DNA from: Maribacter arenosus
Lineage (GTDB): Bacteria > Bacteroidota > Bacteroidia > Flavobacteriales > Flavobacteriaceae
DNA: 64,000 bases
Reading direction: 5' to 3'
Assembly (NCBI RefSeq): GCF_014610845.1
Contig: NZ_JABTCG010000002.1
Location: 372,001-436,000 of the forward strand
A program made the position numbers and the translations under genes. The notes under the pieces were generated by a model. That model searched no databases. It was not told the origin of the DNA and saw only the letters and a program-made list of their open reading frames with translations. This document shows positions 1 to 64,000 of this stretch, in pieces. Within the stretch, counting starts at the first letter, position 1, and the number at the start of each line of letters is the position of its first letter.

Positions 1-434
1 AAGTGACCAGTTTAAAAGTTGGCGACCCGGTAAATGTGAAAGCCAGTGTTTTACCTGACAGAACTTTCTTGGGGAAAATCACGTTTATAGCACCGAAATC
101 GGATAGCAGTTTGAATTTTCCGGTGGAAATCGAGATATCGAACAATCCGGACAGCGCCTTGAAGGCGGGCATGTACGGGACGGCAACGTTTACTTCCTGG
201 GACCGGGAAAGCAAAATGATACTGTTAGCTCCTAGAAATGCGTTCTTGGGAAGTGTAAGCAGTAACCAGGTTTTCGTGGCCGAGGATGGAGTTGCAAAAC
301 TGACCGACGTGACGGCCGGAAGAATATTCGGTGATAAGGTCGAAATATTGGATGGTCTGGACAGCAATGAACTCGTAGTAGTTACCGGGCAGATCAATCT
401 ACAGAACGGTTCCAAGATAGACATCATCGACTAG
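1..434 (+). CDS. RND efflux periplasmic adaptor, C-terminal part (5' end outside window)
   Basis: The reading frame is open from the first bases of the window, so this is the tail of a longer gene; the GTG at position 3 is not taken as its start. The visible ~143 residues look like the beta-barrel and membrane-proximal domains of an HlyD/MFP-type membrane fusion protein: a 'GDPVNVKASVLPDRTFLGKITFIAP' type strand pattern interrupted by 'LKAGMYGTATF', then a closing segment 'VVTGQINLQNGSKI', which is typical of these adaptors. In the family the adaptor links an inner-membrane RND pump to a TolC-type outer-membrane channel. The pump gene follows after 41 bp, consistent with one operon. The substrate cannot be read from the sequence. 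Confidence 0.85.
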   Translation, partial: VTSLKVGDPVNVKASVLPDRTFLGKITFIAPKSDSSLNFPVEIEISNNPDSALKAGMYGTATFTSWDRESKMILLAPRNAFLGSVSSNQVFVAEDGVAKLTDVTAGRIFGDKVEILDGLDSNELVVVTGQINLQNGSKIDIID

Positions 435-475
435 AGCCCGACAATAACCTCAAACATTTTATTCCATACTATACT

Positions 476-3400
476 ATGAAATTAGCGGAAATTTCCATAA
501 AACGGCCTTCATTGGTCATTGTGCTGTTTACCATACTTACACTCGGGGGCCTGTTCAGTTATAACCAACTGGGATATGAATTGATACCCAAATTCGACCG
601 AAATGTCATAACCGTCGCCACTATCTACCCCGGTGCCTCGCCCAGCGAGATCGAAAATACCGTGACAAAAAAAATAGAGGATGCGGTTGCCTCCCTGGAG
701 AACATCAAAAAAATAGAATCGCGTTCTTATGAAAGTCTTTCCACGGTTGCGATTACCTTGACGGATGATGCCAATGTTGATTTTTCCCTGAACGATGCAC
801 AACGGAAGATCAATGCCATTATCAGTGATCTGCCCGATGATGCCAAAACACCCTCTTTAAGCAAATTTTCATTGAGCGACCTTCCGATTATGACAATTGG
901 TGCTAATGGCACGATGGATGAAATTAAGTTTTATGACCTGATAGATAAAAAAATTGCCCCTTTGCTTTCCCGGGTCAATGGTGTGGCACAGATAAATTTG
1001 ATCGGGGGGCAAGAAAGGGAAATCCAGGTAAATTTAGATGCCGACCGACTTCAGGGATATAACCTTTCCATACCTCAGGTCCAACAGACCATCCTGGCCT
1101 CGAATTTGGATTTCCCCACAGGAAATATTCAGACCAGACAGCAAAAAATATTGATCCGATTGGCCGGAAAATATATAAGCGTTGAAGAGCTGCGCAATCT
1201 AGTGGTCGCGGATCAAGATGGCATCCAAGTGAGGCTCGGTGATATTGCGGATGTTCAGGACAGTCAAAAAACACCCGAAAAAATTGCAAGGGTAAATCAA
1301 AAAAGTGCCATCCTATTGCAGGTAATCAAGCAGTCCGATGCCAATGCCGTGGCCGTAAGCGAGGATATATTGAAACGGATAGCACAGCTCGAGACCGATT
1401 ATAAAGCCATAGACCTCAAGCTCAATGTCGCCAATGACAGTACTGTTTTTACCTTGGAGGCGGCCGATTCGGTAATCCATGACCTATTGATCGCTGTGTT
1501 ATTGGTAGCGATCGTAATGCTCTTCTTCTTGCACAGTGTAAGAAACTCGCTAATTGTAATGGTGTCCATACCCGCATCGTTGATCGCGACATTTATAGGG
1601 TTTTTGTTGTTGGACTATACCTTGAACCTAATGAGTTTATTGGGATTATCTTTGGTGGTAGGTATCTTGGTGGACGATGCCATCGTTGTACTCGAAAATA
1701 TTTACCGGCATATGGAGATGGGCAAAAACCGTGTCCGTGCGGCCTATGACGGTACCGCTGAAATCGGGGGCACAGTAACATCCATAACGTTGGTAATTGT
1801 GGTGGTCTTTTTTCCAATTGCCATGAGCAGCGGTCTGGTGTCCAAAATTATTACCCAATTTTGTGTGACCATCATAATTTCCACTTTGTTGTCCCTCCTG
1901 GCATCGTTTACCATTATTCCTTGGTTATCGTCCCGTTTTGGAAAATTGGAGCATATAACTGGTAAAAACCTGTTCGGTAGACTTATAATCAAATTCGAAA
2001 CACAATTAAAACGTTTTACGAATTGGATCTCGGGCTTATTGACCTGGTGCCTGGATCATTATAAAACAACCTTGTCTGTCGTCTTGGTTATATTCTTTGC
2101 TTCGATTGCCTTGGTAGGGGCAGGATTTATAGGAGGTGAATTCTTTGCGGCATCGGATAGGGGCGAGTTTTTGGTGCAGATAGAACTACCGAAAGATGCC
2201 TCATTGGAACAAAGTAATTTTATGGCCCAAAAAGCAGAGGCCTTTTTGAATACCCAGGAAGAGGTCAAGAGCCTTATCACTACTGTAGGCCAGACCAGCG
2301 AGGGCTTAGGTGCTTCACAGGCTACCGCTTATAAGGCCGAAATCAACGTTCAAATGGTAGATGAAAAGGAACGGCTGGACGATTCTTATGTATTTGCCGC
2401 CAAAACAAAACGTCGTTTGGAGAAAATATTGGTAGGCGCCAAAGTGAAGACTGTACCTATAAGTCTTTTGGGAGTGGCGGAGGAAGCCCCGTTGGCCTTG
2501 GTCGTGACCGGGCCTAGTTTGGATAGTGCCATGGTCTTTGCCAGAAAGGCCGAGGCGGAACTATATAAAATTCCCGGGGCCACGGAAATCGAATTGTCCG
2601 TAGAAACGGGAAACCCTGAAATCAATGTTCAGGTAGATCGGGATAAGATGACCTCTCTAGGCTTATCGTTACAAACGGTAGGATTGACAATGCAGACCGC
2701 ATTCAACGGGAATACCGATGGCAAATTCAGGGCGGGAGAATATGAATATGATATTAACATACGCTACAATAGTTTTGATAGAAAAAGCATTGCCGACGTA
2801 GGGGATTTGATCCTTACAAACAATCAAGGGCAAGAAGTAAAACTCTCACAATTCGCCGAGATCGTGGAAGCTTCAGGCCCGAGCCAATTGGAACGTCGGG
2901 ACAAAACCGCGTCGGTTACCGTAAAGGGGCAGTCCGTTGGCCGGCCGGCCGGTACGGTCGCGGATGAATGGGAAGCTGCCTTCCAAAATGTCGAACGGCC
3001 CACGGGAGTGGATTATGTATGGGGAGGCGATAAAGAAAGGCAGTCGGAAGGGTTTGGAACACTAGGAATTGCTATGTTGGCGGCGATCATATTGGTCTAT
3101 TTAGTAATGGTTTCCCTGTACGACAGTTTTGTGCACCCCTTCGTAGTTCTTTTTTCCATTCCATTATCGTTCATCGGAGCTTTGCTGGCATTGGCGTTAA
3201 CAAATAATTCCCTGAACATCTTTACCATTCTTGGTATAATTATGTTGATCGGGCTAGTGTGTAAAAACGCCATTATCCTGGTTGACTTTGCCAATGAAAG
3301 GGTCCGGTCGGGGGAAACGGTCAGGAACGCTTTGATACAGGCCAACCACGCACGTCTCCGCCCAATTCTGATGACCACCATTGCCATGGTTTTCGGGATG

Positions 3401-3646
3401 CTTCCCATTGCTTTGGCCTCAGGCCCGGGATCAGGATGGAAAAATGGTCTTGCCTGGGTTATTATCGGAGGTTTGATTAGTTCACTTTTCTTGACCTTGA
3501 TAATAGTACCGGTAATATATAATTTAATGGAAAAATTGGTACTTAAGTTTACCAAGGGAACAAAAACTGATTATGAGGGGCTCATGGTGGCCGATTACGA
3601 GCATAAAAAATTGGTAGATGGCTTTAACCCAGACCATACGCTCTGA
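476..3646 (+). CDS. RND efflux pump permease, HAE1/AcrB-like
   Basis: A full-length 1056-residue inner-membrane transporter, the usual size for AcrB/MexB relatives. It starts with the typical amphipathic 'MKLAEISIKRPSLVIVLF' helix and first membrane segment, has two large periplasmic loops and two sets of membrane helices. The proton-relay acidic pair is present in the fourth membrane segment ('GILVDDAIVVLENIYRH', D400/D401). The second half repeats the fold ('LIGLVCKNAIILVDFANE'). In this family the pump exports drugs, detergents or other amphiphiles using the proton gradient, together with the adaptor encoded just upstream. The TolC partner is not in the window on this side and may lie upstream. 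It is followed by a degenerate region, so it is probably the last gene of its operon. Confidence 0.93.
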   Translation: MKLAEISIKRPSLVIVLFTILTLGGLFSYNQLGYELIPKFDRNVITVATIYPGASPSEIENTVTKKIEDAVASLENIKKIESRSYESLSTVAITLTDDANVDFSLNDAQRKINAIISDLPDDAKTPSLSKFSLSDLPIMTIGANGTMDEIKFYDLIDKKIAPLLSRVNGVAQINLIGGQEREIQVNLDADRLQGYNLSIPQVQQTILASNLDFPTGNIQTRQQKILIRLAGKYISVEELRNLVVADQDGIQVRLGDIADVQDSQKTPEKIARVNQKSAILLQVIKQSDANAVAVSEDILKRIAQLETDYKAIDLKLNVANDSTVFTLEAADSVIHDLLIAVLLVAIVMLFFLHSVRNSLIVMVSIPASLIATFIGFLLLDYTLNLMSLLGLSLVVGILVDDAIVVLENIYRHMEMGKNRVRAAYDGTAEIGGTVTSITLVIVVVFFPIAMSSGLVSKIITQFCVTIIISTLLSLLASFTIIPWLSSRFGKLEHITGKNLFGRLIIKFETQLKRFTNWISGLLTWCLDHYKTTLSVVLVIFFASIALVGAGFIGGEFFAASDRGEFLVQIELPKDASLEQSNFMAQKAEAFLNTQEEVKSLITTVGQTSEGLGASQATAYKAEINVQMVDEKERLDDSYVFAAKTKRRLEKILVGAKVKTVPISLLGVAEEAPLALVVTGPSLDSAMVFARKAEAELYKIPGATEIELSVETGNPEINVQVDRDKMTSLGLSLQTVGLTMQTAFNGNTDGKFRAGEYEYDINIRYNSFDRKSIADVGDLILTNNQGQEVKLSQFAEIVEASGPSQLERRDKTASVTVKGQSVGRPAGTVADEWEAAFQNVERPTGVDYVWGGDKERQSEGFGTLGIAMLAAIILVYLVMVSLYDSFVHPFVVLFSIPLSFIGALLALALTNNSLNIFTILGIIMLIGLVCKNAIILVDFANERVRSGETVRNALIQANHARLRPILMTTIAMVFGMLPIALASGPGSGWKNGLAWVIIGGLISSLFLTLIIVPVIYNLMEKLVLKFTKGTKTDYEGLMVADYEHKKLVDGFNPDHTL

Positions 3647-3689
3647 TATGCTGGCCCGTGTTCTGGTTGTTGCGCTTTATCGATTTCTA

Positions 3690-4016
3690 AAAAGATTTCT
3701 CTATGGTACCCCTTGGTAACCTCTTGTCCGAGCAAGACGAACAATGTTTAAGGAGCATCAAAACCAGATTGCCCTGCGGGCCGCGAATCGAAACCGGCCC
3801 CTTTTTTAGATTCGCCAGACCAAGGTATCGATCAGGGTATCCCCTCGGCAACGGCGGATTTCAGGCTGACGGCCTTAGCGTTTAACTTGAGAAGAATATT
3901 TAACACCAAACAACCCTGCAAAGACCATTTTACCTTTACTCAAGGCTGTCAAGGACCTTAAAGCCCATTGGTGGGCTATAAACGAACTTGGAAGATTTAT
4001 TCAGGAATACCGCTGA
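3690..4016 (+). pseudogene. Decayed transposase 3' remnant (DDE, IS1182-like)
   Basis: No intact gene is present between 3647 and 4055. One frame through 3854-3908 reads 'ADFRLTALAFNLRRIFNT', which resembles the C-terminal 'TAFNLRRIFN' signature of IS1182-type DDE transposases. After a +1 shift the frame stays open through 'LKAVKDLKAHWWAINELGRF' to a TGA at 4014. The upstream part (about 3690-3850) is open but does not match recognisably. I infer an old frameshifted insertion-sequence fragment. The family assignment rests on this one short motif and is tentative. Confidence 0.45.
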
Positions 4017-4055
4017 ATCCAAAACAGCAGGATATCACACTACACACTAATTGAA

Positions 4056-4412
4056 TTATTTTTCGGACTTATCGCCAAAGATTTTCTTTCTATGATTAAT
4101 ACCCCAATTCTGCAATTCTAAAATAACTTTTTTTAACGTTTTAGAATGTTCTGTAGGCGTATATTTTGTTCGGACCGGAAAGCCATTTAAAACAGTTCTA
4201 GTAATCAACTGATTTTCTTCCATATCCTTCAATTCCTTCGACAAAACTTTGGTACTTAACTTTGGAATACTCCGTTCTATCTCTCTAAAGTGCTTGTTCC
4301 CTTCCCAAACTGAAATTAGGATTAAAAGTTTCCATTTACCACCAATTACATCTAAAGTGTCCCTTACAGGTACCAAAGCGGACATACACTCTTTATGTTC
4401 TTTTTTTTTCAT
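4056..4412 (-). CDS. HxlR family winged-helix transcriptional regulator
   Basis: A 118-residue one-domain DNA-binding protein. It has the HxlR layout: a short N-terminus with a cysteine (C9), 'VRDTLDVIGGKWKLLILISV', the recognition-helix region 'FREIERSIPKLSTKVLSKEL' and the wing 'TRTVLNGFPVRTKYTPTE'. HxlR proteins are dimeric regulators, often sensing reactive aldehydes, quinones or oxidants through a conserved cysteine; that role is inferred from the family. The gene diverges from a DoxX-like membrane protein gene, and the 113 bp between them hold three tandem copies of a GATTACC-containing repeat, so it probably regulates itself and the neighbour. Confidence 0.9.
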   Translation of the reverse strand: MKKKEHKECMSALVPVRDTLDVIGGKWKLLILISVWEGNKHFREIERSIPKLSTKVLSKELKDMEENQLITRTVLNGFPVRTKYTPTEHSKTLKKVILELQNWGINHRKKIFGDKSEK

Positions 4413-4427
4413 CTCTATTAATTTAAT

Positions 4428-4480
4428 GATTACCTAAAAGTAACTGATTACCAAAAGGTAACTGATTACCAATGGTAATC
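4428..4480. promoter_or_regulatory. Three tandem 18-bp operator-like repeats between hxlR and doxX
   Basis: Three adjacent copies occur at 4428-4445, 4446-4463 and 4464-4480. Each begins GATTACC, and the second and third are imperfect palindromes (GATTACCAAAAGGTAACT and GATTACCAATGGTAATC). The 18-bp period and GTAAT/ATTAC symmetry fit a dimeric winged-helix regulator binding side by side. They lie in the short gap between the divergent HxlR and DoxX-like genes, which is the natural place for an HxlR operator. Confidence 0.7.
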
Positions 4481-4525
4481 AAAAATAGTTAAATTTGATG
4501 TGCCATCAATAAAACCCATCGCAAA

Positions 4526-4945
4526 ATGAAAAACAAGATTCTTACAGTATTATGTATCCTATTCGGATTAATGATGATTAATTCAGGTTTAAACAAATTC
4601 TTCAACTATATGCCTATGCCCGAAATGTCTGAAGAAATGATGCAAATTATTGGCAGTTTTATGGCAATAAAATGGATTTTTCCACTTGTTGCATTTATTG
4701 AAATCATTGGAGGAGCTTTAACAGCAATCCCGAAAACAAGAGCATTGGGAGCGTTAGTAATTCTACCTGTTATGGTAGGGATAATTGTCCATCATTTAGT
4801 ACACGACCTATCAGGTATTGGAATCGCATTAATATTATTTGCAATCAATATTTGGGTCATTGTTGCCAACTGGAATAAATACCAGCCAATCATAGCAAGC
4901 GAAAAAAACCAAATAAAAGAAAAGTCCGAACCAATAAATAGTTAG
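4526..4945 (+). CDS. DoxX-like small integral membrane protein
   Basis: 139 residues with four predicted membrane segments (about 5-25, 48-70, 75-95 and 98-118) and a short charged cytosolic tail. The pattern 'GLMMINSGLNKF' in the first helix and 'IEIIGGALTAIP' in the third are typical of DoxX/DoxD-type quinone-associated membrane proteins. The precise reaction is unknown. It is transcribed away from the HxlR regulator across the triple operator, which suggests induction by whatever the regulator senses, possibly a redox-active or electrophilic compound (inference). Confidence 0.8.
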   Translation: MKNKILTVLCILFGLMMINSGLNKFFNYMPMPEMSEEMMQIIGSFMAIKWIFPLVAFIEIIGGALTAIPKTRALGALVILPVMVGIIVHHLVHDLSGIGIALILFAINIWVIVANWNKYQPIIASEKNQIKEKSEPINS

Positions 4946-5029
4946 TAGAATCCTTTGCAAAAACCCCTTTTCGATCTTGACTTGCTTTGATACTATGGTT
5001 ATCTTAATGTTGTCGACAAAAATCGCTTA

Positions 5030-5330
5030 ATAATAGGGCAGTTGAGTTTTTCGGACATCGATCAAAGAGCCTTTCCCCCAGGCCCTCGCATACCAGAGCT
5101 TCCTTGAAGTGCCATATTGTCGTGAAGCCAGCACCGTGGTAGTGTTGCTTTCATCTGCCCGCGAAGTGCTAGAAGCTGAGCCGGTCGTTGACTTGGTCCC
5201 CGAGTTCCAGGTCGCTCAGGTCGTAGAGGTGCTGCGGGAAAAGTATCTTGACCTTGACCGAAAGGTCGCGGTGCGTTGCACCGCCGATCCTAGGACTCGC
5301 TCTGTCGACCACCTTGACCTGAATACGGGA
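5030..5330 (-). pseudogene. IS5-family transposase remnant (N-terminal part)
   Basis: Read on the minus strand, one frame gives 'VKILFPQHLYDLSDLELGD', then 'QVNDRLSF' followed by in-frame stops. After a shift it gives 'GFTTIWHFKEALVCEGLGER' and 'LFDRCPK'. This order matches the N-terminal DUF772 region of IS5-family transposases, where 'LYxLSDxExxxQxxDRxSF' is followed by 'TIWxFREAL..AGLxExLF'. At least two disruptions and loss of the DDE domain make it a dead fragment. A long plus-strand ORF over the same bases is its shadow. The stretch is more GC-rich than its neighbours, consistent with foreign origin. Confidence 0.75.
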
Positions 5331-5356
5331 GGAGGTCAACCTTTTATTTTCAAGTG

Positions 5357-6172
5357 TTATTCTATTGGAATTGACAATAATGGTATGTTTATACCTGAAG
5401 CCATAACTCTTGTTTTACTTCTATGGACTATAGATTCCCAAAAACCATATTTTTTTGGCATCATCACTAACATATCAAAACTTGATTTGTCAATCTCCTT
5501 CTCTATTGCTTTTATTACAGCATCTGAGTTCACTTTCTTATAAAAATATGTAACATTTTCTAGACCTTTTTCTATATTCTGATAAGCTTTGTTTTCTGAT
5601 TTTAGTTCATTTATTTTTTTCTCTACATAAAACACAGTTACTTCAGACTTAAGCTGAATGGCAATTCTCCTTAATTTTGCCAATGTTCGTAAAGGTACAT
5701 CACTCATTACATCACAGGCAAAAAGAATTTTGTGTATTCCAGAATATTTTGCGTTTACAGGAATAGCCAATACTGGAAAATTTTTCATGCTGATTAAGGT
5801 TGTTGTTGGATTTCCCAGCAAATTTTGTTCTAGTGATTTGGCTGACATTCCCATAACTAAAAATTTTGAGTTATGTAATTTCATTACAGAATCTATTTCA
5901 AGTTCAAAATCCAAATAACTACATTGATACTCAACTTTAATTTTAAATTTATTGGATAATTTTAAAGCCTGTTTTCTTAATTTTTCTTTGGTTTTTTCAA
6001 TTAAGGCATCCATTGAAGTCGCTGATATTCGTGCATTAGAGGCGTGAATAGGCAACTTAAAAGCATTAAAAAGCACCAGTCTTGTATTTAATAGTTGAGC
6101 TAATGATGCTGAATATAGTACAGCGTTATCTGATGTTCTGGAAAAATTTGTTGCAACTAAGATTGAGTACAT
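5357..6172 (-). CDS. Universal stress protein (tandem UspA domains)
   Basis: 271 residues from the ATG at 6172. The N-terminus 'MYSILVATNFSRTSDNAVLY' is the canonical start of a UspA fold, so the 19-codon upstream extension is not used. It contains two Usp-like halves: residues ~1-140 with 'FLVMGMSAKSLEQNLLGNPT', and ~145-271 ending 'HRSKTRVMASGINIPLLSIP'. Two-domain Usp proteins are common in Bacteroidota; they are cytosolic and often bind ATP or related ligands during stress, but no specific role can be read here. It sits between two insertion-sequence remnants, in an accessory segment. Confidence 0.85.
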   Translation of the reverse strand: MYSILVATNFSRTSDNAVLYSASLAQLLNTRLVLFNAFKLPIHASNARISATSMDALIEKTKEKLRKQALKLSNKFKIKVEYQCSYLDFELEIDSVMKLHNSKFLVMGMSAKSLEQNLLGNPTTTLISMKNFPVLAIPVNAKYSGIHKILFACDVMSDVPLRTLAKLRRIAIQLKSEVTVFYVEKKINELKSENKAYQNIEKGLENVTYFYKKVNSDAVIKAIEKEIDKSSFDMLVMMPKKYGFWESIVHRSKTRVMASGINIPLLSIPIE

Positions 6173-6189
6173 AGTTTTGGTTAATAATG

Positions 6190-6480
6190 CCGGATATTTC
6201 AGAGTGGTCGTGCCACCTGTTTCGGTCAAACAGTGCCACTTTGAAAGATACTGTAATTGTATAAAAAAATAATGTCATTCGTTCTTTGAACACACCTTTT
6301 TCCCCTTTGAGGTCGATCCTGTGCGAGGAGTTCACTGTCCCGTTCAGGATGGCATCGGCCATAGTCCAGAAGTCCATTTTTGTGCGTAGACCACTACTCC
6401 AACAGCCACGGCCGTTTTATGGGACTAAATTTGGCAGCAGATTTTTTAGGCATTGTGAAATACAAATTGGATTTTCATGT
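6190..6480. other. Gap with possible insertion-sequence debris
   Basis: About 300 bp between the stress protein and the Nudix regulator have no convincing gene. Plus-strand 6205-6245 contains two TGCCAC motifs around CTGTTTCGGTCAAACAG, resembling the multiple terminal repeats of IS21-family elements. On the minus strand, a stretch reading 'MDFWTMADAILNGTVNSSHR' (about 6320-6377) could be a transposase N-terminus. Neither is strong enough to name an element. Confidence 0.3.
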
Positions 6481-6489
6481 TAAGCCCAT

Positions 6490-7314
6490 TCATAAAACAC
6501 CAATACCTTTTTTAACCAGTTCATTGTATTTATCCTTATCAAAACGATACAAATAGGGCGCTTTATTTGCAGCACCACTCATCTTTTTCTTCAAGCGGTC
6601 GAAAATCCCTAATTTTAACATTTTTCGCTGAAAATTGCTCCTTTCCAACTTTTCATTTAGAAACGCTTCGTACAATTTTTGAAGATCTTTCATGGTAAAC
6701 TCATCCGGTAAAAGGTTCATGCTTATGGGCAAATAATTTAGTTGGACCCGTATAAAATCCAAACATTTACGTATTATCCGATCATGGTCCATTATCAGGT
6801 CTGGTATATTATCAATAGCTACCCAATCATATTTTTCGTTCATTTGACCAGAACTATATTCAACTTTTACCTTGCTTATATCTACCAAGGCAAAATATCC
6901 CGTGGTGATATACCTACGGTTCATCCAATCATAATATTTGGGATAGTTTAATTTTACGTGATCTAAATACTGCCTGCCTTTTTCAGAAAAAGAATTATCC
7001 ATTATACTGGGCCGGTCTTTTCGTCCAAACGTATGGAACTGCTTCAAAAAAACGGATTCCAGACCTGTCCGTACCTTTAAAACATGATAAGCGGCATCCC
7101 TTAAGTCCTTGTTTTTTGGAATCATCCCCCCAGGCAGCATCCGGAGGTCGTCAAACTCCATTTTTAACAGCAATACCTTGACTTTCTGCTTTTCGTATCC
7201 CAAAATGACACAATCGACGGAACTTCCCGGATGCCAATTCTCTATGGCATCCTCCATTTCCCTCAGGTCTTGTATTTCATCTTCTAATCCTCTTGTTAGG
7301 AATTCCTTCTCCAT
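6490..7314 (-). CDS. NrtR/AraR-type Nudix-domain transcriptional regulator
   Basis: 274 residues. Residues ~30-170 form a Nudix-like domain ('VDCVILGYEKQKVKVLLLKM', 'LRMLPGGMIPKNKDLRDAAY') and ~195-270 a winged helix ('FTMKDLQKLYEAFLNEKLER', 'YLYRFDKDKYNEL'). The Nudix box is degenerate: the REUxEE catalytic glutamates are replaced ('YHVLKVRTGLE'), so the domain should act as a ligand sensor, not a hydrolase. In Bacteroidota such proteins regulate sugar catabolism (AraR-like) or NAD metabolism (NrtR). It diverges from the GH3-TonB receptor-sulfatase genes, with operator-like palindromes between, so I infer that it regulates that cluster. Confidence 0.85.
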   Translation of the reverse strand: MEKEFLTRGLEDEIQDLREMEDAIENWHPGSSVDCVILGYEKQKVKVLLLKMEFDDLRMLPGGMIPKNKDLRDAAYHVLKVRTGLESVFLKQFHTFGRKDRPSIMDNSFSEKGRQYLDHVKLNYPKYYDWMNRRYITTGYFALVDISKVKVEYSSGQMNEKYDWVAIDNIPDLIMDHDRIIRKCLDFIRVQLNYLPISMNLLPDEFTMKDLQKLYEAFLNEKLERSNFQRKMLKLGIFDRLKKKMSGAANKAPYLYRFDKDKYNELVKKGIGVL

Positions 7315-7455
7315 GATATTCTTTTCTAAATTTTATACATCGTTCCTTGTCCAACGGTATCGGGGATTCCAATTTAAGCAATAAACCTAAATAATGAAGC
7401 CAATAAGTCTACCATCAATAAAAAATGCCTATTCAAAGATATAAACAAATTGTTA

Positions 7456-7514
7456 TTGTGTAAAAAAGATACAATATATTTTGTAGTTTAAAATTTGTTT
7501 TTTACTATTGTATC
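7456..7514 (+). promoter_or_regulatory. Promoter and inverted-repeat operator of the GH3 locus
   Basis: A perfect 9-bp inverted repeat GATACAATA (7468-7476) / TATTGTATC (7506-7514) brackets a plausible Bacteroidota promoter: TTTG at 7480-7483, 19 bp, then TACTATTG at 7503-7510. A second imperfect palindrome, ATTGTGT..ATACAAT, covers 7456-7475. Its position over the promoter suggests repression, most simply by the divergently encoded Nudix-type regulator (inference). Confidence 0.55.
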
Positions 7515-7529
7515 AAAATAACACATTAA

Positions 7530-9500
7530 ATGAACAAAGTACTTAAAAAAATACTGAAATGGTCAGCCGGCATTTTGGGGGTACTTCTTCTATTGGTACT
7601 ATTGGCTTACGGCATTTTTTATGTAAAAGCTACAATTGCCTCAAATAAAAATCTTGCACTTTTAGGGCCAGAGGCAAAAGAGCTAACCAAAAACGGGGTA
7701 GCGTTTAGGGACCTGAACAAAAATGGGAAGATGGACGTTTACGAGCACCCCAACGCCCCTATTGAAGATAGGGTAGAAGATCTGGTGGGCCAAATGACGC
7801 TTGAGGAAAAGGCCGGTTCCATGTTCATTACCATGATCGGCACAACGGACGATGGAGAGCCGTTGGAAAAACCTTTTTTGTCTTCTGACATTATCAATAT
7901 CATGATGGCCTTCGCCCTGCCCTCAAATTCCGAAATGATTGTCAAACAAAAAATGAACAGTTTTAATACGCTGGCCTCCTTGGACGCTGACTTAATGGCA
8001 AAGTACAATAATAGGATACAAAAAATGGCGGAACGCATGCGGTTGGGAATTCCCATCACCATTGCTACCGATCCCCGGCACGGTACGGAAAACAATCCGG
8101 GTGCTGCCCTATTTACACCTGCATTTTCTCAATGGCCATCTTCCCTTGGTCTGGCCGCCACGCGTGATACAGTTCTGGTAAGGGAATTCGGGGATATCGC
8201 TAGACAAGAATATTTGGCCACAGGGTTCAGATTGGCCTTGCATCCCATGGCAGATCTGGCCACAGAGCCGAGATGGGGCCGGATTAATGGAACTTTTGGG
8301 GAGGATGCACAGCTCTCTGCCGATATGACAAAGGCCTATGTGCTTGGTTTCCAAGGTGATTCATTATCCACAACAAGCGTTGCATGCATGACCAAACACT
8401 TTTCGGGGGGAGGGCCTCAAAAAGATGGTGAGGACGCCCATTTTAGATATGGCAAGGATCAAGTCTATCCCGGAAATAATTTCGATTATCACCTTATACC
8501 ATTTATAGATGGCGCATTTGAGGCCAATACGGCACAGATCATGCCTTATTATGGGATTCCGGTCGATCAAACTTCGGAAAATACGGCATTCGCGTTCAAC
8601 AAGGACATAATTACCACCCTGTTAAGGGACTCCCTGAACTTCGAGGGCGTGGTATGCACCGATTGGAACATAATCACCGAATCCTTTCTTGGGGAACCAC
8701 GTGGTTGGGGTGTTGACGGCCTTAACGTAAAAGAAAAGGTAAAAAAGGTTCTGGATGCAGGATGTGACCAATTCGGGGGAGAAAATGTTCCGGAGGTAGT
8801 GGTTGAGCTTGTAGAAGAAGGTGCGATACCCGAAGCTCGCCTCGATGTGTCCGTAAAACGCATTATGCGCGATAAATTTAGGTTGGGGCTTTTTGATAAC
8901 CCTTATGTAGATGTTACCGCTGCGTCCCAAATTGCTGGGAAGGGAGAATTTAAGAAAAAGGGGTTCGAGGCACAGCAGAAATCGGCAATACTGCTCAAAA
9001 ATGACAATATATTGCCCTTAAAAAAAGGCGTCAAAATTTATGCCGAGGGCATGTTGAACCCAAATATCCTGAATTCTTACGGAACGGTCGTTAACGATAT
9101 AAACGATGCCGATGTTGTGATAAAGCGCATTGCTTCTCCCTATGAACCTAGAAACAGCAGTTTTATGGAAAGTTTTTTCCATCAGGGCCGCTTGTATTTT
9201 GATGATACTGAAAAAAAAGAAATTCTGGATGTTGTTAACAAAAAACCATCCGTAGTAGTTATAAATCTTGAGCGCCCCATCATATTGACGGAGATTAACG
9301 ATGCATCCGATGCATTGATGGCCGACTTTGGAACGACCGATGAGGCCTTAGCACCCCTGCTTTTTGGCAAAGTTGCCCCAAATGGCAAATTACCTTTTGA
9401 ACTTCCATCGTCCTGGAAAGCCGTTGAAGACCAATTTGAAGATGTTCCATACGATTCCAAGGATCCACTTTATCCCTTTGGCTTTGGTTTAACATACTAG
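7530..9500 (+). CDS. Glycoside hydrolase family 3 (beta-glycosidase), membrane-anchored
   Basis: 656 residues. One N-terminal membrane segment (about 11-33) is followed by a GH3 (beta/alpha)8 domain and an alpha/beta sandwich domain. Seen: 'PRHGTENNPGAALFTP', the substrate-binding 'MTKHF' (K289-H290), and the nucleophile region 'FEGVVCTDWNI' with D378. The second domain carries 'AQQKSAILLKNDNILPL' and ends 'YPFGFGLTY' without the C-terminal fibronectin-III-like domain present in many GH3 enzymes. GH3 members remove terminal beta-linked sugars from oligosaccharides. The anchor puts it at the periplasmic face. Its gene heads a GH3-receptor-sulfatase cluster (35 bp to the next gene), implying use on a sulfated glycan. 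The exact sugar is unknown. Confidence 0.92.
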   Translation: MNKVLKKILKWSAGILGVLLLLVLLAYGIFYVKATIASNKNLALLGPEAKELTKNGVAFRDLNKNGKMDVYEHPNAPIEDRVEDLVGQMTLEEKAGSMFITMIGTTDDGEPLEKPFLSSDIINIMMAFALPSNSEMIVKQKMNSFNTLASLDADLMAKYNNRIQKMAERMRLGIPITIATDPRHGTENNPGAALFTPAFSQWPSSLGLAATRDTVLVREFGDIARQEYLATGFRLALHPMADLATEPRWGRINGTFGEDAQLSADMTKAYVLGFQGDSLSTTSVACMTKHFSGGGPQKDGEDAHFRYGKDQVYPGNNFDYHLIPFIDGAFEANTAQIMPYYGIPVDQTSENTAFAFNKDIITTLLRDSLNFEGVVCTDWNIITESFLGEPRGWGVDGLNVKEKVKKVLDAGCDQFGGENVPEVVVELVEEGAIPEARLDVSVKRIMRDKFRLGLFDNPYVDVTAASQIAGKGEFKKKGFEAQQKSAILLKNDNILPLKKGVKIYAEGMLNPNILNSYGTVVNDINDADVVIKRIASPYEPRNSSFMESFFHQGRLYFDDTEKKEILDVVNKKPSVVVINLERPIILTEINDASDALMADFGTTDEALAPLLFGKVAPNGKLPFELPSSWKAVEDQFEDVPYDSKDPLYPFGFGLTY

Positions 9501-9534
9501 ACAATCAATTAAAAATCAACTAAAAACAAACAAT

Positions 9535-12264
9535 ATGAAAACAATTGAAAAAATTAAATACCCGGCCGTCGGAAATTCGTTGGTCAAATCATTTAAGGCA
9601 ATACTTACATTATTGGTGGTCTTGGTCTGTTCCCTCGTCGCTCAAGCTAACGTAAACAATTTGAATTCTTTAGTAAGTAAGAATCTCAACATTGAAAAAA
9701 TTTCCTTTCAGGAAAGAAAAATTACCGGGGTCGTCAAAGACGAACAAGGTAACCCTATATTTGGCGCCAATGTGCTCATCAAGGATACTACCATAGGGAC
9801 CGCGACGGATTTTGACGGTAAGTTCGAGTTGAACAACATACCTGATGGATCTGTAGTAATAACAATAAGTTATCAAGGTTTCGCCACACAAGAACAAGAG
9901 GTGGATTTTGCGACTGGCGAAAACGTCGAACTTGATATAAATTTAAGGGAAGATGCGTTAGGCCTGGATGAAGTCGTCGTTACCGGTGCCACAAACCCTA
10001 GAAAAAAAATAGAATCCAGTGTGGCCATTACTACGGTAGGGGTCAAAGAAATAGAAGAACGGGTGGTCAGGAACAGTGCCGACCTATTAAAGGCGGTACC
10101 TGGACTATGGGTCGAAAGTTCAGGCGGTGACGGACCCGGCAATGTTAGTGTACGGGGTTTTCCGGCTGCCGGTTATACCTTCGTAGGCGTTATGGAAGAT
10201 GGTTTGCCAGTAGTGCAGGCCGGATACGTCACTACGATCTCGCCAGATCAGTTTTTCAAGGCCGATGCCACTTTAAAAAGAGTGGAAGCAATTCGTGGTG
10301 GTACCGCACCCATAGTGATGCAGGGTGCGGCAGGTGCCGTTATCAACAATATCACCAAAACCGGTTCAGAAAATTTTCAGGGACTGGCGAAGGCAACCTA
10401 CAGCCCGGTTCAGGATTTGTATCGAATGGACTTAAACTTGGGAGGCCCTGTCTCCGATAATCTATATTATAATGTCGGAGGATTTTTAAGAAGCGACGTG
10501 GGTGTTTATGATTATGGGTACGCAGCAAACAAAGGGGGACAGTTCAAAGGAAATTTGTTAAAAACATTTGAAAAGGGATCTTTGAAACTATATACCAAAT
10601 ACATAAATGACAATGTTAACTGGAATCTGCCGACACCATATATTTTCAAACGAAACGGGGATTTAGGCGAAATACCGGGTTTCGATATCCAAAACGATGG
10701 AAGTGCCATAGGGAAGGTGGATACAGAATATAGCTATACCATGCCGAGCGGCAGGACCGTAAGCAGGGATTTAAAAGACGGGTTTTCTACAAATTTGATA
10801 TCGGGAGGTTTGCAGTTCAAATATGATCTAGGCAACCGGTGGACGCTAAAGAATAACTTTAGGATAGACGATATTAAATACAATACCGATTTGGACATAA
10901 GCGTGGGAATATCGGAATTGGATCCGGACACGGACTACTATTACACCGATGGTACACAAGTTCAAAATGTGGCCGACCTCAATCGAAATGGATTGGGACT
11001 GAACGGTGTGATAGCCAATGGAAATGCTTATTACAGAAATATAATAGATAGATTGGAGTTCACGAAATTCGGGGATAAAAACAGTCTTTCCCTCGGTTTT
11101 GAATTCTTTAACTTTAAAATAAACAATGAGGGATCCAGTGCCTTGATCCTTAAGGAAGTAACCAATGCGCCAAGATTATTGATTGCCGGTAACCCGAATG
11201 CGCCGGCATTGACACCCACGGCCTTGTTGGCCCCTTCGGGAGTTACTAGAAGTAGGGGCGATGAAAACACCTACTCCTTTTTTGTCACGGATGAATATAC
11301 CGTATCGGATAAATTAAGAATAGATGCCGGTTTCCGGTATGATTATAAATCTTTGTCGGGAACCGTTGCCAGTAGGGAAGGAAGCCCCGTATTCGCCGGT
11401 GGTTCGGGTTTTGTCTTAGGGGATGATATTCCATTTGAGGACTCCAGGGGAAGCTGGGTACTTTCTGCGGGGCTAAATTACAAATTCAATGAAAACTTTG
11501 CCCTGTTCGCTAGGGGCAGTAGAGGATACAATGGCATCAAGGTCGGGGATTACACGGCCGACGGGGCCGATATCGAAAACCTAAAGTCACTTGACGATAG
11601 AACCATATATCAATTTGAGGGAGGTTTAAAATATAATTCGCCTCGTTTTGCAATATTTTCTTCGTTGATTTACGCCAAAGTAAATGATTTAATCAAGCCT
11701 TTGACGATTCCTGCAGCCAACGGCACCTTAACGACAATCCAGCAGTTTGTATCGTCAAGGACTATTTCCGCTGAAATCGAAGCATTTTATAGGGCAACCG
11801 ACAACCTGTCCTTCAGATTGATCTCTACGGTCCAAGATCCCATTTATACCGATTTGAGCTTCGTGGCCCCTGAAGGAACAATTGTGGAGGGCCAAGAATT
11901 TGACTGGAGCGGTAATGTCGCCGAAAGGGTGCCAAAGTTTACGGGAGATTTGACCGCATCGTACAACATTAAAAAATTGGAGACTTTTCTTGGCGTCAGG
12001 TATTACTCCAGTCGTTGGTCGACCCAAGCCAACAATGTGCTCTTGGAAGATTATTCGGAGTTTTACCTGGGCGCGGGGTATCAGATACTCAGTAACTTGA
12101 AATTCTCCGTTACGGCGGCCAACCTGTTCAGTACGGTCGCTTTGGAAGAAGGCAATACCAGGGGCGATCAGTTCCTCGACCTCAATGCTGCCGATGGAAC
12201 CCCCAGATTGGGAAGGCGTAACTTGCCATTTACGGTCTTCACCAACCTTACGTTCAATTTTTGA
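9535..12264 (+). CDS. TonB-dependent outer-membrane receptor (carbohydrate locus)
   Basis: 909 residues. A signal-like hydrophobic segment (~20-40) is followed by a carboxypeptidase-regulatory-like domain ('ITGVVKDEQGNPIFGANVLI', ~60-145), a plug domain ('LLKAVPGLWVESSGGDGPGN' through 'EAIRGGTAPIVMQGAAGAVI') and a beta-barrel ending in 'LPFTVFTNLTFNF' with the terminal aromatic residue of outer-membrane proteins. Such receptors import ligands with energy from TonB-ExbBD. No SusD-type lipoprotein gene is adjacent, so it is not a standard SusC/SusD pair. The location between a GH3 enzyme and a sulfatase suggests uptake of a sulfated oligosaccharide (inference). Confidence 0.9.
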   Translation: MKTIEKIKYPAVGNSLVKSFKAILTLLVVLVCSLVAQANVNNLNSLVSKNLNIEKISFQERKITGVVKDEQGNPIFGANVLIKDTTIGTATDFDGKFELNNIPDGSVVITISYQGFATQEQEVDFATGENVELDINLREDALGLDEVVVTGATNPRKKIESSVAITTVGVKEIEERVVRNSADLLKAVPGLWVESSGGDGPGNVSVRGFPAAGYTFVGVMEDGLPVVQAGYVTTISPDQFFKADATLKRVEAIRGGTAPIVMQGAAGAVINNITKTGSENFQGLAKATYSPVQDLYRMDLNLGGPVSDNLYYNVGGFLRSDVGVYDYGYAANKGGQFKGNLLKTFEKGSLKLYTKYINDNVNWNLPTPYIFKRNGDLGEIPGFDIQNDGSAIGKVDTEYSYTMPSGRTVSRDLKDGFSTNLISGGLQFKYDLGNRWTLKNNFRIDDIKYNTDLDISVGISELDPDTDYYYTDGTQVQNVADLNRNGLGLNGVIANGNAYYRNIIDRLEFTKFGDKNSLSLGFEFFNFKINNEGSSALILKEVTNAPRLLIAGNPNAPALTPTALLAPSGVTRSRGDENTYSFFVTDEYTVSDKLRIDAGFRYDYKSLSGTVASREGSPVFAGGSGFVLGDDIPFEDSRGSWVLSAGLNYKFNENFALFARGSRGYNGIKVGDYTADGADIENLKSLDDRTIYQFEGGLKYNSPRFAIFSSLIYAKVNDLIKPLTIPAANGTLTTIQQFVSSRTISAEIEAFYRATDNLSFRLISTVQDPIYTDLSFVAPEGTIVEGQEFDWSGNVAERVPKFTGDLTASYNIKKLETFLGVRYYSSRWSTQANNVLLEDYSEFYLGAGYQILSNLKFSVTAANLFSTVALEEGNTRGDQFLDLNAADGTPRLGRRNLPFTVFTNLTFNF

Positions 12265-12370
12265 GAATTTCAAAATAAAATGGCCATCATACCACATTGT
12301 GGCGAAAAAGGTTTAAAGTGATCATGTGGAAATTGAATAGGTTGGACTCAATATTATAATTTAAGTAAGC

Positions 12371-14119
12371 GTGACAAAAAAAAGAAAGATTTTAAAATGG
12401 GTGCTTTGGGTTTTCATCGCCATTATTGGATTAGTCGGTATTGGAATAATCTATATGTATGCCTCTTCCTTTAGCCTAGGTACTTGGGACTATGATTCAA
12501 AACAGGTAGTGAGCAACGATCTTCCCGAGCGCCCCAACATTTTATTCCTTGTTGCGGAAGATATGAGCGATAGGGTCGGTGCCTTTGGCGATCCTCTGGC
12601 GCAAACGCCGAATATCGATAGATTGGCGGCCAAAGGGGTAAGGTTTCCCAATACCTTTACGACCGCGGGGGTTTGCTCGCCCAGTAGGGCGGGGCTAATA
12701 CTGGGTATGAACCAAATTTCAACCGGCACGCAGCATATGCGTACGTCCAACAGGCCAAATGGAGGGTATCAAAGTGTCCCGCCTGCCGAAGTCAAGGCGT
12801 TCCCCGAACTGCTTCGTGCTGCCGGGTACTATACATTCAATACGGCCAAAGAAGATTACCAGTTCAGTGGTGCAATGCCTGGATCCGGACCTTTTACCAT
12901 TTGGGACGCATTCAATGATAGTCAACTTTGGCGTAACCGAAGGAATGATCAGCCATTTTTTGGGATGATGAATTTCATGGAAACGCATGAGACAGGGCTT
13001 TTTACCCCTTTGGGAAACAAACCGAATAGCCTTACCCATTTTGCCATGCAACTTATTAGACCGGCCATGGTAATGGCTACCAATGGAGAAGAGGTGGACC
13101 CCTCGGATGTCAAGCTGCCACCGTATTATCCAGATACACCAGTTGTAAGAGCAGACATCGCACGTTTTTATTCAAATATAAATGCAATGGACAAGGTTGT
13201 CGGTGATGTTTTGGATAGACTCGAAAAAGACGGACTGGCTTCTTCGACCATTGTAATATGGACTACGGATCATGGTGATTGTTTGCCAAGGGCAAAACGA
13301 GATCTTTACGATTCGGGCATAAAAGTACCAATGGTTATTTATTGGCCTGAAGCATATCGACCAAAGAATATGAAACCGGGAACGGTAGATAATCGTTTGG
13401 TAAGCTTTGTTGACCTTGCACCCACATTTTTGGGTATCGCTAAGGCCAGTAAGCCAGATTATTTACAGGGATTTGATATTGAAAACGATACAATGCCCAG
13501 ATCTTATGTTTATGCCGCCCGTGATAGGATCGACGAGATCGATGACCGCCAACGGGCGGTAAGGGACCATCGTTTTAAATACATCAGGAGTTGGTATCCT
13601 GAACAGGCCGAAGGTTTTCATTTGGCATTTAGGGATAACCTGGAAATTATGAGGGAAATGTGGAGATTAAAAGCCGAAGGAAAATTAAATGCCGATCAAT
13701 TAAAATGGTTTGAAGCTCCAGGTGAAGAACGCTTGTACGATATTCAAAATGACCCTTTCGAATTGCATGATCTTAGCAACGATACCGTTTATAGTTCAGA
13801 TCTAAAGCACATGAGGAATGCATTGGATGAATGGCTACAAAATATCGGTGATTGGAGCGACGTCCCAGAGGATGAAATGGTCAAACGATTTCAACCTCAG
13901 GGTCATCAAGAAGAAACCCCCATACCTAAAATCTCGGTACGAAACGGCAAAATTATGATTACCTCAGAAGAAATTGGCGCCTCGATCGGATATCAAATAA
14001 ACAACGGTCCCTGGTTACTCTATACTGCACCATTCACTACTGAGGAAAAAGGAAAGATTACTGCCAAGGCAGTGCGTTATGGGTGGGAAGAAAGCGAGGA
14101 GGTTAGTTTCGATTTATAG
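12371..14119 (+). CDS. Type I (formylglycine) sulfatase with C-terminal beta-sandwich
   Basis: 582 residues from a GTG start; an in-frame TAA just upstream (12362) rules out a longer protein. It has an N-terminal membrane anchor (~9-29), then the alkaline-phosphatase-like sulfatase fold. The maturation motif is C102-S-P-S-R, where C102 would be converted to formylglycine. Metal-site residues are visible at 'VAEDMS' (E63-D64) and 'TTDHGDCLPRAKRDLYDSGI', and the latter resembles sulfamidase-like S1 sulfatases. The last ~70 residues look like a CHB_HEX_C-type beta-sandwich ('GYQINNGPWLLYTAPFTTEE'). It probably removes sulfate from a glycan for the GH3/TonB receptor locus. The maturase is not in the window. 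Confidence 0.9.
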   Translation: MTKKRKILKWVLWVFIAIIGLVGIGIIYMYASSFSLGTWDYDSKQVVSNDLPERPNILFLVAEDMSDRVGAFGDPLAQTPNIDRLAAKGVRFPNTFTTAGVCSPSRAGLILGMNQISTGTQHMRTSNRPNGGYQSVPPAEVKAFPELLRAAGYYTFNTAKEDYQFSGAMPGSGPFTIWDAFNDSQLWRNRRNDQPFFGMMNFMETHETGLFTPLGNKPNSLTHFAMQLIRPAMVMATNGEEVDPSDVKLPPYYPDTPVVRADIARFYSNINAMDKVVGDVLDRLEKDGLASSTIVIWTTDHGDCLPRAKRDLYDSGIKVPMVIYWPEAYRPKNMKPGTVDNRLVSFVDLAPTFLGIAKASKPDYLQGFDIENDTMPRSYVYAARDRIDEIDDRQRAVRDHRFKYIRSWYPEQAEGFHLAFRDNLEIMREMWRLKAEGKLNADQLKWFEAPGEERLYDIQNDPFELHDLSNDTVYSSDLKHMRNALDEWLQNIGDWSDVPEDEMVKRFQPQGHQEETPIPKISVRNGKIMITSEEIGASIGYQINNGPWLLYTAPFTTEEKGKITAKAVRYGWEESEEVSFDL

Positions 14120-14180
14120 AATCCTTATCAAATAACATATAACAGTACCGTAGGTATCGGTTGCAAGCACCAAATCGATA

Positions 14181-14566
14181 ATGAAAAAGCTCTTGTACTA
14201 TACATTTTTTTTGTCCTGCCAGTATTTTCCCAGCAAGAACAACTAATTATTATTTGGATAACCTGTGAAGACATTTCGCCCTATATTGGAGCCTTTGGAA
14301 ACTCCCTCGTAAAAACACCTAATATCGATCAATTGGCAAGTGAGGGGGTGAAGTATACCAAGGCCTATACAACTGCGAGGGGGTGTTCTCCAAGTCGATC
14401 GTCAATTATAACGGGGATGTATCCTACCTCGATAGGCACGCAGCATATGTGAACTCAGGCAATAGACCCCAGGCTCATGGGAGAAGGTGTCCCCAATTAT
14501 TCCGCCGTAATGTATGTCAAGGCATTCCCAGAATATTTAAGAAAAAAAGGATATTACACAACCAAA
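14181..14566 (+). pseudogene. Broken second sulfatase
   Basis: After an ATG and signal-like start at 14181, the frame shifts in a T-run (near 14205) and then reads 'ITCEDISPYIGAFGNSLVKT', 'YTTARGCSPSRSSIITGM' and 'GTQHM' before a stop at 14450. Further shifts restore 'VKAFPEYLRKKGYYTTKT'. This is the N-terminal third of a sulfatase like its upstream neighbour, with the CxPSR motif still present. The rest of the gene is missing: from about 14567 the sequence belongs to a different gene on the opposite strand. Confidence 0.85.
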
Positions 14567-15083
14567 ACTGACAGACCATAAAGAGACATCAGCTTTATAG
14601 GTTATTGTACGATACGTATCCTGAAGTTGCCCCGTTTTTGACAACAAATGGAAGAGCATTTTTAAACCTGCTTATTGAAAGGAACGGGGTTGATTCGTTT
14701 TTTCATTACCAGCTTTCTTTTGACCCACTATAAGAAAGACTAAATCTTCGTGTTTGATAAAGGCATTACCTGCGGTTACGATATAGTTGAAACCGATGTC
14801 TTTTAGTGCTTTAGTAGCGTTTTTCGATAAAGTCAGCAATAACGATAATAGGTCGGTCGCTTTGCCTCTTTAATTGTTCCAACTGGGAAAGTATCAAACC
14901 TCGATTCGACGTTCTTATTTTAGATTTGGACTCAACAATGAATTGTTGTCCTTTAATAGTTAGTATCGCTTCGTAATCCTCTTCCCTACTATTTATTTCA
15001 ATGGGAATATGGATAAGTTGCTCTAGCTTAGAGGTGGCCTCATAAATAACGTCATTGTTAGGATTCATGTTTTTAATGTTCAT
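14567..15083 (-). pseudogene. AbiEi-family type IV antitoxin, frameshifted and truncated
   Basis: From the ATG at 15083 (or 15113) the frame reads 'NDVIYEATSKLEQLIHIPIE', 'FIVESKSKIRTSNRGLILSQ' and 'RPIIVIADFI', then shifts near 14815. The other frame continues 'TKALKDIGFNYIVTAGNAFI' and 'QKKAGNEKTNQPRSFQ', meets a TAA at 14672, and goes on in the same frame as 'AGLKMLFHLLSKTGQLQDTY' and 'ADVSLWSVS'. This order (a core with 'GNAFIK', then a winged helix) matches AbiEi-type antitoxins. The stop probably replaces a glutamate codon. The 3' end is lost at the junction with the sulfatase remnant. No AbiEii toxin is adjacent. Confidence 0.75.
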
Positions 15084-15305
15084 TATTCTAAAATGTTCAT
15101 TGACAATGAACAATCATATTTAGTGAACAATCTGAAGTAAACCAAATGTTATTTAAGTCTAAAAACAATTTGGGATTGAATAAAATTGTTTCAAAACCGA
15201 TTTAGATTCGTGAGAGAATTACTCATGAACTTGGAATTAACCTGAGTTTTGAAGAATAATAGATCAGATACCATATTAAAAAAAGCACGCCAAAAGCACG
15301 CCATT

Positions 15306-15341
15306 AAATAAAAATGGCAGCTACATTTTCATGTAACTGCC
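15306..15341 (-). terminator. Terminator downstream of tRNA-Asn
   Basis: On the minus strand an 11-bp stem closed by GGCAG/CTGCC (15316-15341) with a GAAA tetraloop is followed by a T-rich run. It lies just after the 3' end of the tRNA gene. Confidence 0.75.
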
Positions 15342-15352
15342 TGATTTTGAAG

Positions 15353-15426
15353 CTCCCCCTCTTGGACTCGAACCAAGGACCCTCTGATTAACAGTCAGAT
15401 GCTCTAACCAACTGAGCTAAGGAGGA
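15353..15426 (-). tRNA. tRNA-Asn (anticodon GTT)
   Basis: A 74-nt cloverleaf on the minus strand. The acceptor stem is TCCTCCT/AGGGGGA with a G discriminator, the D-arm TAGCTCAGTTGGTTAGAGCA, the anticodon stem-loop CTGACTGTTAATCAG with anticodon GTT, and the T-arm CTTGGTTCGAGTCCAAG. CCA is not encoded. A tRNA gene next to a zone of broken genes is a classic landing site for integrating elements. Confidence 0.95.
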
Positions 15427-15506
15427 ATATGTATATTTTACAGTCTTTTTTTGACTTTTAACCCTCTTTAATCCTATGCCGGTCAATGTGAAGCTCAGTT
15501 CTGAGC

Positions 15507-15526
15507 CCTGCCTGCCGGCAGGCAGG
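15507..15526. repeat. Perfect 20-bp GC-rich palindrome
   Basis: CCTGCCTGCCGGCAGGCAGG is its own reverse complement and far more GC-rich than its surroundings. It is followed by TAAGGAGGAATTA, which echoes the TAAGGAGGAATAT flanking the tRNA-Asn 5' end. It could be a dispersed REP-like element or an attachment-site trace. Only one copy was noticed in the window. Confidence 0.6.
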
Positions 15527-15614
15527 TAAGGAGGAATTAATGTTACTTTAACTGCTTAAAGCGGGTGCAAATATAAAAGTTTTTTCAAATACGCCCAACA
15601 AAAAAATGCATTCT

Positions 15615-16970
15615 CTATTTAAATAACCATTTGTATAAATCATTGCCGTTTGCAAAAAGCAATAACGCGATCAAAATTAGGAAACCGATCATTTGGGCGG
15701 TCTCTAAAAATTTATCGCTTGGTTTTCTTCCCGTAACCATTTCGTACAACAAGAATGTCACGTGACCTCCATCTAATGCGGGGATGGGCAAGATGTTCAT
15801 AAAGGCAAGGATAATAGAAATGAATGCGGTGGTATTCCAAAAAACCGGCCAGTCCCAACTTTCAGGGAAAAGTCCCCCTATGGCAGCAAAACCGCCTACC
15901 TCCTTATAGGCCCCGGTATCTGGATTGAAGATTTTCTTCATTCCCTTGATGTAATCATTTAGGGTCTTAACGCCTTTATCTATTCCTGCAGGTATGGACT
16001 CTAAAAATGTATATTCCCTAGTCTCAATATCAAAATAACCTTTTTCGGCAATCTCTTTCATTGTCAAAGCGCCCAAGGCTACCCCTAAAACACCTTCGTC
16101 ACTTACTTTTGCCTGTAGCGATTCAATACTACCCCCAGGCCTTCTTACCGTAACTATGACATCTTTCCCCTTGTTTTCTTCCAGTATCGGTGTAGCCTCG
16201 TCTAAATAGGTTACACTTATATCATTGATTTTGATGACCTCATCAAATTCCCGAAAATCGACCCCCTTATTAATTGAACCCTTCGACAGTCCCTTTATAA
16301 TAAAAGGAACCCTAAGGTTTAAGAATCGTACCTTATCCCTATCCTCAGAAAGAGTAGCGATAAAATCGACAGGGATCTCTTGTTCAAAGGTCCTACCGTC
16401 CCGAACAATAGTCATAGTCTCACCATAAACGATTTCTGGTAAGATGTTTCTAAAAAATTCAATTTTATTGCCATCAACGGCCAAAATCTTATCTCCCGTT
16501 TGCACCCCGAGTTTATCCCCAAGCGTCTTTTCAGTAACCCAAAAACCATCCTTTAAACTATCGGCAGGTATATATTCGTCCCCATAGGCAAAAGCCAATC
16601 CCACATAAATGATGACCGCCAATATAAAGTTTACCGTTACCCCACCTAACATAATGATCAAACGTTGCCAAGCCGGTTTACTGCGAAACTCCCATTCTTT
16701 GGGTTCTTCCTTCATCGCCTCGGTATCCATGCTCTCATCGATCATACCGGCAATCTTTACATACCCCCCTAAAGGCAACCAACCGATACCATAAACGGTT
16801 TCACCGATTTTTTTCTTGAACAATGAAAATTTGATATCAAAAAATAGGTAGAATTTTTCTACCCTTGTCTTGAAAATCTTGGCAGGAATAAAATGTCCCA
16901 ACTCATGGAGCACGATCAATAAGGACAGGCTTAAAAAGAATTGTATGACTTGTATAACAATAGGACTCAT
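15615..16970 (-). CDS. rseP: Site-2 zinc protease RseP (regulated intramembrane proteolysis)
   Basis: 451 residues, a usual length. The zinc motif is in the first membrane segment ('LHELGHF', H22-E23-xx-H26), and the third metal ligand is in 'LPIPALDGGHV' near residue 400. Between them lie PDZ-like domains (about 140-220 and 220-300). The family cleaves membrane-embedded anti-sigma factors and signal-peptide remnants. No anti-sigma or sigma gene is adjacent, so its substrates are not indicated. It is divergent from the SCO gene, with a clear promoter for the latter between them. In many bacteria rseP neighbours dxr or bamA; neither is present here. Confidence 0.95.
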   Translation of the reverse strand: MSPIVIQVIQFFLSLSLLIVLHELGHFIPAKIFKTRVEKFYLFFDIKFSLFKKKIGETVYGIGWLPLGGYVKIAGMIDESMDTEAMKEEPKEWEFRSKPAWQRLIIMLGGVTVNFILAVIIYVGLAFAYGDEYIPADSLKDGFWVTEKTLGDKLGVQTGDKILAVDGNKIEFFRNILPEIVYGETMTIVRDGRTFEQEIPVDFIATLSEDRDKVRFLNLRVPFIIKGLSKGSINKGVDFREFDEVIKINDISVTYLDEATPILEENKGKDVIVTVRRPGGSIESLQAKVSDEGVLGVALGALTMKEIAEKGYFDIETREYTFLESIPAGIDKGVKTLNDYIKGMKKIFNPDTGAYKEVGGFAAIGGLFPESWDWPVFWNTTAFISIILAFMNILPIPALDGGHVTFLLYEMVTGRKPSDKFLETAQMIGFLILIALLLFANGNDLYKWLFK

Positions 16971-17085
16971 TAATAATTTCTAAAATTGAACGCACAAAAG
17001 TACACTTTTACAAGGTCTTATAAAAAGAAACTACAATACCGGCTTCCTTTTTATGAAATATTTAGCAGCTATTGCTTCCCTACTA

Positions 17086-17117
17086 TTTGATAGCTGAAAA
17101 GGACTAACGTACCTTTG
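17086..17117 (+). promoter_or_regulatory. Bacteroidota-type promoter of the SCO gene
   Basis: TTTG at 17086-17089, a 20-bp gap and TACCTTTG at 17110-17117 match the TTTG-N19/20-TAnnTTTG promoter of Bacteroidota. The ATG at 17129 lies 12 nt downstream, so the 5' leader is very short. Confidence 0.75.
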
Positions 17118-17128
17118 CGAAAAAAATT

Positions 17129-17818
17129 ATGCGTTCCTTCTTCGGTAAATATAAACTCTTCGCTATTGTGTTTTCGATCATCTCGGTAATCATCATGGTA
17201 CTCTTCTATAATGCCCTTCAACCGAAGAAAACACTGACTATTTACCAGCCCTCAATGGTGAATACAGATCTTGTTGACAGTACTGTGCAACATGTTAAGA
17301 AATACCATACCATTACTGATTTCTCGTTGACCAATCAAAACGGGAAGACCGTTACCCAAAAAGATTATGAAGGTAAAATCTATATCGCGGATTTTTTCTT
17401 TACCACCTGCCCTACCATATGCCCCATCATGACCAGGAATATGGTAACGATCCAAGAAGACATCAAGGAAGATGATGATGTTCTTTTACTTTCCCATTCG
17501 GTGACCCCTGATATAGATTCTGTGACCCAACTAAAAAAGTATGCCCTTGAAAAAGGGGTAATCGATGCCAAATGGAATTTAGTGACCGGGGACAAAAAAC
17601 AGATATACGAACTGGCCCGTAAATCTTATCTGGCTGTTTTGACAGATGGGGATGGAGGACCTTTTGATATGATCCATACCGAAAATTTCATTCTAGTTGA
17701 TAAAGAACGTAGAATACGTGGTTTTTATGATGGTACTAAAACCGAGGAAATCGAAAAATTGATGGAAGACCTTGAAATCTTGAAGGCTTCATACAAAAAC
17801 AGTGAGCAGTCGCCTTAG
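17129..17818 (+). CDS. SCO1/SenC family copper chaperone/thioredoxin-like protein
   Basis: 229 residues with one N-terminal membrane anchor (~10-30) and a thioredoxin-like domain facing the periplasm. The copper-binding CxxxC is present ('TTCPTICPIM', C94 and C98), and the distal histidine is in 'FDMIHTENFILVD'. The family delivers copper to the CuA site of cytochrome c oxidase or acts as a thiol-disulfide reductase. No oxidase genes flank it here. The gene has its own strong promoter and is not obviously in an operon with feoAB, which starts 230 bp downstream. The 230-bp gap contains no recognisable gene. Confidence 0.92.
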   Translation: MRSFFGKYKLFAIVFSIISVIIMVLFYNALQPKKTLTIYQPSMVNTDLVDSTVQHVKKYHTITDFSLTNQNGKTVTQKDYEGKIYIADFFFTTCPTICPIMTRNMVTIQEDIKEDDDVLLLSHSVTPDIDSVTQLKKYALEKGVIDAKWNLVTGDKKQIYELARKSYLAVLTDGDGGPFDMIHTENFILVDKERRIRGFYDGTKTEEIEKLMEDLEILKASYKNSEQSP

Positions 17819-18047
17819 GCATCTCCCTACATGAAAAGTCGGGAATAACCAAAGGTTGGTGCCATGTTCAAAGTAGTATAACCCCTCAATGAACCTAAAA
17901 CTAAAATGCCGCCACTTGATTTTGAAACTTGAATTTATAGTATCGCCCACCACTCCAGTAAACACCCAAATTTTTTTAGGATTTGGCCCTTTAGTCTTGG
18001 TATTTTACCTTATTTTTGTGCTTACTTATAATCAATCTAAATAAAAA

Positions 18048-18293
18048 TTGGGTACAAGTATTGCACAACTAAAGCGCGGACAGAAAGGGATAATCAAAGA
18101 ATTTGCTGATGACCTCTTGCCCATAAAATTGCTGGAATTGGGGTGCTTGCCAGGCAATGAAGTGGAGTTGGTGCAAGTGGCACCTTTAAAAGATCCCCTA
18201 TATATCAATGTCAATGGTTCCCATATAGCGATAAGGCGTTCTATGGCCCAAATGATTGAAATAGATCTTATCGAAGATATTCCCAGTGTATGA
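18048..18293 (+). CDS. feoA: FeoA, ferrous iron transport accessory protein
   Basis: 81 residues with the SH3-like FeoA fold ('LLELGCLPGNEVELVQVAPL', 'DPLYINVNGSHIAIRRSMAQ'). The start must be the TTG at 18048: an in-frame TAA lies two codons upstream and the next methionine falls after most of the domain. A TATTTTTG promoter element is at 18011-18018. FeoA is cytosolic and is thought to assist or regulate the FeoB channel. It overlaps feoB by 4 bp (ATGA), indicating translational coupling. The sequence AATCTAAATA just before the start is also present in the palindromic operator of the TonB receptor at 26508, hinting at shared iron control (weak). Confidence 0.93.
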   Translation: MGTSIAQLKRGQKGIIKEFADDLLPIKLLELGCLPGNEVELVQVAPLKDPLYINVNGSHIAIRRSMAQMIEIDLIEDIPSV

Positions 18294-20527
18294 GCAAGCA
18301 GATCAACGTTGCCCTCATAGGCAATCCCAATACCGGTAAAACTTCTGTTTTTAACCAATTAACCGGTCTAAATCAGAAAGTTGGCAATTATCCGGGGATC
18401 ACCGTTGAGAAAAAGGAAGGAATCTGCAAACTTCCGAGAGGCGTCAAGGCCCACATTCTAGATCTTCCGGGTACATATAGCTTAAATACAACCTCGCTTG
18501 ATGAAAGTGTTGCCGTTGAACTGCTTTTGAATAAAAATGCCAAGGACCACCCAGATGTGGCCATTGTTATCTCCGATGTTGAAAACCTGAAGCGAAATCT
18601 TTTTTTGTTCACCCAGATAAAAGATCTTAAAATACCTACCATATTGGTCATAAATATGGCCGATAGAATGTCTCGCAAAGGCATTACCCTTGATATTGAT
18701 CTGCTCGAGAAAAAATTGGATACCAAGATAGCCTTGGTCAGTACCCGTAAAAAAGTTGGAATCGATAGGTTGAAGGAGTTGATTGCCGACTACAAGAATC
18801 TATCCGTTGCCCCAAATGTAGATACGACCGTTATTGCTCCCGAGTATTTTAAAAGCTTACGGGAAACTTTCCCCAATGAGGATCTATATAAACTTTGGTT
18901 GGTCATTACCCAAGATGTGAACTTTATGCCTTTGGAGAAGAACTTGGTCAAAGACTCGTCTTCATTCAATACCAAATCCAAATCTGAACTCAAGCGACTT
19001 CAACAAAAAGAAACGATAAAAAGATATCAATTTATCAACTCCATATTAAAAGAAACCTACAAAGTTGATATAAACGCTGCCAAAGGATTAAAGGCAACCC
19101 TCGATAAGATATTGACACACAAGATTTTTGGTTATCTCATTTTCTTTGTCATACTACTCACGATCTTCCAAGCAATCTATGATTGGAGCAGCATACCGAT
19201 GGACTTTATCGATGAGACTTTTGCCTCGGCCAGTGAATGGGTTAAAACCACCTTACCCCCTGGCATGCTCACCAATTTAATTGCAGAAGGGATCCTTTCC
19301 GGGATTGGAGGTATCGTTATTTTCATCCCACAGATCGCCTTCCTATTCTTATTCATTTCCCTTTTGGAAGAATCAGGGTATATGAGTCGGGTCGTATTCC
19401 TCATGGACCGTGTTATGCGCCCTTTTGGGTTAAGTGGCAAGAGTGTGGTACCCTTGATTTCCGGGACGGCTTGTGCCATCCCCGCCGTCATGGCCACACG
19501 TACCATTGAAAACTGGAAAGAACGTTTGATCACCATATTGGTTACACCGTTTACCACATGTTCCGCAAGGCTTCCGGTATACCTCATCATAATTGCCTTG
19601 GTTATCCCGGAAGGCAGGTTCTTTGGATTAGGTTATCAGGCGTTGACCCTTATGTTATTATATCTTATTGGTTTCGGCGCTGCCATTATCTCGGCAATGG
19701 TCCTTAATAAGGTTTTAACGATAAAAACCCGCACCTTTTTTGTAATGGAAATGCCCAATTACAAGCTTCCCTTGATAAAAAATGTAACCTACACGGTATG
19801 GGAAAAAACCAAGAGTTTTGTCCTTGGTGCAGGAAAGATCATCTTGGCCATCTCGATCATTTTATGGTTTTTGGGTTCAAATGGATTTACTGACAAGTAT
19901 GTTAATGCAGAATCCATAGTAGAAAATCGTATAGAAAAAGAAGGGTTATCTTCTTACAATCAAGAAAGTATTGCATATAATCTTTCTATTTACCAAGAAT
20001 CCTTGAACGATAGCATTGCAAAAAATGTGTATCATCTTGCGCCCGAACAGCTAATCGACTCAACAAACCAATTGAAACAAACATTGCTCGATAAGGCAAA
20101 AAACCAAGAGATTGCAAGTTATAAGTTGGAAAATTCCTATATAGGCAATATGGGCAAGGCTATAGAACCTTTGGTCAAACCTCTTGGCTACGATTGGAAA
20201 ATCGGTATAGCGCTGATCACCTCTTTCGCCGCAAGGGAAGTTTTTGTTAGCACATTGGCCACTATTTACAGTGTGGGAAGTGACGAAGAGGATACTATTA
20301 AAAACCGAATGGCTGCCGAAGTGAATGCTGATACCAAGAAGCCCTTGTTCAATTTAGCCTCGGGAATATCCCTATTGCTTTTTTATGCTTTTGCCATGCA
20401 GTGTATGAGTACCCTGGCCATTGTAAAACGGGAAACCAATTCATGGCGATGGCCTCTGGCCCAATTGGTATTTATGAGTCTTTTTGCCTATATTGTTGCT
20501 TTGGTCGCCTATCAAATATTAAAATAA
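18290..20527 (+). CDS. feoB: FeoB, ferrous iron transporter with N-terminal GTPase
   Basis: 745 residues. The G-protein domain shows G1 'GNPNTGKTSVFNQLTG' (11-26), G3 'DLPGTYSL' and G4 'NMAD', followed by the membrane domain with two gate repeats ('SGTACAIPAVMATRT', 'TSFAAREVFVSTLATIYS'). FeoB carries Fe(II) across the inner membrane. An insertion of about 80 charged residues rich in E/K/N ('IVENRIEKEGLSSYNQES' onward) lies between the late membrane helices, making it slightly longer than the E. coli-type protein; such inserts occur in Bacteroidota. It is co-transcribed with feoA (4-bp overlap) and the small downstream gene. Confidence 0.95.
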   Translation: MSKQINVALIGNPNTGKTSVFNQLTGLNQKVGNYPGITVEKKEGICKLPRGVKAHILDLPGTYSLNTTSLDESVAVELLLNKNAKDHPDVAIVISDVENLKRNLFLFTQIKDLKIPTILVINMADRMSRKGITLDIDLLEKKLDTKIALVSTRKKVGIDRLKELIADYKNLSVAPNVDTTVIAPEYFKSLRETFPNEDLYKLWLVITQDVNFMPLEKNLVKDSSSFNTKSKSELKRLQQKETIKRYQFINSILKETYKVDINAAKGLKATLDKILTHKIFGYLIFFVILLTIFQAIYDWSSIPMDFIDETFASASEWVKTTLPPGMLTNLIAEGILSGIGGIVIFIPQIAFLFLFISLLEESGYMSRVVFLMDRVMRPFGLSGKSVVPLISGTACAIPAVMATRTIENWKERLITILVTPFTTCSARLPVYLIIIALVIPEGRFFGLGYQALTLMLLYLIGFGAAIISAMVLNKVLTIKTRTFFVMEMPNYKLPLIKNVTYTVWEKTKSFVLGAGKIILAISIILWFLGSNGFTDKYVNAESIVENRIEKEGLSSYNQESIAYNLSIYQESLNDSIAKNVYHLAPEQLIDSTNQLKQTLLDKAKNQEIASYKLENSYIGNMGKAIEPLVKPLGYDWKIGIALITSFAAREVFVSTLATIYSVGSDEEDTIKNRMAAEVNADTKKPLFNLASGISLLLFYAFAMQCMSTLAIVKRETNSWRWPLAQLVFMSLFAYIVALVAYQILK

Positions 20528-20528
20528 A

Positions 20529-20678
20529 ATGGAGCTCTTCCAACAAATTGTGGTTTACATCATCGTAGGTCTAGCCTTGGTTTATTTGGTGGGTAAATTC
20601 CTTTTGCCCAGATCGCTGTTTTCTTCAAAGAAAAGACCAAAAAAAGTTTGTGGGGAAGATGATTGCGGTTGTCACTGA
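20529..20678 (+). CDS. FeoB-associated Cys-rich small membrane protein
   Basis: A 49-residue protein that starts 2 nt after the feoB stop. It has one membrane helix (about 7-27), a basic linker ('SSKKRPKK') and a C-terminal cysteine cluster 'CGEDDCGCH'. This layout matches the FeoB-associated Cys-rich membrane proteins often annotated next to feoB in Bacteroidota and Firmicutes. The cluster could bind iron or sense redox state, but that is inference. Position and architecture make it convincing despite its size. Confidence 0.85.
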   Translation: MELFQQIVVYIIVGLALVYLVGKFLLPRSLFSSKKRPKKVCGEDDCGCH

Positions 20679-20775
20679 ACCTAGCAACTTCTGCCAGGTA
20701 TTAAATTCCATTATTAAAACCCTGTAACGTTTGAACATTTAAGTCGTCTTCCAAAAATACGTCGTACCTCTTAAG

Positions 20776-20825
20776 AAAAAGCTAAATCTATCCTAAAGTA
20801 AATCAAAATAGGATGGGCTTTTTTT
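20776..20825 (+). terminator. Terminator after the feo operon
   Basis: TATCCTA and TAGGATG form a short stem (about 20790-20816), with AAGC/GCTT pairing outside it and a run of T at the end. It separates feoAB from the next gene. Confidence 0.6.
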
Positions 20826-20867
20826 AAAGTATGCGTTAGTTTGTCGACAACTAATCACCAATCGATC

Positions 20868-22409
20868 ATGGACAAAGTAATTTTGTGGTTATTCGCTGCA
20901 TTGCTCAGCGTTGTATGCAATACGGTACAAAGCCAAACGCTGACTTCCCGAGTTTTGGATTCAGTTACAAAAGAACCCCTACCCTATGTAACGGTACAAT
21001 TGAACAATAAAGGGGTAATTACCAATGAGGAAGGTCGATTTAGTTTTCTTTTAAATGAAAATGTCGTTGAAACGGACTCCCTTTTCATCTCTTGTATCGG
21101 TTATGCTTCAATTGGAAGACCCTTGAACGAGTTTACCGAAAATATCATTTATCTGAGTCCTAAAGCCATAGAGCTCAACCCCGTAATTGTGACTAATAAA
21201 AACTATTCCGCCGATGAAATCATCGCATTGGTGAAGAACAATCTCGACAACAATTACAACCAAGAGCTAAGTAAAAAAAGAATGTTTTTCAGGGATTCCT
21301 ATTTTCAGGAATTCAATAAAACCGATTATACGTTCTTGAAATCGACCATTGAGGAACTCAATAAAAAATTCTTGGACAGTGTTCTGGACATACTACCCAA
21401 AAAATCAAGCTATTATACCGAAATTCTATGCGACCTTTATGGCGGCCACAACAAGGATACCCAAAAAATAGATATACTAAAAGCCTCTGAACTCTATGAT
21501 AAAAGCAAAGAATTGGATTACGAAAACCTAGAGGAAAAATTCAATGAAATCATTAAATCGAATATAAGGAGGGATTCCTATTTCAAAATCAAATCCGGAT
21601 TGTTCGGCACAAAGATCAAGGGCGAGGATTTCGATGAAATGTTCGAATCCGAGGTTGATTCTACAGATGCGCTAGCGCTACAGAAAGAATTGGAAGAAAA
21701 GAAAAAACGAGAAGAGGAACGCAAGGCGAATTTTGCCAAATATCGCAAGAAAAGCATTGTTGGTATGATGCAGGATTTGTTTTATATGGAGGATTCCCGG
21801 CTTGATATCATCAACAAATCGAGAAAATACGACTTCACCATAAAGGATTTCACGTATATGGGCGAGGATGCCGTATATATTTTGGAATTCGTTCCTAACG
21901 GCAGGGCCAATTATAAAGGTAATCTCTATATAGATTCCGATGATTTTGCCGTTCTACGATTGGATTATGAAAACGTAAAATCCTTGAAAAAATTCAACTT
22001 ACTCGGTATATCCATGAACCAATTTCAAGGAAAGGGCAAAATGATCTTCAGCAAGGCAGCGAATAACAAATACGACATGCGTTATCTTGAGCAGGTAGAA
22101 GCCACCAAAGTGGGCATCCGAAGGCCATTAAAGATCATTGAAAAGAACAGAAATGTAAAAGGTAGGAATAAACAAAACGAACTATCGGTAAAATTGGATA
22201 TGGGAACCGTTGGTACGAATAAGCGGGAACTAATCGTTTTCGATTCGGAAGACATCCCTATGACCACTTTTGAAGCATTTATTGAGAACAATTCCATTTT
22301 GCCAACGTACATGGCGAACTACGATCCGGAATTTTGGAAGGGACAAACCATTATAGAACCCAACCAAGCCATACGCGAATTTACCTCAGATGAAATGATT
22401 GCCAAATAA
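20868..22409 (+). CDS. Secreted protein with carboxypeptidase-regulatory-like N-terminus, function unknown
   Basis: 513 residues from the ATG at 20868, which gives a clean signal peptide ('MDKVILWLFAALLSVVCNTV'); a TTG start at 20841 would add nine residues and spoil it. Residues ~25-110 form a carboxypeptidase-D regulatory-like beta-sandwich ('LTSRVLDSVTKEPLPYVTVQ', 'GYASIGRP'). The rest has no family I recognise; it includes a charged helical stretch (~280-300, 'ELEEKKKREEERKANFAKY') and a segment ('YILEFVPNGRANYKGNLYID') that resembles Bacteroidota proteins of unknown function fused to the same domain. A periplasmic or outer-membrane location is likely. Confidence 0.75.
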   Translation: MDKVILWLFAALLSVVCNTVQSQTLTSRVLDSVTKEPLPYVTVQLNNKGVITNEEGRFSFLLNENVVETDSLFISCIGYASIGRPLNEFTENIIYLSPKAIELNPVIVTNKNYSADEIIALVKNNLDNNYNQELSKKRMFFRDSYFQEFNKTDYTFLKSTIEELNKKFLDSVLDILPKKSSYYTEILCDLYGGHNKDTQKIDILKASELYDKSKELDYENLEEKFNEIIKSNIRRDSYFKIKSGLFGTKIKGEDFDEMFESEVDSTDALALQKELEEKKKREEERKANFAKYRKKSIVGMMQDLFYMEDSRLDIINKSRKYDFTIKDFTYMGEDAVYILEFVPNGRANYKGNLYIDSDDFAVLRLDYENVKSLKKFNLLGISMNQFQGKGKMIFSKAANNKYDMRYLEQVEATKVGIRRPLKIIEKNRNVKGRNKQNELSVKLDMGTVGTNKRELIVFDSEDIPMTTFEAFIENNSILPTYMANYDPEFWKGQTIIEPNQAIREFTSDEMIAK

Positions 22410-22413
22410 TCTT

Positions 22414-22800
22414 TTAGACGAGATTGGCAATGAAGGAATAGAACAAAAGCCCCCAGCCTATCACCAATAGCAAACCTCCCAAGGGGGTAACAGGTCCAAG
22501 AAATTTCATGCGTTTGCCTTTTGCCTTTCCAATGACCAGCAGGTAAATACTGAATGAAAATAGCAGAGTGCCGATGATAAAACAGTAGATCATGTATTGT
22601 TGTAGGGAAGTATCCAGGTTTAAATTAAAACTTAGGACCAATAACAAGATAGCATGGTACATCTGATATTTTACCCCGGTCTCAAAACTTTTCAACTGAT
22701 CATTATTCAAGGTCTTTTTTAAGGTATGTGCCCCGAAAGCACCAAAAACAACCGCTAACAAACCAAAGAGAGAGCCGACAACCTGGGCCAAAAGAACCAT
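22414..22800 (-). CDS. DUF423 family membrane protein
   Basis: 128 residues with four membrane segments. The family's hallmark 'GAFGAHTLKKTL' appears near residue 21 and 'YQMYHAILLLVL' follows, as in E. coli YgdD. The function is unknown. It converges with the preceding gene, with only 4 bp between stop codons. Confidence 0.88.
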   Translation of the reverse strand: MVLLAQVVGSLFGLLAVVFGAFGAHTLKKTLNNDQLKSFETGVKYQMYHAILLLVLSFNLNLDTSLQQYMIYCFIIGTLLFSFSIYLLVIGKAKGKRMKFLGPVTPLGGLLLVIGWGLLFYSFIANLV

Positions 22801-22875
22801 ATCATATTTTTTGGAAATATATAAATTATTTTATGATATATTAATCACACTCTCGGCAACTACAAATACACAGCG

Positions 22876-23388
22876 CTATAAGGCTTTGGTCGCAGCCACT
22901 AAATGTCCTTTTTGTTGGGCCATATAAATAGGTGAAGTGGTAAATAATAGTTTTACCTGATTATCCCAGTCCCGCGCAATATTAAAATAACTGACATTTG
23001 TTTCAGCCATGATTTCCTCGCAATCAGTACAGGTGTGCTTATAATCCAGAAAATGGTGGGCGAATTCATGAAATGCCACTACTTTAAGAATTTCATTATC
23101 CAACAAGGCTGCCCAATTAATCAAGATATTCTCTATGTTTCCCGCCTCATCTCTTGAAACCATGCCCAATACCGTATTGTTTTCCTCAAGCGGTAAATTA
23201 TTGACAATATCAATGTTTTTGAGTTGGAAAAGTTTTGAATGATAGTCAATATCATACTTTTTACACTGTTCGAAAAACTCGGTCAAGATCGGTTGAAGCC
23301 GACCATCAATATCCACGCTATTCTGTGCTTGTATATATTGACTTAGGCAAAACATGCCTATTAGAAATAAAACCATGCGCTTTTTCAT
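22876..23388 (-). CDS. Putative secreted zinc metalloprotease-like protein (HEFAHH)
   Basis: 170 residues with a signal peptide ending at 'QYIQAQ' (~22). The motif 'VVAFHEFAHHFLDYKH' contains H107-E108-F-A-H111, the HExxH zinc site of gluzincin/metzincin peptidases, followed by C120/C123 and 'EEIMAETNVSYFNIARDW', where E126 or E129 could be the third ligand. It is small for a peptidase and I cannot assign a known family. A cytosolic role is excluded by the signal peptide. Confidence 0.7.
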   Translation of the reverse strand: MKKRMVLFLIGMFCLSQYIQAQNSVDIDGRLQPILTEFFEQCKKYDIDYHSKLFQLKNIDIVNNLPLEENNTVLGMVSRDEAGNIENILINWAALLDNEILKVVAFHEFAHHFLDYKHTCTDCEEIMAETNVSYFNIARDWDNQVKLLFTTSPIYMAQQKGHLVAATKAL

Positions 23389-23548
23389 AGGGTAAAAAGA
23401 TTAAGTTTTGTTAAGATCGGTTTGATGAAAACGCATTGTTTTAATATGGTGAGTGCATTACATCTCTATTTTTAACGTTTTTATTGCGTTATTATTTCTA
23501 ATTCGTTGTTCTTTAACACAATATGAGAATCCAATCTTAATTCCAGAC

Positions 23549-23582
23549 CAAAGAAAACCCGATAGTACCATCCTATCGGGTT
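23549..23582 (-). terminator. Terminator downstream of the 142-residue membrane protein gene
   Basis: AACCCGATAG and CTATCGGGTT (23556-23582) form a perfect 10-bp stem. On the minus strand it is followed by TTCTTT. It ends the transcript of the S9 peptidase and 142-residue protein genes. Confidence 0.8.
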
Positions 23583-23605
23583 CTTCAATATTTCGTTCTT
23601 TCCTT

Positions 23606-24034
23606 TTATTCAGGTGATTCAATTTTATTTTTCAGATGATTGTAAAATTTCAACGTTTCTAAGCTGTCTGCATAGTTTATATAGAGTTTTGAAGAATCAT
23701 TGTAAACCACTTTTATTTTTTGGTTCAAAAGGTTATCTACATAGACATTGACTTTTTTATTGGTGAGCGAATCCTTGAACTCCCTATAAAGTCCCTTTTC
23801 CTTTTCGAAGGCCGAAAACCCGTTCAGCCGCTCCATAGGCGGAATCTTGTCTACCCATAGAACACTGTCCACTTGAGAAAACTTCAATTTCTTATAATAA
23901 AATCCGGATAGTATCTTGACTTGGTCTTGCTCGATCTTAGTCCAGTTTTTAGCATGGACGAGAAAGGCCATAAAGCAAATAATGACGGTCAATACCATAA
24001 TCAAATTCCAAAAACGGGATCTTTGCTGTACCAT
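23606..24034 (-). CDS. Membrane-anchored protein of unknown function
   Basis: 142 residues. One N-terminal membrane helix (~10-28) is followed by a hydrophilic domain ('ILSGFYYKKLKFSQVDSVLW', 'MERLNGFSAFEKEKGLYREF'). I do not recognise a family. It starts directly at the stop of the upstream S9 peptidase gene, so the two are co-transcribed. Its domain order resembles the small PH-like or DUF3592-type anchored proteins, but I cannot support a name. Confidence 0.7.
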   Translation of the reverse strand: MVQQRSRFWNLIMVLTVIICFMAFLVHAKNWTKIEQDQVKILSGFYYKKLKFSQVDSVLWVDKIPPMERLNGFSAFEKEKGLYREFKDSLTNKKVNVYVDNLLNQKIKVVYNDSSKLYINYADSLETLKFYNHLKNKIESPE

Positions 24035-26077
24035 TTACTTGTTTTCTAAATTCCTATAGGTATCGAACCAAGCCAACGTATGGGCTATCTTGGCGATCAA
24101 ATTGCTTGGCCTGTTGGCTATACCATGGCTTGCATCCGGAATTTCAACGAATACGGTTTCCTTTTTCCTCAATTTGAGGGCATGGTATAATTGTTTGGCT
24201 TCGCTAGGTGGTGTTCTTAAATCGTTCATTCCCACCATAACCATGGTTGGCGTCTCTATATTACCAACGAGTGAAAGAGGGGAAAATTTCCAATAGCCTT
24301 CAAAATTCTCCCAGGGTTGACCGGGGTAACGCGAATTGGCATATCCAAAATAATTGTCGGCCACCAAAGTTTTGCTGATCCAGTTCATTACCGGTTTAGC
24401 GACCACGGCAGCTTCAAACCGATTGTTTTTTCCTATTATCCAAGCGGTCATTATGCCTCCGGCACTGCCTCCGGTCACGAACAATTGGTCTTCATGGGCA
24501 ATTCCTTTGGCGATACAATAGTCCACACCATCCATTACATCCTGATAATCATCCCCGGGATAATTGTTATAAAGTAAATTTCCGAATTCTTCCCCGTAGC
24601 TCGTACTACCCCTGGCATTGGGATAGAAGACCACATAACCGGCGGCGGCATATAATTGCATTTCTACGGAAAAACGATCCCCATAATTCAAAATAGGCCC
24701 CCCATGGTTCTCAACTAAAAATGGATATTTCTTCGAGGAATCGTATGCAGGTGGATAGACCACCCAACCTTGTATATCGCGTTGATCCACCGTTGATTTG
24801 TACCAAATTTCCTCTACATTGCCCAAATTTCTGTAGTTCAACAACCCCTTGTTAAGGTCTGTGATTTTTACGACCGATGTACTCTTCGGCTGTAAAACCG
24901 CTAAATCAGCCGGGTGCTCTGGCCTTGACTTGGTATATACTAGGGTCCCGTTCTTGGAGGTACTAAAAGAACCACTGGCATAAGGCCTGCCTATGGTGGT
25001 GCCCCCCATGTCATCTGCCAATTTGGTTATTTTTCCTTTCAAGGTGCTGAAGGCTATCTTACTATTCCCCTTATCATCATAGGTGAAGTAGAGGCCCTCG
25101 CTCTTACTGTCCCAAGTAATATCGGAAACGCTCCTATCCAAGGCCAAAGAAATTACCCGCTGATCACCCCCATCTATATTCATAAGATATAGTTTCCGTA
25201 CCTGATAGGTCTGTACGTGATCATCGAATCCTAAATAGGCGATGTATTTGCCGTCTGGTGAAACTGCTGGGTTGGTATCCGGTCCATTTCTACTGGTCAA
25301 TGCTTTAATGGTCCCATTATCAACATCCACCTCATAAATTTCACTGTTCCTAAAATCGTATTCCCAGTCTTGGTTTCTATTCGCTGAAAAAAAGATCTTA
25401 TCGGCATTTGGGGACCAACTTAGATTTCCTCTATGATGATAATCCCCTGAAGTAAGCTTACGTGGAGCCCCGCCTTCGGCGGGTAGGGTGAAGATATGGC
25501 TGAAACCTGGTTTTATGTACCCACGGCCATCGGCTTCGTGATATAGCCTATCGGTAATCCTAGGTGTCTCTGCCCAATCGGCACCTTTTGGTTTATCGGG
25601 TATTTTGGCTATCACGGGAGGTTTCTCCTCTAAAGTCATTGTAAACGCCAATTGATCTCCTTTGGGGGACCAAGTCAAGGAACCGGGACTAAAAGGAAGT
25701 TGTGATATTTTCGCGATCTTACCCGTATTGATCCAATACATATAAATTTCAGACCCCTCGTCCGTACCACTAACAAAAGCAAGTCTATCCCCATTGGGAG
25801 ACCATCTTGGGCTCGACTCACCATCTTCTTTCGAAGTCAATTTTTGATGTTCGGAACCATCGGGTCTGATCATCCATAGATCCCCAATGGCCTTGTCTTT
25901 CATGACATCCATTTTCATCCTTTGATAAACGATCCAGTCGCCATTGGGCGAGATCTGGGGATCCGAAGCGTATTGCAGGTCAAAAAGGTCCATATACGAA
26001 AACTCCTTTTTTTGGGCATTGCCATAATAAAAGAAGCCTAAAAGTAGTATGGTAATAGGTAGAATTTTATATCGCAT
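24035..26077 (-). CDS. Secreted S9 family serine peptidase (prolyl oligopeptidase/acyl-peptidase type)
   Basis: 680 residues from the ATG at 26077, which begins a good signal peptide ('MRYKILPITILLLGFFYYGN'); the 23-codon GTG extension lacks one. Residues ~25-420 form a beta-propeller with repeated 'SPNGDWIVY', 'SPRWSPNGDRLAF' and 'SPDGKYIAY' blades (WD40-like PD40 repeats). The C-terminal alpha/beta hydrolase has 'GGSAGGIMTAW' with nucleophile S538, 'MVGMNDLRTPP' with D619, and 'PDASHGI' with H651. The family cuts short peptides. The neighbour at 23606 is probably translated from the same mRNA. Confidence 0.93.
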   Translation of the reverse strand: MRYKILPITILLLGFFYYGNAQKKEFSYMDLFDLQYASDPQISPNGDWIVYQRMKMDVMKDKAIGDLWMIRPDGSEHQKLTSKEDGESSPRWSPNGDRLAFVSGTDEGSEIYMYWINTGKIAKISQLPFSPGSLTWSPKGDQLAFTMTLEEKPPVIAKIPDKPKGADWAETPRITDRLYHEADGRGYIKPGFSHIFTLPAEGGAPRKLTSGDYHHRGNLSWSPNADKIFFSANRNQDWEYDFRNSEIYEVDVDNGTIKALTSRNGPDTNPAVSPDGKYIAYLGFDDHVQTYQVRKLYLMNIDGGDQRVISLALDRSVSDITWDSKSEGLYFTYDDKGNSKIAFSTLKGKITKLADDMGGTTIGRPYASGSFSTSKNGTLVYTKSRPEHPADLAVLQPKSTSVVKITDLNKGLLNYRNLGNVEEIWYKSTVDQRDIQGWVVYPPAYDSSKKYPFLVENHGGPILNYGDRFSVEMQLYAAAGYVVFYPNARGSTSYGEEFGNLLYNNYPGDDYQDVMDGVDYCIAKGIAHEDQLFVTGGSAGGIMTAWIIGKNNRFEAAVVAKPVMNWISKTLVADNYFGYANSRYPGQPWENFEGYWKFSPLSLVGNIETPTMVMVGMNDLRTPPSEAKQLYHALKLRKKETVFVEIPDASHGIANRPSNLIAKIAHTLAWFDTYRNLENK

Positions 26078-26486
26078 AACTTTAGAATAATGAATAGCTA
26101 AACTTAAGCAATAACGAGCGTTATAACAAAGTGTATTTACATACACTTATCAGGAAAAGAAAGTGCTCTAAACTTTATCTTAAACCAACATTGAAGCTCA
26201 TTACTATGAAAATCCTACAATAAATATCCTAATGGCAATGTCTGTATATTTATAATAATGGGTTTCAGCCAAACCTACTGAAATATTCTGCAAACCAATA
26301 GCCAAAGTCCTTAAAGATTTCGAATGACCATGGGGGTATCGACACCTTAAATGGTAATGAAAGTAATTTGAAAACAAAGTGAAAACGTATTACGGCCATA
26401 AAGAAATTTAGACCAATGCAACCTTTAGATGAGACTTAGCGGCAAAAAGGTTAATTACCAATAATAAAAAGTTAAGCAAAAATACA

Positions 26487-26525
26487 TTTCTATATATAAA
26501 AACTTATATTTAGATTTGTCTAAAT
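26487..26525 (+). promoter_or_regulatory. Promoter overlapped by an 18-bp palindromic operator
   Basis: TTTC at 26487-26490, a 20-bp gap and TAGATTTG at 26511-26518 fit a Bacteroidota promoter. The -7 element lies inside the perfect-arm palindrome ATTTAGA-TTTG-TCTAAAT (26508-26525), so a bound protein would block RNA polymerase. The shape (TTTAGAnnnnTCTAAA) resembles binding sites of DtxR-family metal-dependent repressors. It also shows that the TTG at 26516 is not the start codon. Confidence 0.65.
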
Positions 26526-26539
26526 TATTATTTTGGATA

Positions 26540-28822
26540 ATGAGAATATCATATGTCTTAACTTTGATTCAGCTTATGTGTCTGTTTTTTCTAGGGCATG
26601 ATTTTTCATATTCACAAAAAGCTCAAATAGTCGGGGAAGTCATGGATGGTTTAACACCTATACCCCACGCTAATATTTATCTTGAAGGCACTGCACTAGG
26701 GGTTGCTTCCGATGAAGATGGCGATTTTCGACTTCAAAATATTCCTTTTGGCACTTATGTGTTGAAAGCAACTTCCATTGGTTACTATTCCTATTCAAAA
26801 AAAATCATCATTACGGATAATGAGACCAAGCACTTATCTATATTTTTAGAAATATCCACAGAGCAGTTAGAAGAATCGGTAGTTTCAGGCACACTCAAGG
26901 CGGTGAGTAGAACTGAAAGCCCCGTACCTGTTGAGGTTTATAGTCCTACTTTCTTAAAAAAGAATCCAACCGCAAGCATCTTTGAGGCTCTACAAAATGT
27001 GAATGGGGTAAGGCCACAAATCAATTGCAACGTATGCAATACCGGCGACATTCATATTAATGGTTTGGAGGGACCTTATACTTTGGTCTTAATCGATGGG
27101 ATGCCTATTGTAAGTGGACTTGGAACGGTTTACGGATTATCGGGTATACCGAATTCTTTGATAGAACAGATTGAGATCGTAAAAGGACCCGCATCCAGTC
27201 TTTATGGAAGTGAGGCCGTTGGCGGACTTATTAATGTTATCACAAAAAGTACCGAGGCAGCTCCGGCGTTTTTTGCAGACAGTTTTATATCTGGGTGGGG
27301 TGAATACAATTTGGAAATTGGCACCAAAATAAATTTTGGAAAGAACACCGATGCCCTCTTGGGGGTTAACTATTTCACGTATGCAAATCCTTTGGACAAA
27401 AACAAGGATAATTTTACGGATCTAACTCTCCAAAATCGAATTTCTATTTTCCAGAAATGGAATTATAAAAGAGGAAATAATCGCATTTTTACCTTGGCAG
27501 GTCGTTATTTTTATGAAGACCGATGGGGTGGTGAAATGCAATGGACCCCCGAATACAGGGGAGGCGATAAAATCTATGGTGAAAGTATCTATACGCGCAG
27601 GTGGGAAATTCTCGGTAAATATCAACTACCAATAAATGAAAAAATGTTGTTTTCATTTTCATATAATGATCATAGTCAAAATTCGGCGTATGGCGATATT
27701 CCTTACTTAGCCGATCAACGCATAGGTTTTGGTCAAATAACTTGGGACAAGACTTTTAAATCACATGATCTTCTTTTCGGGAGCGCCCTTCGATATAATT
27801 ATTATAACGATAACACAACGGCCACAATAAATGCCGATGAAGTTTTGATTCCCAGCATATTTGTCCAAGACGAAATAAAATTGGCTAAGGAACATTCCCT
27901 ACTGCTTGGTCTAAGATACGATTACGATAAAAGACACGGTTCAATTTATACCCCAAGAACTGCGTATAGATGGAAGATTTCTGGCAATGATATCTTACGT
28001 CTGAACGCCGGAACGGGATTTAGGGTTGTGAACTTGTTCACTGAAGAGCACGCCTCATTAACAGGCGCAAGGGATGTGATTGTAACCGAAGAATTAAAAC
28101 CGGAACGTTCTTTTAATTTCAATATTAATTTCCTGAAAAAGATTTATAGCGGCAACGGCACATTCATCAGTCTAGATGCTTCTATCTTCTATACTTATTT
28201 CAATAATATCATATTGCCTGATTATGACACCAATCCCAACCAGATTATTTATGACAATTTAGATGGTAAATCTATCTCACAAGGGGTCAGTGCCAATATG
28301 GATGTCGCTTTTCCTAGTGGATTGAAGTTACTACTCGGCGCAACTTTACAGGATGTTAGTTCAACAGAAGCAGGCATGAAACAAAACCAGGTCTTAACTG
28401 AGAGCTTTACTGGCACCTGGAGTGTTTCTTACACACTTAGACCTTGGGACCTAAGTATTGATTATACAGGAAACCTATATGGGCCTATGCGTTTACCACT
28501 TTTAGGTCTGACCGACCCACGAAAAGAGTATTCCCCTACTTGGAGCATACAAAATATTCAATTCACCTACAAGGGCTTTAAACATTTTGAAGTTTATGGC
28601 GGAATTAAAAATTTATTGAATTGGACACCCAATCGTGGTAACCCATTTATCATTGCGAGGGCAAATGACCCTTTTGACAAGAATGTGGCATTCGACAACA
28701 ATGGTAATGTCGTTGCAACCGCTGACAATCCATATGCATTGACCTTTGATCCATCCTATGTTTATGGCCCCAACCAAGGAATCCGTAGTTTTTTCGGTCT
28801 GCGTTATCGTTTTGACAAGTAA
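26540..28822 (+). CDS. TonB-dependent outer-membrane receptor, probable metal/siderophore type
   Basis: 760 residues from the ATG at 26540; the TTG at 26516 is inside the promoter. After the signal peptide there is a carboxypeptidase-regulatory-like domain ('AQIVGEVMDGLTPIPHANIY'), a plug ('IFEALQNVNGVRPQ' with 'NCNVCNTGDIHINGLEGPYT' and 'VKGPASSLYGSEAVGGLINV') and a barrel ending 'GIRSFFGLRYRFDK'. The plug cysteines C-x-x-C and 'GLEGPYTLVLIDGMP' are found in Bacteroidota receptors linked to iron/heme or cobalamin-like uptake. The palindrome over its promoter suggests metal-dependent repression. The ligand is not identifiable. Confidence 0.88.
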   Translation: MRISYVLTLIQLMCLFFLGHDFSYSQKAQIVGEVMDGLTPIPHANIYLEGTALGVASDEDGDFRLQNIPFGTYVLKATSIGYYSYSKKIIITDNETKHLSIFLEISTEQLEESVVSGTLKAVSRTESPVPVEVYSPTFLKKNPTASIFEALQNVNGVRPQINCNVCNTGDIHINGLEGPYTLVLIDGMPIVSGLGTVYGLSGIPNSLIEQIEIVKGPASSLYGSEAVGGLINVITKSTEAAPAFFADSFISGWGEYNLEIGTKINFGKNTDALLGVNYFTYANPLDKNKDNFTDLTLQNRISIFQKWNYKRGNNRIFTLAGRYFYEDRWGGEMQWTPEYRGGDKIYGESIYTRRWEILGKYQLPINEKMLFSFSYNDHSQNSAYGDIPYLADQRIGFGQITWDKTFKSHDLLFGSALRYNYYNDNTTATINADEVLIPSIFVQDEIKLAKEHSLLLGLRYDYDKRHGSIYTPRTAYRWKISGNDILRLNAGTGFRVVNLFTEEHASLTGARDVIVTEELKPERSFNFNINFLKKIYSGNGTFISLDASIFYTYFNNIILPDYDTNPNQIIYDNLDGKSISQGVSANMDVAFPSGLKLLLGATLQDVSSTEAGMKQNQVLTESFTGTWSVSYTLRPWDLSIDYTGNLYGPMRLPLLGLTDPRKEYSPTWSIQNIQFTYKGFKHFEVYGGIKNLLNWTPNRGNPFIIARANDPFDKNVAFDNNGNVVATADNPYALTFDPSYVYGPNQGIRSFFGLRYRFDK

Positions 28823-28878
28823 AACCAAGCTCAACTGAAATACCTATTTTTGAAGGTAATAATTGGTAATATTCAGTA

Positions 28879-30045
28879 TTGGAAATAAATAAGTCACCTT
28901 ATGATTATATATTGATCGGGGCAGGAGCGGCCGGTTTCATGCTAGCCGATGCGCTGGGTCAGGATTCCTATTTCAATGATAAAAAGATCTTGCTTTTGGA
29001 TAAAGACCCAAAAAATACGAATGACCGCACATGGTGCTTTTGGGAAGAAGGGAAGGGTCGTTTCGATGGTATAGTTCATAAAGCTTGGAACGACATCTAC
29101 TTTGGAGGACAAGGATTTTCAGAACAATTCAAGATCTCACCTTATGCATACAAGTTGATTCGTGGATTGGATTTTTATCGGCACTACCTACAGAAAGTAA
29201 GCACCCATACCAATATTGAATTTCTCCAGGAAGAGGTGCTTAATGTCAGTGAAAATGAAGGCAGCGTTTTGGTCACCACAACTGAAGAAACCTATATCGG
29301 CAATCAAGTGTTCAGTAGTGTTTTCGATTTCAAGACCCTAAAAAATCAACATAAATATCCTGTTTTACAGCAGCATTTTCTGGGTTGGGTAGTAAAAACA
29401 AAACATCCTGTTTTTAATGCAGATCGGCCCATATTTATGGATTTCTCAGTAGAACAAAAGAACAATACCCGTTTTATGTATGTTTTGCCTTTTTCGGATA
29501 CCAAAGCGCTATTGGAATATACGTTGTTCTCTGAACATCTTTTGCCGGAAGCATCCTATGAGAAAGCCATAAAGGATTATCTGAACCAGAAATACGGATG
29601 TGTGGAATATGAAATCCTCGAAAAGGAAAAAGGCAGTATTCCAATGACCTGTTATGATTTTCAAGTCCATAATACAAAGAGGATCCATTATATAGGATCT
29701 GCTGGGGGTTGGACAAAACCCAGTACCGGGTATACTTTTTATAATACCTCAAAAAAAATCAGCGACTTAATAACGCTGATCAAGGAAAATAAGTCTTTTG
29801 CCTCTCTTCGGACCAAATGGCGATTCCGGTTTTATGATCTATTGCTATTGGATATACTTTATTCTGACAATGGTAAGGGCCAATACATTTTTGAGACCCT
29901 TTTTAAAAACCGACCTCCCCAACTGATCTTCAAGTTTCTCGATGAGGAAACCAATCTTTGGGAAGATTTACGAATAATTTCAGGATGTCCGAAGAAGGAA
30001 TTTATTAAGTCTTTAATTAGAAGGTTGTTGCCGTTTTTTAAATAA
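28879..30045 (+). CDS. Lycopene cyclase family protein (CrtY-like)
   Basis: 388 residues starting at TTG (28879). An in-frame TAA lies at 28867, and the Rossmann motif 'YDYILIGAGAAGFM' begins eight codons in, so a later start would remove it. Further motifs are 'DRTWCFWEEGKG' and 'FMDFSVEQ...RFMYVLPFS', as in CrtY/CrtL-type lycopene beta-cyclases, and 'GSAGGWTKPSTGYTF'. The family converts lycopene to beta-carotene at the membrane, using NAD(P)H-dependent flavin. A polyprenyl diphosphate synthase gene lies convergently just downstream, consistent with a carotenoid role, and dxs at 43101 supplies the precursor pathway. Confidence 0.88.
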   Translation: MEINKSPYDYILIGAGAAGFMLADALGQDSYFNDKKILLLDKDPKNTNDRTWCFWEEGKGRFDGIVHKAWNDIYFGGQGFSEQFKISPYAYKLIRGLDFYRHYLQKVSTHTNIEFLQEEVLNVSENEGSVLVTTTEETYIGNQVFSSVFDFKTLKNQHKYPVLQQHFLGWVVKTKHPVFNADRPIFMDFSVEQKNNTRFMYVLPFSDTKALLEYTLFSEHLLPEASYEKAIKDYLNQKYGCVEYEILEKEKGSIPMTCYDFQVHNTKRIHYIGSAGGWTKPSTGYTFYNTSKKISDLITLIKENKSFASLRTKWRFRFYDLLLLDILYSDNGKGQYIFETLFKNRPPQLIFKFLDEETNLWEDLRIISGCPKKEFIKSLIRRLLPFFK

Positions 30046-30116
30046 GTCACATTAAATCCCTGATATACAAAACCCAGTATTTCTGAGCGAGGATAAATTA
30101 TTCAACGATAAGTGAT

Positions 30117-31091
30117 TTATACTTCACGCCGCATTAAGCCTTCTCCAAATTCGCGAAGAACATTTTTCTTTTCTTCCGATAGGTTAAGCATAGTAAGAAT
30201 ATCAAATGCCTTTTGAGTATAGTTTTGAATTTCCAACTTCGTGCGTTTTTCAGATCCAGAGGATAGATAAATGGCTTTTACCGTATTCACTTTTTCGGTC
30301 GGGTCCTGGGGTTGAATGGAATATAGATCAAGTATTTGCTTTTGTTCCTCGGCATTACCCGATTGCATTGCCAATAAATACAATATGGTCTTTTTATTTG
30401 CTATGACATCCCCACCTAGCTGTTTTCCAAAAGTATCAGGATCTCCGAAGGCATCAAGATAGTCATCTTGCAATTGAAAGGCGATTCCCAGGTTTTTCCC
30501 AAATTCATAGATATAGTTCTGATCCTTTAAAGAGGCCCCGGCAATGATCCCTCCCATTTTCATGGCTGCCGCCACAAGAACGGCTGTTTTGTATTCGATC
30601 ATTTTCAAATACTCAGGAATCGTAACATCATCCCGTGTTTCAAAATCGACATCATATTGTTGTCCTTCGCAGACCTCAAGAGCGGTTTTACTAAAAAGCT
30701 GTGCCAATTCCCGAAAAGTGTCATTCCTATAATTTTCGAAGTACTGGTAGGCCAAGATCAACATGGCGTCACCCGAAAGGATCGCTGTATTCAAATCCCA
30801 CTTTTCATGCACGGTCTGCTGACCTCTGCGCAAAGGAGCCGCATCCATTATGTCGTCATGGACTAAAGAAAAATTATGGAAGACTTCAATAGCCAAAGAA
30901 GCATCCAGGGCCTTTTTATAATCGGTCCCAAAAAGATCGGTTGTCATTAGGGTAAGAACAGGTCTCAGGCGTTTGCCTCCAAGCCCTAAAATATAAGTAA
31001 TCGGGTCGTAAAGCGTGGCTGGTTCCTTTGTAAATATCTTTTGTTCCAGATAGGTGATAAATTCTTTGCGATACTGTTGTATGGAATGCAT
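30117..31091 (-). CDS. Polyprenyl diphosphate synthase (GGPP synthase-like)
   Basis: 324 residues, the common length. The first aspartate-rich motif 'LVHDDIMDAAPLRRG' (D79-D80-xx-D83) and the second 'FQLQDDYLDAFGD' (~205) bind magnesium and allylic diphosphate, and 'GGKRLRP' is present upstream. These enzymes add isopentenyl diphosphate to farnesyl- or geranyl-type starters to make C15-C40 chains. The chain length is not certain from sequence; residues before the first motif ('EVFHNFS') include the bulky aromatic F71, which in this family can limit chain length. It faces the lycopene cyclase gene tail to tail, so carotenoid precursor supply is plausible. Confidence 0.92.
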   Translation of the reverse strand: MHSIQQYRKEFITYLEQKIFTKEPATLYDPITYILGLGGKRLRPVLTLMTTDLFGTDYKKALDASLAIEVFHNFSLVHDDIMDAAPLRRGQQTVHEKWDLNTAILSGDAMLILAYQYFENYRNDTFRELAQLFSKTALEVCEGQQYDVDFETRDDVTIPEYLKMIEYKTAVLVAAAMKMGGIIAGASLKDQNYIYEFGKNLGIAFQLQDDYLDAFGDPDTFGKQLGGDVIANKKTILYLLAMQSGNAEEQKQILDLYSIQPQDPTEKVNTVKAIYLSSGSEKRTKLEIQNYTQKAFDILTMLNLSEEKKNVLREFGEGLMRREV

Positions 31092-31171
31092 TGCAGCTGA
31101 TTTTCGTCAAAAATACATCCATTTTAACAAAATTCTTTCATTAGGTTTCCATTTCAAAAGCAAAAAGGTGA

Positions 31172-31309
31172 TACAAACCAAGATATGATAAAGGTTCTAA
31201 AATCGATGTATCGAACTGGGAACATTATGATAAAGTCTGGGAAGAAGGAGGTGAAAAAGCGTTTGAAGTATATGTGAAACGCGAAGCGGAAGAGGATAAT
31301 CCTCACTAA
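31172..31309 (+). pseudogene. Short coding-like fragment, unidentified
   Basis: An open frame of 45 codons preceded by a stop and lacking a good start reads 'YDKGSKIDVSNWEHYDKVWE' and 'GGEKAFEVYVKREAEEDNPH'. Its composition looks like real protein, but no family is recognised. It may be the tail of a lost gene. The surrounding gap (31092-31453) otherwise holds only the promoter of the TetR gene. Confidence 0.3.
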
Positions 31310-31399
31310 ACCAGCCAAATACAGGACCTGCTTTTAAAAATTCGCCAAAGGATAAGGCTTTGAACTATGTTAAATAATTGTAAAACTTTGGAAACTTTT

Positions 31400-31431
31400 T
31401 TTGTTTCTTAAGTTTCCTGTATATATATTTG
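31400..31431 (+). promoter_or_regulatory. Bacteroidota promoter of the TetR-RND operon
   Basis: TTTG at 31400-31403, a 20-bp gap and TATATTTG at 31424-31431 match the TTTG-N20-TAnnTTTG consensus exactly. The ATG of the TetR gene is 22 nt downstream. Confidence 0.8.
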
Positions 31432-31453
31432 CCCTCTTTTTGCAACAAAATAG

Positions 31454-32059
31454 ATGAGGGAAAAGATACTACACAAGGCGACCGATTTATTCTTAAACTT
31501 AGGGTTTAAGAGTGTGACTATGGACGATTTGGCCCATGAATTGGGTATTTCAAAAAAAACCATCTACGCCCATTTTGCAAACAAGACAAAGTTGATCGAA
31601 GAATGCACAAAGCATTTGTTTTGTGCTATTTCTGAAGGTATAGATCATATATGTTCCTTGAACAAGAACCCCATTGAAGAGTTATATGAAATCAAGAAAT
31701 TCGCACTTTTACATCTAAAGGATGAAAAAGCCTCCACCCAATATCAATTACAGAAATACTACCCTAAAATCTATGAAAACATCAAGGACAAACAGTTCTT
31801 TATGATGGAGGGTTGTGTGGTTTCTAATATCAAAAAGGGAATTACCTTGGGTATTTATCGTGAAAATCTAAATATAGACTTTGTATCACGGATTTATTTT
31901 GCCGGGATAACCAGTCTTAAAGATCATGAGCTTTTTCCTGTAACAAAATTTCCAAGGGTAAGTCTTATGGATGAATATTTAGAATACCATCTAAGGGGCA
32001 TTGTCACCCCAAAAGGACGTCAAGTACTAAATAATACAATAAACTCAAATCAAGAATAG
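31454..32059 (+). CDS. TetR/AcrR family transcriptional regulator
   Basis: 201 residues with an N-terminal helix-turn-helix (~4-50: 'MREKILHKATDLFLNLGFKS', 'MDDLAHELGISKKTIYAHFA') and a divergent ligand-binding domain. It is the first gene of a four-gene set: its stop codon TAG is immediately followed by the ATG of a TolC-like gene, then an adaptor and an RND pump. In such arrangements the regulator usually represses its own operon until a pump substrate binds. The clear promoter at 31400 gives the likely target. The effector is unknown. Confidence 0.9.
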   Translation: MREKILHKATDLFLNLGFKSVTMDDLAHELGISKKTIYAHFANKTKLIEECTKHLFCAISEGIDHICSLNKNPIEELYEIKKFALLHLKDEKASTQYQLQKYYPKIYENIKDKQFFMMEGCVVSNIKKGITLGIYRENLNIDFVSRIYFAGITSLKDHELFPVTKFPRVSLMDEYLEYHLRGIVTPKGRQVLNNTINSNQE

Positions 32060-33400
32060 ATGAGAATTCTTTTTTTATCAATCTTAGTAGTATTGCAAAT
32101 GGCAACGGGTTATTCCCAGGAACAACCCAAAAGTTTTTCTTTGGAGGAGGCCATTGCCTATGCTTTGGAAAATAATTACAGCGCTATTAATGCCCAAAGA
32201 GACGTTTTGGATGCCAAAAAACAAAAATGGGAGACCATAGCCGATGGTTTACCGCAGATCAGTGGTGACATCAGCTATCAAAACCAGTTGAAACAACCCA
32301 TTTCCTTAATTCCGGCAGAATTTCTAGGTGGCGAACCGGGAACATTTGTGCCCATAACCTTTGGGCAACCTCAACAAGCATCGGCCACGGCCACCTTACG
32401 TCAACAGATTTTTGATGGCTCCTATATCGTTGGTGTACAGGCCACTAAAACATTTTTGAATTATAGTGCCAACAATAAGGAAAAAACCGAATTAGAGGTT
32501 CGAAAAGCCGTTGTTGAGGCCTATGGAAATGTGCTTTTGGCCCAAGAAAGTGTGACTATTCTTGAGAAAAACCTTGCTACTTTGGAAAAGAACCTTTTTG
32601 AAACCACGAAAATATTCGAAAACGGTTTGGGTGAGGAGGAGAGTGTTGAACAATTGCAGATCACACTATCCTCTGTCGACAACCAATTGAAAAATGCGAT
32701 ACGATTAAAAGGCATAACCCTTCAGATGCTGAACCTCTTAATGGGTATCGAAATCGACTCCCCTACCCAATTGACAGAAAATTTAGATGACCTTGCATTA
32801 AAACAAATAGATTTAGACCTGTTGGAATCCCCTTTCTCCTTAGAAGAAAATGTGGATTATAAATTGGCACTCAATTTAAATGAACAACGGTTTCTGGAAC
32901 TAAAATTGGCCAAAAGCAGGGCACTCCCCACCTTAAATGCTTTTATAAACTATGGCAGTGCATCATTCAGCGATTCCTTTGATTTTTTAAGCGGAACTCC
33001 AGAATGGTATAATTCATCGATTATGGGTTTCGATTTGAATATTCCCATTTTTAGTTCCTTAAAAAGAAGTGCCAGTACCCAACGGGCTAAAATCGCGTTG
33101 GAAAAGGCAAAAACACAGCTCACAGAAGCAGAAGAACAAATACGATTGCAATTGCAGCAGGCTAAAAGTGATTATATATTGGCTATAGAACAGTATGGGA
33201 CTTCGAAACAGAATCTTGGACTCGCAGAACGCATAGAAAACAAGAACCAAATAAAATATTTCGAAGGTATTGCAAGTAGTTTCGACCTACGCCAAGCCCA
33301 AACACAGCTGTATACTGCCCAACAAGAATATTTACAATCCATGGTGGAGGTAATCAAGGCGAAGACCGCCCTTGAAACCATTTTGAACAATAAATCGTAA
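32060..33400 (+). CDS. TolC-family outer-membrane efflux channel
   Basis: 446 residues with a signal peptide ('MRILFLSILVVLQMATGYSQ') and two OEP repeats of alternating coiled-coil and barrel segments: 'SLEEAIAYALENNYSAINAQ' near the start and the helical 'KIALEKAKTQLTEAEEQIRL' in the second half. TolC-like trimers form the outer-membrane exit duct for RND pumps. It begins directly after the TetR gene and precedes the adaptor by 26 bp, forming one tripartite efflux operon. Confidence 0.92.
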   Translation: MRILFLSILVVLQMATGYSQEQPKSFSLEEAIAYALENNYSAINAQRDVLDAKKQKWETIADGLPQISGDISYQNQLKQPISLIPAEFLGGEPGTFVPITFGQPQQASATATLRQQIFDGSYIVGVQATKTFLNYSANNKEKTELEVRKAVVEAYGNVLLAQESVTILEKNLATLEKNLFETTKIFENGLGEEESVEQLQITLSSVDNQLKNAIRLKGITLQMLNLLMGIEIDSPTQLTENLDDLALKQIDLDLLESPFSLEENVDYKLALNLNEQRFLELKLAKSRALPTLNAFINYGSASFSDSFDFLSGTPEWYNSSIMGFDLNIPIFSSLKRSASTQRAKIALEKAKTQLTEAEEQIRLQLQQAKSDYILAIEQYGTSKQNLGLAERIENKNQIKYFEGIASSFDLRQAQTQLYTAQQEYLQSMVEVIKAKTALETILNNKS

Positions 33401-33426
33401 ACAAAGCAACAACTAATCAGCATACA

Positions 33427-34596
33427 ATGAAAAAGATTCTTTATACGACTCTCACCCTAATTGCTTTAATGGCCTGTGGCACGAAGCAACAACAATCTGT
33501 TGAAGATTTGATCGCCGAAGGTAATATAGAAGCCATACGAGCGAAGAAGAGCGAAATATCCGAACAGCAAAAAACGCTTGAAGATATAGCCATAAAACTC
33601 GATTCGGCCATCGCCCAATTAGGAGGTGAAGAAAAACTCCCATTAGTAACGACGATTACCGCCGAGCCTCAACATTTTGTACACTACCTTGAATTGCAAG
33701 GAGATGTAAAGACCAAACAAAATGTACTTATCTACCCAGAAATGGCAGGTACCTTGGAACGTATTTATGTTACGGAAGGAGAGCGGGTGTCCAAAGGTCA
33801 ACTTTTGGCCAAAATTGATGATGGGGGGCTGGGCAGTCAATTGGCGCAGCTTAAAACCCAAGCCGAGCTGAACAAAACGACCTTTGAACGCCAAAAAAGA
33901 TTATGGGAACAAAAAATCGGTTCAGAAATACAGTTTTTACAGGCAAAGACAAACTATGAGGCCTCTCAAAATGCCGTAAAGCAGCTTGAAAGTCAACTTG
34001 GAAAATCGACCATACGGGCACCTTTCCCAGGAATCATCGATGATGTCATACTGGATCAAGGCACTGTGGTTTCCCCGGGCCCAGGTTCCGAAATATTCCG
34101 AATCGTAAACCTGAGTGATATGTACATTGAAGTTGATGTTCCAGAATCCTATTTAGGACAGGTCTCCAAGGGGAAAGAAGCTGTGGTCTATTTTCCTGTA
34201 CTTGGGGATAGTGTCACTACCAAAGTTCGTGTGACAGGTAATTTCATCAATCCCAGCAACCGTTCATTCCGTGCTGAGATACCGGTTCCCAACATAAAGG
34301 GTCTAATCAAACCCAACCTTACGGCAAAGGTTAGACTTAATGACTATACCAATACCGAAGCCATACTTATTCCACAAAGTATTATTTCTGAAAATGCGGA
34401 AGGAGAACAATATGCCTACGTAAGTTCGGAACCCAACGCTAAAAATGAAGCAGTTGTTACACGAAGCATCATTACCACGGGTAAAACCCAAAATGGACAG
34501 ATAGAGGTACTTACAGGGATTAGCAGCGGTAATCAAATAATCAAAGAAGGAGCAAGGACCGTCAAAAATGGTCAGAAAGTGAAAATCCTTAATTAA
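33427..34596 (+). CDS. RND efflux periplasmic adaptor (membrane fusion protein)
   Basis: 389 residues. The lipobox 'LIALMACG' (C17) marks it as a probable lipoprotein, followed by a coiled-coil stretch ('IRAKKSEISEQQKTLEDIAI', ~35-65) unusual in being N-terminal to the lipoyl domain. Then come the biotinyl-lipoyl-like halves ('ERIYVTEGERVSKGQLLAKI', 'TIRAPFPGIIDDVILDQGTV'), a helical hairpin between them, and the beta-barrel and membrane-proximal domains. It joins the TolC-like channel and the RND pump on either side. Substrate unknown. Confidence 0.9.
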   Translation: MKKILYTTLTLIALMACGTKQQQSVEDLIAEGNIEAIRAKKSEISEQQKTLEDIAIKLDSAIAQLGGEEKLPLVTTITAEPQHFVHYLELQGDVKTKQNVLIYPEMAGTLERIYVTEGERVSKGQLLAKIDDGGLGSQLAQLKTQAELNKTTFERQKRLWEQKIGSEIQFLQAKTNYEASQNAVKQLESQLGKSTIRAPFPGIIDDVILDQGTVVSPGPGSEIFRIVNLSDMYIEVDVPESYLGQVSKGKEAVVYFPVLGDSVTTKVRVTGNFINPSNRSFRAEIPVPNIKGLIKPNLTAKVRLNDYTNTEAILIPQSIISENAEGEQYAYVSSEPNAKNEAVVTRSIITTGKTQNGQIEVLTGISSGNQIIKEGARTVKNGQKVKILN

Positions 34597-34609
34597 AGAC
34601 GTTTAACCA

Positions 34610-37600
34610 ATGAGCAAACAGCTAAAAAACGCCCAAAAGGAATTCAGGCTTTCATCGTGGGCCATAGATAATCCTTCGGTCATTTACGTAATGATCGGTA
34701 TCTTTCTATATATAGGACTTAAATCTTATTTTTCAATGCCAAGGGAGGATTTCCCGGAAATTGTCGAAACCAAGATTTACATAAGTACGCCTTATCCAGG
34801 GAATACCGCAGAGGATATTGAACGATTGATTACCGATCCCCTTGAAGATCGGCTAAAGGATGTCAGCAATGTGGTTGAGATAACCTCGACCTCCCAAGAA
34901 GATTATTCTATCATCACTGTCGAATTTGATGAGGAGATTACAGTAGAGGCGGCTAAGCAAAAAGTGAAGGACGAAGTTGATAGTGAAAAGGCCAGTGAAG
35001 ATTGGCCTACTTTCAATAATGCAAAGGTAGAACCCAATGTTTTCGATTTGAATATTTCGGAATCCTTTCCGATCATGAACGTCAATTTTACGGGGGATTA
35101 TCCGGTAGAAAAACTAAAGGTGTTTGCAGAACATCTTCAAGACGAAATCGAGGACCTTCCTGAAATCAAGGAAGCCGAAATTCGTGGTGCCCAGGAAAAG
35201 GAAGTTGAAGTAGCCGTTGATATCCATAAAATGATGGCGGCCAAAGTAAGCTTTCAAGATGTGATTAGTGCCATCGGCAACGGCAATACCACTATGTCTG
35301 CAGGAAATTTAATAAGCGGTGGCCAACGCCGAACCATCCGCATCATAGGCGAGGTCGAAGACCCAAAAGAATTGGAAGATTTCGTGGTTAAATCCGAAAA
35401 TGGGGCCGTTTATTTAAAAGACATTGCGACCATTACTTTTAGCGAAGAGGATAAAACTACCTATGCAAGGGAATTTGGAGAAAGTGTGGTCATGCTCAAT
35501 GTGACCAAACGCGCTGGGCAAAATGCAATTTCAGCTGCCGATAAAATCAAGGTACTTGTAAAGGATCAATTGGAAAATTACTATCCTGCCGATCTAAAAA
35601 TCTCAATTGCGAACGATTCCTCGACCCGTACGTTGAACCAAGTAGATGACCTGGTCAACAATATCATTTTTGGTATTTTATTGGTCGTTACCGTTCTGAT
35701 GTTCTTTTTAGGCTTCCGGAACGCCCTGTTCGTTGGTTTTGCAATACCTATGTCCATGTTCATGTCGTTCATGATCCTAAACTATTTGGGTGCCTTTGTT
35801 GATGGTATGAGCTTTACCTTAAACACCATGATCCTTTTCGGGATGATCATGGGGCTGGGAATGCTTGTCGACAACGGAATTGTGGTCGTTGAGAATGTGT
35901 ATCGTCTTATGGACCAGGAAGGCATGTCGCGTATAGAGGCGACCAAAATGGGGATAGGTGAAATTGCGTTCCCCATCATCATATCAACGGCCACAACAGT
36001 GGCGGCATTTGTACCTCTAGGTCTTTGGCCAGGTATTTTTGGGCAATTCATGATCTATTTCCCAATAACCTTGTCCGTGGTACTCGGATCCTCGCTCTTC
36101 GTGGCAATCTTTATGAACTCTATGTTGGTTTCCCGTTTTATGGAAATCGGTGAAAAAGAACTTACCTATAAACAACTCATACGATTAAGCATCATTTTAG
36201 GTGTTTTTGGTATTTTTATTTTAATCGTAGGCGGCCCTATACGCGGATTGGGATCGGTAATGATCGTCACCGCCCTTTTATTCTGGGCCTACAAATATGT
36301 GGTTAAGGGAGCAGCGCTCAAATTCCAAAGGGTTATCATGACCCGTTTTGAAGATCTTTATGAAAAGCAATTGAAGGGGGCTTTAAGAGGGAGCAATGTT
36401 TATTGGTACTTTGGGTCGACATTTTTACTTTTGATCGTCACTTTTATGCTCTTTGGTATGTCTATTGGTAGTGGTAGGACCAAAATCGAATTCTTCCCTG
36501 ACAATAAACCGAACGAGATTTATGCATATATAGAATACCCACAAGGGACGTCTATTGAAAAGACCAATAAGTTGACCTTGGACATCGAAAAACGGGTCTA
36601 TGAAGTGATAAATCAGGACAAATATAAAAAAGGCGATTACAACTTCTTGGTAGAATCGGCTGTCTCACAAGTAGGTGAAGGTGCAGGCAACCCGTTTACC
36701 GATGGCGGTTCGGCCGCGGAAATGCCACATCGTGGGAAGATAACCTTATCTATGCGCGAATATAAATACAGAGGTGGTCTCGATACGGAGGAATTAAGAC
36801 AGAACATACAAAACGCATTGACGGGAATCTATCCTGGTGTGGCCATATCAGTAGAAAAGAATGTCGACGGACCCCCAGCTGGTTATCCTATCAACATAGA
36901 ATTGGAAGGAAAGGATTATGATGAGCTCATCAATACCGCTGAGGATATGCGGAACTTTATCAACAGTAAGAACATAGCTGGGATCGAAGAGTTGAAGATA
37001 GATGTAAATAAAAGCAAACCGGCCATGGAGGTTGAAGTTGACCGTGAGAAAGCAGGGGAACTGGGCGTATCGGTAGGGCAAGTTGGTCTGCAGCTACGAC
37101 GCTCATTGTTCGGTGAAAAAGCGGGAGTCTTTAAAAAAGAAGGAGAGGATTATGATATAAACGTCCGTTTCAATGAAGACTTACGTTACAATACCAGTGC
37201 ACTTTTCAATCAAAACATAATCTTTAGGGATGCGGCAACAGGGAAAATCAAGGAAATTCCAGTGTCGGCCGTTGCTTCTGAACGTAACACGTCTTCCTTT
37301 AGTGCCATAAAACATAAGGACAATGAGCGGGTAGTTACCGTCTATTCGCAATTAAAACCTGGTTTTAGCGATGCAGGGGCCATTGTGGCGGAAATACAGA
37401 AAGAGATGGAGGATTTTAAAAATTTTCCCCCGGATATAAAAATCGACTATACCGGTCAAATTGAGGAGCAAAACAAACAAATGCAATTTTTGGTGGGTGC
37501 TTTTTTCTCCGGTTTAGGATTGATTCTTTTAATCCTGATTTTCCAGTTCAGTGGAATATCAAAACCCATCATTATCATGATCGCTATCTTCCTGAGTTTC

Positions 37601-38140
37601 ATAGGCGTATTTGGCGGCTTAATGATTACGGGGAAACCTTTCGTGATCATGATGACCATGATGGGAATCATATCCTTGGCAGGGATTGTAGTGAACAATG
37701 GCGTTGTTCTCCTGGATTATACCCAAATATTGATTGATCGTAAAAAATTAGCCCTAGGCCTAAACGATACCGACCTATTATCAAAAAAAGACGTTACAGA
37801 AGCTATTGTAAAAGGGGGTAAAGCGAGATTGCGGCCCGTTTTATTGACCGCAATCACAACTGTTCTTGGACTAATACCATTGGCCATTGGTCTGAACATC
37901 GATTTCTTTTCCCTATTCACCGAATTTGACCCTAAGATCTATATCGGAGGTGATAATGTTGTTTTCTGGGGACCATTGGCATGGACCGTGATCTATGGCC
38001 TTATTGTTGCAACTTTTCTGACCCTTATCATCGTGCCTGTACTATTTAATATCTCGTACCGAATGAAGATTACCCTAAGGAAATGGCGTAGTAAAGGAAC
38101 GGCAAATACCTCGAGTGGAAAATTGGAAGCGGCAACCTAA
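34610..38140 (+). CDS. RND efflux pump permease
   Basis: 1176 residues, about 120 longer than AcrB. The first membrane helix region, porter domains and TM4 acidic motif ('GMLVDNGIVVVENVYR', D421) are typical, and a second half repeats them ('MMGIISLAGIVVNNGVVLLD'). The extra length includes a central segment around 525-570 with two further hydrophobic stretches ('LIRLSIILGVFGIFILIVGG') and a long cytosolic loop late in the protein. It belongs to the subgroup of RND pumps encoded with TetR-TolC-adaptor genes in Bacteroidota. It ends the operon and is followed by a terminator. Confidence 0.92.
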   Translation: MSKQLKNAQKEFRLSSWAIDNPSVIYVMIGIFLYIGLKSYFSMPREDFPEIVETKIYISTPYPGNTAEDIERLITDPLEDRLKDVSNVVEITSTSQEDYSIITVEFDEEITVEAAKQKVKDEVDSEKASEDWPTFNNAKVEPNVFDLNISESFPIMNVNFTGDYPVEKLKVFAEHLQDEIEDLPEIKEAEIRGAQEKEVEVAVDIHKMMAAKVSFQDVISAIGNGNTTMSAGNLISGGQRRTIRIIGEVEDPKELEDFVVKSENGAVYLKDIATITFSEEDKTTYAREFGESVVMLNVTKRAGQNAISAADKIKVLVKDQLENYYPADLKISIANDSSTRTLNQVDDLVNNIIFGILLVVTVLMFFLGFRNALFVGFAIPMSMFMSFMILNYLGAFVDGMSFTLNTMILFGMIMGLGMLVDNGIVVVENVYRLMDQEGMSRIEATKMGIGEIAFPIIISTATTVAAFVPLGLWPGIFGQFMIYFPITLSVVLGSSLFVAIFMNSMLVSRFMEIGEKELTYKQLIRLSIILGVFGIFILIVGGPIRGLGSVMIVTALLFWAYKYVVKGAALKFQRVIMTRFEDLYEKQLKGALRGSNVYWYFGSTFLLLIVTFMLFGMSIGSGRTKIEFFPDNKPNEIYAYIEYPQGTSIEKTNKLTLDIEKRVYEVINQDKYKKGDYNFLVESAVSQVGEGAGNPFTDGGSAAEMPHRGKITLSMREYKYRGGLDTEELRQNIQNALTGIYPGVAISVEKNVDGPPAGYPINIELEGKDYDELINTAEDMRNFINSKNIAGIEELKIDVNKSKPAMEVEVDREKAGELGVSVGQVGLQLRRSLFGEKAGVFKKEGEDYDINVRFNEDLRYNTSALFNQNIIFRDAATGKIKEIPVSAVASERNTSSFSAIKHKDNERVVTVYSQLKPGFSDAGAIVAEIQKEMEDFKNFPPDIKIDYTGQIEEQNKQMQFLVGAFFSGLGLILLILIFQFSGISKPIIIMIAIFLSFIGVFGGLMITGKPFVIMMTMMGIISLAGIVVNNGVVLLDYTQILIDRKKLALGLNDTDLLSKKDVTEAIVKGGKARLRPVLLTAITTVLGLIPLAIGLNIDFFSLFTEFDPKIYIGGDNVVFWGPLAWTVIYGLIVATFLTLIIVPVLFNISYRMKITLRKWRSKGTANTSSGKLEAAT

Positions 38141-38163
38141 TATTTTAAAAATAGCAACTTATT

Positions 38164-38200
38164 AAAGCCATTCCCGTAGTTATAAGGGAATGGCTTTTTT
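38164..38200 (+). terminator. Terminator of the RND operon
   Basis: AAGCCATTCCC and GGGAATGGCTT form a perfect 11-bp stem with a 10-nt loop and a trailing T-run. Confidence 0.9.
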
Positions 38201-38384
38201 ATTTCCATGAAAACCATCCATACTTCAAGAACCCAAAAAGTATTTGGTTTCAACTACATAATTTTCGGGTGCAATATTATGTCATATTTGAGTAAATGCT
38301 ATATTTCAGCGAATTTCGACCCACATAACGAAGTCCCTATACATAATTTCGATTAAATTTGCCTTTTTAAAACAAGAACAATAC

Positions 38385-40133
38385 ATGTACAGAAGTCATA
38401 CTTGTGGAGAGTTAAGGGAATCAGACATTGATCAAGAGGTAACCTTGGCCGGATGGGTCCAAAAGACCAGGGATAAAGGTTTTGTAGTCTGGGTAGATTT
38501 ACGCGACCGTTATGGTATTACCCAATTAATATTCGATGAAGAAAGAACTTCCCAAGAACTTTTGGAACAAGGAAGAACCCTAGGACGTGAATTTGTAATT
38601 CAAGTAAAAGGTTTGGTCATTGAAAGGACCTCGAAAAATTCGAATATCCCAACCGGGGGTATCGAAGTATTGGTCAAGGAACTTCGCCTTCTGAATAGCT
38701 CTAAAACACCACCCTTCACCATTGAGGACCAGACGGACGGCGGTGAGGATCTTAGAATGAAATATCGCTATTTGGATATCCGAAGAAATCCGGTCAAGGA
38801 AAACTTGATTTTTAGGAGCAAAGTGACCATGGAGGTACGAAAATATCTTTCAAAGGAAGGTTTTATAGAAGTTGAAACCCCTTATCTCATAAAATCAACG
38901 CCCGAGGGTGCCCGCGATTTTGTAGTGCCCAGCCGTATGAACGAAGGACAGTTTTATGCCTTGCCCCAATCGCCCCAGACCTTTAAGCAGCTGTTAATGG
39001 TCGGTGGTATGGACAAATATTTTCAAATTGTAAAGTGCTTTAGGGATGAAGATCTTAGAGCTGACAGGCAGCCCGAATTTACACAGATCGATTGTGAAAT
39101 GGCCTTTGTGGAACAAGACGATATTTTAAACGCTTTTGAAGGATTGACACGTCATCTTTTAAAAGAGATCAAAGGTGTTGAGACCACCAAATTTCCAAGA
39201 ATGACTTTTGACGAAGCCATGGCAAAATATGGAAATGATAAACCCGATATTCGATTTGGAATGGAATTCGGGGAGTTGAATGCCATAGCCCAACATAAGG
39301 ATTTCACCATTTTCAATACGGCGGAATTGGTTGTGGGGATTGCGGTACCAGGCGGTGCTTCATATACGAGAAAGGAAATCGATGCCTTGGTCGATTGGGT
39401 ACGAAGGCCTCAAGTTGGGGCTAAAGGCATGGTCTATGTTAAATGTAATGAAGACGGTACCTTTAAATCTTCGGTTGACAAGTTCTACGACCAGGATGAT
39501 TTAGCCAAATGGGCACAAGCAACAGGAGCGAAGACAGGGGATTTGATTTGTGTGTTATCAGGAAATGCAGATCAAACCCGAGGACAATTAAGTGCCCTAA
39601 GAATGGAAATGGCCGAGCGCCTTGGACTTCGAAAAAAGGATATATTCGCACCACTTTGGATCTTGGATTTTCCGCTATTGGAACTTGATGAGGAAACCGG
39701 ACGTTATCACGCCATGCATCACCCATTCACTTCTCCGAAACCTGGGCAAATGGGACTTTTGGAAACCGAGCCGGGAAAAGTCAAAGCCAACGCCTACGAT
39801 TTGGTGTTGAACGGCAATGAAATCGGTGGTGGCTCCATTAGAATACATGACAAGGAAATTCAAAGTACTATGTTCAGACATTTGGGCTTTACACCTGAAG
39901 AGGCAAAAGCGCAATTCGGGTTTTTAATGGATGCCTTTCAATTTGGGGCACCCCCACATGGCGGAATCGCATTTGGCCTAGATCGATTAGTGGCTATCTT
40001 GGGTGGACAGGAAACCATTCGTGATTTTATCGCCTTTCCTAAAAACAATAGTGGCCGTGATGTCATGATCGATGCGCCTGCTCCCATTGATGATGCCCAA
40101 TTAAAGGAATTAAATTTAAAGTTAGATCTTTAG
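38385..40133 (+). CDS. aspS: Aspartyl-tRNA synthetase
   Basis: 582 residues, the bacterial-type length. The N-terminal anticodon-binding OB fold ('[20 protein letters not shown]') is followed by the class II core with motif 2 '[18 protein letters not shown]' and motif 3 '[13 protein letters not shown]', separated by the GAD insertion typical of bacterial AspRS. The enzyme charges tRNA-Asp. Whether it also charges tRNA-Asn (non-discriminating type) cannot be decided here. A TAAATTTG promoter element is at 38354-38361, and a terminator follows the gene. Confidence 0.97.
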
Positions 40134-40140
40134 AATTTTA

Positions 40141-40167
40141 AAAATCCCACATACAGTGGGATTTTTT
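40141..40167 (+). terminator. Terminator of aspS
   Basis: AAATCCCAC-ATACA-GTGGGATTT stem-loop followed by T-run. Confidence 0.9.
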
Positions 40168-40193
40168 AATACTTTTAGACTTCGACTCAACAA

Positions 40194-41978
40194 ATGCCAA
40201 ACCAAATAAACACATACTTTACCCGTTTTTTAAAATGGAGGTATAAGCATATCTCGAACAAAACGTTCACCCATATTATGAGCGTTATGGTCGGTCTTTT
40301 GGCAGGACTTGCAGCGGTAACCCTAAAAAACATTACTTATTTTATTCAATCCTTGGCCGAAAAAGGGATTGTTTTATCAGGCAACGAGCTTCATTTTATC
40401 TTGCCTATTATCGGCCTGACTTTAGTCTATTTGTATGTTAAATTTGTACATAAGGATCGGTTGCAACATGCTATTTCTTCCATACTTTTCGCATTGTCGA
40501 AAAGGAAAGGCGTAATTCCTCTTAAAAAAATATACACCCCGTTGATAACAGCTCCCCTGACTGTGGGTTTTGGTGGGTCAGTTGGGCTTTTAGGACCTGC
40601 AGTGGCTTCGGGCTCAGCGATAAGTTCCAATTTGGGAAATCTATTTCATGTAAATGCCAAGACTAGGTCTTTGTTGATAGCCTGTGCCTCCGCTGGTGCC
40701 ATCGCTTCCATATTTCAATCCCCGATTGCAGCCATCATTTTCGCCGTGGAAGTATTTAGCTTAGATCTTACTATGATCTCAATGCTTCCCTTATTATTAG
40801 CATCGATTTCGGGTGTTCTAACCTCATATTTCTTCATGGGAAACGAAGTCCTTTTTGATTTTAATCTTACCGATAATTTTGAAGTCAAAGATACTATGTT
40901 CTATATCATTTTAGGGGTGGGTACGGCCTTTGCTTCTATTTATTTTACTAAAATGTACTTTGCAATATTAAAACTTTTCGAGCCTTTTAAAAGCCCGAAA
41001 TATAGGTTGCTGGTTGGCGGTTTGGCTATTGGGACCATGCTCTATTTTATTCCTGCACTCTATGGTGAAGGCTTTGGGTTTATAAACAATTTATTACATG
41101 GAGAGCATATTAAGGCATTAGGGGAAACACCGTTTAATGAATATTTGGATAATATCTGGGTCGTGATCTTGTTGCTTTTTAGCATAACGGTATTTAAGGC
41201 AATTGCCACAACGACCACTTTTGCAGCAGGCGGCGCCGGGGGTATTTTCATTCCGACGATGGTAATGGGCAGTGCTTTGGGGAATATGGTTGCCAAGATC
41301 ATCAATAATATCGGCTTGGATTTTAATGTTTCGGAAAGTAACTTTACCCTTATTGGGATGGCGGGATTAATCGCGGGGGTTATTCATGCTCCTTTGACGG
41401 CCATATTCCTCATTGCGGAGATAACCGGTGGTTATGAACTGTTCGTTCCCCTGATGATCACGGCGTCAATATCATACCTTATTACCAAAAATACAGTTGA
41501 CTATACAATATATACTAGGGAATTGGCCGAAAGAGGGGCATTGCTCACACATGATAAAGACCAGACCGTTTTAACCTTAATGCAATTGGATGATGTCATT
41601 GAGAAGAATTTTAAAACGGTTCGCCCTGAAACGACCTTAGGAGAAATGCTCCATAATTCCGTTGCAAAATCAACTAGGAATATATTCCCTGTAATAGATG
41701 CCAAAAAGGCCCTATTGGGGATTGTATTGTTGGATGATATTCGTGAATTCATGTTCGATACCTCGTTGTATGCGACTACAACGGTTGAGACTTTTATGCA
41801 CGCTGCTCCCGAACATATATTTTATGACAAGGATAGTATGCAAGAAGTAATGCAAAAATTCCAGGATAGTGGGGCTTGGAACCTTCCTGTTATCAAAGAT
41901 GGGAAATACCTAGGGTTTGTTTCCAAATCCAAGCTGTTGACCGCCTATCGCAGAAAGTTGATTAATTTTACGAAATGA
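40194..41978 (+). CDS. ClC-type anion channel/transporter with C-terminal CBS domains
   Basis: 594 residues: ClC membrane core (~25-430) and two CBS domains (~455-590, 'LMQLDDVIEKNFKTVRPETT', 'DSGAWNLPVIKDGKYLGFVS'). The anion-pathway motif 'GGAGGIFIPTMVMG' is present. The GxEGP motif reads 'GGSVGLLGPAV', so the gating glutamate (E148 of E. coli ClC) is leucine (L133). In characterised ClCs, loss of this glutamate abolishes coupled Cl-/H+ exchange and can leave passive chloride flow. The 3' end overlaps a small membrane protein gene by 4 bp. Confidence 0.9.
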   Translation: MPNQINTYFTRFLKWRYKHISNKTFTHIMSVMVGLLAGLAAVTLKNITYFIQSLAEKGIVLSGNELHFILPIIGLTLVYLYVKFVHKDRLQHAISSILFALSKRKGVIPLKKIYTPLITAPLTVGFGGSVGLLGPAVASGSAISSNLGNLFHVNAKTRSLLIACASAGAIASIFQSPIAAIIFAVEVFSLDLTMISMLPLLLASISGVLTSYFFMGNEVLFDFNLTDNFEVKDTMFYIILGVGTAFASIYFTKMYFAILKLFEPFKSPKYRLLVGGLAIGTMLYFIPALYGEGFGFINNLLHGEHIKALGETPFNEYLDNIWVVILLLFSITVFKAIATTTTFAAGGAGGIFIPTMVMGSALGNMVAKIINNIGLDFNVSESNFTLIGMAGLIAGVIHAPLTAIFLIAEITGGYELFVPLMITASISYLITKNTVDYTIYTRELAERGALLTHDKDQTVLTLMQLDDVIEKNFKTVRPETTLGEMLHNSVAKSTRNIFPVIDAKKALLGIVLLDDIREFMFDTSLYATTTVETFMHAAPEHIFYDKDSMQEVMQKFQDSGAWNLPVIKDGKYLGFVSKSKLLTAYRRKLINFTK

Positions 41979-42226
41979 AATATGTAATCCTTCTTATCGT
42001 GTTGGCTTCATTTGGATCTATTATCTATGGATTCAGCGTACACGAAGAGCAAGTAGCGTTAGGTAATAAATGTATAGGCTTTGGTACTGCAGGGCTTTTT
42101 TTACTGGCCATGCCCTTATTTCTTTATAAGGCAAGCAGCGGAAAAAAGATGAAGGATTATATGTTGACCGAGGACAACATTAGAAAAATGCGTGGGGAGG
42201 AAACGGAAAAGCCTGAAAATCAATGA
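41975..42226 (+). CDS. Small two-helix membrane protein, unknown
   Basis: 83 residues with two membrane helices (~3-20 and ~33-50) and a charged C-terminal tail. No family recognised. It overlaps the ClC gene by 4 bp (ATGA), implying translational coupling, so it may act as a subunit or regulator of the channel (inference). Confidence 0.75.
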   Translation: MKYVILLIVLASFGSIIYGFSVHEEQVALGNKCIGFGTAGLFLLAMPLFLYKASSGKKMKDYMLTEDNIRKMRGEETEKPENQ

Positions 42227-42315
42227 TTCCACCAAATAATTTCAGCCCAATTTGTTTAGGTCTGCCATAAAAATTATAAATTAGTGTTCTAAACATCTAT
42301 TTAATATCAATTGGC

Positions 42316-42510
42316 ATGACAGGTACAGTTAAATTTTTCAATGAGTCCAAAGGATACGGATTCATTACCAACGACGAGACGGGAAGCGACATCTTTGTAC
42401 ACGCAACAGCGTTAAATGGTGTTGAGATAAACGAAGGTGACAAAGTAGAATACGTAGAGGAAGAAGGAAGAAAAGGAATGGTTGCGGCCCAAGTGCAGGT
42501 AATCAGTTAA
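42316..42510 (+). CDS. Cold-shock domain protein (CspA family)
   Basis: 64 residues. The RNA-binding motifs RNP1 'SKGYGFIT' and RNP2 'DIFVHAT' are intact. Single-domain CSPs bind single-stranded RNA or DNA and act as RNA chaperones, often also outside cold stress. It has its own gap upstream (90 bp) and a terminator downstream. Confidence 0.96.
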   Translation: MTGTVKFFNESKGYGFITNDETGSDIFVHATALNGVEINEGDKVEYVEEEGRKGMVAAQVQVIS

Positions 42511-42536
42511 AATATTCTATTATCGATTACATTAGG

Positions 42537-42563
42537 GCCCTGACGTAAACGTCGGGGCTTTTT
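42537..42563 (+). terminator. Terminator after the cold-shock gene
   Basis: GCCCTGACG-TAAA-CGTCGGGGC stem (one G-T pair) with TTTTT. Confidence 0.85.
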
Positions 42564-42575
42564 GTTTAACCTTAT

Positions 42576-43025
42576 TTAATTTAGGTTTCTTCGCTCAATA
42601 AAAAAACGTTTCAATAGGTTTGAGGCTTCTTTTTCCAAAACCCCTCCCAATATTTCCGTTTTAGGATGCAATTTTGTCCCCATGGCCCCACAACCCCGAT
42701 GGGGATCTTCGGCCGCGTACACAATTTTTGATATTTGGCTCCAGTACAAGGCTCCTGCACACATTTGACAGGGTTCCAATGTCACATACAGGGTGCAATT
42801 TTGGAGGTATTTCCCCCCAAGAAAATTGGAAGCTGCCGTGATGGCCTGCATCTCGGCATGTGCCGTCACATCGGTGAGCTGTTCGGTTAAGTTATGTGCC
42901 CTGGCTATTATCCTATCATTGACGACAATAATGGCCCCAATGGGTACTTCTCCCTTTTCAAAAGCCAACTCTGCTTCTTGCAGCGCCTTTTTCATGTAAT
43001 ACGAGTCATCGTAAACCAAATCCAT
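42576..43025 (-). CDS. tRNA adenosine deaminase-like (TadA/cytidine deaminase superfamily)
   Basis: 149 residues from the ATG at 43025; a longer frame upstream runs over the divergent dxs promoter and is not used. Zinc-deaminase residues are H56-A-E58 ('TDVTAHAEMQAI') and P85-C86-x-x-C89 ('LEPCQMCAGALYW'). TadA converts A34 of tRNA-Arg(ACG) to inosine. Some close relatives deaminate guanine, but the N-terminal 'MKKALQEAELAFEKGEVPIG' favours TadA. Confidence 0.88.
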   Translation of the reverse strand: MDLVYDDSYYMKKALQEAELAFEKGEVPIGAIIVVNDRIIARAHNLTEQLTDVTAHAEMQAITAASNFLGGKYLQNCTLYVTLEPCQMCAGALYWSQISKIVYAAEDPHRGCGAMGTKLHPKTEILGGVLEKEASNLLKRFFIERRNLN

Positions 43026-43083
43026 AGCTTCAAAAATACACTTTTGACTGCATAGAAAATAATTGTCCCTTATGATTTTCCCG

Positions 43084-43091
43084 TACATTTG
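43084..43091 (+). promoter_or_regulatory. -7 element (TACATTTG) of dxs
   Basis: TACATTTG matches TAnnTTTG and lies 9 nt before the ATG at 43101. Its TTTG covers the alternative TTG start at 43089, which favours the ATG. Confidence 0.6.
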
Positions 43092-43100
43092 CCTTCGGTT

Positions 43101-44870
43101 ATGAATCACTTGGATAAAATAGAATTCCCTAGGGATCTTCGGCTATTGAAAAAAGACGAGTTACCACAACTTGCCCTAGATTTACGAAACTTCATTATCG
43201 ATATCGTTTCGGTCAAAGAAGGTCATTTGGGGGCTAGCTTGGGAGTTGTTGAACTCACCATAGCCCTTCATTATATATTCAATACCCCGAATGATAAATT
43301 GGTATGGGATGTGGGCCACCAAGCCTACGGCCATAAGATCTTAACCGGCCGTAAAGCTATTTTTACAACAAACCGTCAATTGGGAGGTATAAGTGGTTTT
43401 CCCAATAGAACGGAAAGTGACTATGATGATTTCGGAACTGGGCACAGTTCAACGGCAATTTCCGCAGTATTAGGTATGGCCATCGCCTCTAAATTGCGAG
43501 GTGATACACAACGCAACCATATCGCGGTTGTGGGTGATGCTTCTATCGCGAGTGGAATGGCTTTCGAGGGCCTGAACCATGCAGGGGTTACCGATGCCAA
43601 TATTTTGGTTGTACTCAATGATAATGCAATTGGCATAGACCCAAGTGTTGGTGCGCTAAAAAAATATTTGACCAACGTTAAGAAAGGAAGTGCAAAGGAT
43701 GAGAATATCTTTGAATGTCTGAATTTTGACTATACCGGTCCGATCGATGGTCATGACCTCAATAGGCTATTGGTAGAACTAGAACGTTTAAAGTCAGTTT
43801 CTGGGCCAAAACTCCTCCACGTTATCACGACCAAGGGCAAGGGTTTAAGAAAAGCTGAGGAAAATCAGGTAACCTACCACTCGCCAGGAAGATTTGACAA
43901 ACGTACCGGGGAACTTCAAAAAAATCCCGATGCCATGCTTCCCCCAAAATACCAGGATGTATTCGGCCATACTTTGGTTGAACTCGCAAGGCATAACAAG
44001 AATATCGTCGGTATTACACCTGCAATGCCTACCGGAAGTTCATTGAAATTCTTGATGGATGAAATTCCGGAAAGAGCTTTTGATGTTGGCATTGCCGAAC
44101 AACACGCCGTTACCTTGGCAGCCGGAATGGCCACACAAGGGATGATTCCTTTTTGCAATGTGTATTCCACTTTTTTACAAAGGGCGTATGATCAAATTAT
44201 ACATGATGTTGCCCTGCAAAAACTACCTGTGGTTTTCTGTTTGGACAGAGCCGGTTTGGTAGGACAAGATGGCGCAACACATCATGGGGTTTTTGATATT
44301 GCCTATTTGAGATGCATACCCAATTTGATTATTTTTGCCCCCATGAACGAGGCTGAACTACGCAATATCATGTATACAGCACAATTGGGTCTTGGACAAC
44401 CGATTGCCATAAGATATCCCAGGGGTCGCGGTGTGACCTTAGATTGGAACTCCCCTATGGAAAAAATGGAGATCGGTGTTTCAGAGGAAGTTAAAAAAGG
44501 GACGAAAATTGCCATCCTTTCCATAGGTCATATTGGTAATTTGGTAAAACAAGTCATCGCTGAATTACCGACCTCAGAACAAATTGGTCATTACAATATG
44601 CGGTTCGTCAAACCTTTGGACAAAAAACAACTTCATCATATTTTCAAACATTACTCCCATTTGATCACTATAGAGGATGGCTGCAAAATAGGCGGATTTG
44701 GCAGTTCAATATTGGATTTTGCCAATGAGAATGACTATTCAAACGCAATCGATATCTTAGGGATCGATGACAGATTTATAGAACATGGCACTATCGGGCA
44801 ACTTCATGAAATGGTCGGAATAGATAGTTCAGCAATCAAAAAACATATTAATAAGATAATTAATGAGTAG
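43101..44870 (+). CDS. dxs: 1-deoxy-D-xylulose-5-phosphate synthase
   Basis: 589 residues from the ATG at 43101. Thiamine-diphosphate motif 'VVGDASIASGMAFEGLNHAG', the central glutamate region 'FDVGIAEQHAVTLAAGMATQ' and 'FCLDRAGLVGQDGATHHGVF' identify DXS over other transketolases. The enzyme condenses pyruvate and glyceraldehyde 3-phosphate, the first step of the MEP isoprenoid pathway that feeds the carotenoid and polyprenyl genes at 28879-31091. It overlaps the DUF3078 gene by 8 bp. Slightly short compared with E. coli (620), as usual in Bacteroidota. Confidence 0.95.
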   Translation: MNHLDKIEFPRDLRLLKKDELPQLALDLRNFIIDIVSVKEGHLGASLGVVELTIALHYIFNTPNDKLVWDVGHQAYGHKILTGRKAIFTTNRQLGGISGFPNRTESDYDDFGTGHSSTAISAVLGMAIASKLRGDTQRNHIAVVGDASIASGMAFEGLNHAGVTDANILVVLNDNAIGIDPSVGALKKYLTNVKKGSAKDENIFECLNFDYTGPIDGHDLNRLLVELERLKSVSGPKLLHVITTKGKGLRKAEENQVTYHSPGRFDKRTGELQKNPDAMLPPKYQDVFGHTLVELARHNKNIVGITPAMPTGSSLKFLMDEIPERAFDVGIAEQHAVTLAAGMATQGMIPFCNVYSTFLQRAYDQIIHDVALQKLPVVFCLDRAGLVGQDGATHHGVFDIAYLRCIPNLIIFAPMNEAELRNIMYTAQLGLGQPIAIRYPRGRGVTLDWNSPMEKMEIGVSEEVKKGTKIAILSIGHIGNLVKQVIAELPTSEQIGHYNMRFVKPLDKKQLHHIFKHYSHLITIEDGCKIGGFGSSILDFANENDYSNAIDILGIDDRFIEHGTIGQLHEMVGIDSSAIKKHINKIINE

Positions 44871-45972
44871 TAGTATTTTCAAAAGTTTTATGTCGGCCTT
44901 TGTTCTATTCTTATGTTGTAATTCCTTTTATGGCCAAGATTCCATCCCACAATCAGCCAACATGGATTCGGTAGATATCGATACGGTCGTAATCAGAAGA
45001 ACACTTGATAAAATAAAATATATGCCAAGGGGTGTTAATCTTACAAACCCCTTTATAACCTTTAATAAAACAAAACCATTACTTAAACGGCAAAAAAAAT
45101 TCAGGATCCCTTCTTTTTGGACAAAAATCAACCGACTGGGAATAAACTTCAGTGAGGTGGCTTTTGTAAATTGGAATGCCGGTGGCGACAACTCCGTTTC
45201 TGGCTTGGGAAACTTACGTTTTGAGCGTAATTATAAGTTCAGATACATCAAATGGGATAATTTTATTGAACTTCGACATGGCCTAAATGCCCAAGAAGGA
45301 AGAAAGTTAAGGAAAACCGATGATGCGATCAAGTTAGGGTCTACATTTGGCTATCGTCGTGACACGATCAGCAATTGGTACTATTCGGTCAAAGCCAATT
45401 TCAATACGCAGTTTTCCAACGGTTACAAATATCCAGACCGTAGTAATCCGATTTCCAGATTTATGGCTCCCGGGTATTTCTTTCTCGGCGCGGGTACTTC
45501 CTATATTTCCGAAGATCAAAAATTCAATCTTTACATTTCCCCTCTAACCCAAAAATCAACTTTTGTTTTGGACCAAGAATTAGCGAACAAGGGGTCTTTT
45601 GGGGTTAAAAAAGCAATCTTGGGAGCCAATGGGGAAGTTATTCAACCAGGAGAGAACTCGTTTATAGAACTCGGTTTTCTGGTGACCAACACATTGGAAA
45701 CCGACATCGCCAAAAACGTGGGTTTACGACATGACCTGAGCTTATATACCGATTATTTATCAAGTTTTGGGAATATTGATGTCGATTGGGAATTGAACCT
45801 TAATCTAAAGGTGAACAAATCAATAAATACAAATATTGGTACCCATCTCATTTACGATGATGATATTCTTTTTGATCGTGTGGTCGACGCCAATGGTGTT
45901 GTATTAGATCAGGGAAGACCGAAACTGCAATTTAAACAAGCATTGGGGGTTGGGGTCACGTATGAATTTTAA
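44863..45972 (+). CDS. DUF3078 outer-membrane beta-barrel protein
   Basis: 369 residues with a signal peptide ('MSSSIFKSFMSAFVLFLCCN'). The DUF3078 hallmark 'FSEVAFVNWNAGGDNSVSGL' appears around 105-125, and many aromatic/alternating strands follow up to a C-terminal 'ALGVGVTYEF' typical of outer-membrane barrels. Function unknown. It is coupled to dxs by an 8-bp overlap and meets the dGTPase gene end-on with a 4-bp overlap. Confidence 0.88.
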   Translation: MSSSIFKSFMSAFVLFLCCNSFYGQDSIPQSANMDSVDIDTVVIRRTLDKIKYMPRGVNLTNPFITFNKTKPLLKRQKKFRIPSFWTKINRLGINFSEVAFVNWNAGGDNSVSGLGNLRFERNYKFRYIKWDNFIELRHGLNAQEGRKLRKTDDAIKLGSTFGYRRDTISNWYYSVKANFNTQFSNGYKYPDRSNPISRFMAPGYFFLGAGTSYISEDQKFNLYISPLTQKSTFVLDQELANKGSFGVKKAILGANGEVIQPGENSFIELGFLVTNTLETDIAKNVGLRHDLSLYTDYLSSFGNIDVDWELNLNLKVNKSINTNIGTHLIYDDDILFDRVVDANGVVLDQGRPKLQFKQALGVGVTYEF

Positions 45973-47312
45973 AGCAGTTTACCCATGATCTTGTTATGCA
46001 TATGTACGGCAGCCCCATCTGATAAACTCGCCGCATAGCAGCACGTATTCAATACTATTTCATACAAGGGCAATTCGGTACGTTGATAAAACCCCGGCAA
46101 CGTATTTACCATGAGCCTATCATAATTAGAGGCCTTGCCCTTATGGGTCCTAACCAATGCGGTGATGTAAACATCCAAAATATCGGAAATGATTTTATAT
46201 CCTGCAATTTCCTTTTCAATTACCTCTTGCGACCTATAAACCTTATCTACGCTCAAGGCTATGATATCATTTATCTGGGCAATGTACCTACTCTTTTCTA
46301 AGAGGGCTATATCAAAGTCGCCCTTCAGTATGGCCTCTTCGTTCTTAGTGAACACATCGACGGCATCGCTGATCAGGGTACTTATGGCCAATGCACGCAA
46401 ATAACTAAGCCGGTCTTCCTTAAAGGAAAGAGTGTTGTATTTTTTGGTGTTGATACGATCTTTGACCAATTTTATCAAATACTCCAAAGCATAGTCCTCG
46501 GAAATCAGGCCTAGGTTTATTCCGTCTTCAAAATCGATTATGGTATAGCAGATATCATCAGCGGCTTCTACTAAATATGTTAACGGATGCCTTGAAAATG
46601 AAATATCGCTTCCTTCCCGGGTTTGGGTAAGTCCAAGTTCTTCAGCAACAGATAGGAAAGTTTGTTTTTCAGATTGAAAAAAACCGAATTTCTTGTCGGC
46701 TATATGCTTCGTGGGTTTCTTGGGCAATGATTCTTTGGGATACTTCATAAAGGCCCCCAAGGTCGCATACCCCAGCCGTAAACCTCCATCAACACCCGCC
46801 CTGGATTCGGTCAAAAGTTTAAACCCATTGGCGTTGCCTTCAAAATCAATGATGTCCTGATATTCTTTCTCCGATAGCATATCACGGAATTGGAGTCCGT
46901 TACCGGTCTTAAAATACTCGCCTATGGCTTTTTCCCCACTATGCCCAAAAGGTGGGTTGCCAATATCGTGCGCCAATGCAGCTGCAGCCACAATGGCCCC
47001 AAAATCATTGAATTGATACCCATGCACCTCTTTGAGGTGTGGGTGTTTTTCCAAAATATTTTTTCCTGCGATCCTACCCAAACTTCGACCTACCACGGAA
47101 ACTTCCAAACTATGGGTAAGCCGTGTATGCACAAAATCGGTCTTGGAAAGTGGAATTACTTGGGTCTTATCCTGTAGGCTTCGAAAAGCGGAGGAAAAGA
47201 TAATGCGGTCGTAATCGACTTCAAAACCCAAACGGGTCTCATCCTGTTCTTTTCGTAACCTTTTGTGTGTATCGCCCTGGCGTCGTAATGAGAGTAGTTG
47301 TTCCCAGTTCAT
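45969..47312 (-). CDS. dgt: Deoxyguanosinetriphosphate triphosphohydrolase (dGTPase)
   Basis: 447 residues with an HD domain: H67 ('TRLTHSLEVS') and H115-D116 ('ALAHDIGNPPFGHSGE') bind the metal. The start 'MNWEQLLSLRRQGD' and the DNA/nucleotide-binding C-terminal half match dGTPase-type SAMHD1 relatives. It hydrolyses dGTP (or several dNTPs) to the nucleoside and triphosphate, balancing pools. Its promoter faces the first gene of the phosphate island across 189 bp. Confidence 0.92.
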   Translation of the reverse strand: MNWEQLLSLRRQGDTHKRLRKEQDETRLGFEVDYDRIIFSSAFRSLQDKTQVIPLSKTDFVHTRLTHSLEVSVVGRSLGRIAGKNILEKHPHLKEVHGYQFNDFGAIVAAAALAHDIGNPPFGHSGEKAIGEYFKTGNGLQFRDMLSEKEYQDIIDFEGNANGFKLLTESRAGVDGGLRLGYATLGAFMKYPKESLPKKPTKHIADKKFGFFQSEKQTFLSVAEELGLTQTREGSDISFSRHPLTYLVEAADDICYTIIDFEDGINLGLISEDYALEYLIKLVKDRINTKKYNTLSFKEDRLSYLRALAISTLISDAVDVFTKNEEAILKGDFDIALLEKSRYIAQINDIIALSVDKVYRSQEVIEKEIAGYKIISDILDVYITALVRTHKGKASNYDRLMVNTLPGFYQRTELPLYEIVLNTCCYAASLSDGAAVHMHNKIMGKLL

Positions 47313-47392
47313 AGTAGCTATTTTGTAAGGGCAAGATACATTATTTCAATGTTAAGAAATGATAATTATAATTGAAACTGAACTTAAAGTGA

Positions 47393-47470
47393 ATAACCTT
47401 TTACTAACCTTTTAATCAAGGTATTTTAAAATTCGGTTAACATCTTTTTTACAGTTCATGGGTTTCTTTG
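47393..47470 (+). promoter_or_regulatory. Pho-box promoter of the receptor/beta-helix operon
   Basis: Two clusters of 11-bp repeats are present. The distal one has ATAAC (47393-47397) and CTAAC (47404-47408), each followed by CTTTTA. The proximal one has TTAAC (47437-47441) and TTTAC (47448-47452). The -7 TTTG at 47467-47470 lies exactly 14 nt after the last repeat, as in three other promoters here. I infer PhoB-type activation. Confidence 0.7.
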
Positions 47471-47501
47471 CTGTGGTATTTAATTACAGAGAAAATCAAA
47501 C

Positions 47502-50366
47502 ATGAAAAAAATTATTTTCAGTCTATTGGTATTGACCACCGCAGTGCTTAGTGCCCAAAAAAAAGGAAGCATTGTAGGAACGCTTACCGATAAGGCAATG
47601 AACAATGAACCTTTGCCCTTTGCCAACGTAATTTTAAAAGGAACGACCAAAGGAACCACTTCGGATTTTTACGGACTTTATGAAATTCCCAATTTAGAAC
47701 CGGGTACCTATACCTTGGTGTATAGTTTTTTGGGGTATGAAACCGTCGAAATAACTGAGGTAAAGGTTGAAGCGGGTAAAGTTACCTCTATAGATGTACC
47801 TATGGTGGCCACCGGTGTGGCTTTGGAAGGGGTAACGGTTACCACGGTAGCCAGAAAAGATTCGGAGACGGCGCTCCTGATAGATCAGAAAAAAGCAACC
47901 GAAATCAAAGAAAGTATCGGTGCCGTCGAACTTGGTAAAATAGGTGTTTCCGACGTTGCGACCGCGACCACAAAAATATCGGGAGTATCAAGTAGTGAAG
48001 CTTCGGGCAATGTTTTTGTACGTGGGCTTGGAGATCGATACTTATCTACAACGTTGAATGGTTTGACCGTGCCTTCGGATGATGTGGATAAAAAAAATAT
48101 TGATTTATCGCTTTTTCCTACCCGGGTAATCCGAAATGTGAGTATCAGCAAGACGTATGCTGCACAGTCCTCTGCGGACCAATCTTCGGGGAATATAAAT
48201 ATCAGCTCTAGGGAACTCGTAGGTTCAAGGGAATTAAGGGCAAGCCTTACTACGGGAATCAATACCAATGTTGCGAAAAGTGGTGTTTATGACAACTTTA
48301 AAATCTCCCCTAATCAAAGCGATGTGACTTTCGGATTTTACAACTCGAATAGGAGTACGCAACAACAAATCACCCAACAAGGTTGGAACACCAGAAAACA
48401 GGATAATCCCATGGACTATTCATTTGCGCTAACCGCAGGTAAAAGGATAAAGGATAAGTTTTCGATATTTTTTACGGGGTCCCATTCCCGTTCCTATGAA
48501 TATCAGCAAGGTCTTTTTCGCCAATTTAGATCCAATTTCGTAGATGATACCATTACAGATGCCACAACCTATCGTAATAAAACCGTAAACACGGCCTTAT
48601 TGGACATGTCATTCTTTGCGAAAGATAAGAACAAGATTAAATCAACAACGTTCTTTGTGAACAAATTAGACGAATCCATTTTTGAAGGGGGGCGAAATGG
48701 GGAAGCCACTATTTTTGAGGAAACGGCACCAGCCGAAGGCTTGTTCCAATTTATTCGGGACCAAAATACCAAACAAACCCGCTTACTGGTCACCCAATTA
48801 TTGGGTACCCATGACCTAGGGGATAAAAATACCTTGAAATGGGCCGGTGGGTACAATATTCTAAATGCCGATGAACCCAACCGAATTAGAAATGAGGTGA
48901 ACTGGGACCCCAATGAAGTTGAACCCCAATTTGATGTGCAACTCGGAAGAAATGGAGGGTTTCAACAAAGAAAGTCGAGCCAAAAAATTGAGGACATTGA
49001 ATTCAATGGTTTTGTTGCCGATGCCCTACATATTATCGACGAAGATGAAAAATCCTTTAAAATTGAATTGGGAGTCTCTTATAGAAACAAACAAAGGGAA
49101 TTCAGTTCAGAATTCGTAGGTGTTGAGGAAACCTCGACCAACGCCATTAACCCCTCTTCCATAGATAACATCGGAAGTATATTCCAACTATCCAACTTTG
49201 ATAGCGGGGTATTGGAACTCAATCTATTGGGATCCAATGCCAATAATGAACGTAAGGACATCTATACCGGTGAATTGGATTCTAAAGCGGCCTTTGCTGA
49301 TTTCAATGTTGGTCTTAATAAATGGAACATCAATGCAGGGCTACGCTTTCAAAAAGATGAAATAACGGTGAACTATGATATTGGAAACCTGTTTCCAAGA
49401 ACAGGGGAAAGTGTTCAAGAATACAATAACCTCTACCCAAGCTTAAACATTAAATATGCCCTGAATGATTTTCATGCCTTACGGCTTTCCATGAGTAGAA
49501 CGTTGACCCTGCCCGAATTCAAAGAAGTTTCGCCATTCGAATATGTATCCCCAACCGGTCAGGTAATTCGGGGTAATGTAGATGTAAGGGCCTCTAAGAA
49601 CTTGAATTACGATGTTAAATGGGAATACTTCCCCTCCACCACCCAATTGGTTTCCTTTTCTGCCTTTTATAAGGATATATCAGACCCTATAAACAAAGTT
49701 AGGGATAGAGGTTCAGCTGGGGTGTTTTCATATTTCAACTCCGCTGAAAAAGCTGAAGTTTTCGGTCTTGAAGCCGAAACTAGGGTAGACCTGATCAACC
49801 CGGATTTCAACGAAGAAGATGGCACCAAGAGTGGAAACAGCCTAAATCTGGTTCTGAATGCAACACGTATGTGGCACTCCCAGGATCTAAAGGAAATTTT
49901 TAATGAGGAAGGAACATTACTAAGGACTTTTCGATATAAGGGTATTGAGAAAACCGACTTACAAGGTGCTTCAGATTGGATCTTCAATTCAAGTCTTAAT
50001 TTCAATTCTGTAGGCATTAATCAATTCTCTGCATCCCTGAATGCAAACTATGCCTCGGATAAAATATATGCGCTAGGGGTACCAACGGACCAATCCAACA
50101 GGGATATCTTTTATGACGATGCCATTGTTGAAAAAGGATTTGTTGTCCTAAATGCCGTTGTGAGCAAAGTGATTGCGAAAAATTGGAAACTAACCCTTAT
50201 TGGGAAAAACCTTTTAAATCCTGAGATAAAACAAACACAAAGTATTTTGAAGAATGTAGCCGAAATAGCCTCGGATCCCTCCGCAAAAAGATTGGAAGTA
50301 GATGAGACTGTCAGCTCCTATACTACAGGTGTTGGTCTAAGCCTAGGTCTTCGCTATAATTTTTAA
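47502..50366 (+). CDS. TonB-dependent receptor of the phosphate island
   Basis: 954 residues. Signal peptide, then a carboxypeptidase-regulatory-like domain ('GSIVGTLTDKAMNNEPLPFA', ~22-105), a plug ('TTKISGVSSSEASGNVFVRG', 'RVIRNVSISKTYAAQSSADQ') and a large barrel ending 'GVGLSLGLRYNF'. Its plug has the 'GNVFVRGLGDRYLSTTLNG' pattern of receptors paired with secreted or surface lipoproteins. The linked downstream gene (38-bp gap, no terminator between) encodes a tandem beta-helix lipoprotein, and the promoter has 11-bp TTAAC repeats. I infer uptake of a phosphorus compound (phosphate, phosphoester or phosphonate); the ligand is unproven. Confidence 0.88.
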   Translation: MKKIIFSLLVLTTAVLSAQKKGSIVGTLTDKAMNNEPLPFANVILKGTTKGTTSDFYGLYEIPNLEPGTYTLVYSFLGYETVEITEVKVEAGKVTSIDVPMVATGVALEGVTVTTVARKDSETALLIDQKKATEIKESIGAVELGKIGVSDVATATTKISGVSSSEASGNVFVRGLGDRYLSTTLNGLTVPSDDVDKKNIDLSLFPTRVIRNVSISKTYAAQSSADQSSGNINISSRELVGSRELRASLTTGINTNVAKSGVYDNFKISPNQSDVTFGFYNSNRSTQQQITQQGWNTRKQDNPMDYSFALTAGKRIKDKFSIFFTGSHSRSYEYQQGLFRQFRSNFVDDTITDATTYRNKTVNTALLDMSFFAKDKNKIKSTTFFVNKLDESIFEGGRNGEATIFEETAPAEGLFQFIRDQNTKQTRLLVTQLLGTHDLGDKNTLKWAGGYNILNADEPNRIRNEVNWDPNEVEPQFDVQLGRNGGFQQRKSSQKIEDIEFNGFVADALHIIDEDEKSFKIELGVSYRNKQREFSSEFVGVEETSTNAINPSSIDNIGSIFQLSNFDSGVLELNLLGSNANNERKDIYTGELDSKAAFADFNVGLNKWNINAGLRFQKDEITVNYDIGNLFPRTGESVQEYNNLYPSLNIKYALNDFHALRLSMSRTLTLPEFKEVSPFEYVSPTGQVIRGNVDVRASKNLNYDVKWEYFPSTTQLVSFSAFYKDISDPINKVRDRGSAGVFSYFNSAEKAEVFGLEAETRVDLINPDFNEEDGTKSGNSLNLVLNATRMWHSQDLKEIFNEEGTLLRTFRYKGIEKTDLQGASDWIFNSSLNFNSVGINQFSASLNANYASDKIYALGVPTDQSNRDIFYDDAIVEKGFVVLNAVVSKVIAKNWKLTLIGKNLLNPEIKQTQSILKNVAEIASDPSAKRLEVDETVSSYTTGVGLSLGLRYNF

Positions 50367-50404
50367 TTGAATATAATAACTAATAAATTTTAAAACCCTA
50401 TTTT

Positions 50405-52429
50405 ATGAAAACGAAAAATTTAAGAGTAACAATGGGTCTTTTGGCCATCTTCAGCTTGTTCCTGACGAGCTGTTCCAGTGATGACGGCGGTACGGATCCA
50501 GCCCCTGATGCCACATGTACCGACCAAAAAATGAACGGTGATGAAACCGGAGTAGATTGCGGTGGCTCGTGTGCACCTTGTGAAGACACAAATCTCACGG
50601 GTTCAATGTCTGAAGACAGAACTTTGGATGCTAGTAAAACCTACACACTCACCACAACTTTTAGTATTGAATCTGGAGCTACATTAACCATTCCTGCAGG
50701 CACTATGATCGTTGCCGACGTAGAAAGTGGGGATGAGACCAGTACCTATATCGTTGTTCAAAAAGGCGGTAAAATCAATGTCCAAGGCACGGCCTCCAAT
50801 CCAGTGGAAATGACTTCCGCTAACGGGTCTCCTGGTGACTGGGGTGGTTTGGTTATCGCCGGTAATGCCACAACGACGGAAGGTACTGATGCTACCGCTG
50901 AAGTAGGTCAAATTACTTATGGTGGAACGGATGATGCGGATAACTCAGGTTCTATCAGCTATTTGATCATTAGAAATGCAGGTGCCCAGATCAACCCTGA
51001 CTCACAGTACAATGGTCTTACCCTTTATGCGGTAGGTTCAGGTACTACGATTGACAATGTTGCTTTGTTGGATGGTAAGGATGACGGTGTTGAATTCTTT
51101 GGTGGAACTGTTTCCGCTTCCAACTTCTACTTGGAAAACAACGAGGATGATGCCGTGGATTGGACAGAGGGATGGAACGGTACTTTGACCAATGCCTATG
51201 TTGTTCATACACTAGAAGGGTTCTCTACGGCCGTTGAAGCCGATGGTGAGAACGGAAACCCCACCTTGGCCAATTTTACAGCTGTTTCAACTGTTGGCGG
51301 TACTGCACTACAGTTCAAGAAAACCTCAGGCGCCACGATTACCGGTCTTTCCCTGGCAGGTTATGATACTTCCGTTGACATGAAAGATGACGGTCCACTT
51401 GCCAATGTACAGATTGATGGTTCCGATGCTGACCCAACGCTGAGTTACATCGCCACCCCAACTGTTTCTATTGAAAGCTTTGATTGGGTAAATTCGCAAG
51501 TCGTTGTCGAAACCAGCGTATTATCAGGTAGTATAACTGCTGATTTGACCTTGGATGCCGATATAATTTATTATTTAGATCAAACTTTGAGTATAGAGTC
51601 AGGTGCATCTTTAACAATTCCGGCTGGAACTACTATTATTGCCGATGTTGAAACCGGTGATGAGACCAGCACGTATATTGTCGTACAAAAAGGCGGTATG
51701 ATCGATATCCAAGGCACTGATGCAAGTCCTGTTGTTATGACCTCATCTAATGAAAACCCTGGTGACTGGGGAGGTTTGGTCATCGCAGGTAATGCTTCCA
51801 CTACCGAAGGTACAGACGCTACTGCCGAGGTGGGTCAGATCACCTATGGTGGAACTGACGATGCCGACAGCTCCGGTTCCATCAGTTACTTGATCATCAG
51901 GTATACCGGTGCACAAATCAACTCCGAATCCCAGTACAACGGTCTTTCACTTTATGCCGTAGGTTCAGGAACTACTATCGAGAATATTGCCATACTGGAC
52001 GGTAAGGATGATGGAGTCGAATTCTTTGGGGGAACAGTTTCTGCCTCCAATTTTTACCTGGAAAACAACGAAGATGATGCTATAGATTGGACTGAAGGTT
52101 GGAACGGCACCTTGACCAATGCCTATGTTTCACATACAAATGCAGGTTTCTCAACGGCCGTGGAAGCGGACGGGGTCAATAACAATCCTAAACTTGTGAA
52201 TTTAACGGCCATTACTACCCAAGATGGTACTGCATTACAATTCAAGAAGACCTCAGGGGCTACGATCACCAACCTTTATCTTGAGGGGTATACCGCTTTA
52301 ATAGATATGAAAGACGCTGGTCCTTTGGCCAATATTCAAATTGATGGTTCCGATGCAACCGTTGATGGTCCTTACAACACCGGAACGAAAGTTGACGTAA
52401 CTATGTTTGATTGGGCCACAGGAAACTAG
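50405..52429 (+). CDS. Surface lipoprotein with two tandem ~310-residue beta-helix-like modules
   Basis: 674 residues. Lipobox 'LFLTSCSS' (C23), an acidic linker, then a cysteine-rich segment 'CTDQKMNGDETGVDCGGSCA' common in Flavobacteria surface proteins. Two modules follow (about 65-365 and 370-674) with near-identical blocks: 'IPAGTMIVADVESGDETSTY' / 'IPAGTTIIADVETGDETSTY', 'GDWGGLVIAGNA' twice, and 'DGKDDGVEFFGGTVSASNFY' twice. This repeated pattern resembles right-handed beta-helix proteins. The acidic D/E-rich loops could bind a metal. It shares an operon with the TonB receptor, so a ligand-capturing surface partner is plausible. No catalytic residues recognised. Confidence 0.85.
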   Translation: MKTKNLRVTMGLLAIFSLFLTSCSSDDGGTDPAPDATCTDQKMNGDETGVDCGGSCAPCEDTNLTGSMSEDRTLDASKTYTLTTTFSIESGATLTIPAGTMIVADVESGDETSTYIVVQKGGKINVQGTASNPVEMTSANGSPGDWGGLVIAGNATTTEGTDATAEVGQITYGGTDDADNSGSISYLIIRNAGAQINPDSQYNGLTLYAVGSGTTIDNVALLDGKDDGVEFFGGTVSASNFYLENNEDDAVDWTEGWNGTLTNAYVVHTLEGFSTAVEADGENGNPTLANFTAVSTVGGTALQFKKTSGATITGLSLAGYDTSVDMKDDGPLANVQIDGSDADPTLSYIATPTVSIESFDWVNSQVVVETSVLSGSITADLTLDADIIYYLDQTLSIESGASLTIPAGTTIIADVETGDETSTYIVVQKGGMIDIQGTDASPVVMTSSNENPGDWGGLVIAGNASTTEGTDATAEVGQITYGGTDDADSSGSISYLIIRYTGAQINSESQYNGLSLYAVGSGTTIENIAILDGKDDGVEFFGGTVSASNFYLENNEDDAIDWTEGWNGTLTNAYVSHTNAGFSTAVEADGVNNNPKLVNLTAITTQDGTALQFKKTSGATITNLYLEGYTALIDMKDAGPLANIQIDGSDATVDGPYNTGTKVDVTMFDWATGN

Positions 52430-52450
52430 GCCACAATTAAATACCACTGA

Positions 52451-52486
52451 GAGTCCTGTCTTTACCGTCAGGACTTTCTTTTTTTG
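52451..52486 (+). terminator. Terminator of the receptor/beta-helix operon
   Basis: AGTCCTG and CAGGACT stem followed by TTCTTTTTTT. Confidence 0.85.
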
Positions 52487-52541
52487 ATTACGTATCGCAT
52501 GGAACAAAGGAAAGACCAGATCAATCAATAAAGACCCTTTG

Positions 52542-52586
52542 ATAACCATTATATAACGTTCAGTTAATTTGAAGTTATTTTATTTG
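52542..52586 (+). promoter_or_regulatory. Pho-box promoter of the 129-residue protein gene
   Basis: Three repeats at 11-bp steps: ATAAC (52542), ATAAC (52553) and TTAAT (52564-52568). TTTG at 52583-52586 is exactly 14 nt after the last repeat. The ATG is at 52603. Confidence 0.65.
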
Positions 52587-52602
52587 CAAAAACAGTATTA
52601 CC

Positions 52603-52992
52603 ATGAACAAAATAACATTCCTACTTGCATTTTTATTCGCCCTCAACATTCTTGCCCAGGATAAAGGGTCCCTTTCCGGTAGGGTTTTGGATATGGGGTT
52701 GAACAATGAACCTATGTTAATGGCGTATGTCGCATTGAAAGACTACTCCCAAAAAGTAGAAACAAATTTTCATGGTAATTTTGAGTTCAAGAACATTCCG
52801 GTTGGAAAGCATACCCTGGTAGTGGGTTATACCGGTTATGAGACCGTTGAGATTGCCGTACACATTACAAAGGATAAGACATCTAGAATTCGATGTGGTC
52901 TATATCAAAAAACGATTGTTTTGGGCGATTATCATCCCATTCATACGGATCATACCGAAGCTTCCCTTGCAGTAGAGACAAGTCTAGAGTAA
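52603..52992 (+). CDS. Stand-alone carboxypeptidase-regulatory-like secreted protein
   Basis: 129 residues: signal peptide ('MNKITFLLAFLFALNILAQ') and one beta-sandwich ('GSLSGRVLDMGLNNEPMLMA', 'GKHTLVVGYTGYETVEIAVH'). It is clearly related to the N-terminal domain of the TonB receptor at 47502 ('TDKAMNNEPLPFANV', 'GTYTLVYSFLGYETVEI') but has no plug or barrel. It has its own Pho-box promoter, so it is expressed with the island. It could be a duplicated receptor domain with an independent periplasmic role; that role is unknown. A few histidines near the C-terminus ('GDYHPIHTDHTEAS') might bind metal. Confidence 0.78.
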   Translation: MNKITFLLAFLFALNILAQDKGSLSGRVLDMGLNNEPMLMAYVALKDYSQKVETNFHGNFEFKNIPVGKHTLVVGYTGYETVEIAVHITKDKTSRIRCGLYQKTIVLGDYHPIHTDHTEASLAVETSLE

Positions 52993-53028
52993 ATATCCAT
53001 CCTATAAGAATTCTATGGGTATATTTTA

Positions 53029-53069
53029 AAAAGGAAACAACCCGCTTATAGGCGGGTTGTTTCCTTTTA
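53029..53069. terminator. Bidirectional terminator
   Basis: A 16-17 bp stem (AAAAGGAAACAACCCGC paired with GCGGGTTGTTTCCTTTT) with flanking A and T runs serves the convergent genes at 52603 and 53087. Confidence 0.9.
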
Positions 53070-53086
53070 TAAATCGATGATTTTTT

Positions 53087-53449
53087 TCAGTTCTTGACAA
53101 GCGCTTCCTTCTTCACTCCGTCTACACTGGCGATTCCCTCCGCATTATATCTGACTTCTTTCATGGATTCACCGGACCAAAAAACCCATTTTCCAACTTT
53201 ACGGCCATTTGAATAGGAACCTTTAGAGATCAGTTTACCTTCTTCACTGAAACTCACCCATTCTCCATGCAATTTTCCATCCAGGTTGAAGGTCCCTGCT
53301 TGACTTACATTGCCGTTATCGTGAAAATAAGTCGCCTCAATCAGTTTGGTCTCCTCATTTAATCCAATCTTTTCCTCGCTTTGGGCATAGGTCAAGGTCG
53401 AAACCAAGAGAATAATAAGAAGTAAAATGGCATTCTTCATGACCAACAT
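53087..53449 (-). CDS. Secreted MORN/YwqK-like repeat protein
   Basis: 120 residues: signal peptide ('MKNAILLLIILLVSTLTYAQ' begins at residue 4) and MORN-type strands 'ATYFHDNGNVSQAGTFNLDG', 'KLHGEWVSFSEEGKLISKGS' and 'YSNGRKVGKWVFW'. Such proteins are often annotated as YwqK-type antitoxins, but a signal peptide makes that name doubtful here. It lies opposite to the island's other genes and lacks a correctly oriented Pho box. Confidence 0.8.
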   Translation of the reverse strand: MLVMKNAILLLIILLVSTLTYAQSEEKIGLNEETKLIEATYFHDNGNVSQAGTFNLDGKLHGEWVSFSEEGKLISKGSYSNGRKVGKWVFWSGESMKEVRYNAEGIASVDGVKKEALVKN

Positions 53450-53477
53450 TGACTATTTAAAGAATAAAGTTAAGAAT

Positions 53478-53532
53478 TTTACTTTAATGTTACCTTTTAT
53501 TAACCTTAATTTTACATTGATATTGTTCTTTA
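53478..53532 (+). promoter_or_regulatory. Four-repeat Pho box and promoter of a non-coding unit
   Basis: TTTAC (53478-53482), GTTAC (53489-53493), TTAAC (53500-53504) and TTTAC (53511-53515) stand at exact 11-bp steps, the longest such array here. The following sequence ATTGATATTGTTCTTTA closely matches the porin promoter (ATTGGCATCTGTTCTTTG), giving a -7 element near 53526-53532. No protein gene follows on this strand before a terminator. Confidence 0.7.
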
Positions 53533-53537
53533 CCCAG

Positions 53538-53736
53538 AACCAGGAACATTTGGTTTGATTTATTGTTTAAAAGATTTTATAATTCCTTAATGTTCCCATT
53601 ACATTTAGTTTATTTTCATCACCTAGCTTTGACGTGTCTTAAGACAAACATTAGTATTTTCATATAATTTATTAGTTTTTGTCGACTATATTATCATGAA
53701 TCCTAATAACTGCCTTTGGCCAAGGCAGTTTTTTTA
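53538..53736 (+). ncRNA. Candidate phosphate-regulated small RNA
   Basis: About 200 nt between the four-repeat Pho-box promoter and a strong terminator at 53709-53736. Only tiny ORFs are present (26 codons from the ATG at 53590, and one running into the terminator), with no convincing coding character. The internal palindrome TGTCTTAAGACA (about 53635-53646) could form a hairpin. The 5' end is estimated from promoter spacing, not measured. No known RNA family is recognised. Confidence 0.5.
53709..53736 (+). terminator. Terminator of the candidate small RNA
   Basis: ACTGCCTT-TGGCC-AAGGCAGT followed by TTTTTTTATT: an 8-bp GC-rich stem with a U-run. There is no protein gene upstream on this strand for over 700 bp. 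Confidence 0.9.
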
Positions 53737-53762
53737 TTCCTTTTATTGATTGTTGTTCAAAA

Positions 53763-53808
53763 GTTAATGTTTTTTGAACATTAACTTAACATTGGCATCT
53801 GTTCTTTG
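53763..53808 (+). promoter_or_regulatory. Pho-box promoter of the porin gene
   Basis: TGAAC (53775-53779) and TTAAC (53786-53790) at 11 bp, then TTTG at 53805-53808 after exactly 14 nt. A perfect 9-bp inverted repeat GTTAATGTT/AACATTAAC (53763-53785) overlaps it. Confidence 0.7.
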
Positions 53809-53831
53809 TAGCGACAAAAATTAATAACACG

Positions 53832-55025
53832 ATGAAAATCAAATTACTTACCTTAGGATTCATCCTTTTAGGAACCCTTACTTCATTTTCCCAAGAAACC
53901 AACGCACCTAAATTCGGCAAAGGGCTGTTCAATTTAGTTGGGCAAGACAGTACTTGGACCATGAAGATTGCCACACGAATGCAATTCCTATCTGTTGCAA
54001 CCTGGGATGAAGGGCCAGACGGAGGTCTTGTAAATCCCGAACAAAATTTTTTGGTCCGTAGGGCCCGATTAAAATTTGATGGTTACGCTTATACCCCTAA
54101 ACTAAAATATAAATTAGAATTAGGTTTATCGAATAGGGACATTTCCGGAGCTTCCCAATTTACAAGCAACGCCCCACGCTATATATTGGATGCGGTCGTC
54201 ATGTGGAATTTTTATGAAAATTTTGAATTATGGGTGGGGCAGACCAAATTGCCAGGTAATATAGAACGTGTAATCTCATCCGGAAATTTACAACAAGTAG
54301 ATCGTTCGTTGTTGAACAGTAGATTTAATATAGATCGGGATGCCGGAATACAGTTGAGGCATCATTTTAACCTATCGGATAATTTCCTGGTGCGGGAGAA
54401 ATTCGCCATTTCCCAAGGGGAGGGAAGAAATGTTACTACTGGTAATTTAGGAGGGCATCAATATACGACTAGACTTGAATTATTGCCATTTGGTGATTTT
54501 GATGATTATGATGGTAGTGATTTGAACCGCGAAACTAAACCAAAGTTGATGTTGGCGGTAAACTACGATATCAATCAAAATGCAGTAAAGACCCGAAGTA
54601 ACCAAGGTTCTTATATGGCCAATGATGTTGGTTTTTATGAAACCAACATAAATACATTCTTTTTCGATGGTATATTCAAATACAACGGTTTTTCATTTAT
54701 GTGGGAATATGCCAATAGGGATGCCGATGACCCGATTGCCAAGAATTCCGATGGTACCGAAACAGGTGATGTGGTTTGGACAGGTGACGGTCTAAATCTG
54801 CAGTCTGGTTATCTTATGGCTAAAGATTGGGAGATTTCTGGACGTTATACCACCATAAACCTCGATGCCATTACAGGAAGAAATGCAGAAACCCAATATA
54901 CGCTCGGTCTATCAAAATACATCGTGGGACACAAACTCAAGGTACAAACAGATTTGAGCTATCTTTCGGTTGATGGTGGATCTGATGAATTGATGTACAG
55001 ATTGCAATTGGATGTTCATTTCTAA
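53832..55025 (+). CDS. Outer-membrane porin, phosphate-selective OprP/OprO-like
   Basis: 397 residues with a signal peptide ending near 'SFSQETNAP' and an outer-membrane beta-barrel with features of the porin O/P family: 'NFLVRRARLKFDGYAYTPKL' near the start, 'WVGQTKLPGNIERVISSGNL' in the middle, and a terminal 'YRLQLDVHF'. OprP-type porins pass phosphate or polyphosphate across the outer membrane. Here the gene is between a Pho-box promoter and the pst genes, which supports that role. Arginine/lysine residues that would form the anion ladder cannot be mapped confidently without an alignment. Confidence 0.87.
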   Translation: MKIKLLTLGFILLGTLTSFSQETNAPKFGKGLFNLVGQDSTWTMKIATRMQFLSVATWDEGPDGGLVNPEQNFLVRRARLKFDGYAYTPKLKYKLELGLSNRDISGASQFTSNAPRYILDAVVMWNFYENFELWVGQTKLPGNIERVISSGNLQQVDRSLLNSRFNIDRDAGIQLRHHFNLSDNFLVREKFAISQGEGRNVTTGNLGGHQYTTRLELLPFGDFDDYDGSDLNRETKPKLMLAVNYDINQNAVKTRSNQGSYMANDVGFYETNINTFFFDGIFKYNGFSFMWEYANRDADDPIAKNSDGTETGDVVWTGDGLNLQSGYLMAKDWEISGRYTTINLDAITGRNAETQYTLGLSKYIVGHKLKVQTDLSYLSVDGGSDELMYRLQLDVHF

Positions 55026-55041
55026 TAAAAACGACCTTTAT

Positions 55042-55073
55042 AAAAAAAGAGGTCTCATAGGGCCTCTTTTTTT
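55042..55073 (+). terminator. Terminator of the porin gene
   Basis: AAAAAAAGAGG and CCTCTTTTTTT pair around a 10-nt loop with a T-run; the flanking A and T runs make it potentially bidirectional. Confidence 0.8.
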
Positions 55074-55090
55074 GTTGAGTCCTAAATAAC

Positions 55091-55168
55091 TTAACACTTT
55101 AATAACCTTTACGTAGTGGTTTCTTCATTTTGAATTAACCCCAAGTTAACCTTCCTGCTCTTTCTTTG
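55091..55168 (+). promoter_or_regulatory. Double Pho-box promoter of the pst operon
   Basis: Distal repeats: TTAAC (55091-55095) and ATAAC (55102-55106). Proximal repeats: TTAAC (55135-55139) and TTAAC (55146-55150), both 11 bp apart. TTTG at 55165-55168 is 14 nt after the last one, identical to three other promoters in the island. Confidence 0.75.
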
Positions 55169-55194
55169 CTGGGAATAATTTAGACGACAAAAAA

Positions 55195-56154
55195 ATGAAA
55201 AGAATTTTAGTTTTAATGTCATTGGCCTTAATCATAGGGGCTTGTGGCGACAAAAAAGAAAAGAAAGGTACTGAAGGCACAGATGGGACAGCTGCCCTGT
55301 CAGGTACGATTAAGGTTGATGGCTCAAGTACGGTTTTTCCAATTACGGAAGCAGTGGCTGAAGAATTTCGAGCGGTTCAGCCGAAAGTAAATGTGACAGT
55401 CGGCGTTTCGGGTACCGGTGGAGGGTTTAAAAAATTCTCCAGAGGGGAAACAAACCTTTCCAACGCTTCCCGTCCTATTAAGGACAAGGAGAAAGAAGCT
55501 TGTGAAGAAAACAACATTACATATTTGGAATTGGAAGTTGCCTATGACGGCCTAGCTGTTTTGGTGCATCCAGAAAATGATTGGGTAGATAGCTTTACCG
55601 TTGAAGAACTCAAAAAAATCTGGGAACCTTCTGCCCAAGGCAAAATCATGAAATGGAACCAAATCAGACCCGAATGGCCCAATCAGGAAATCCATTTATT
55701 CGGCCCTGGGGTAGCATCAGGCACATATGATTATTTTACCGAAGCCGTTGTAGGGGAAAGTGGTTCAAGTAGAGGCGATTTTACTGCTAGTGAAGATGAC
55801 CATGTTCTCGTACAAGGAATTGCCGGTGATAAATATTCCTTAGGATTCTTTGGGATTGCATATTATGCCGAAAACAAGGACAAATTAAAATTAATTGGTG
55901 TACATAACGGGGAAGAAGTGGTTAAACCATCCCTTGAAACGGTCAAAAATGGTACCTACAGACCCTTGTCAAGACCCTTGTTCATCTATGTAAATAGCAC
56001 CTCTGTTGCCTCTCCTGAAGTTGTCGAGTTTGTAAACTTCTATTTGGATAATGCAGGTGAATTATCTAAAGATGTGGGTTATATTCCGCTTCCATCAGAA
56101 AACTACAGGGCTCAAAAAGAAAGTTTCAAAACTTTTGTTGAAAGTAACAAATAA
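55195..56154 (+). CDS. pstS: PstS, periplasmic phosphate-binding lipoprotein
   Basis: 319 residues. Lipobox 'ALIIGACG' (C17), then the PBP fold: '[20 protein letters not shown]', '[20 protein letters not shown]' and '[20 protein letters not shown]' are the classic phosphate-binding loops (S/T-rich, with D from 'VDGSS'). It delivers phosphate to PstCA. The gene follows the double Pho box; a hairpin separates it from pstC, which may allow higher PstS levels. Confidence 0.96.
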
Positions 56155-56176
56155 GCAAAAGTTTTATCAGGACAAT

Positions 56177-56198
56177 CAGGTGCCTAATTGGGTGCCTG
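56177..56198 (+). other. Intercistronic hairpin between pstS and pstC
   Basis: CAGGTGCC and GGTGCCTG pair over 8 bp (two G-T wobbles) with a 6-nt loop. It has no T-run, so it is more likely a stability or partial-termination element than a full terminator. Confidence 0.4.
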
Positions 56199-56222
56199 GT
56201 TTCCTTATTTAAAAGACATTTG

Positions 56223-57101
56223 ATGCGAAAAATCAAAGAATTGATAATCGAAAAGTCGCTGTTATCCAGCGCCTTGGTAACCATTGCGGTTACTCTTGGG
56301 ATTATCCTCGTATTGGCTATTGAGGCTTTTCGATTTTTTAGCGAGGTTTCGATTTTTGATTTTTTTACCGATACGCAATGGACACCGCTTTTCACCGAAA
56401 AGCATTTTGGGATTTTACCCTTGTTGTCCGGTACTTTACTTACTTCGTTTATTGCCATAGCCTTTGCCCTCCCAATAGGACTATCGATAAGCATTTATTT
56501 AAGTGAATATGCCCCTAAGGCTTTTCGTAAATCGGTAAAACCTCTTTTAGAACTCCTTGCAGCAGTACCCACGGTAGTTTACGGTTTCTTCGCTCTAGTG
56601 GTCGTGACCCCATTTTTACAGGAAATCATTCCGAACCTATCCGGATTCAACTCCCTATCTGCAGGTATTGTAATGGGAATAATGATTATTCCATACATAT
56701 CGTCATTAAGTGAAGATGCGCTTCACGCCGTTCCTGATTCGCTCCGCGAAGCATCGTTTGGTATGGGATCTACAAAATTCCAAACGGCATTCAAGGTCAT
56801 TGTGCCAGCTGCATCTTCCGGAATTATTGTTTCCATAATCTTGGCGATATCCAGGGCCATTGGTGAAACCATGATCGTTGCCATAGCGGCAGGGCAACAA
56901 CCTAGATTGACTTTGGATCCTACGGTGCCCATAGAAACGATTACAGCTTATATCGTTCAGGTCAGTTTGGGGGATGTACAACATGGTTCCTTGGAATACA
57001 GGACCATTTTTGCTGCCGGTATCACCCTATTCGTGTTTACATTTTTATTGAATACTTTGAGCTACCGTATCAGAAAAAAATTCCAAGAAAAATATGAATA
57101 A
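56223..57101 (+). CDS. pstC: PstC, phosphate ABC transporter permease
   Basis: 292 residues from the ATG at 56223 (a TTG three bases before is not needed). Six membrane helices with the permease motif 'EASFGMGSTKFQTAFKVIVP' and the loop 'AISRAIGETMIVAIAAG' that contacts the ATPase. It forms the inner-membrane channel with PstA. Its 3' end overlaps pstA by 8 bp. Confidence 0.95.
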   Translation: MRKIKELIIEKSLLSSALVTIAVTLGIILVLAIEAFRFFSEVSIFDFFTDTQWTPLFTEKHFGILPLLSGTLLTSFIAIAFALPIGLSISIYLSEYAPKAFRKSVKPLLELLAAVPTVVYGFFALVVVTPFLQEIIPNLSGFNSLSAGIVMGIMIIPYISSLSEDALHAVPDSLREASFGMGSTKFQTAFKVIVPAASSGIIVSIILAISRAIGETMIVAIAAGQQPRLTLDPTVPIETITAYIVQVSLGDVQHGSLEYRTIFAAGITLFVFTFLLNTLSYRIRKKFQEKYE

Positions 57102-57933
57102 TCTTCGTAAAAACAGGCTGAAGGATCAGCTCTTCAAATTCTGGGGGATTTTCTGTACCATTATCGGTTTGGTACTGCTCGTCGTATTTATTGGCGATAT
57201 TTTAGTTGATGGTTTAAGAAGAATAGACTGGGGGTTCATTACCAACCTTCCTTCACGAAAACCAGAAAAATCGGGCATTTATACGGCTTTGATGGGAAGT
57301 ATATGGATTTTGTTCTTTACCACCATAATCGCCTTTCCTATAGGCGTGGCTGCAGGTATATACCTTGAGGAATACAGCAAGAAAAATAAACTTGCCGGCT
57401 TATTGGAAATAAATATTTCAAACCTAGCCGGTGTCCCCTCTATTATTTATGGATTATTAGGTTTAGAGGTCTTTGTTAGGATCATGAATCTTGGGCCAAG
57501 TGTTTTAGCTGGGAGTTTAACCCTTTCATTATTGATACTCCCCATAGTGATTGTAGCAACCAGAGAAGCGATCAAAGCGGTGCCTTCTTCTATCAAAGAT
57601 GCCTCTTTTGCATTGGGCGCGTCTAAATGGCAGACCATTTGGCACCAGATTTTACCCGCTTCAGGAGGGGGTATTTTAACGGGGGTAATTTTGGCTCTAT
57701 CAAGGGCAGTGGGTGAAACGGCACCTTTGATTGTTGTTGGGGCATTGGCCTATGTTCCTTTCGCACCGGAAAATCCCTTGGACGAATTTTCGGTACTACC
57801 GATTCAAATATTCAATTGGATATCAAGGCCACAACCCGGATTTATTGAAAATGCGGCAGCTGCTATAATCATATTACTGCTGATCACTTTTATTATGAAC
57901 GGTATTGCAGTTTATTTTAGAAACAAATGGTAG
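57094..57933 (+). CDS. pstA: PstA, phosphate ABC transporter permease
   Basis: 279 residues, six membrane helices, and the family's '[20 protein letters not shown]' coupling segment plus '[20 protein letters not shown]'. It pairs with PstC. It overlaps pstC by 8 bp and pstB by 7 bp, so the three are translated as a coupled unit. Confidence 0.95.
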
Positions 57934-58766
57934 AAGAAATGGAAATAATTATGGAAAAACCTATTAAAGAACCTAAGATACTGGATAGTGTTATAGATAC
58001 CTCCTTAAAAAAAACACATAAAATAGCGGTTAATGGTGCAAAAGTATGGTATGGCGATTTCGAAGCTATTAAAGGTATCGATATGACCATCAAGGCAAAT
58101 ACGGTAACCGCCTTTATTGGCCCTTCTGGATGTGGCAAATCTACTTTTCTTCGCTTATTCAACAGAATGAACGATTATGTCGATAGTTTTAGAATGGAAG
58201 GCAAAATCAAAATTGATGGAAACAATATTTACAAAAAAAAGGTGAATGTTGAAGAGCTTCGCAAAGAAGTAGGGATGGTATTTCAAAAACCAAATCCTTT
58301 TCCAAAATCTATTTTCGAAAATGTTGCTTACGGATTAAAGATCCAAGGTATCAAGGATAAAAAATTCATCAATGATCGTGTAGAAAAGGCATTGAGGCAA
58401 GCAGACCTATGGGATGAGGTAAAAAACGACCTTAAAAAATCAGGTCTGGCCTTGTCCGGAGGTCAACAACAGCGTTTGTGTATTGCCAGAACCTTGGCGG
58501 TTGAACCATCGATCATTTTAATGGATGAACCCACTTCCGCCTTGGATCCAATCTCCACAGCCAAGATAGAACAACTAATTTTTGAGCTTAAAAAGAAATA
58601 TACCATAGTCATCGTTACCCATAATATGCAACAAGCCAGTAGAATAAGCGATTATACTGCATTTTTTTATATGGGAGAGCTCATCGAATATGACAAGACA
58701 AAAATAATTTTCACCAACCCCAGTATAAAACAGACCGAGAATTATATTACCGGTCGATTTGGATAA
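57927..58766 (+). CDS. pstB: PstB, phosphate ABC transporter ATP-binding protein
   Basis: 279 residues. Walker A 'GPSGCGKST' (65-73), Q-loop '[20 protein letters not shown]' characteristic of PstB, signature 'LSGGQQQR' and Walker B '[13 protein letters not shown]'. The start overlaps pstA. An N-terminal extension of ~30 residues before the ABC domain is longer than in E. coli; an internal ATG at 57951 could be an alternative start. Confidence 0.96.
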
Positions 58767-58777
58767 ACTTAAAAACT

Positions 58778-59440
58778 ATGGATAACGCAGAATATCAACG
58801 AGAAGCACTGAATCAATCAGCATTCGATATGCTTACCCTATGCACCTCACAATTAGAAAAGGCCATTGAAGCCTTTGTAAGTCATGACAGTGATTTATCC
58901 GAAGAGGTAATCCATAAGGAAAATAGAGTGAATGCCATGGATATCAAAATAGAAAAGGATTGTGAAAAATTCCTTGCCCTTTTTAATCCTGTCGCCATTG
59001 ATTTACGGTTTATTATGGCCATCCTTAAGATCAATTCAGATTTGGAAAGAATAGCCGATCATGCCTTTAACATATGCAATTACGTGGTAGAAGAGGAAAA
59101 TGCCATATCGAACAAGCTTTTTGAGGCTGTTGATTTTAAAAAAATGGTGGAAACCACCAAATCGATGATGGATAACATCACCGTAGCTTTTGTAGAGGAA
59201 GATGTTAAAATAGCCCGTAAAGTCTTTAAAAAAGATAAGGTTTTAGATAAGATAAACATTCAGTCGTTCAATAACTTAGCGGCCGAAATTGAAAAAGACC
59301 CAAAAATAATAAGGGAAGCCCTATTTCTGTTCTCAGTAATCAAAAAATTGGAACGTGTTGGGGATTTGATCAAAAACATTGCCGAGGAGATCATTTTTTA
59401 TACCGATGCAGAAATCCTAAAGCACAAAAGGAAAAAATAG
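58778..59440 (+). CDS. phoU: PhoU, phosphate signalling regulator
   Basis: 220 residues with two PhoU three-helix repeats ('IHKENRVNAMDIKIEKDCEK', 'IDLRFIMAILKINSDLERIA', and 'ALFLFSVIKKLERVGDLIKN'). It connects the Pst transporter to PhoR to shut down the Pho response when phosphate is ample. 11 bp after pstB, so in the same operon. PhoR/PhoB themselves are not in the window. Confidence 0.95.
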   Translation: MDNAEYQREALNQSAFDMLTLCTSQLEKAIEAFVSHDSDLSEEVIHKENRVNAMDIKIEKDCEKFLALFNPVAIDLRFIMAILKINSDLERIADHAFNICNYVVEEENAISNKLFEAVDFKKMVETTKSMMDNITVAFVEEDVKIARKVFKKDKVLDKINIQSFNNLAAEIEKDPKIIREALFLFSVIKKLERVGDLIKNIAEEIIFYTDAEILKHKRKK

Positions 59441-59634
59441 CGCCTTTCTATATTAATACATTCGGTTAAATTCTATGTTTAAATTTTCTGTCCATTACTA
59501 TATGGTAATTATAACGCGTTGAAATAAACTGTTTTTCCACCCTTACTTTTCATTGTATTATTGTTCTTAAATCGATAACTCAATCCGATTTAATATAGGT
59601 TTATATATTCTTTCTGGTTTAGTAATGAGGTGTA

Positions 59635-59696
59635 GCAGACACACTTAGTGTGCGTTTTACTGATATAAATCATATTTTATATCAAGATATTATATC
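59635..59696. promoter_or_regulatory. Palindrome cluster upstream of the PiT permease gene
   Basis: CACACTTAGTGTG at 59640-59652, GATATAAA/TTTATATC (arms 59662-59669 and 59676-59683) and GATATTATATC at 59686-59696 are three dyad-symmetric sequences in 62 bp. No TTAAC repeat array is seen here, so this gene may answer to another regulator. The rest of 59441-59728 shows nothing recognisable. Confidence 0.45.
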
Positions 59697-59728
59697 ATTT
59701 TTATATCTTTTACCAACCAAAATAAATT

Positions 59729-62005
59729 ATGGACAATCTTTACTTTTTAATGATCATTGCACTTGCCGTATTGGCAATTGCGGATCTTGTAGTCGGTGTT
59801 AGTAATGACGCCGTCAATTTTTTAAACTCCGCCCTTGGCTCGAAGGCCATTTCCTTTAAAACGATTATGATCGTTGCCAGTTTAGGCATATTCTGTGGAG
59901 CTGTTTTCTCCAGTGGTTTGATGGAGGTTGCCCGAAAAGGTATTTTCATTCCTAGTGAATTTATGTTCAGTGAAATCATGATCATTTTTATGGCCGTTAT
60001 GATCACTGATATTTTATTGCTCGATTTTTTCAATACCTTAGGGATGCCGACTTCCACTACGGTTTCCATAGTCTTTGAACTATTGGGCGCTGCTGTAGCC
60101 ATGGCGTTGATCAAGATTGGTGCAGCAGGGGACTCATTTTCCGAAGTGGTCAACTATATCAATACCTCAAAGGCAACTGAGATCATATTGGGTATACTAC
60201 TCTCTGTGGTAGTCGCATTCTCGGTTGGAGCGATGGTACAATATGTTTCACGATTATTACTCTCCTTTAATTTTGAAAGAAAGGCTAAATGGGTTGGGGC
60301 CATTTTTGGAGGGTTCGCTCTATCGGCAATCACTTATTTTATTTTTATCAAGGGTCTGAAGGGCACCGATTATTATGCTGAAATACAACCGATGATCGAA
60401 GGTAGAACTGCTATTATAGTTGCTATTAGCTTCTTGATATGGACCATGTTATCCTATATCGTGGTTACCGTATTTAAAAAGAACATTTATAAACTTATTA
60501 TAGCCGTGGGTACTTTTGCCTTGGCCTTGGCTTTTGCCGGTAATGATCTTGTCAATTTTATAGGGGTGCCCATAGCTGCCTATCAATCCTATGAGGCTTG
60601 GACGGCCGCAGGTGTGCCCGCCACAGAGTTCGCCATGGGCGTGTTGGGAAACAAAGTACCCACCCCAACAACATTTCTGCTCATTGCCGGTTTGGTCATG
60701 GTCTTGACCCTATGGTTCTCCAGTAAGGCAAAAAAAGTTGTAAAGACTTCAATTGATCTTTCGAGCCAAGCAGAAACCAAAGAACGTTTCGAGCCCAATT
60801 ATTTATCAAGGAATTTGGTGCGGTTTACAATGCTGGCAGCTAAATATACCGAAACGGTTTTACCTACTTCTATTCTAGACAGGATTGAAAAGCAATTTCA
60901 AAAACCTGTCATTGAACTCCCAAAAGGGAAAAAACACGAACTCCCAGCCTTTGACTTGGTAAGGGCAGCGGTGAACTTAATGGTTGCCAGTGTGCTCATT
61001 TCCATCGCAACTTCAATGAAACTGCCATTATCTACAACCTATGTGACCTTTATGGTCGCCATGGGTACGTCATTGGCCGATAGGGCATGGGGTAGCGAAA
61101 GTGCGGTTTATAGGGTCGCAGGTGTACTTAATGTCATTGGTGGTTGGTTCTTTACCGCACTATGTGCATTCATCGCAGCTGGTACAGTGGCCTATTTAAT
61201 ACATTTAGGAGGTGGGGCAATGATCGCGGTTTTATTATTATTGGCTGCTCTTTTATTGGTTCGAAACTATATTAGTCATACGAAGAAAAGTAGGGAAGTA
61301 AAGGCCGAAGATAGCTTGAGTAAAGCGGAAAGTCAATCCATACATGGTGTCATTGAAGAAAGTGCGGATAACATTTCAAAAGCGCTTAAACGGGTCAGTA
61401 AAATAAACCAAACAACGATCAATGGACTGATAAACCAAGATTTGGATGCCCTTAAAAAGGCGAAGAATACAGTAGTGAAATTAGAAAATGAAATTGAGGA
61501 ATTACAAAACGATATTTTCTATTTTATAAAGGAATTGGATGATTCTTATTTAGGTGCAAGTAAGTTTTATATCGATGTTATCGGTAGCATACAGGATGTT
61601 GCACAATCCTCCAGTTTAATTGCCAAAGTGAGCCATAAACATGTGCACAACAACCATAAGGCCTTAAAGAAAAAACAAGCAGAGGAGTTGTTGGATATAA
61701 ATGATAAACTGGTAAGTTTATTCGATAAAATAAGGGGGGTTTTCCAAACTAGGACATTTGAAGTCATAGTCCCAGGAATCATTGAAGAAAAACAGGCCTT
61801 ACTGGACAAAGTTCAAGAGGCCATACAAAAACAAGTAGAACGAACCCGTACTGAAGAGTCAACAAGTCCCAAGAACACCACACTTTATTTTAGTATACTG
61901 TTAGAAACGAAAGACCTTATCAAGGCCAATATGAATATCTTGAACTTGTACCATGACGAACATAATCGTTCCATTGAACTTATGGGCCCCGAAGTGGAAG
62001 AATAA
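59729..62005 (+). CDS. PiT-family inorganic phosphate permease fused to a PhoU-like tail
   Basis: 758 residues. The N-terminal ~510 residues are a PHO4/PiT transporter with the duplicated signature 'DLVVGVSNDAVNFLNSALGS' and 'AFAGNDLVNFIGVPIAAY', and about 12 membrane helices. The last ~230 residues are cytosolic, helical and coiled ('LKKAKNTVVKLENEIEELQN', 'LLDKVQEAIQKQVER'), resembling a PhoU/DUF47 domain. PiT carriers move phosphate with protons or sodium at low affinity. Fusion of the regulatory tail in one chain is common in Bacteroidota. It follows pst-phoU after 288 bp with different upstream palindromes. Confidence 0.9.
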   Translation: MDNLYFLMIIALAVLAIADLVVGVSNDAVNFLNSALGSKAISFKTIMIVASLGIFCGAVFSSGLMEVARKGIFIPSEFMFSEIMIIFMAVMITDILLLDFFNTLGMPTSTTVSIVFELLGAAVAMALIKIGAAGDSFSEVVNYINTSKATEIILGILLSVVVAFSVGAMVQYVSRLLLSFNFERKAKWVGAIFGGFALSAITYFIFIKGLKGTDYYAEIQPMIEGRTAIIVAISFLIWTMLSYIVVTVFKKNIYKLIIAVGTFALALAFAGNDLVNFIGVPIAAYQSYEAWTAAGVPATEFAMGVLGNKVPTPTTFLLIAGLVMVLTLWFSSKAKKVVKTSIDLSSQAETKERFEPNYLSRNLVRFTMLAAKYTETVLPTSILDRIEKQFQKPVIELPKGKKHELPAFDLVRAAVNLMVASVLISIATSMKLPLSTTYVTFMVAMGTSLADRAWGSESAVYRVAGVLNVIGGWFFTALCAFIAAGTVAYLIHLGGGAMIAVLLLLAALLLVRNYISHTKKSREVKAEDSLSKAESQSIHGVIEESADNISKALKRVSKINQTTINGLINQDLDALKKAKNTVVKLENEIEELQNDIFYFIKELDDSYLGASKFYIDVIGSIQDVAQSSSLIAKVSHKHVHNNHKALKKKQAEELLDINDKLVSLFDKIRGVFQTRTFEVIVPGIIEEKQALLDKVQEAIQKQVERTRTEESTSPKNTTLYFSILLETKDLIKANMNILNLYHDEHNRSIELMGPEVEE

Positions 62006-62034
62006 TCGATTTTTAAACTTTATCCAATCCTAAT

Positions 62035-62071
62035 AAAAGCACCTTGACGGTAGTGTCAAGGTGCTTTTTTA
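62035..62071. terminator. Bidirectional terminator between PiT and Na/Pi genes
   Basis: AAAAGCACCTTGAC and GTCAAGGTGCTTTT form a 14-bp stem with a 6-nt loop, flanked by A and T runs. It overlaps the 3' end of the Na/Pi gene on the minus strand. Confidence 0.9.
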
Positions 62072-63834
62072 GGTAGTTTGCCGTTGCCTAAAAGGGTGTC
62101 TTTTTCACCATATAATAATTCAGCGACTTCTATAAGTTTTTTGACAATGTCATTTACATGGTCATTATCATTTACCAATGAAGAAGCCATGTCTACAGTA
62201 ATCAGATCTTTGCGTATTAACTTGTTAATTGATTTGGTGCTTAGATGCCTGCCTTTTTTAGCTTCTTCCTTAAGTATCATAAGCTTCGAATAATGTGATT
62301 CCTTATCCTCCTCGGTCCTGAACAAATAGATAACCCTTAGTACTTTGACGATTTTCTTTCTAAACTTATCATATTCATTGCTAATGTATTTGTTATTGGA
62401 ATTCAGATAAAAAGACACATTCCGACCTAGTTCACGAACACCCTCTATTATTTCCACCATCTTACGACTGGCGATCCTTATTTCCGAAAGTCGGGTGTTT
62501 TGCAATTTGGTCATCTTCAAGGTGCTTTGGGCCGTTGTGGCGTACCTTATGATTTCACCATAGATGGTTTTCACTTTGTTATAATACAATTCCCTTATGT
62601 TTGTTTTAAAATCCTCCTTAGAGCTCTTGACAATTTGTTTTACCCTGAGGTCAGACTTTATATCTTCCCGATGAATATTCAACCCATGGGCGACGATTTC
62701 GAAAATAGCATTTTCATATAAATACTTGGCCTCCTTGATCAAGGATAATATGACACCCGACGGAAATTGCAGAACGGCTTCGTTCAAGAATTTGGGTTCA
62801 TCAATATCCTTGTCGACCTTTTCCTTGAAGAACCTTATTAAATAGAGTTCCAACTTATTAATAAACGGAATCATCAAAAGCACTCCAAGTACATTGAAAA
62901 TGGTATGGAAAAGCGCCAGTTTCAAAATAAAATCGGTTGCACCTATACCAACTAATTCGGATATAATGTTCACCAAATTTGCTAAAGGGTAAATAAAGGC
63001 CAATGCGACCACACCAGTTACAACATTGAATATCAGATGTGCTCCGGCCAATCGCCTACCGGCCACATTAGATCCCAAAGATCCAAGTACCGCGGTTATG
63101 GTAGTGCCCACATTCGCCCCAATGGCCAATGCCAAGGCATTTTCATATTCAATCTGCCCGGCGGATAAGGCGGTCAGGATCAAGGCCAAGGTTGCGCTGC
63201 TCGATTGAAGGATGGTCGTTATCACTATTCCCAGGCCAGTATACACAACAACGCCCCAAAAACCGGGAATGGCATAATTGGTCAAATCGATATGGGCTTT
63301 AAAAACATCAAAACCCTCTTTCATATAGTGTATCCCAAGAAAGAAGAAACCCAAGCCGGCCAATACATTACCCAGCCCTTTTAAAACGGTATTTTTCTGA
63401 AAAGAAAAAACAATGCCAAACACCAACATGGGCATAGCCAATGCCGATATTTGCAATTTCAAACCAAATCCAGCGACCAACCATGCTGTTGCCGTAGTTC
63501 CTATATTGGCTCCAAAAATCAGTCCTAGTCCCCCGGATAAACTGATCAACCCTGCACTGATGAATGAAATGGTAATTACTGAAACCAGTGAACTAGATTG
63601 TATTAAAGCAGTGACCAAAGCCGCTACCCCAATACTTTTGTACAATTTATCAGTCGCTTTCCTTAAGAGATTTTGAAGGGGTCCTTTTGTAAAGGCCCTA
63701 AAACCTTCTTCCAACATGATCATCCCAAATAGTAAGATGGCCACCCCTGCCCCTATGGTTTTGAAATTTGGGTTAAGAAACAGTAACACTGCCAATATTC
63801 CCAGAAAAATATAAAATAACGACTTTCTAAACAT
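62056..63834 (-). CDS. Na+/phosphate cotransporter (NptA/YjbB-like) with PhoU-like domain
   Basis: 592 residues. Two Na_Pi_cotrans repeats: QSSS at 79-82 and 210-213, and GANIGTT (108-114) / GANVGTT (239-245). These are the substrate motifs of the NaPi-II family. The C-terminal ~220 residues are PhoU-like and helical. In E. coli the relative YjbB has been linked to phosphate export, so direction is not certain. Transcription starts from the far side of the island and the gene converges with the PiT gene. A triple 11-bp repeat lies upstream. Confidence 0.92.
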   Translation of the reverse strand: MFRKSLFYIFLGILAVLLFLNPNFKTIGAGVAILLFGMIMLEEGFRAFTKGPLQNLLRKATDKLYKSIGVAALVTALIQSSSLVSVITISFISAGLISLSGGLGLIFGANIGTTATAWLVAGFGLKLQISALAMPMLVFGIVFSFQKNTVLKGLGNVLAGLGFFFLGIHYMKEGFDVFKAHIDLTNYAIPGFWGVVVYTGLGIVITTILQSSSATLALILTALSAGQIEYENALALAIGANVGTTITAVLGSLGSNVAGRRLAGAHLIFNVVTGVVALAFIYPLANLVNIISELVGIGATDFILKLALFHTIFNVLGVLLMIPFINKLELYLIRFFKEKVDKDIDEPKFLNEAVLQFPSGVILSLIKEAKYLYENAIFEIVAHGLNIHREDIKSDLRVKQIVKSSKEDFKTNIRELYYNKVKTIYGEIIRYATTAQSTLKMTKLQNTRLSEIRIASRKMVEIIEGVRELGRNVSFYLNSNNKYISNEYDKFRKKIVKVLRVIYLFRTEEDKESHYSKLMILKEEAKKGRHLSTKSINKLIRKDLITVDMASSLVNDNDHVNDIVKKLIEVAELLYGEKDTLLGNGKLPKKAP

Positions 63835-63960
63835 GCCTATCCACTATACTTAATCCATCTCTTTCCCCTTTACAAAAAAGGGAGGCGAAATCAATGGTCT
63901 AATATTAAATTCGTAACGATAAAGACAAATCTTGAATTCCCTGAATCCTCTTTATCCAAT

Positions 63961-63987
63961 GTTAATTTAACGTAAATATAATGTAAA
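63961..63987 (-). promoter_or_regulatory. Three-repeat Pho box upstream of the Na/Pi gene
   Basis: Read on the minus strand: TTTAC (63987-63983), TTTAC (63976-63972) and TTAAC (63965-63961) at 11-bp steps, followed by ATTGG as at the porin promoter. No TTTG is found 14 nt after the last repeat; an ATTTG lies about 30 nt on (63930-63926). Confidence 0.55.
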
Positions 63988-64000
63988 TTAAAAGTAAGCG

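Follow-up and report, generated by a model that had tools for sequence, protein, structure and literature searches.

Candidate PhoB-type promoters of a Maribacter phosphate island, one of them for a predicted small RNA complementary to a porin mRNA leader

How are the phosphate genes of this Maribacter arenosus locus controlled, and do they share one kind of promoter? The window (the whole 64,000-nt stretch that was analysed) carries the features of Table 1, as well as genes at 56223..59440 (plus strand) that we take to be pstC, pstA, pstB and phoU from their order and sequence features. According to a preliminary description, four promoters share a pentamer, N6, a second pentamer and N14 before TTTG, and run with transcription in front of a TonB-dependent receptor (TBDT), a secreted domain protein, a porin and pstS. 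This was borne out: all four sites are on the plus strand before the genes named, with the 11-bp pentamer spacing and the exact 14 nt. They read TTAAC-N6-TTTAC-N14-TTTG for the TBDT (47437-47470; one mismatch to TTAAC-N6-TTAAC-N14-TTTG; TTTG 31 nt from the start codon), ATAAC-N6-TTAAT-N14-TTTG for the small CarboxypepD_reg protein (52553-52586; two mismatches; 16 nt), TGAAC-N6-TTAAC-N14-TTTG for the porin (53775-53808; one mismatch; 23 nt) and TTAAC-N6-TTAAC-N14-TTTG for pstS (55135-55168; no mismatch; 26 nt). Our main reading, to which we give about three chances in four, is that PhoB-type promoters control the island and that one of them makes a small RNA (sRNA) that pairs with the porin leader, likely as a brake.

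Table 1. Features of the island, in window coordinates.
Feature	Position	Strand	Remarks
TBDT promoter	47404..47470	+	Phased half-sites at 47404, 47415, 47426, 47437 and 47448; N14; TTTG 47467-47470
TonB-dependent receptor	47502..50366	+	CarboxypepD_reg and plug domains
Lipoprotein-like secreted protein	50405..52429	+	Without Pfam match
Small CarboxypepD_reg protein promoter	52542..52586	+	ATAAC-N6-ATAAC-N6-TTAAT-N14-TTTG
Secreted CarboxypepD_reg domain protein	52603..52992	+	129 aa
MORN-repeat protein	53087..53449	-	Divergent from sRNA
Further array of phased half-sites	53476..53531	+	Four: TTTAC, GTTAC, TTAAC, TTTAC; R1 profile match
sRNA promoter	53587..53631	+	Fifth of this architecture; TTAAT-N6-ATTAC-N6-TTTAT-N14-TTTG
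Predicted sRNA	53636..53736	+	~100 nt, between MORN gene and porin; start inferred from TTTG, end is terminator T-run
sRNA pairing segment	53670..53684	+	15 nt, TATTAGTTTTTGTCG
sRNA intrinsic terminator	53708..53736	+	Stem covaries in relatives
Porin promoter	53764..53808	+	TTAAT-N6-TGAAC-N6-TTAAC-N14-TTTG
Porin leader segment complementary to sRNA	53812..53826	+	At predicted mRNA 5' end
Porin	53832..55025	+	Phosphate-selective porin O/P family (Porin_O_P)
pstS promoter	55091..55168	+	Half-sites 55091 TTAAC, 55102 ATAAC, 55124 TTCAT, 55135 TTAAC, 55146 TTAAC; N14; TTTG
PstS-like phosphate-binding protein	55195..56154	+	
PHO4/PiT phosphate permease	59729..62005	+	
Na+/Pi cotransporter	62056..63834	-	
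Possible Pho box of Na+/Pi cotransporter	63943..63987	-	TTTAC-N6-TTTAC-N6-TTAAC, N14, then ATTC (without TTTG)

The four promoters exceed chance, and this rests mainly on conservation. With at most one mismatch the window holds three matches, all of them reported sites, where 60 first-order Markov sequences predict 0.1; with exactly two mismatches it holds three, one of them a reported site, against 1.4 expected. A profile made from the TBDT promoters of 25 other genomes, all from other genera (own genome excluded, 4 of the 29 non-own promoters omitted; A1 contains 21 of the 25 retained) placed the four sites at ranks 1 to 4 of ~128,000 window positions, in the order TBDT, pstS, small CarboxypepD_reg protein and porin. 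At up to two mismatches, the N6/N14 spacing fits 23/29 receptor and 58/80 porin promoters and wrong spacings far fewer; with half-site gaps other than N6 the counts fall to 0 for the TBDT and 0-19 for the porin promoters. The proposed common architecture of fixed geometry is thus upheld by the ranks and by spacing specificity across genera. Half-sites repeated directly with an 11-bp period and a place upstream of phosphate genes are hallmarks of a Pho box, and these promoters show both.

The direct repeat itself stood, but the two half-sites first described are too few, as the operator consists of three to five phased ones. Five half-sites in 11-bp phase are found in the TBDT promoters of the 25 other genomes, and the own TBDT promoter has the phased series CTAAC/ATCAA/TTAAA/TTAAC/TTTAC; in the pstS promoter, the phased position 55113 (GTAGT) is no half-site. 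The literal string TTAAC-N6-TTAAC-N14-TTTG had been offered as a searchable definition, with random genome-wide frequency as the outcome that would speak against it, and at two mismatches it failed: with up to two mismatches allowed, the genome contains 75 matches, a number close to chance (~99 extrapolated from the window Markov sequences). At up to one mismatch there were 10 sites against ~6.5 extrapolated, and 2 for a spacing-shifted pattern. A reversed-pattern control, which differs in make-up, gave 158 sites at up to two mismatches and, for the shifted pattern, 17 at up to one. As a regulon finder the literal pattern was rejected, since most of the 73 sites examined among the 75 (all except window 20752 and 24365) were intragenic or had no gene within 200 nt downstream. 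Nine sites have one mismatch: two lie in the island, two are intragenic, two lack any gene in the next 200 nt, and the others precede a pafA-like gene, an S1/P1-like nuclease gene (both named by eye) and a small secreted protein gene.

Only the extended profile (R1) works as a search tool. Its nine best places in the own genome comprised five in the island, one before the pafA-like gene and three elsewhere, and single matches were weak on their own (E 0.12 for the small domain protein, 0.19 for the porin, 0.36 for the pafA-like gene). In ten genomes unused for the model, 23/29 matches lay 19-34 nt before TBDT, porin or CarboxypepD_reg genes, and the small CarboxypepD_reg gene type was preceded by a match in 4 of the 10. 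One match in an unused genome (L374) adjoins phoB. Autoregulation of phoB was considered for this genome and set aside, as the R1 scan gave no match at its promoter; this and the weak single matches count against our explanation. What emerges for Flavobacteriaceae is an operator-promoter definition that is conserved and points to phosphate control, and of which the half-site number, spacing and targets are testable.

Control of these promoters by PhoB is well supported but unproven. Only three OmpR-type regulators were found in the genome, and behind the best one lies a histidine kinase gene, giving a response regulator and kinase of the PhoB/PhoR kind; the best solved relatives of this PhoB candidate are MtrA, RpaA and RegX3, with the E. 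coli PhoB receiver domain further down. Matches to the TBDT at E<=1e-100 occur in 80/149 family genomes, own included. A relative of the lipoprotein-like protein adjoins the receptor in all 30 fetched TBDT loci (own included), and phoBR is its divergent neighbour in 7 of the 30, within flanks of only 1.5 kb each; the PhoB proteins of those pairs are 72-86% identical to that of this genome. We take the TTAAC core to be near the PhoP half-site TTAACA of B. subtilis. Tandem 11-nt direct repeats before phosphate genes are likewise described for the Pho boxes of E. coli, B. subtilis and others (review PMC4415409). Unlike these, the promoters described here keep the repeats at a constant 14 nt from the TTTG of the Bacteroidota -7 box and carry up to five half-sites, and their targets include the TBDT/lipoprotein pair and a predicted sRNA. 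In Flavobacterium johnsoniae, the phoBR cluster (PUSIV) brings together phoBR, TBDT and lipoprotein, and Pi depletion strongly induces the latter two (PMC8115612, whose main text does not contain "Pho box", "promoter" or "small RNA"); by position and description, the protein at 50405..52429 appears to resemble its FII lipoprotein. The OprP-like porin of that cluster, Fjoh_0542, was not induced (-1.3, 0.245; PMC8115612), which we count against our explanation.

Might the activator instead be another OmpR-family regulator, or the response a wider stress response, phosphate control being read from the genes alone? We regard this as improbable. The genome does encode two other OmpR-type regulators. 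PhoP of Riemerella anatipestifer, likewise a regulator from Flavobacteriia and likened here by its motif core, has a DAP-seq motif that is most conserved at TTTAACA, with 583 peaks and with binding before moxR tested by EMSA (PMC9603813, a pathogenicity study whose main text does not contain "pst"); the core itself we also count in favour of the common architecture. A moxR-like gene of the present genome is also preceded by TTAAC-N6-TTAAC. Against this stand the reported targets, which are phosphate genes or outer-membrane neighbours of these, the phoBR neighbourhood of the TBDT and the response of comparable F. johnsoniae genes to Pi depletion (PMC8115612). We retain PhoB as the presumed activator.

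The fifth promoter of this architecture is followed by a predicted sRNA with its own intrinsic terminator, as expected at the sequence level of a base-pairing sRNA. Relatives of this promoter match at up to one mismatch in 45/63 cases at this TTTG gap and in at most 13 at other gaps; for the repeat gap, the counts were 55/63 with N6, 46/63 with N10 and 0-11 with others. Their half-sites are TTAAT/ATTAC/NTNAN, tested apart from the TTAAC definition; the strict TTAAC definition was rejected for them (2/63; 8/63 at three mismatches, below several wrong gaps). The preliminary description had missed this promoter and its RNA. An RNA profile (R2), built from 25 loci of the same kind as the porin loci, matches 53622-53736 with 105.8 bits, the own copy (L151) being among the 25 sequences. 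RNAalifold on the MAFFT alignment returned the terminator only. On either side of the pairing loop, the flanks fit the partner from their own RNA better than partners from other copies (-8.9 vs -6.6 kcal/mol; 0/20,000 permutations), and this permutation shows a predicted stem that would present the pairing segment. In the minimum-energy fold of the window RNA, however, the 5' part of the molecule itself occupies the segment, which counts against our explanation. No conserved start codon was seen by eye in the sRNA alignment, an Rfam search of 47300-55300 listed no match at 53532-53740 up to E=1, and the Hfq family PF17209 was found in 0/1 genomes (the own one) compared with 5/14 control genomes.

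Strong R2 matches (E<=1e-6) occur in 121/299 Flavobacteriaceae genomes. At E<=0.01 the count is 152/299, noise included, because 22 of the 30 genomes matching at this threshold in a 395-genome class search lie outside the family (both searches used stricter filters); we relied on the 121. Matches outside the family, and genus g127, were dismissed as noise (E 6.4e-5, the best outside the family, or worse); of two g127 loci examined, one has a core-like stretch only, the rest of the RNA being absent, and the other has neither. In the literature searched, to which the supplementary tables of PMC9723704 did not belong, we recognised no account of this sRNA, and the family is apparently undescribed.

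The -7 box of F. psychrophilum spans -12 to -5 (PMC9723704), which places the porin +1 near 53813 and the complement of the pairing segment at the predicted mRNA start. The 4.17-Mb genome contains CGACAAAAAYTAAT at exactly two places, one antisense within the RNA and the other in the porin leader. The complementarity is conserved and covaries: among 73 distinct rows, between 61 and all 73 are paired at each of 15 consecutive positions, and both-side changes number 70, where 5,000 shuffles, which ignore phylogeny, never gave more than 67. The 5' flank is 93.4% paired vs 87.0% in shuffles (maximum 90.1%), and the 3' flank (+9 to +12) has no excess (41.8% vs 40.0%, maximum 42.8%). Overall pairing exceeds the shuffles narrowly (74.2% vs a mean of 72.7%, reached by 5/5,000) because the core is nearly invariant. 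The pairing count dropped 2 of 88 loci (L226, L092) without a recognisable leader anchor; in one comparison the leaders of L096 and L097, set 12-18 nt off, were kept and lower the matched mean. Start codons were set by a rule that may have erred in some loci (e.g. L226). The leader is mostly lost together with the RNA, being present in 62/63 loci with it vs 4/17 without (Fisher p=1e-10); the exceptions are four loci with a leader but undetected RNA and one with RNA but no recognised leader. It is kept where the RNA precedes a different, non-orthologous Porin_O_P gene.

In the mechanism that we propose, PhoB dimers would bind head to tail on three to five NTAAC-like half-sites, 11 bp apart. The array, which stops 14 bp short of the -7 box TTTG, would sit where a -33 element otherwise lies, and RNA polymerase would thus be recruited from a fixed position. 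One further such promoter would make a ~100-nt RNA with a 5' hairpin, a stem-loop able to present the 15-nt segment and a terminator. By pairing with roughly the initial 15 nt of the porin mRNA, and hence with the greater part of its leader, the segment would couple porin production to the PhoB response, and Hfq would not be needed. Pairing would most likely hide the leader from the ribosome, and PhoB would then switch on both the porin and its brake. Of this scheme, the data show that the promoters are conserved, that the RNA is conserved in sequence and structure, and that the complementarity covaries and is lost with the RNA; PhoB as the activator protein, transcription of the RNA and the sign of its effect are what we infer.

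Repression of the porin is the favoured sign. The opposite, an RNA that binds at the very 5' end of the porin mRNA, protects this end or opens it for the ribosome, and so activates the porin, is a less likely but serious possibility: the complement lies at the predicted +1 and not around the start codon, RoxS of a B. species is brought forward on the activating side, and two RNAs made from PhoB-type promoters would under activation be simple reinforcement. With a predicted leader of only ~19 nt, however, a 15-bp duplex would leave little of the ribosome landing site free; the phylum is without Shine-Dalgarno sequences, and mRNA structure tunes its translation (PMC6847099). Action in cis, in which terminator read-through transcripts would bring the segment and the porin leader together in one fold and so silence translation from the distal promoter, seems improbable. 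RNA and leader, where both were found, do run in the same direction, some 130-230 nt apart, but a conserved, covarying terminator stands between them and the porin has its own promoter directly before its leader. We consider it very improbable that an inverted repeat at the DNA level, or a chance remnant without RNA function, accounts for the complement: although the RNA is known here from sequence alone, the covarying changes, the co-loss with the RNA, the uniqueness in the genome and the retention before non-orthologous porins all argue for pairing. We think it more probable than not that the RNA represents a widespread, undescribed Flavobacteriaceae family, Hfq-independent, PhoB-switched and encoded directly upstream of phosphate porins, which by base-pairing at the 5' terminus of porin mRNA would close a feed-forward loop, the module of RNA, leader and operator persisting while the porin is exchanged for non-orthologous ones.

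MicF and MicC are porin-targeting sRNAs that pair with the leader of porin mRNA, and by description the present RNA is like them. It differs in that no Hfq was found here, the predicted mRNA 5' end is what would be paired and a PhoB-type promoter lies beside the target. Rfp18 of F. psychrophilum is likewise an sRNA conserved in flavobacteria; compared by description only, it differs in its predicted targets, which are reported to be metalloproteases and an adhesin (PMC9723704). The predicted regulatory RNA family described here has a single clear target that co-evolves with it, no Hfq was found in this genome and the phylum is without Shine-Dalgarno sequences, which makes sRNA action on leaders directly testable in this phylum. 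As a second target, the pstS leader offers only CGACAAAAA beside its ATG. One RNA copy (G107, L308) precedes a PiT gene, the leader of which lacks the complement. Homologues of the MORN protein are present in 17/30 and 35/80 porin loci, two sets that probably share species.

Re-reading of the window placed the four promoters of the preliminary description exactly where it had reported them. With at most one mismatch, the literal pattern TTAAC-N6-TTAAC-N14-TTTG has three sites in the window against 0.1 expected. Across the 4.17-Mb genome it has 1, 9 and 65 sites at zero, one and two mismatches, close to an extrapolation from Markov sequences. At up to one mismatch, a spacing-shifted pattern gave 2 sites and the literal one 10, and a reversed-pattern control of different make-up gave 158 genome-wide at up to two. 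Given the window excess and the chance-like genome-wide counts, the promoters are a real observation, but the consensus as written, proposed as a searchable definition, is too weak for searching.

Coordinates of the promoters, the predicted small RNA and further phased half-sites (window positions unless a locus is named; L, fetched locus; G000, own genome; C, contig)
Feature	Position	Strand	Remarks
TonB-dependent receptor (TBDT) promoter	47437-47470		
Small CarboxypepD_reg protein promoter	52553-52586		
MORN gene	53087-53449	-	
Fifth array	53476-53531		Four phased half-sites TTTAC, GTTAC, TTAAC, TTTAC; between MORN gene and sRNA promoter
sRNA promoter	53587-53631		
sRNA, predicted, ~100 nt	53636-53736	+	
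Porin promoter	53775-53808		
Porin_O_P porin gene	53832-55025	+	
pstS promoter	55135-55168		
11-bp-phased triple or pair	63943-63987 and L150, ~2100-2214		At divergent Na+/Pi cotransporter, second PiT-like gene
PiT-like gene of the preceding row	Just outside window		ATAAC-N6-TTCAC-N14-TTTA
Site upstream of PafA-like alkaline phosphatase gene (named by eye)	L009:1501-1534 (G000:C21:84542-84575)		TTAAC-N6-TTAAT-N14-TTTG, ~30 nt upstream
Site upstream of S1/P1 nuclease-like gene (named by eye)	L008:1501-1534 (G000:C20:460096-460129)	-	One-mismatch site directly upstream
Site upstream of moxR-like gene (named by eye)	L073 (G000:C19:178676-178709)	-	TTAAC-N6-TTAAC upstream
Third-best R1 match in genome	L149:4084-4140 (G000:C24:23083-23139)		Phased TTTAC/TTAAC half-sites

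Conservation across relatives settles, at the level of sequence, that the shared promoter architecture is real. The TonB receptor has a match in 80 of 149 family genomes, its own included (E<=1e-100). We read the best 30 receptor loci and built a profile from 25 of the 29 non-own promoters, leaving out L104, L109, L110 and L115, which lack a good box in the usual position. The profile consists of five pentamers in 11-bp steps, 14 nt and TTTGC, and it ranks the reported sites 1-4 in the window (scores 48, 32, 6 and -3; next, -9). The N6/N14 geometry, with up to two mismatches, fits 23 of 29 TBDT upstream regions (wrong repeat gaps, 0; wrong TTTG gaps, 0-8). It also occurs upstream of porins, in 58 of 80 regions (wrong repeat gaps, 0-19; wrong TTTG gaps, 2-21). 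Among the eight closest pstS loci, six non-own ones have an intergenic upstream region; four of these (L038, L039, L041 and L042) show the same geometry, which was not seen in L040 and L045. The end of a porin lies directly upstream of pstS in L043 and L044. Only 11 of 120 family genomes gave a pstS match, and in nine relatives (L358-L366) a PiT permease starts ~1290 nt past the porin promoter, the place taken by pstS in the window.

A sequence-only promoter model (R1), trained on 33 promoters from other genomes, was run on ten genomes outside training, one of which (G261) shares its genus with a training genome. It returned 29 matches at E<=0.01: 10 lie 20-34 nt upstream of a TBDT, 9 lie 19-26 nt upstream of a porin, 4 lie 20-26 nt upstream of a small CarboxypepD_reg gene, 1 adjoins phoB and 5 are elsewhere. 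Six of its nine best places in the own genome correspond to pstS, the TBDT, the 53476 array, the small domain protein, the porin and the pafA-like gene, and no clear phosphate gene lies at the remaining three; E falls below 0.001 only for the top three of the nine.

The genome encodes three OmpR-type regulators, of which the best, on contig 19, precedes a histidine kinase gene; a similar regulator-kinase pair is divergent from the adjoining TBDT in 7 of 30 loci. PMC8115612 gives values of 8.02 for a TBDT and 9.91 for a lipoprotein of the Flavobacterium johnsoniae phoBR cluster upon Pi depletion (fold-change column, log2 assumed), and records no induction of OprP. Other papers describe a DNA-binding core TTTAACA for Riemerella PhoP (PMC9603813) and binding of the Bacteroides fragilis pstC promoter by its own PhoB (PMC3547664). 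No printed operator definition for Flavobacteriaceae phosphate promoters was recognised in the literature searched.

Following the porin upstream, we reached the predicted sRNA: a conserved stretch, flanked by the MORN gene and the porin, that carries a promoter of its own and a terminator. Its promoter in relatives reads TTAAN-N6-TTAAT-N6-ATTAC-N6-NTNAN-N14-TTTG (aligned on TTAAT-N6-NTTAC); 45 of 63 have the exact TTTG gap with up to one mismatch, and other gaps reach at most 13. A core pattern detected the sRNA at 22 of 30 porin loci and a covariance model (R2) at 63 of 80 named loci, always upstream of the porin. R2 has a single match in the own genome (E 4e-23), a copy that is itself among the model's building sequences. 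It matches 152 of 299 family genomes at E<=0.01 and 121 at E<=1e-6; across 395 genomes of the class, matches outside the family reached 6.4e-5 at best, and Rfam gave no match. Of 88 sequences, 81 have a 5' hairpin of at least 4 pairs, a count without control, and 7 of 8 terminator-stem pairs show changes on both sides.

The sRNA core, TATTAGTTTTTGTCG, and the porin leader consensus, CGACAAAAACTAATA, are reverse complements; in the window itself the leader is CGACAAAAATTAATA, and one of its pairs is G-U. Over 73 distinct rows, each of the 15 positions is paired in 61-73 cases, with alternative pairs near the segment ends. Both-side changes number 70, while shuffles average 48 and reach 67 at most. 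Pairing exceeded every shuffle in the 5' flank of the segment and did not exceed the shuffles in the 3' flank. Matched partners have a duplex energy of -20.5 kcal/mol versus -17.9 for mismatched ones (25 loci; 0/20,000 permutations), and the genome as a whole contains two copies of the 14-mer CGACAAAAAYTAAT, one per partner. No leader was recognised at 13 of 17 loci without the sRNA versus 1 of 63 with it; most loci that lack the sRNA have a decayed leader.

Among the closest named relatives of the window porin are two from Maribacter (85 and 84%); judging from the named relatives, the family is probably Flavobacteriaceae. In G071 and G110 the sRNA precedes another Porin_O_P gene, 73% identical between the two genomes and sharing with the window porin only a 30% stretch over 105-132 columns; in G003 it precedes a third, with no significant match to either other. 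The leader before these porins is still (C/T)GACAAAAACTAA. One exceptional copy (L308) lies upstream of a PiT-like gene; the complement is absent from that gene's leader, and the exception might point to a further target.

According to PMC9723704, the -7 box spans -12 to -5, which puts the predicted start of the porin mRNA at G53813; the duplex would therefore cover the first ~14 nt of the 19-nt leader. We favour a PhoB-driven brake, in which phosphate starvation would lead to PhoB-driven production of both porin and sRNA, and the sRNA would mask the porin leader. The data leave the sign of the sRNA effect undecided, and the main rival is that the sRNA might instead protect the 5' end, as in the model described for RoxS in PMC5419742. 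Three findings fit the favoured model less well: the predicted fold of the own-genome sRNA, in which the pairing segment is bound to the RNA's own 5' part; the L308 copy, whose downstream PiT-like gene has no complementary leader; and the lack of OprP induction in F. johnsoniae. Hfq was not found in the own genome.

Further phased half-sites are listed in the table. A pair similar to the fifth array occurs in L092. For the L149 match, no ORF of at least 70 aa starts within 400 nt downstream. The nuclease-like gene at L008 is plausibly a phosphate-scavenging enzyme. According to one paper, PafA abbreviates the Pi-irrepressible phosphatase in Flavobacterium. As for the moxR-like gene, PMC9603813 describes an EMSA of Riemerella PhoP with that organism's own moxR promoter.
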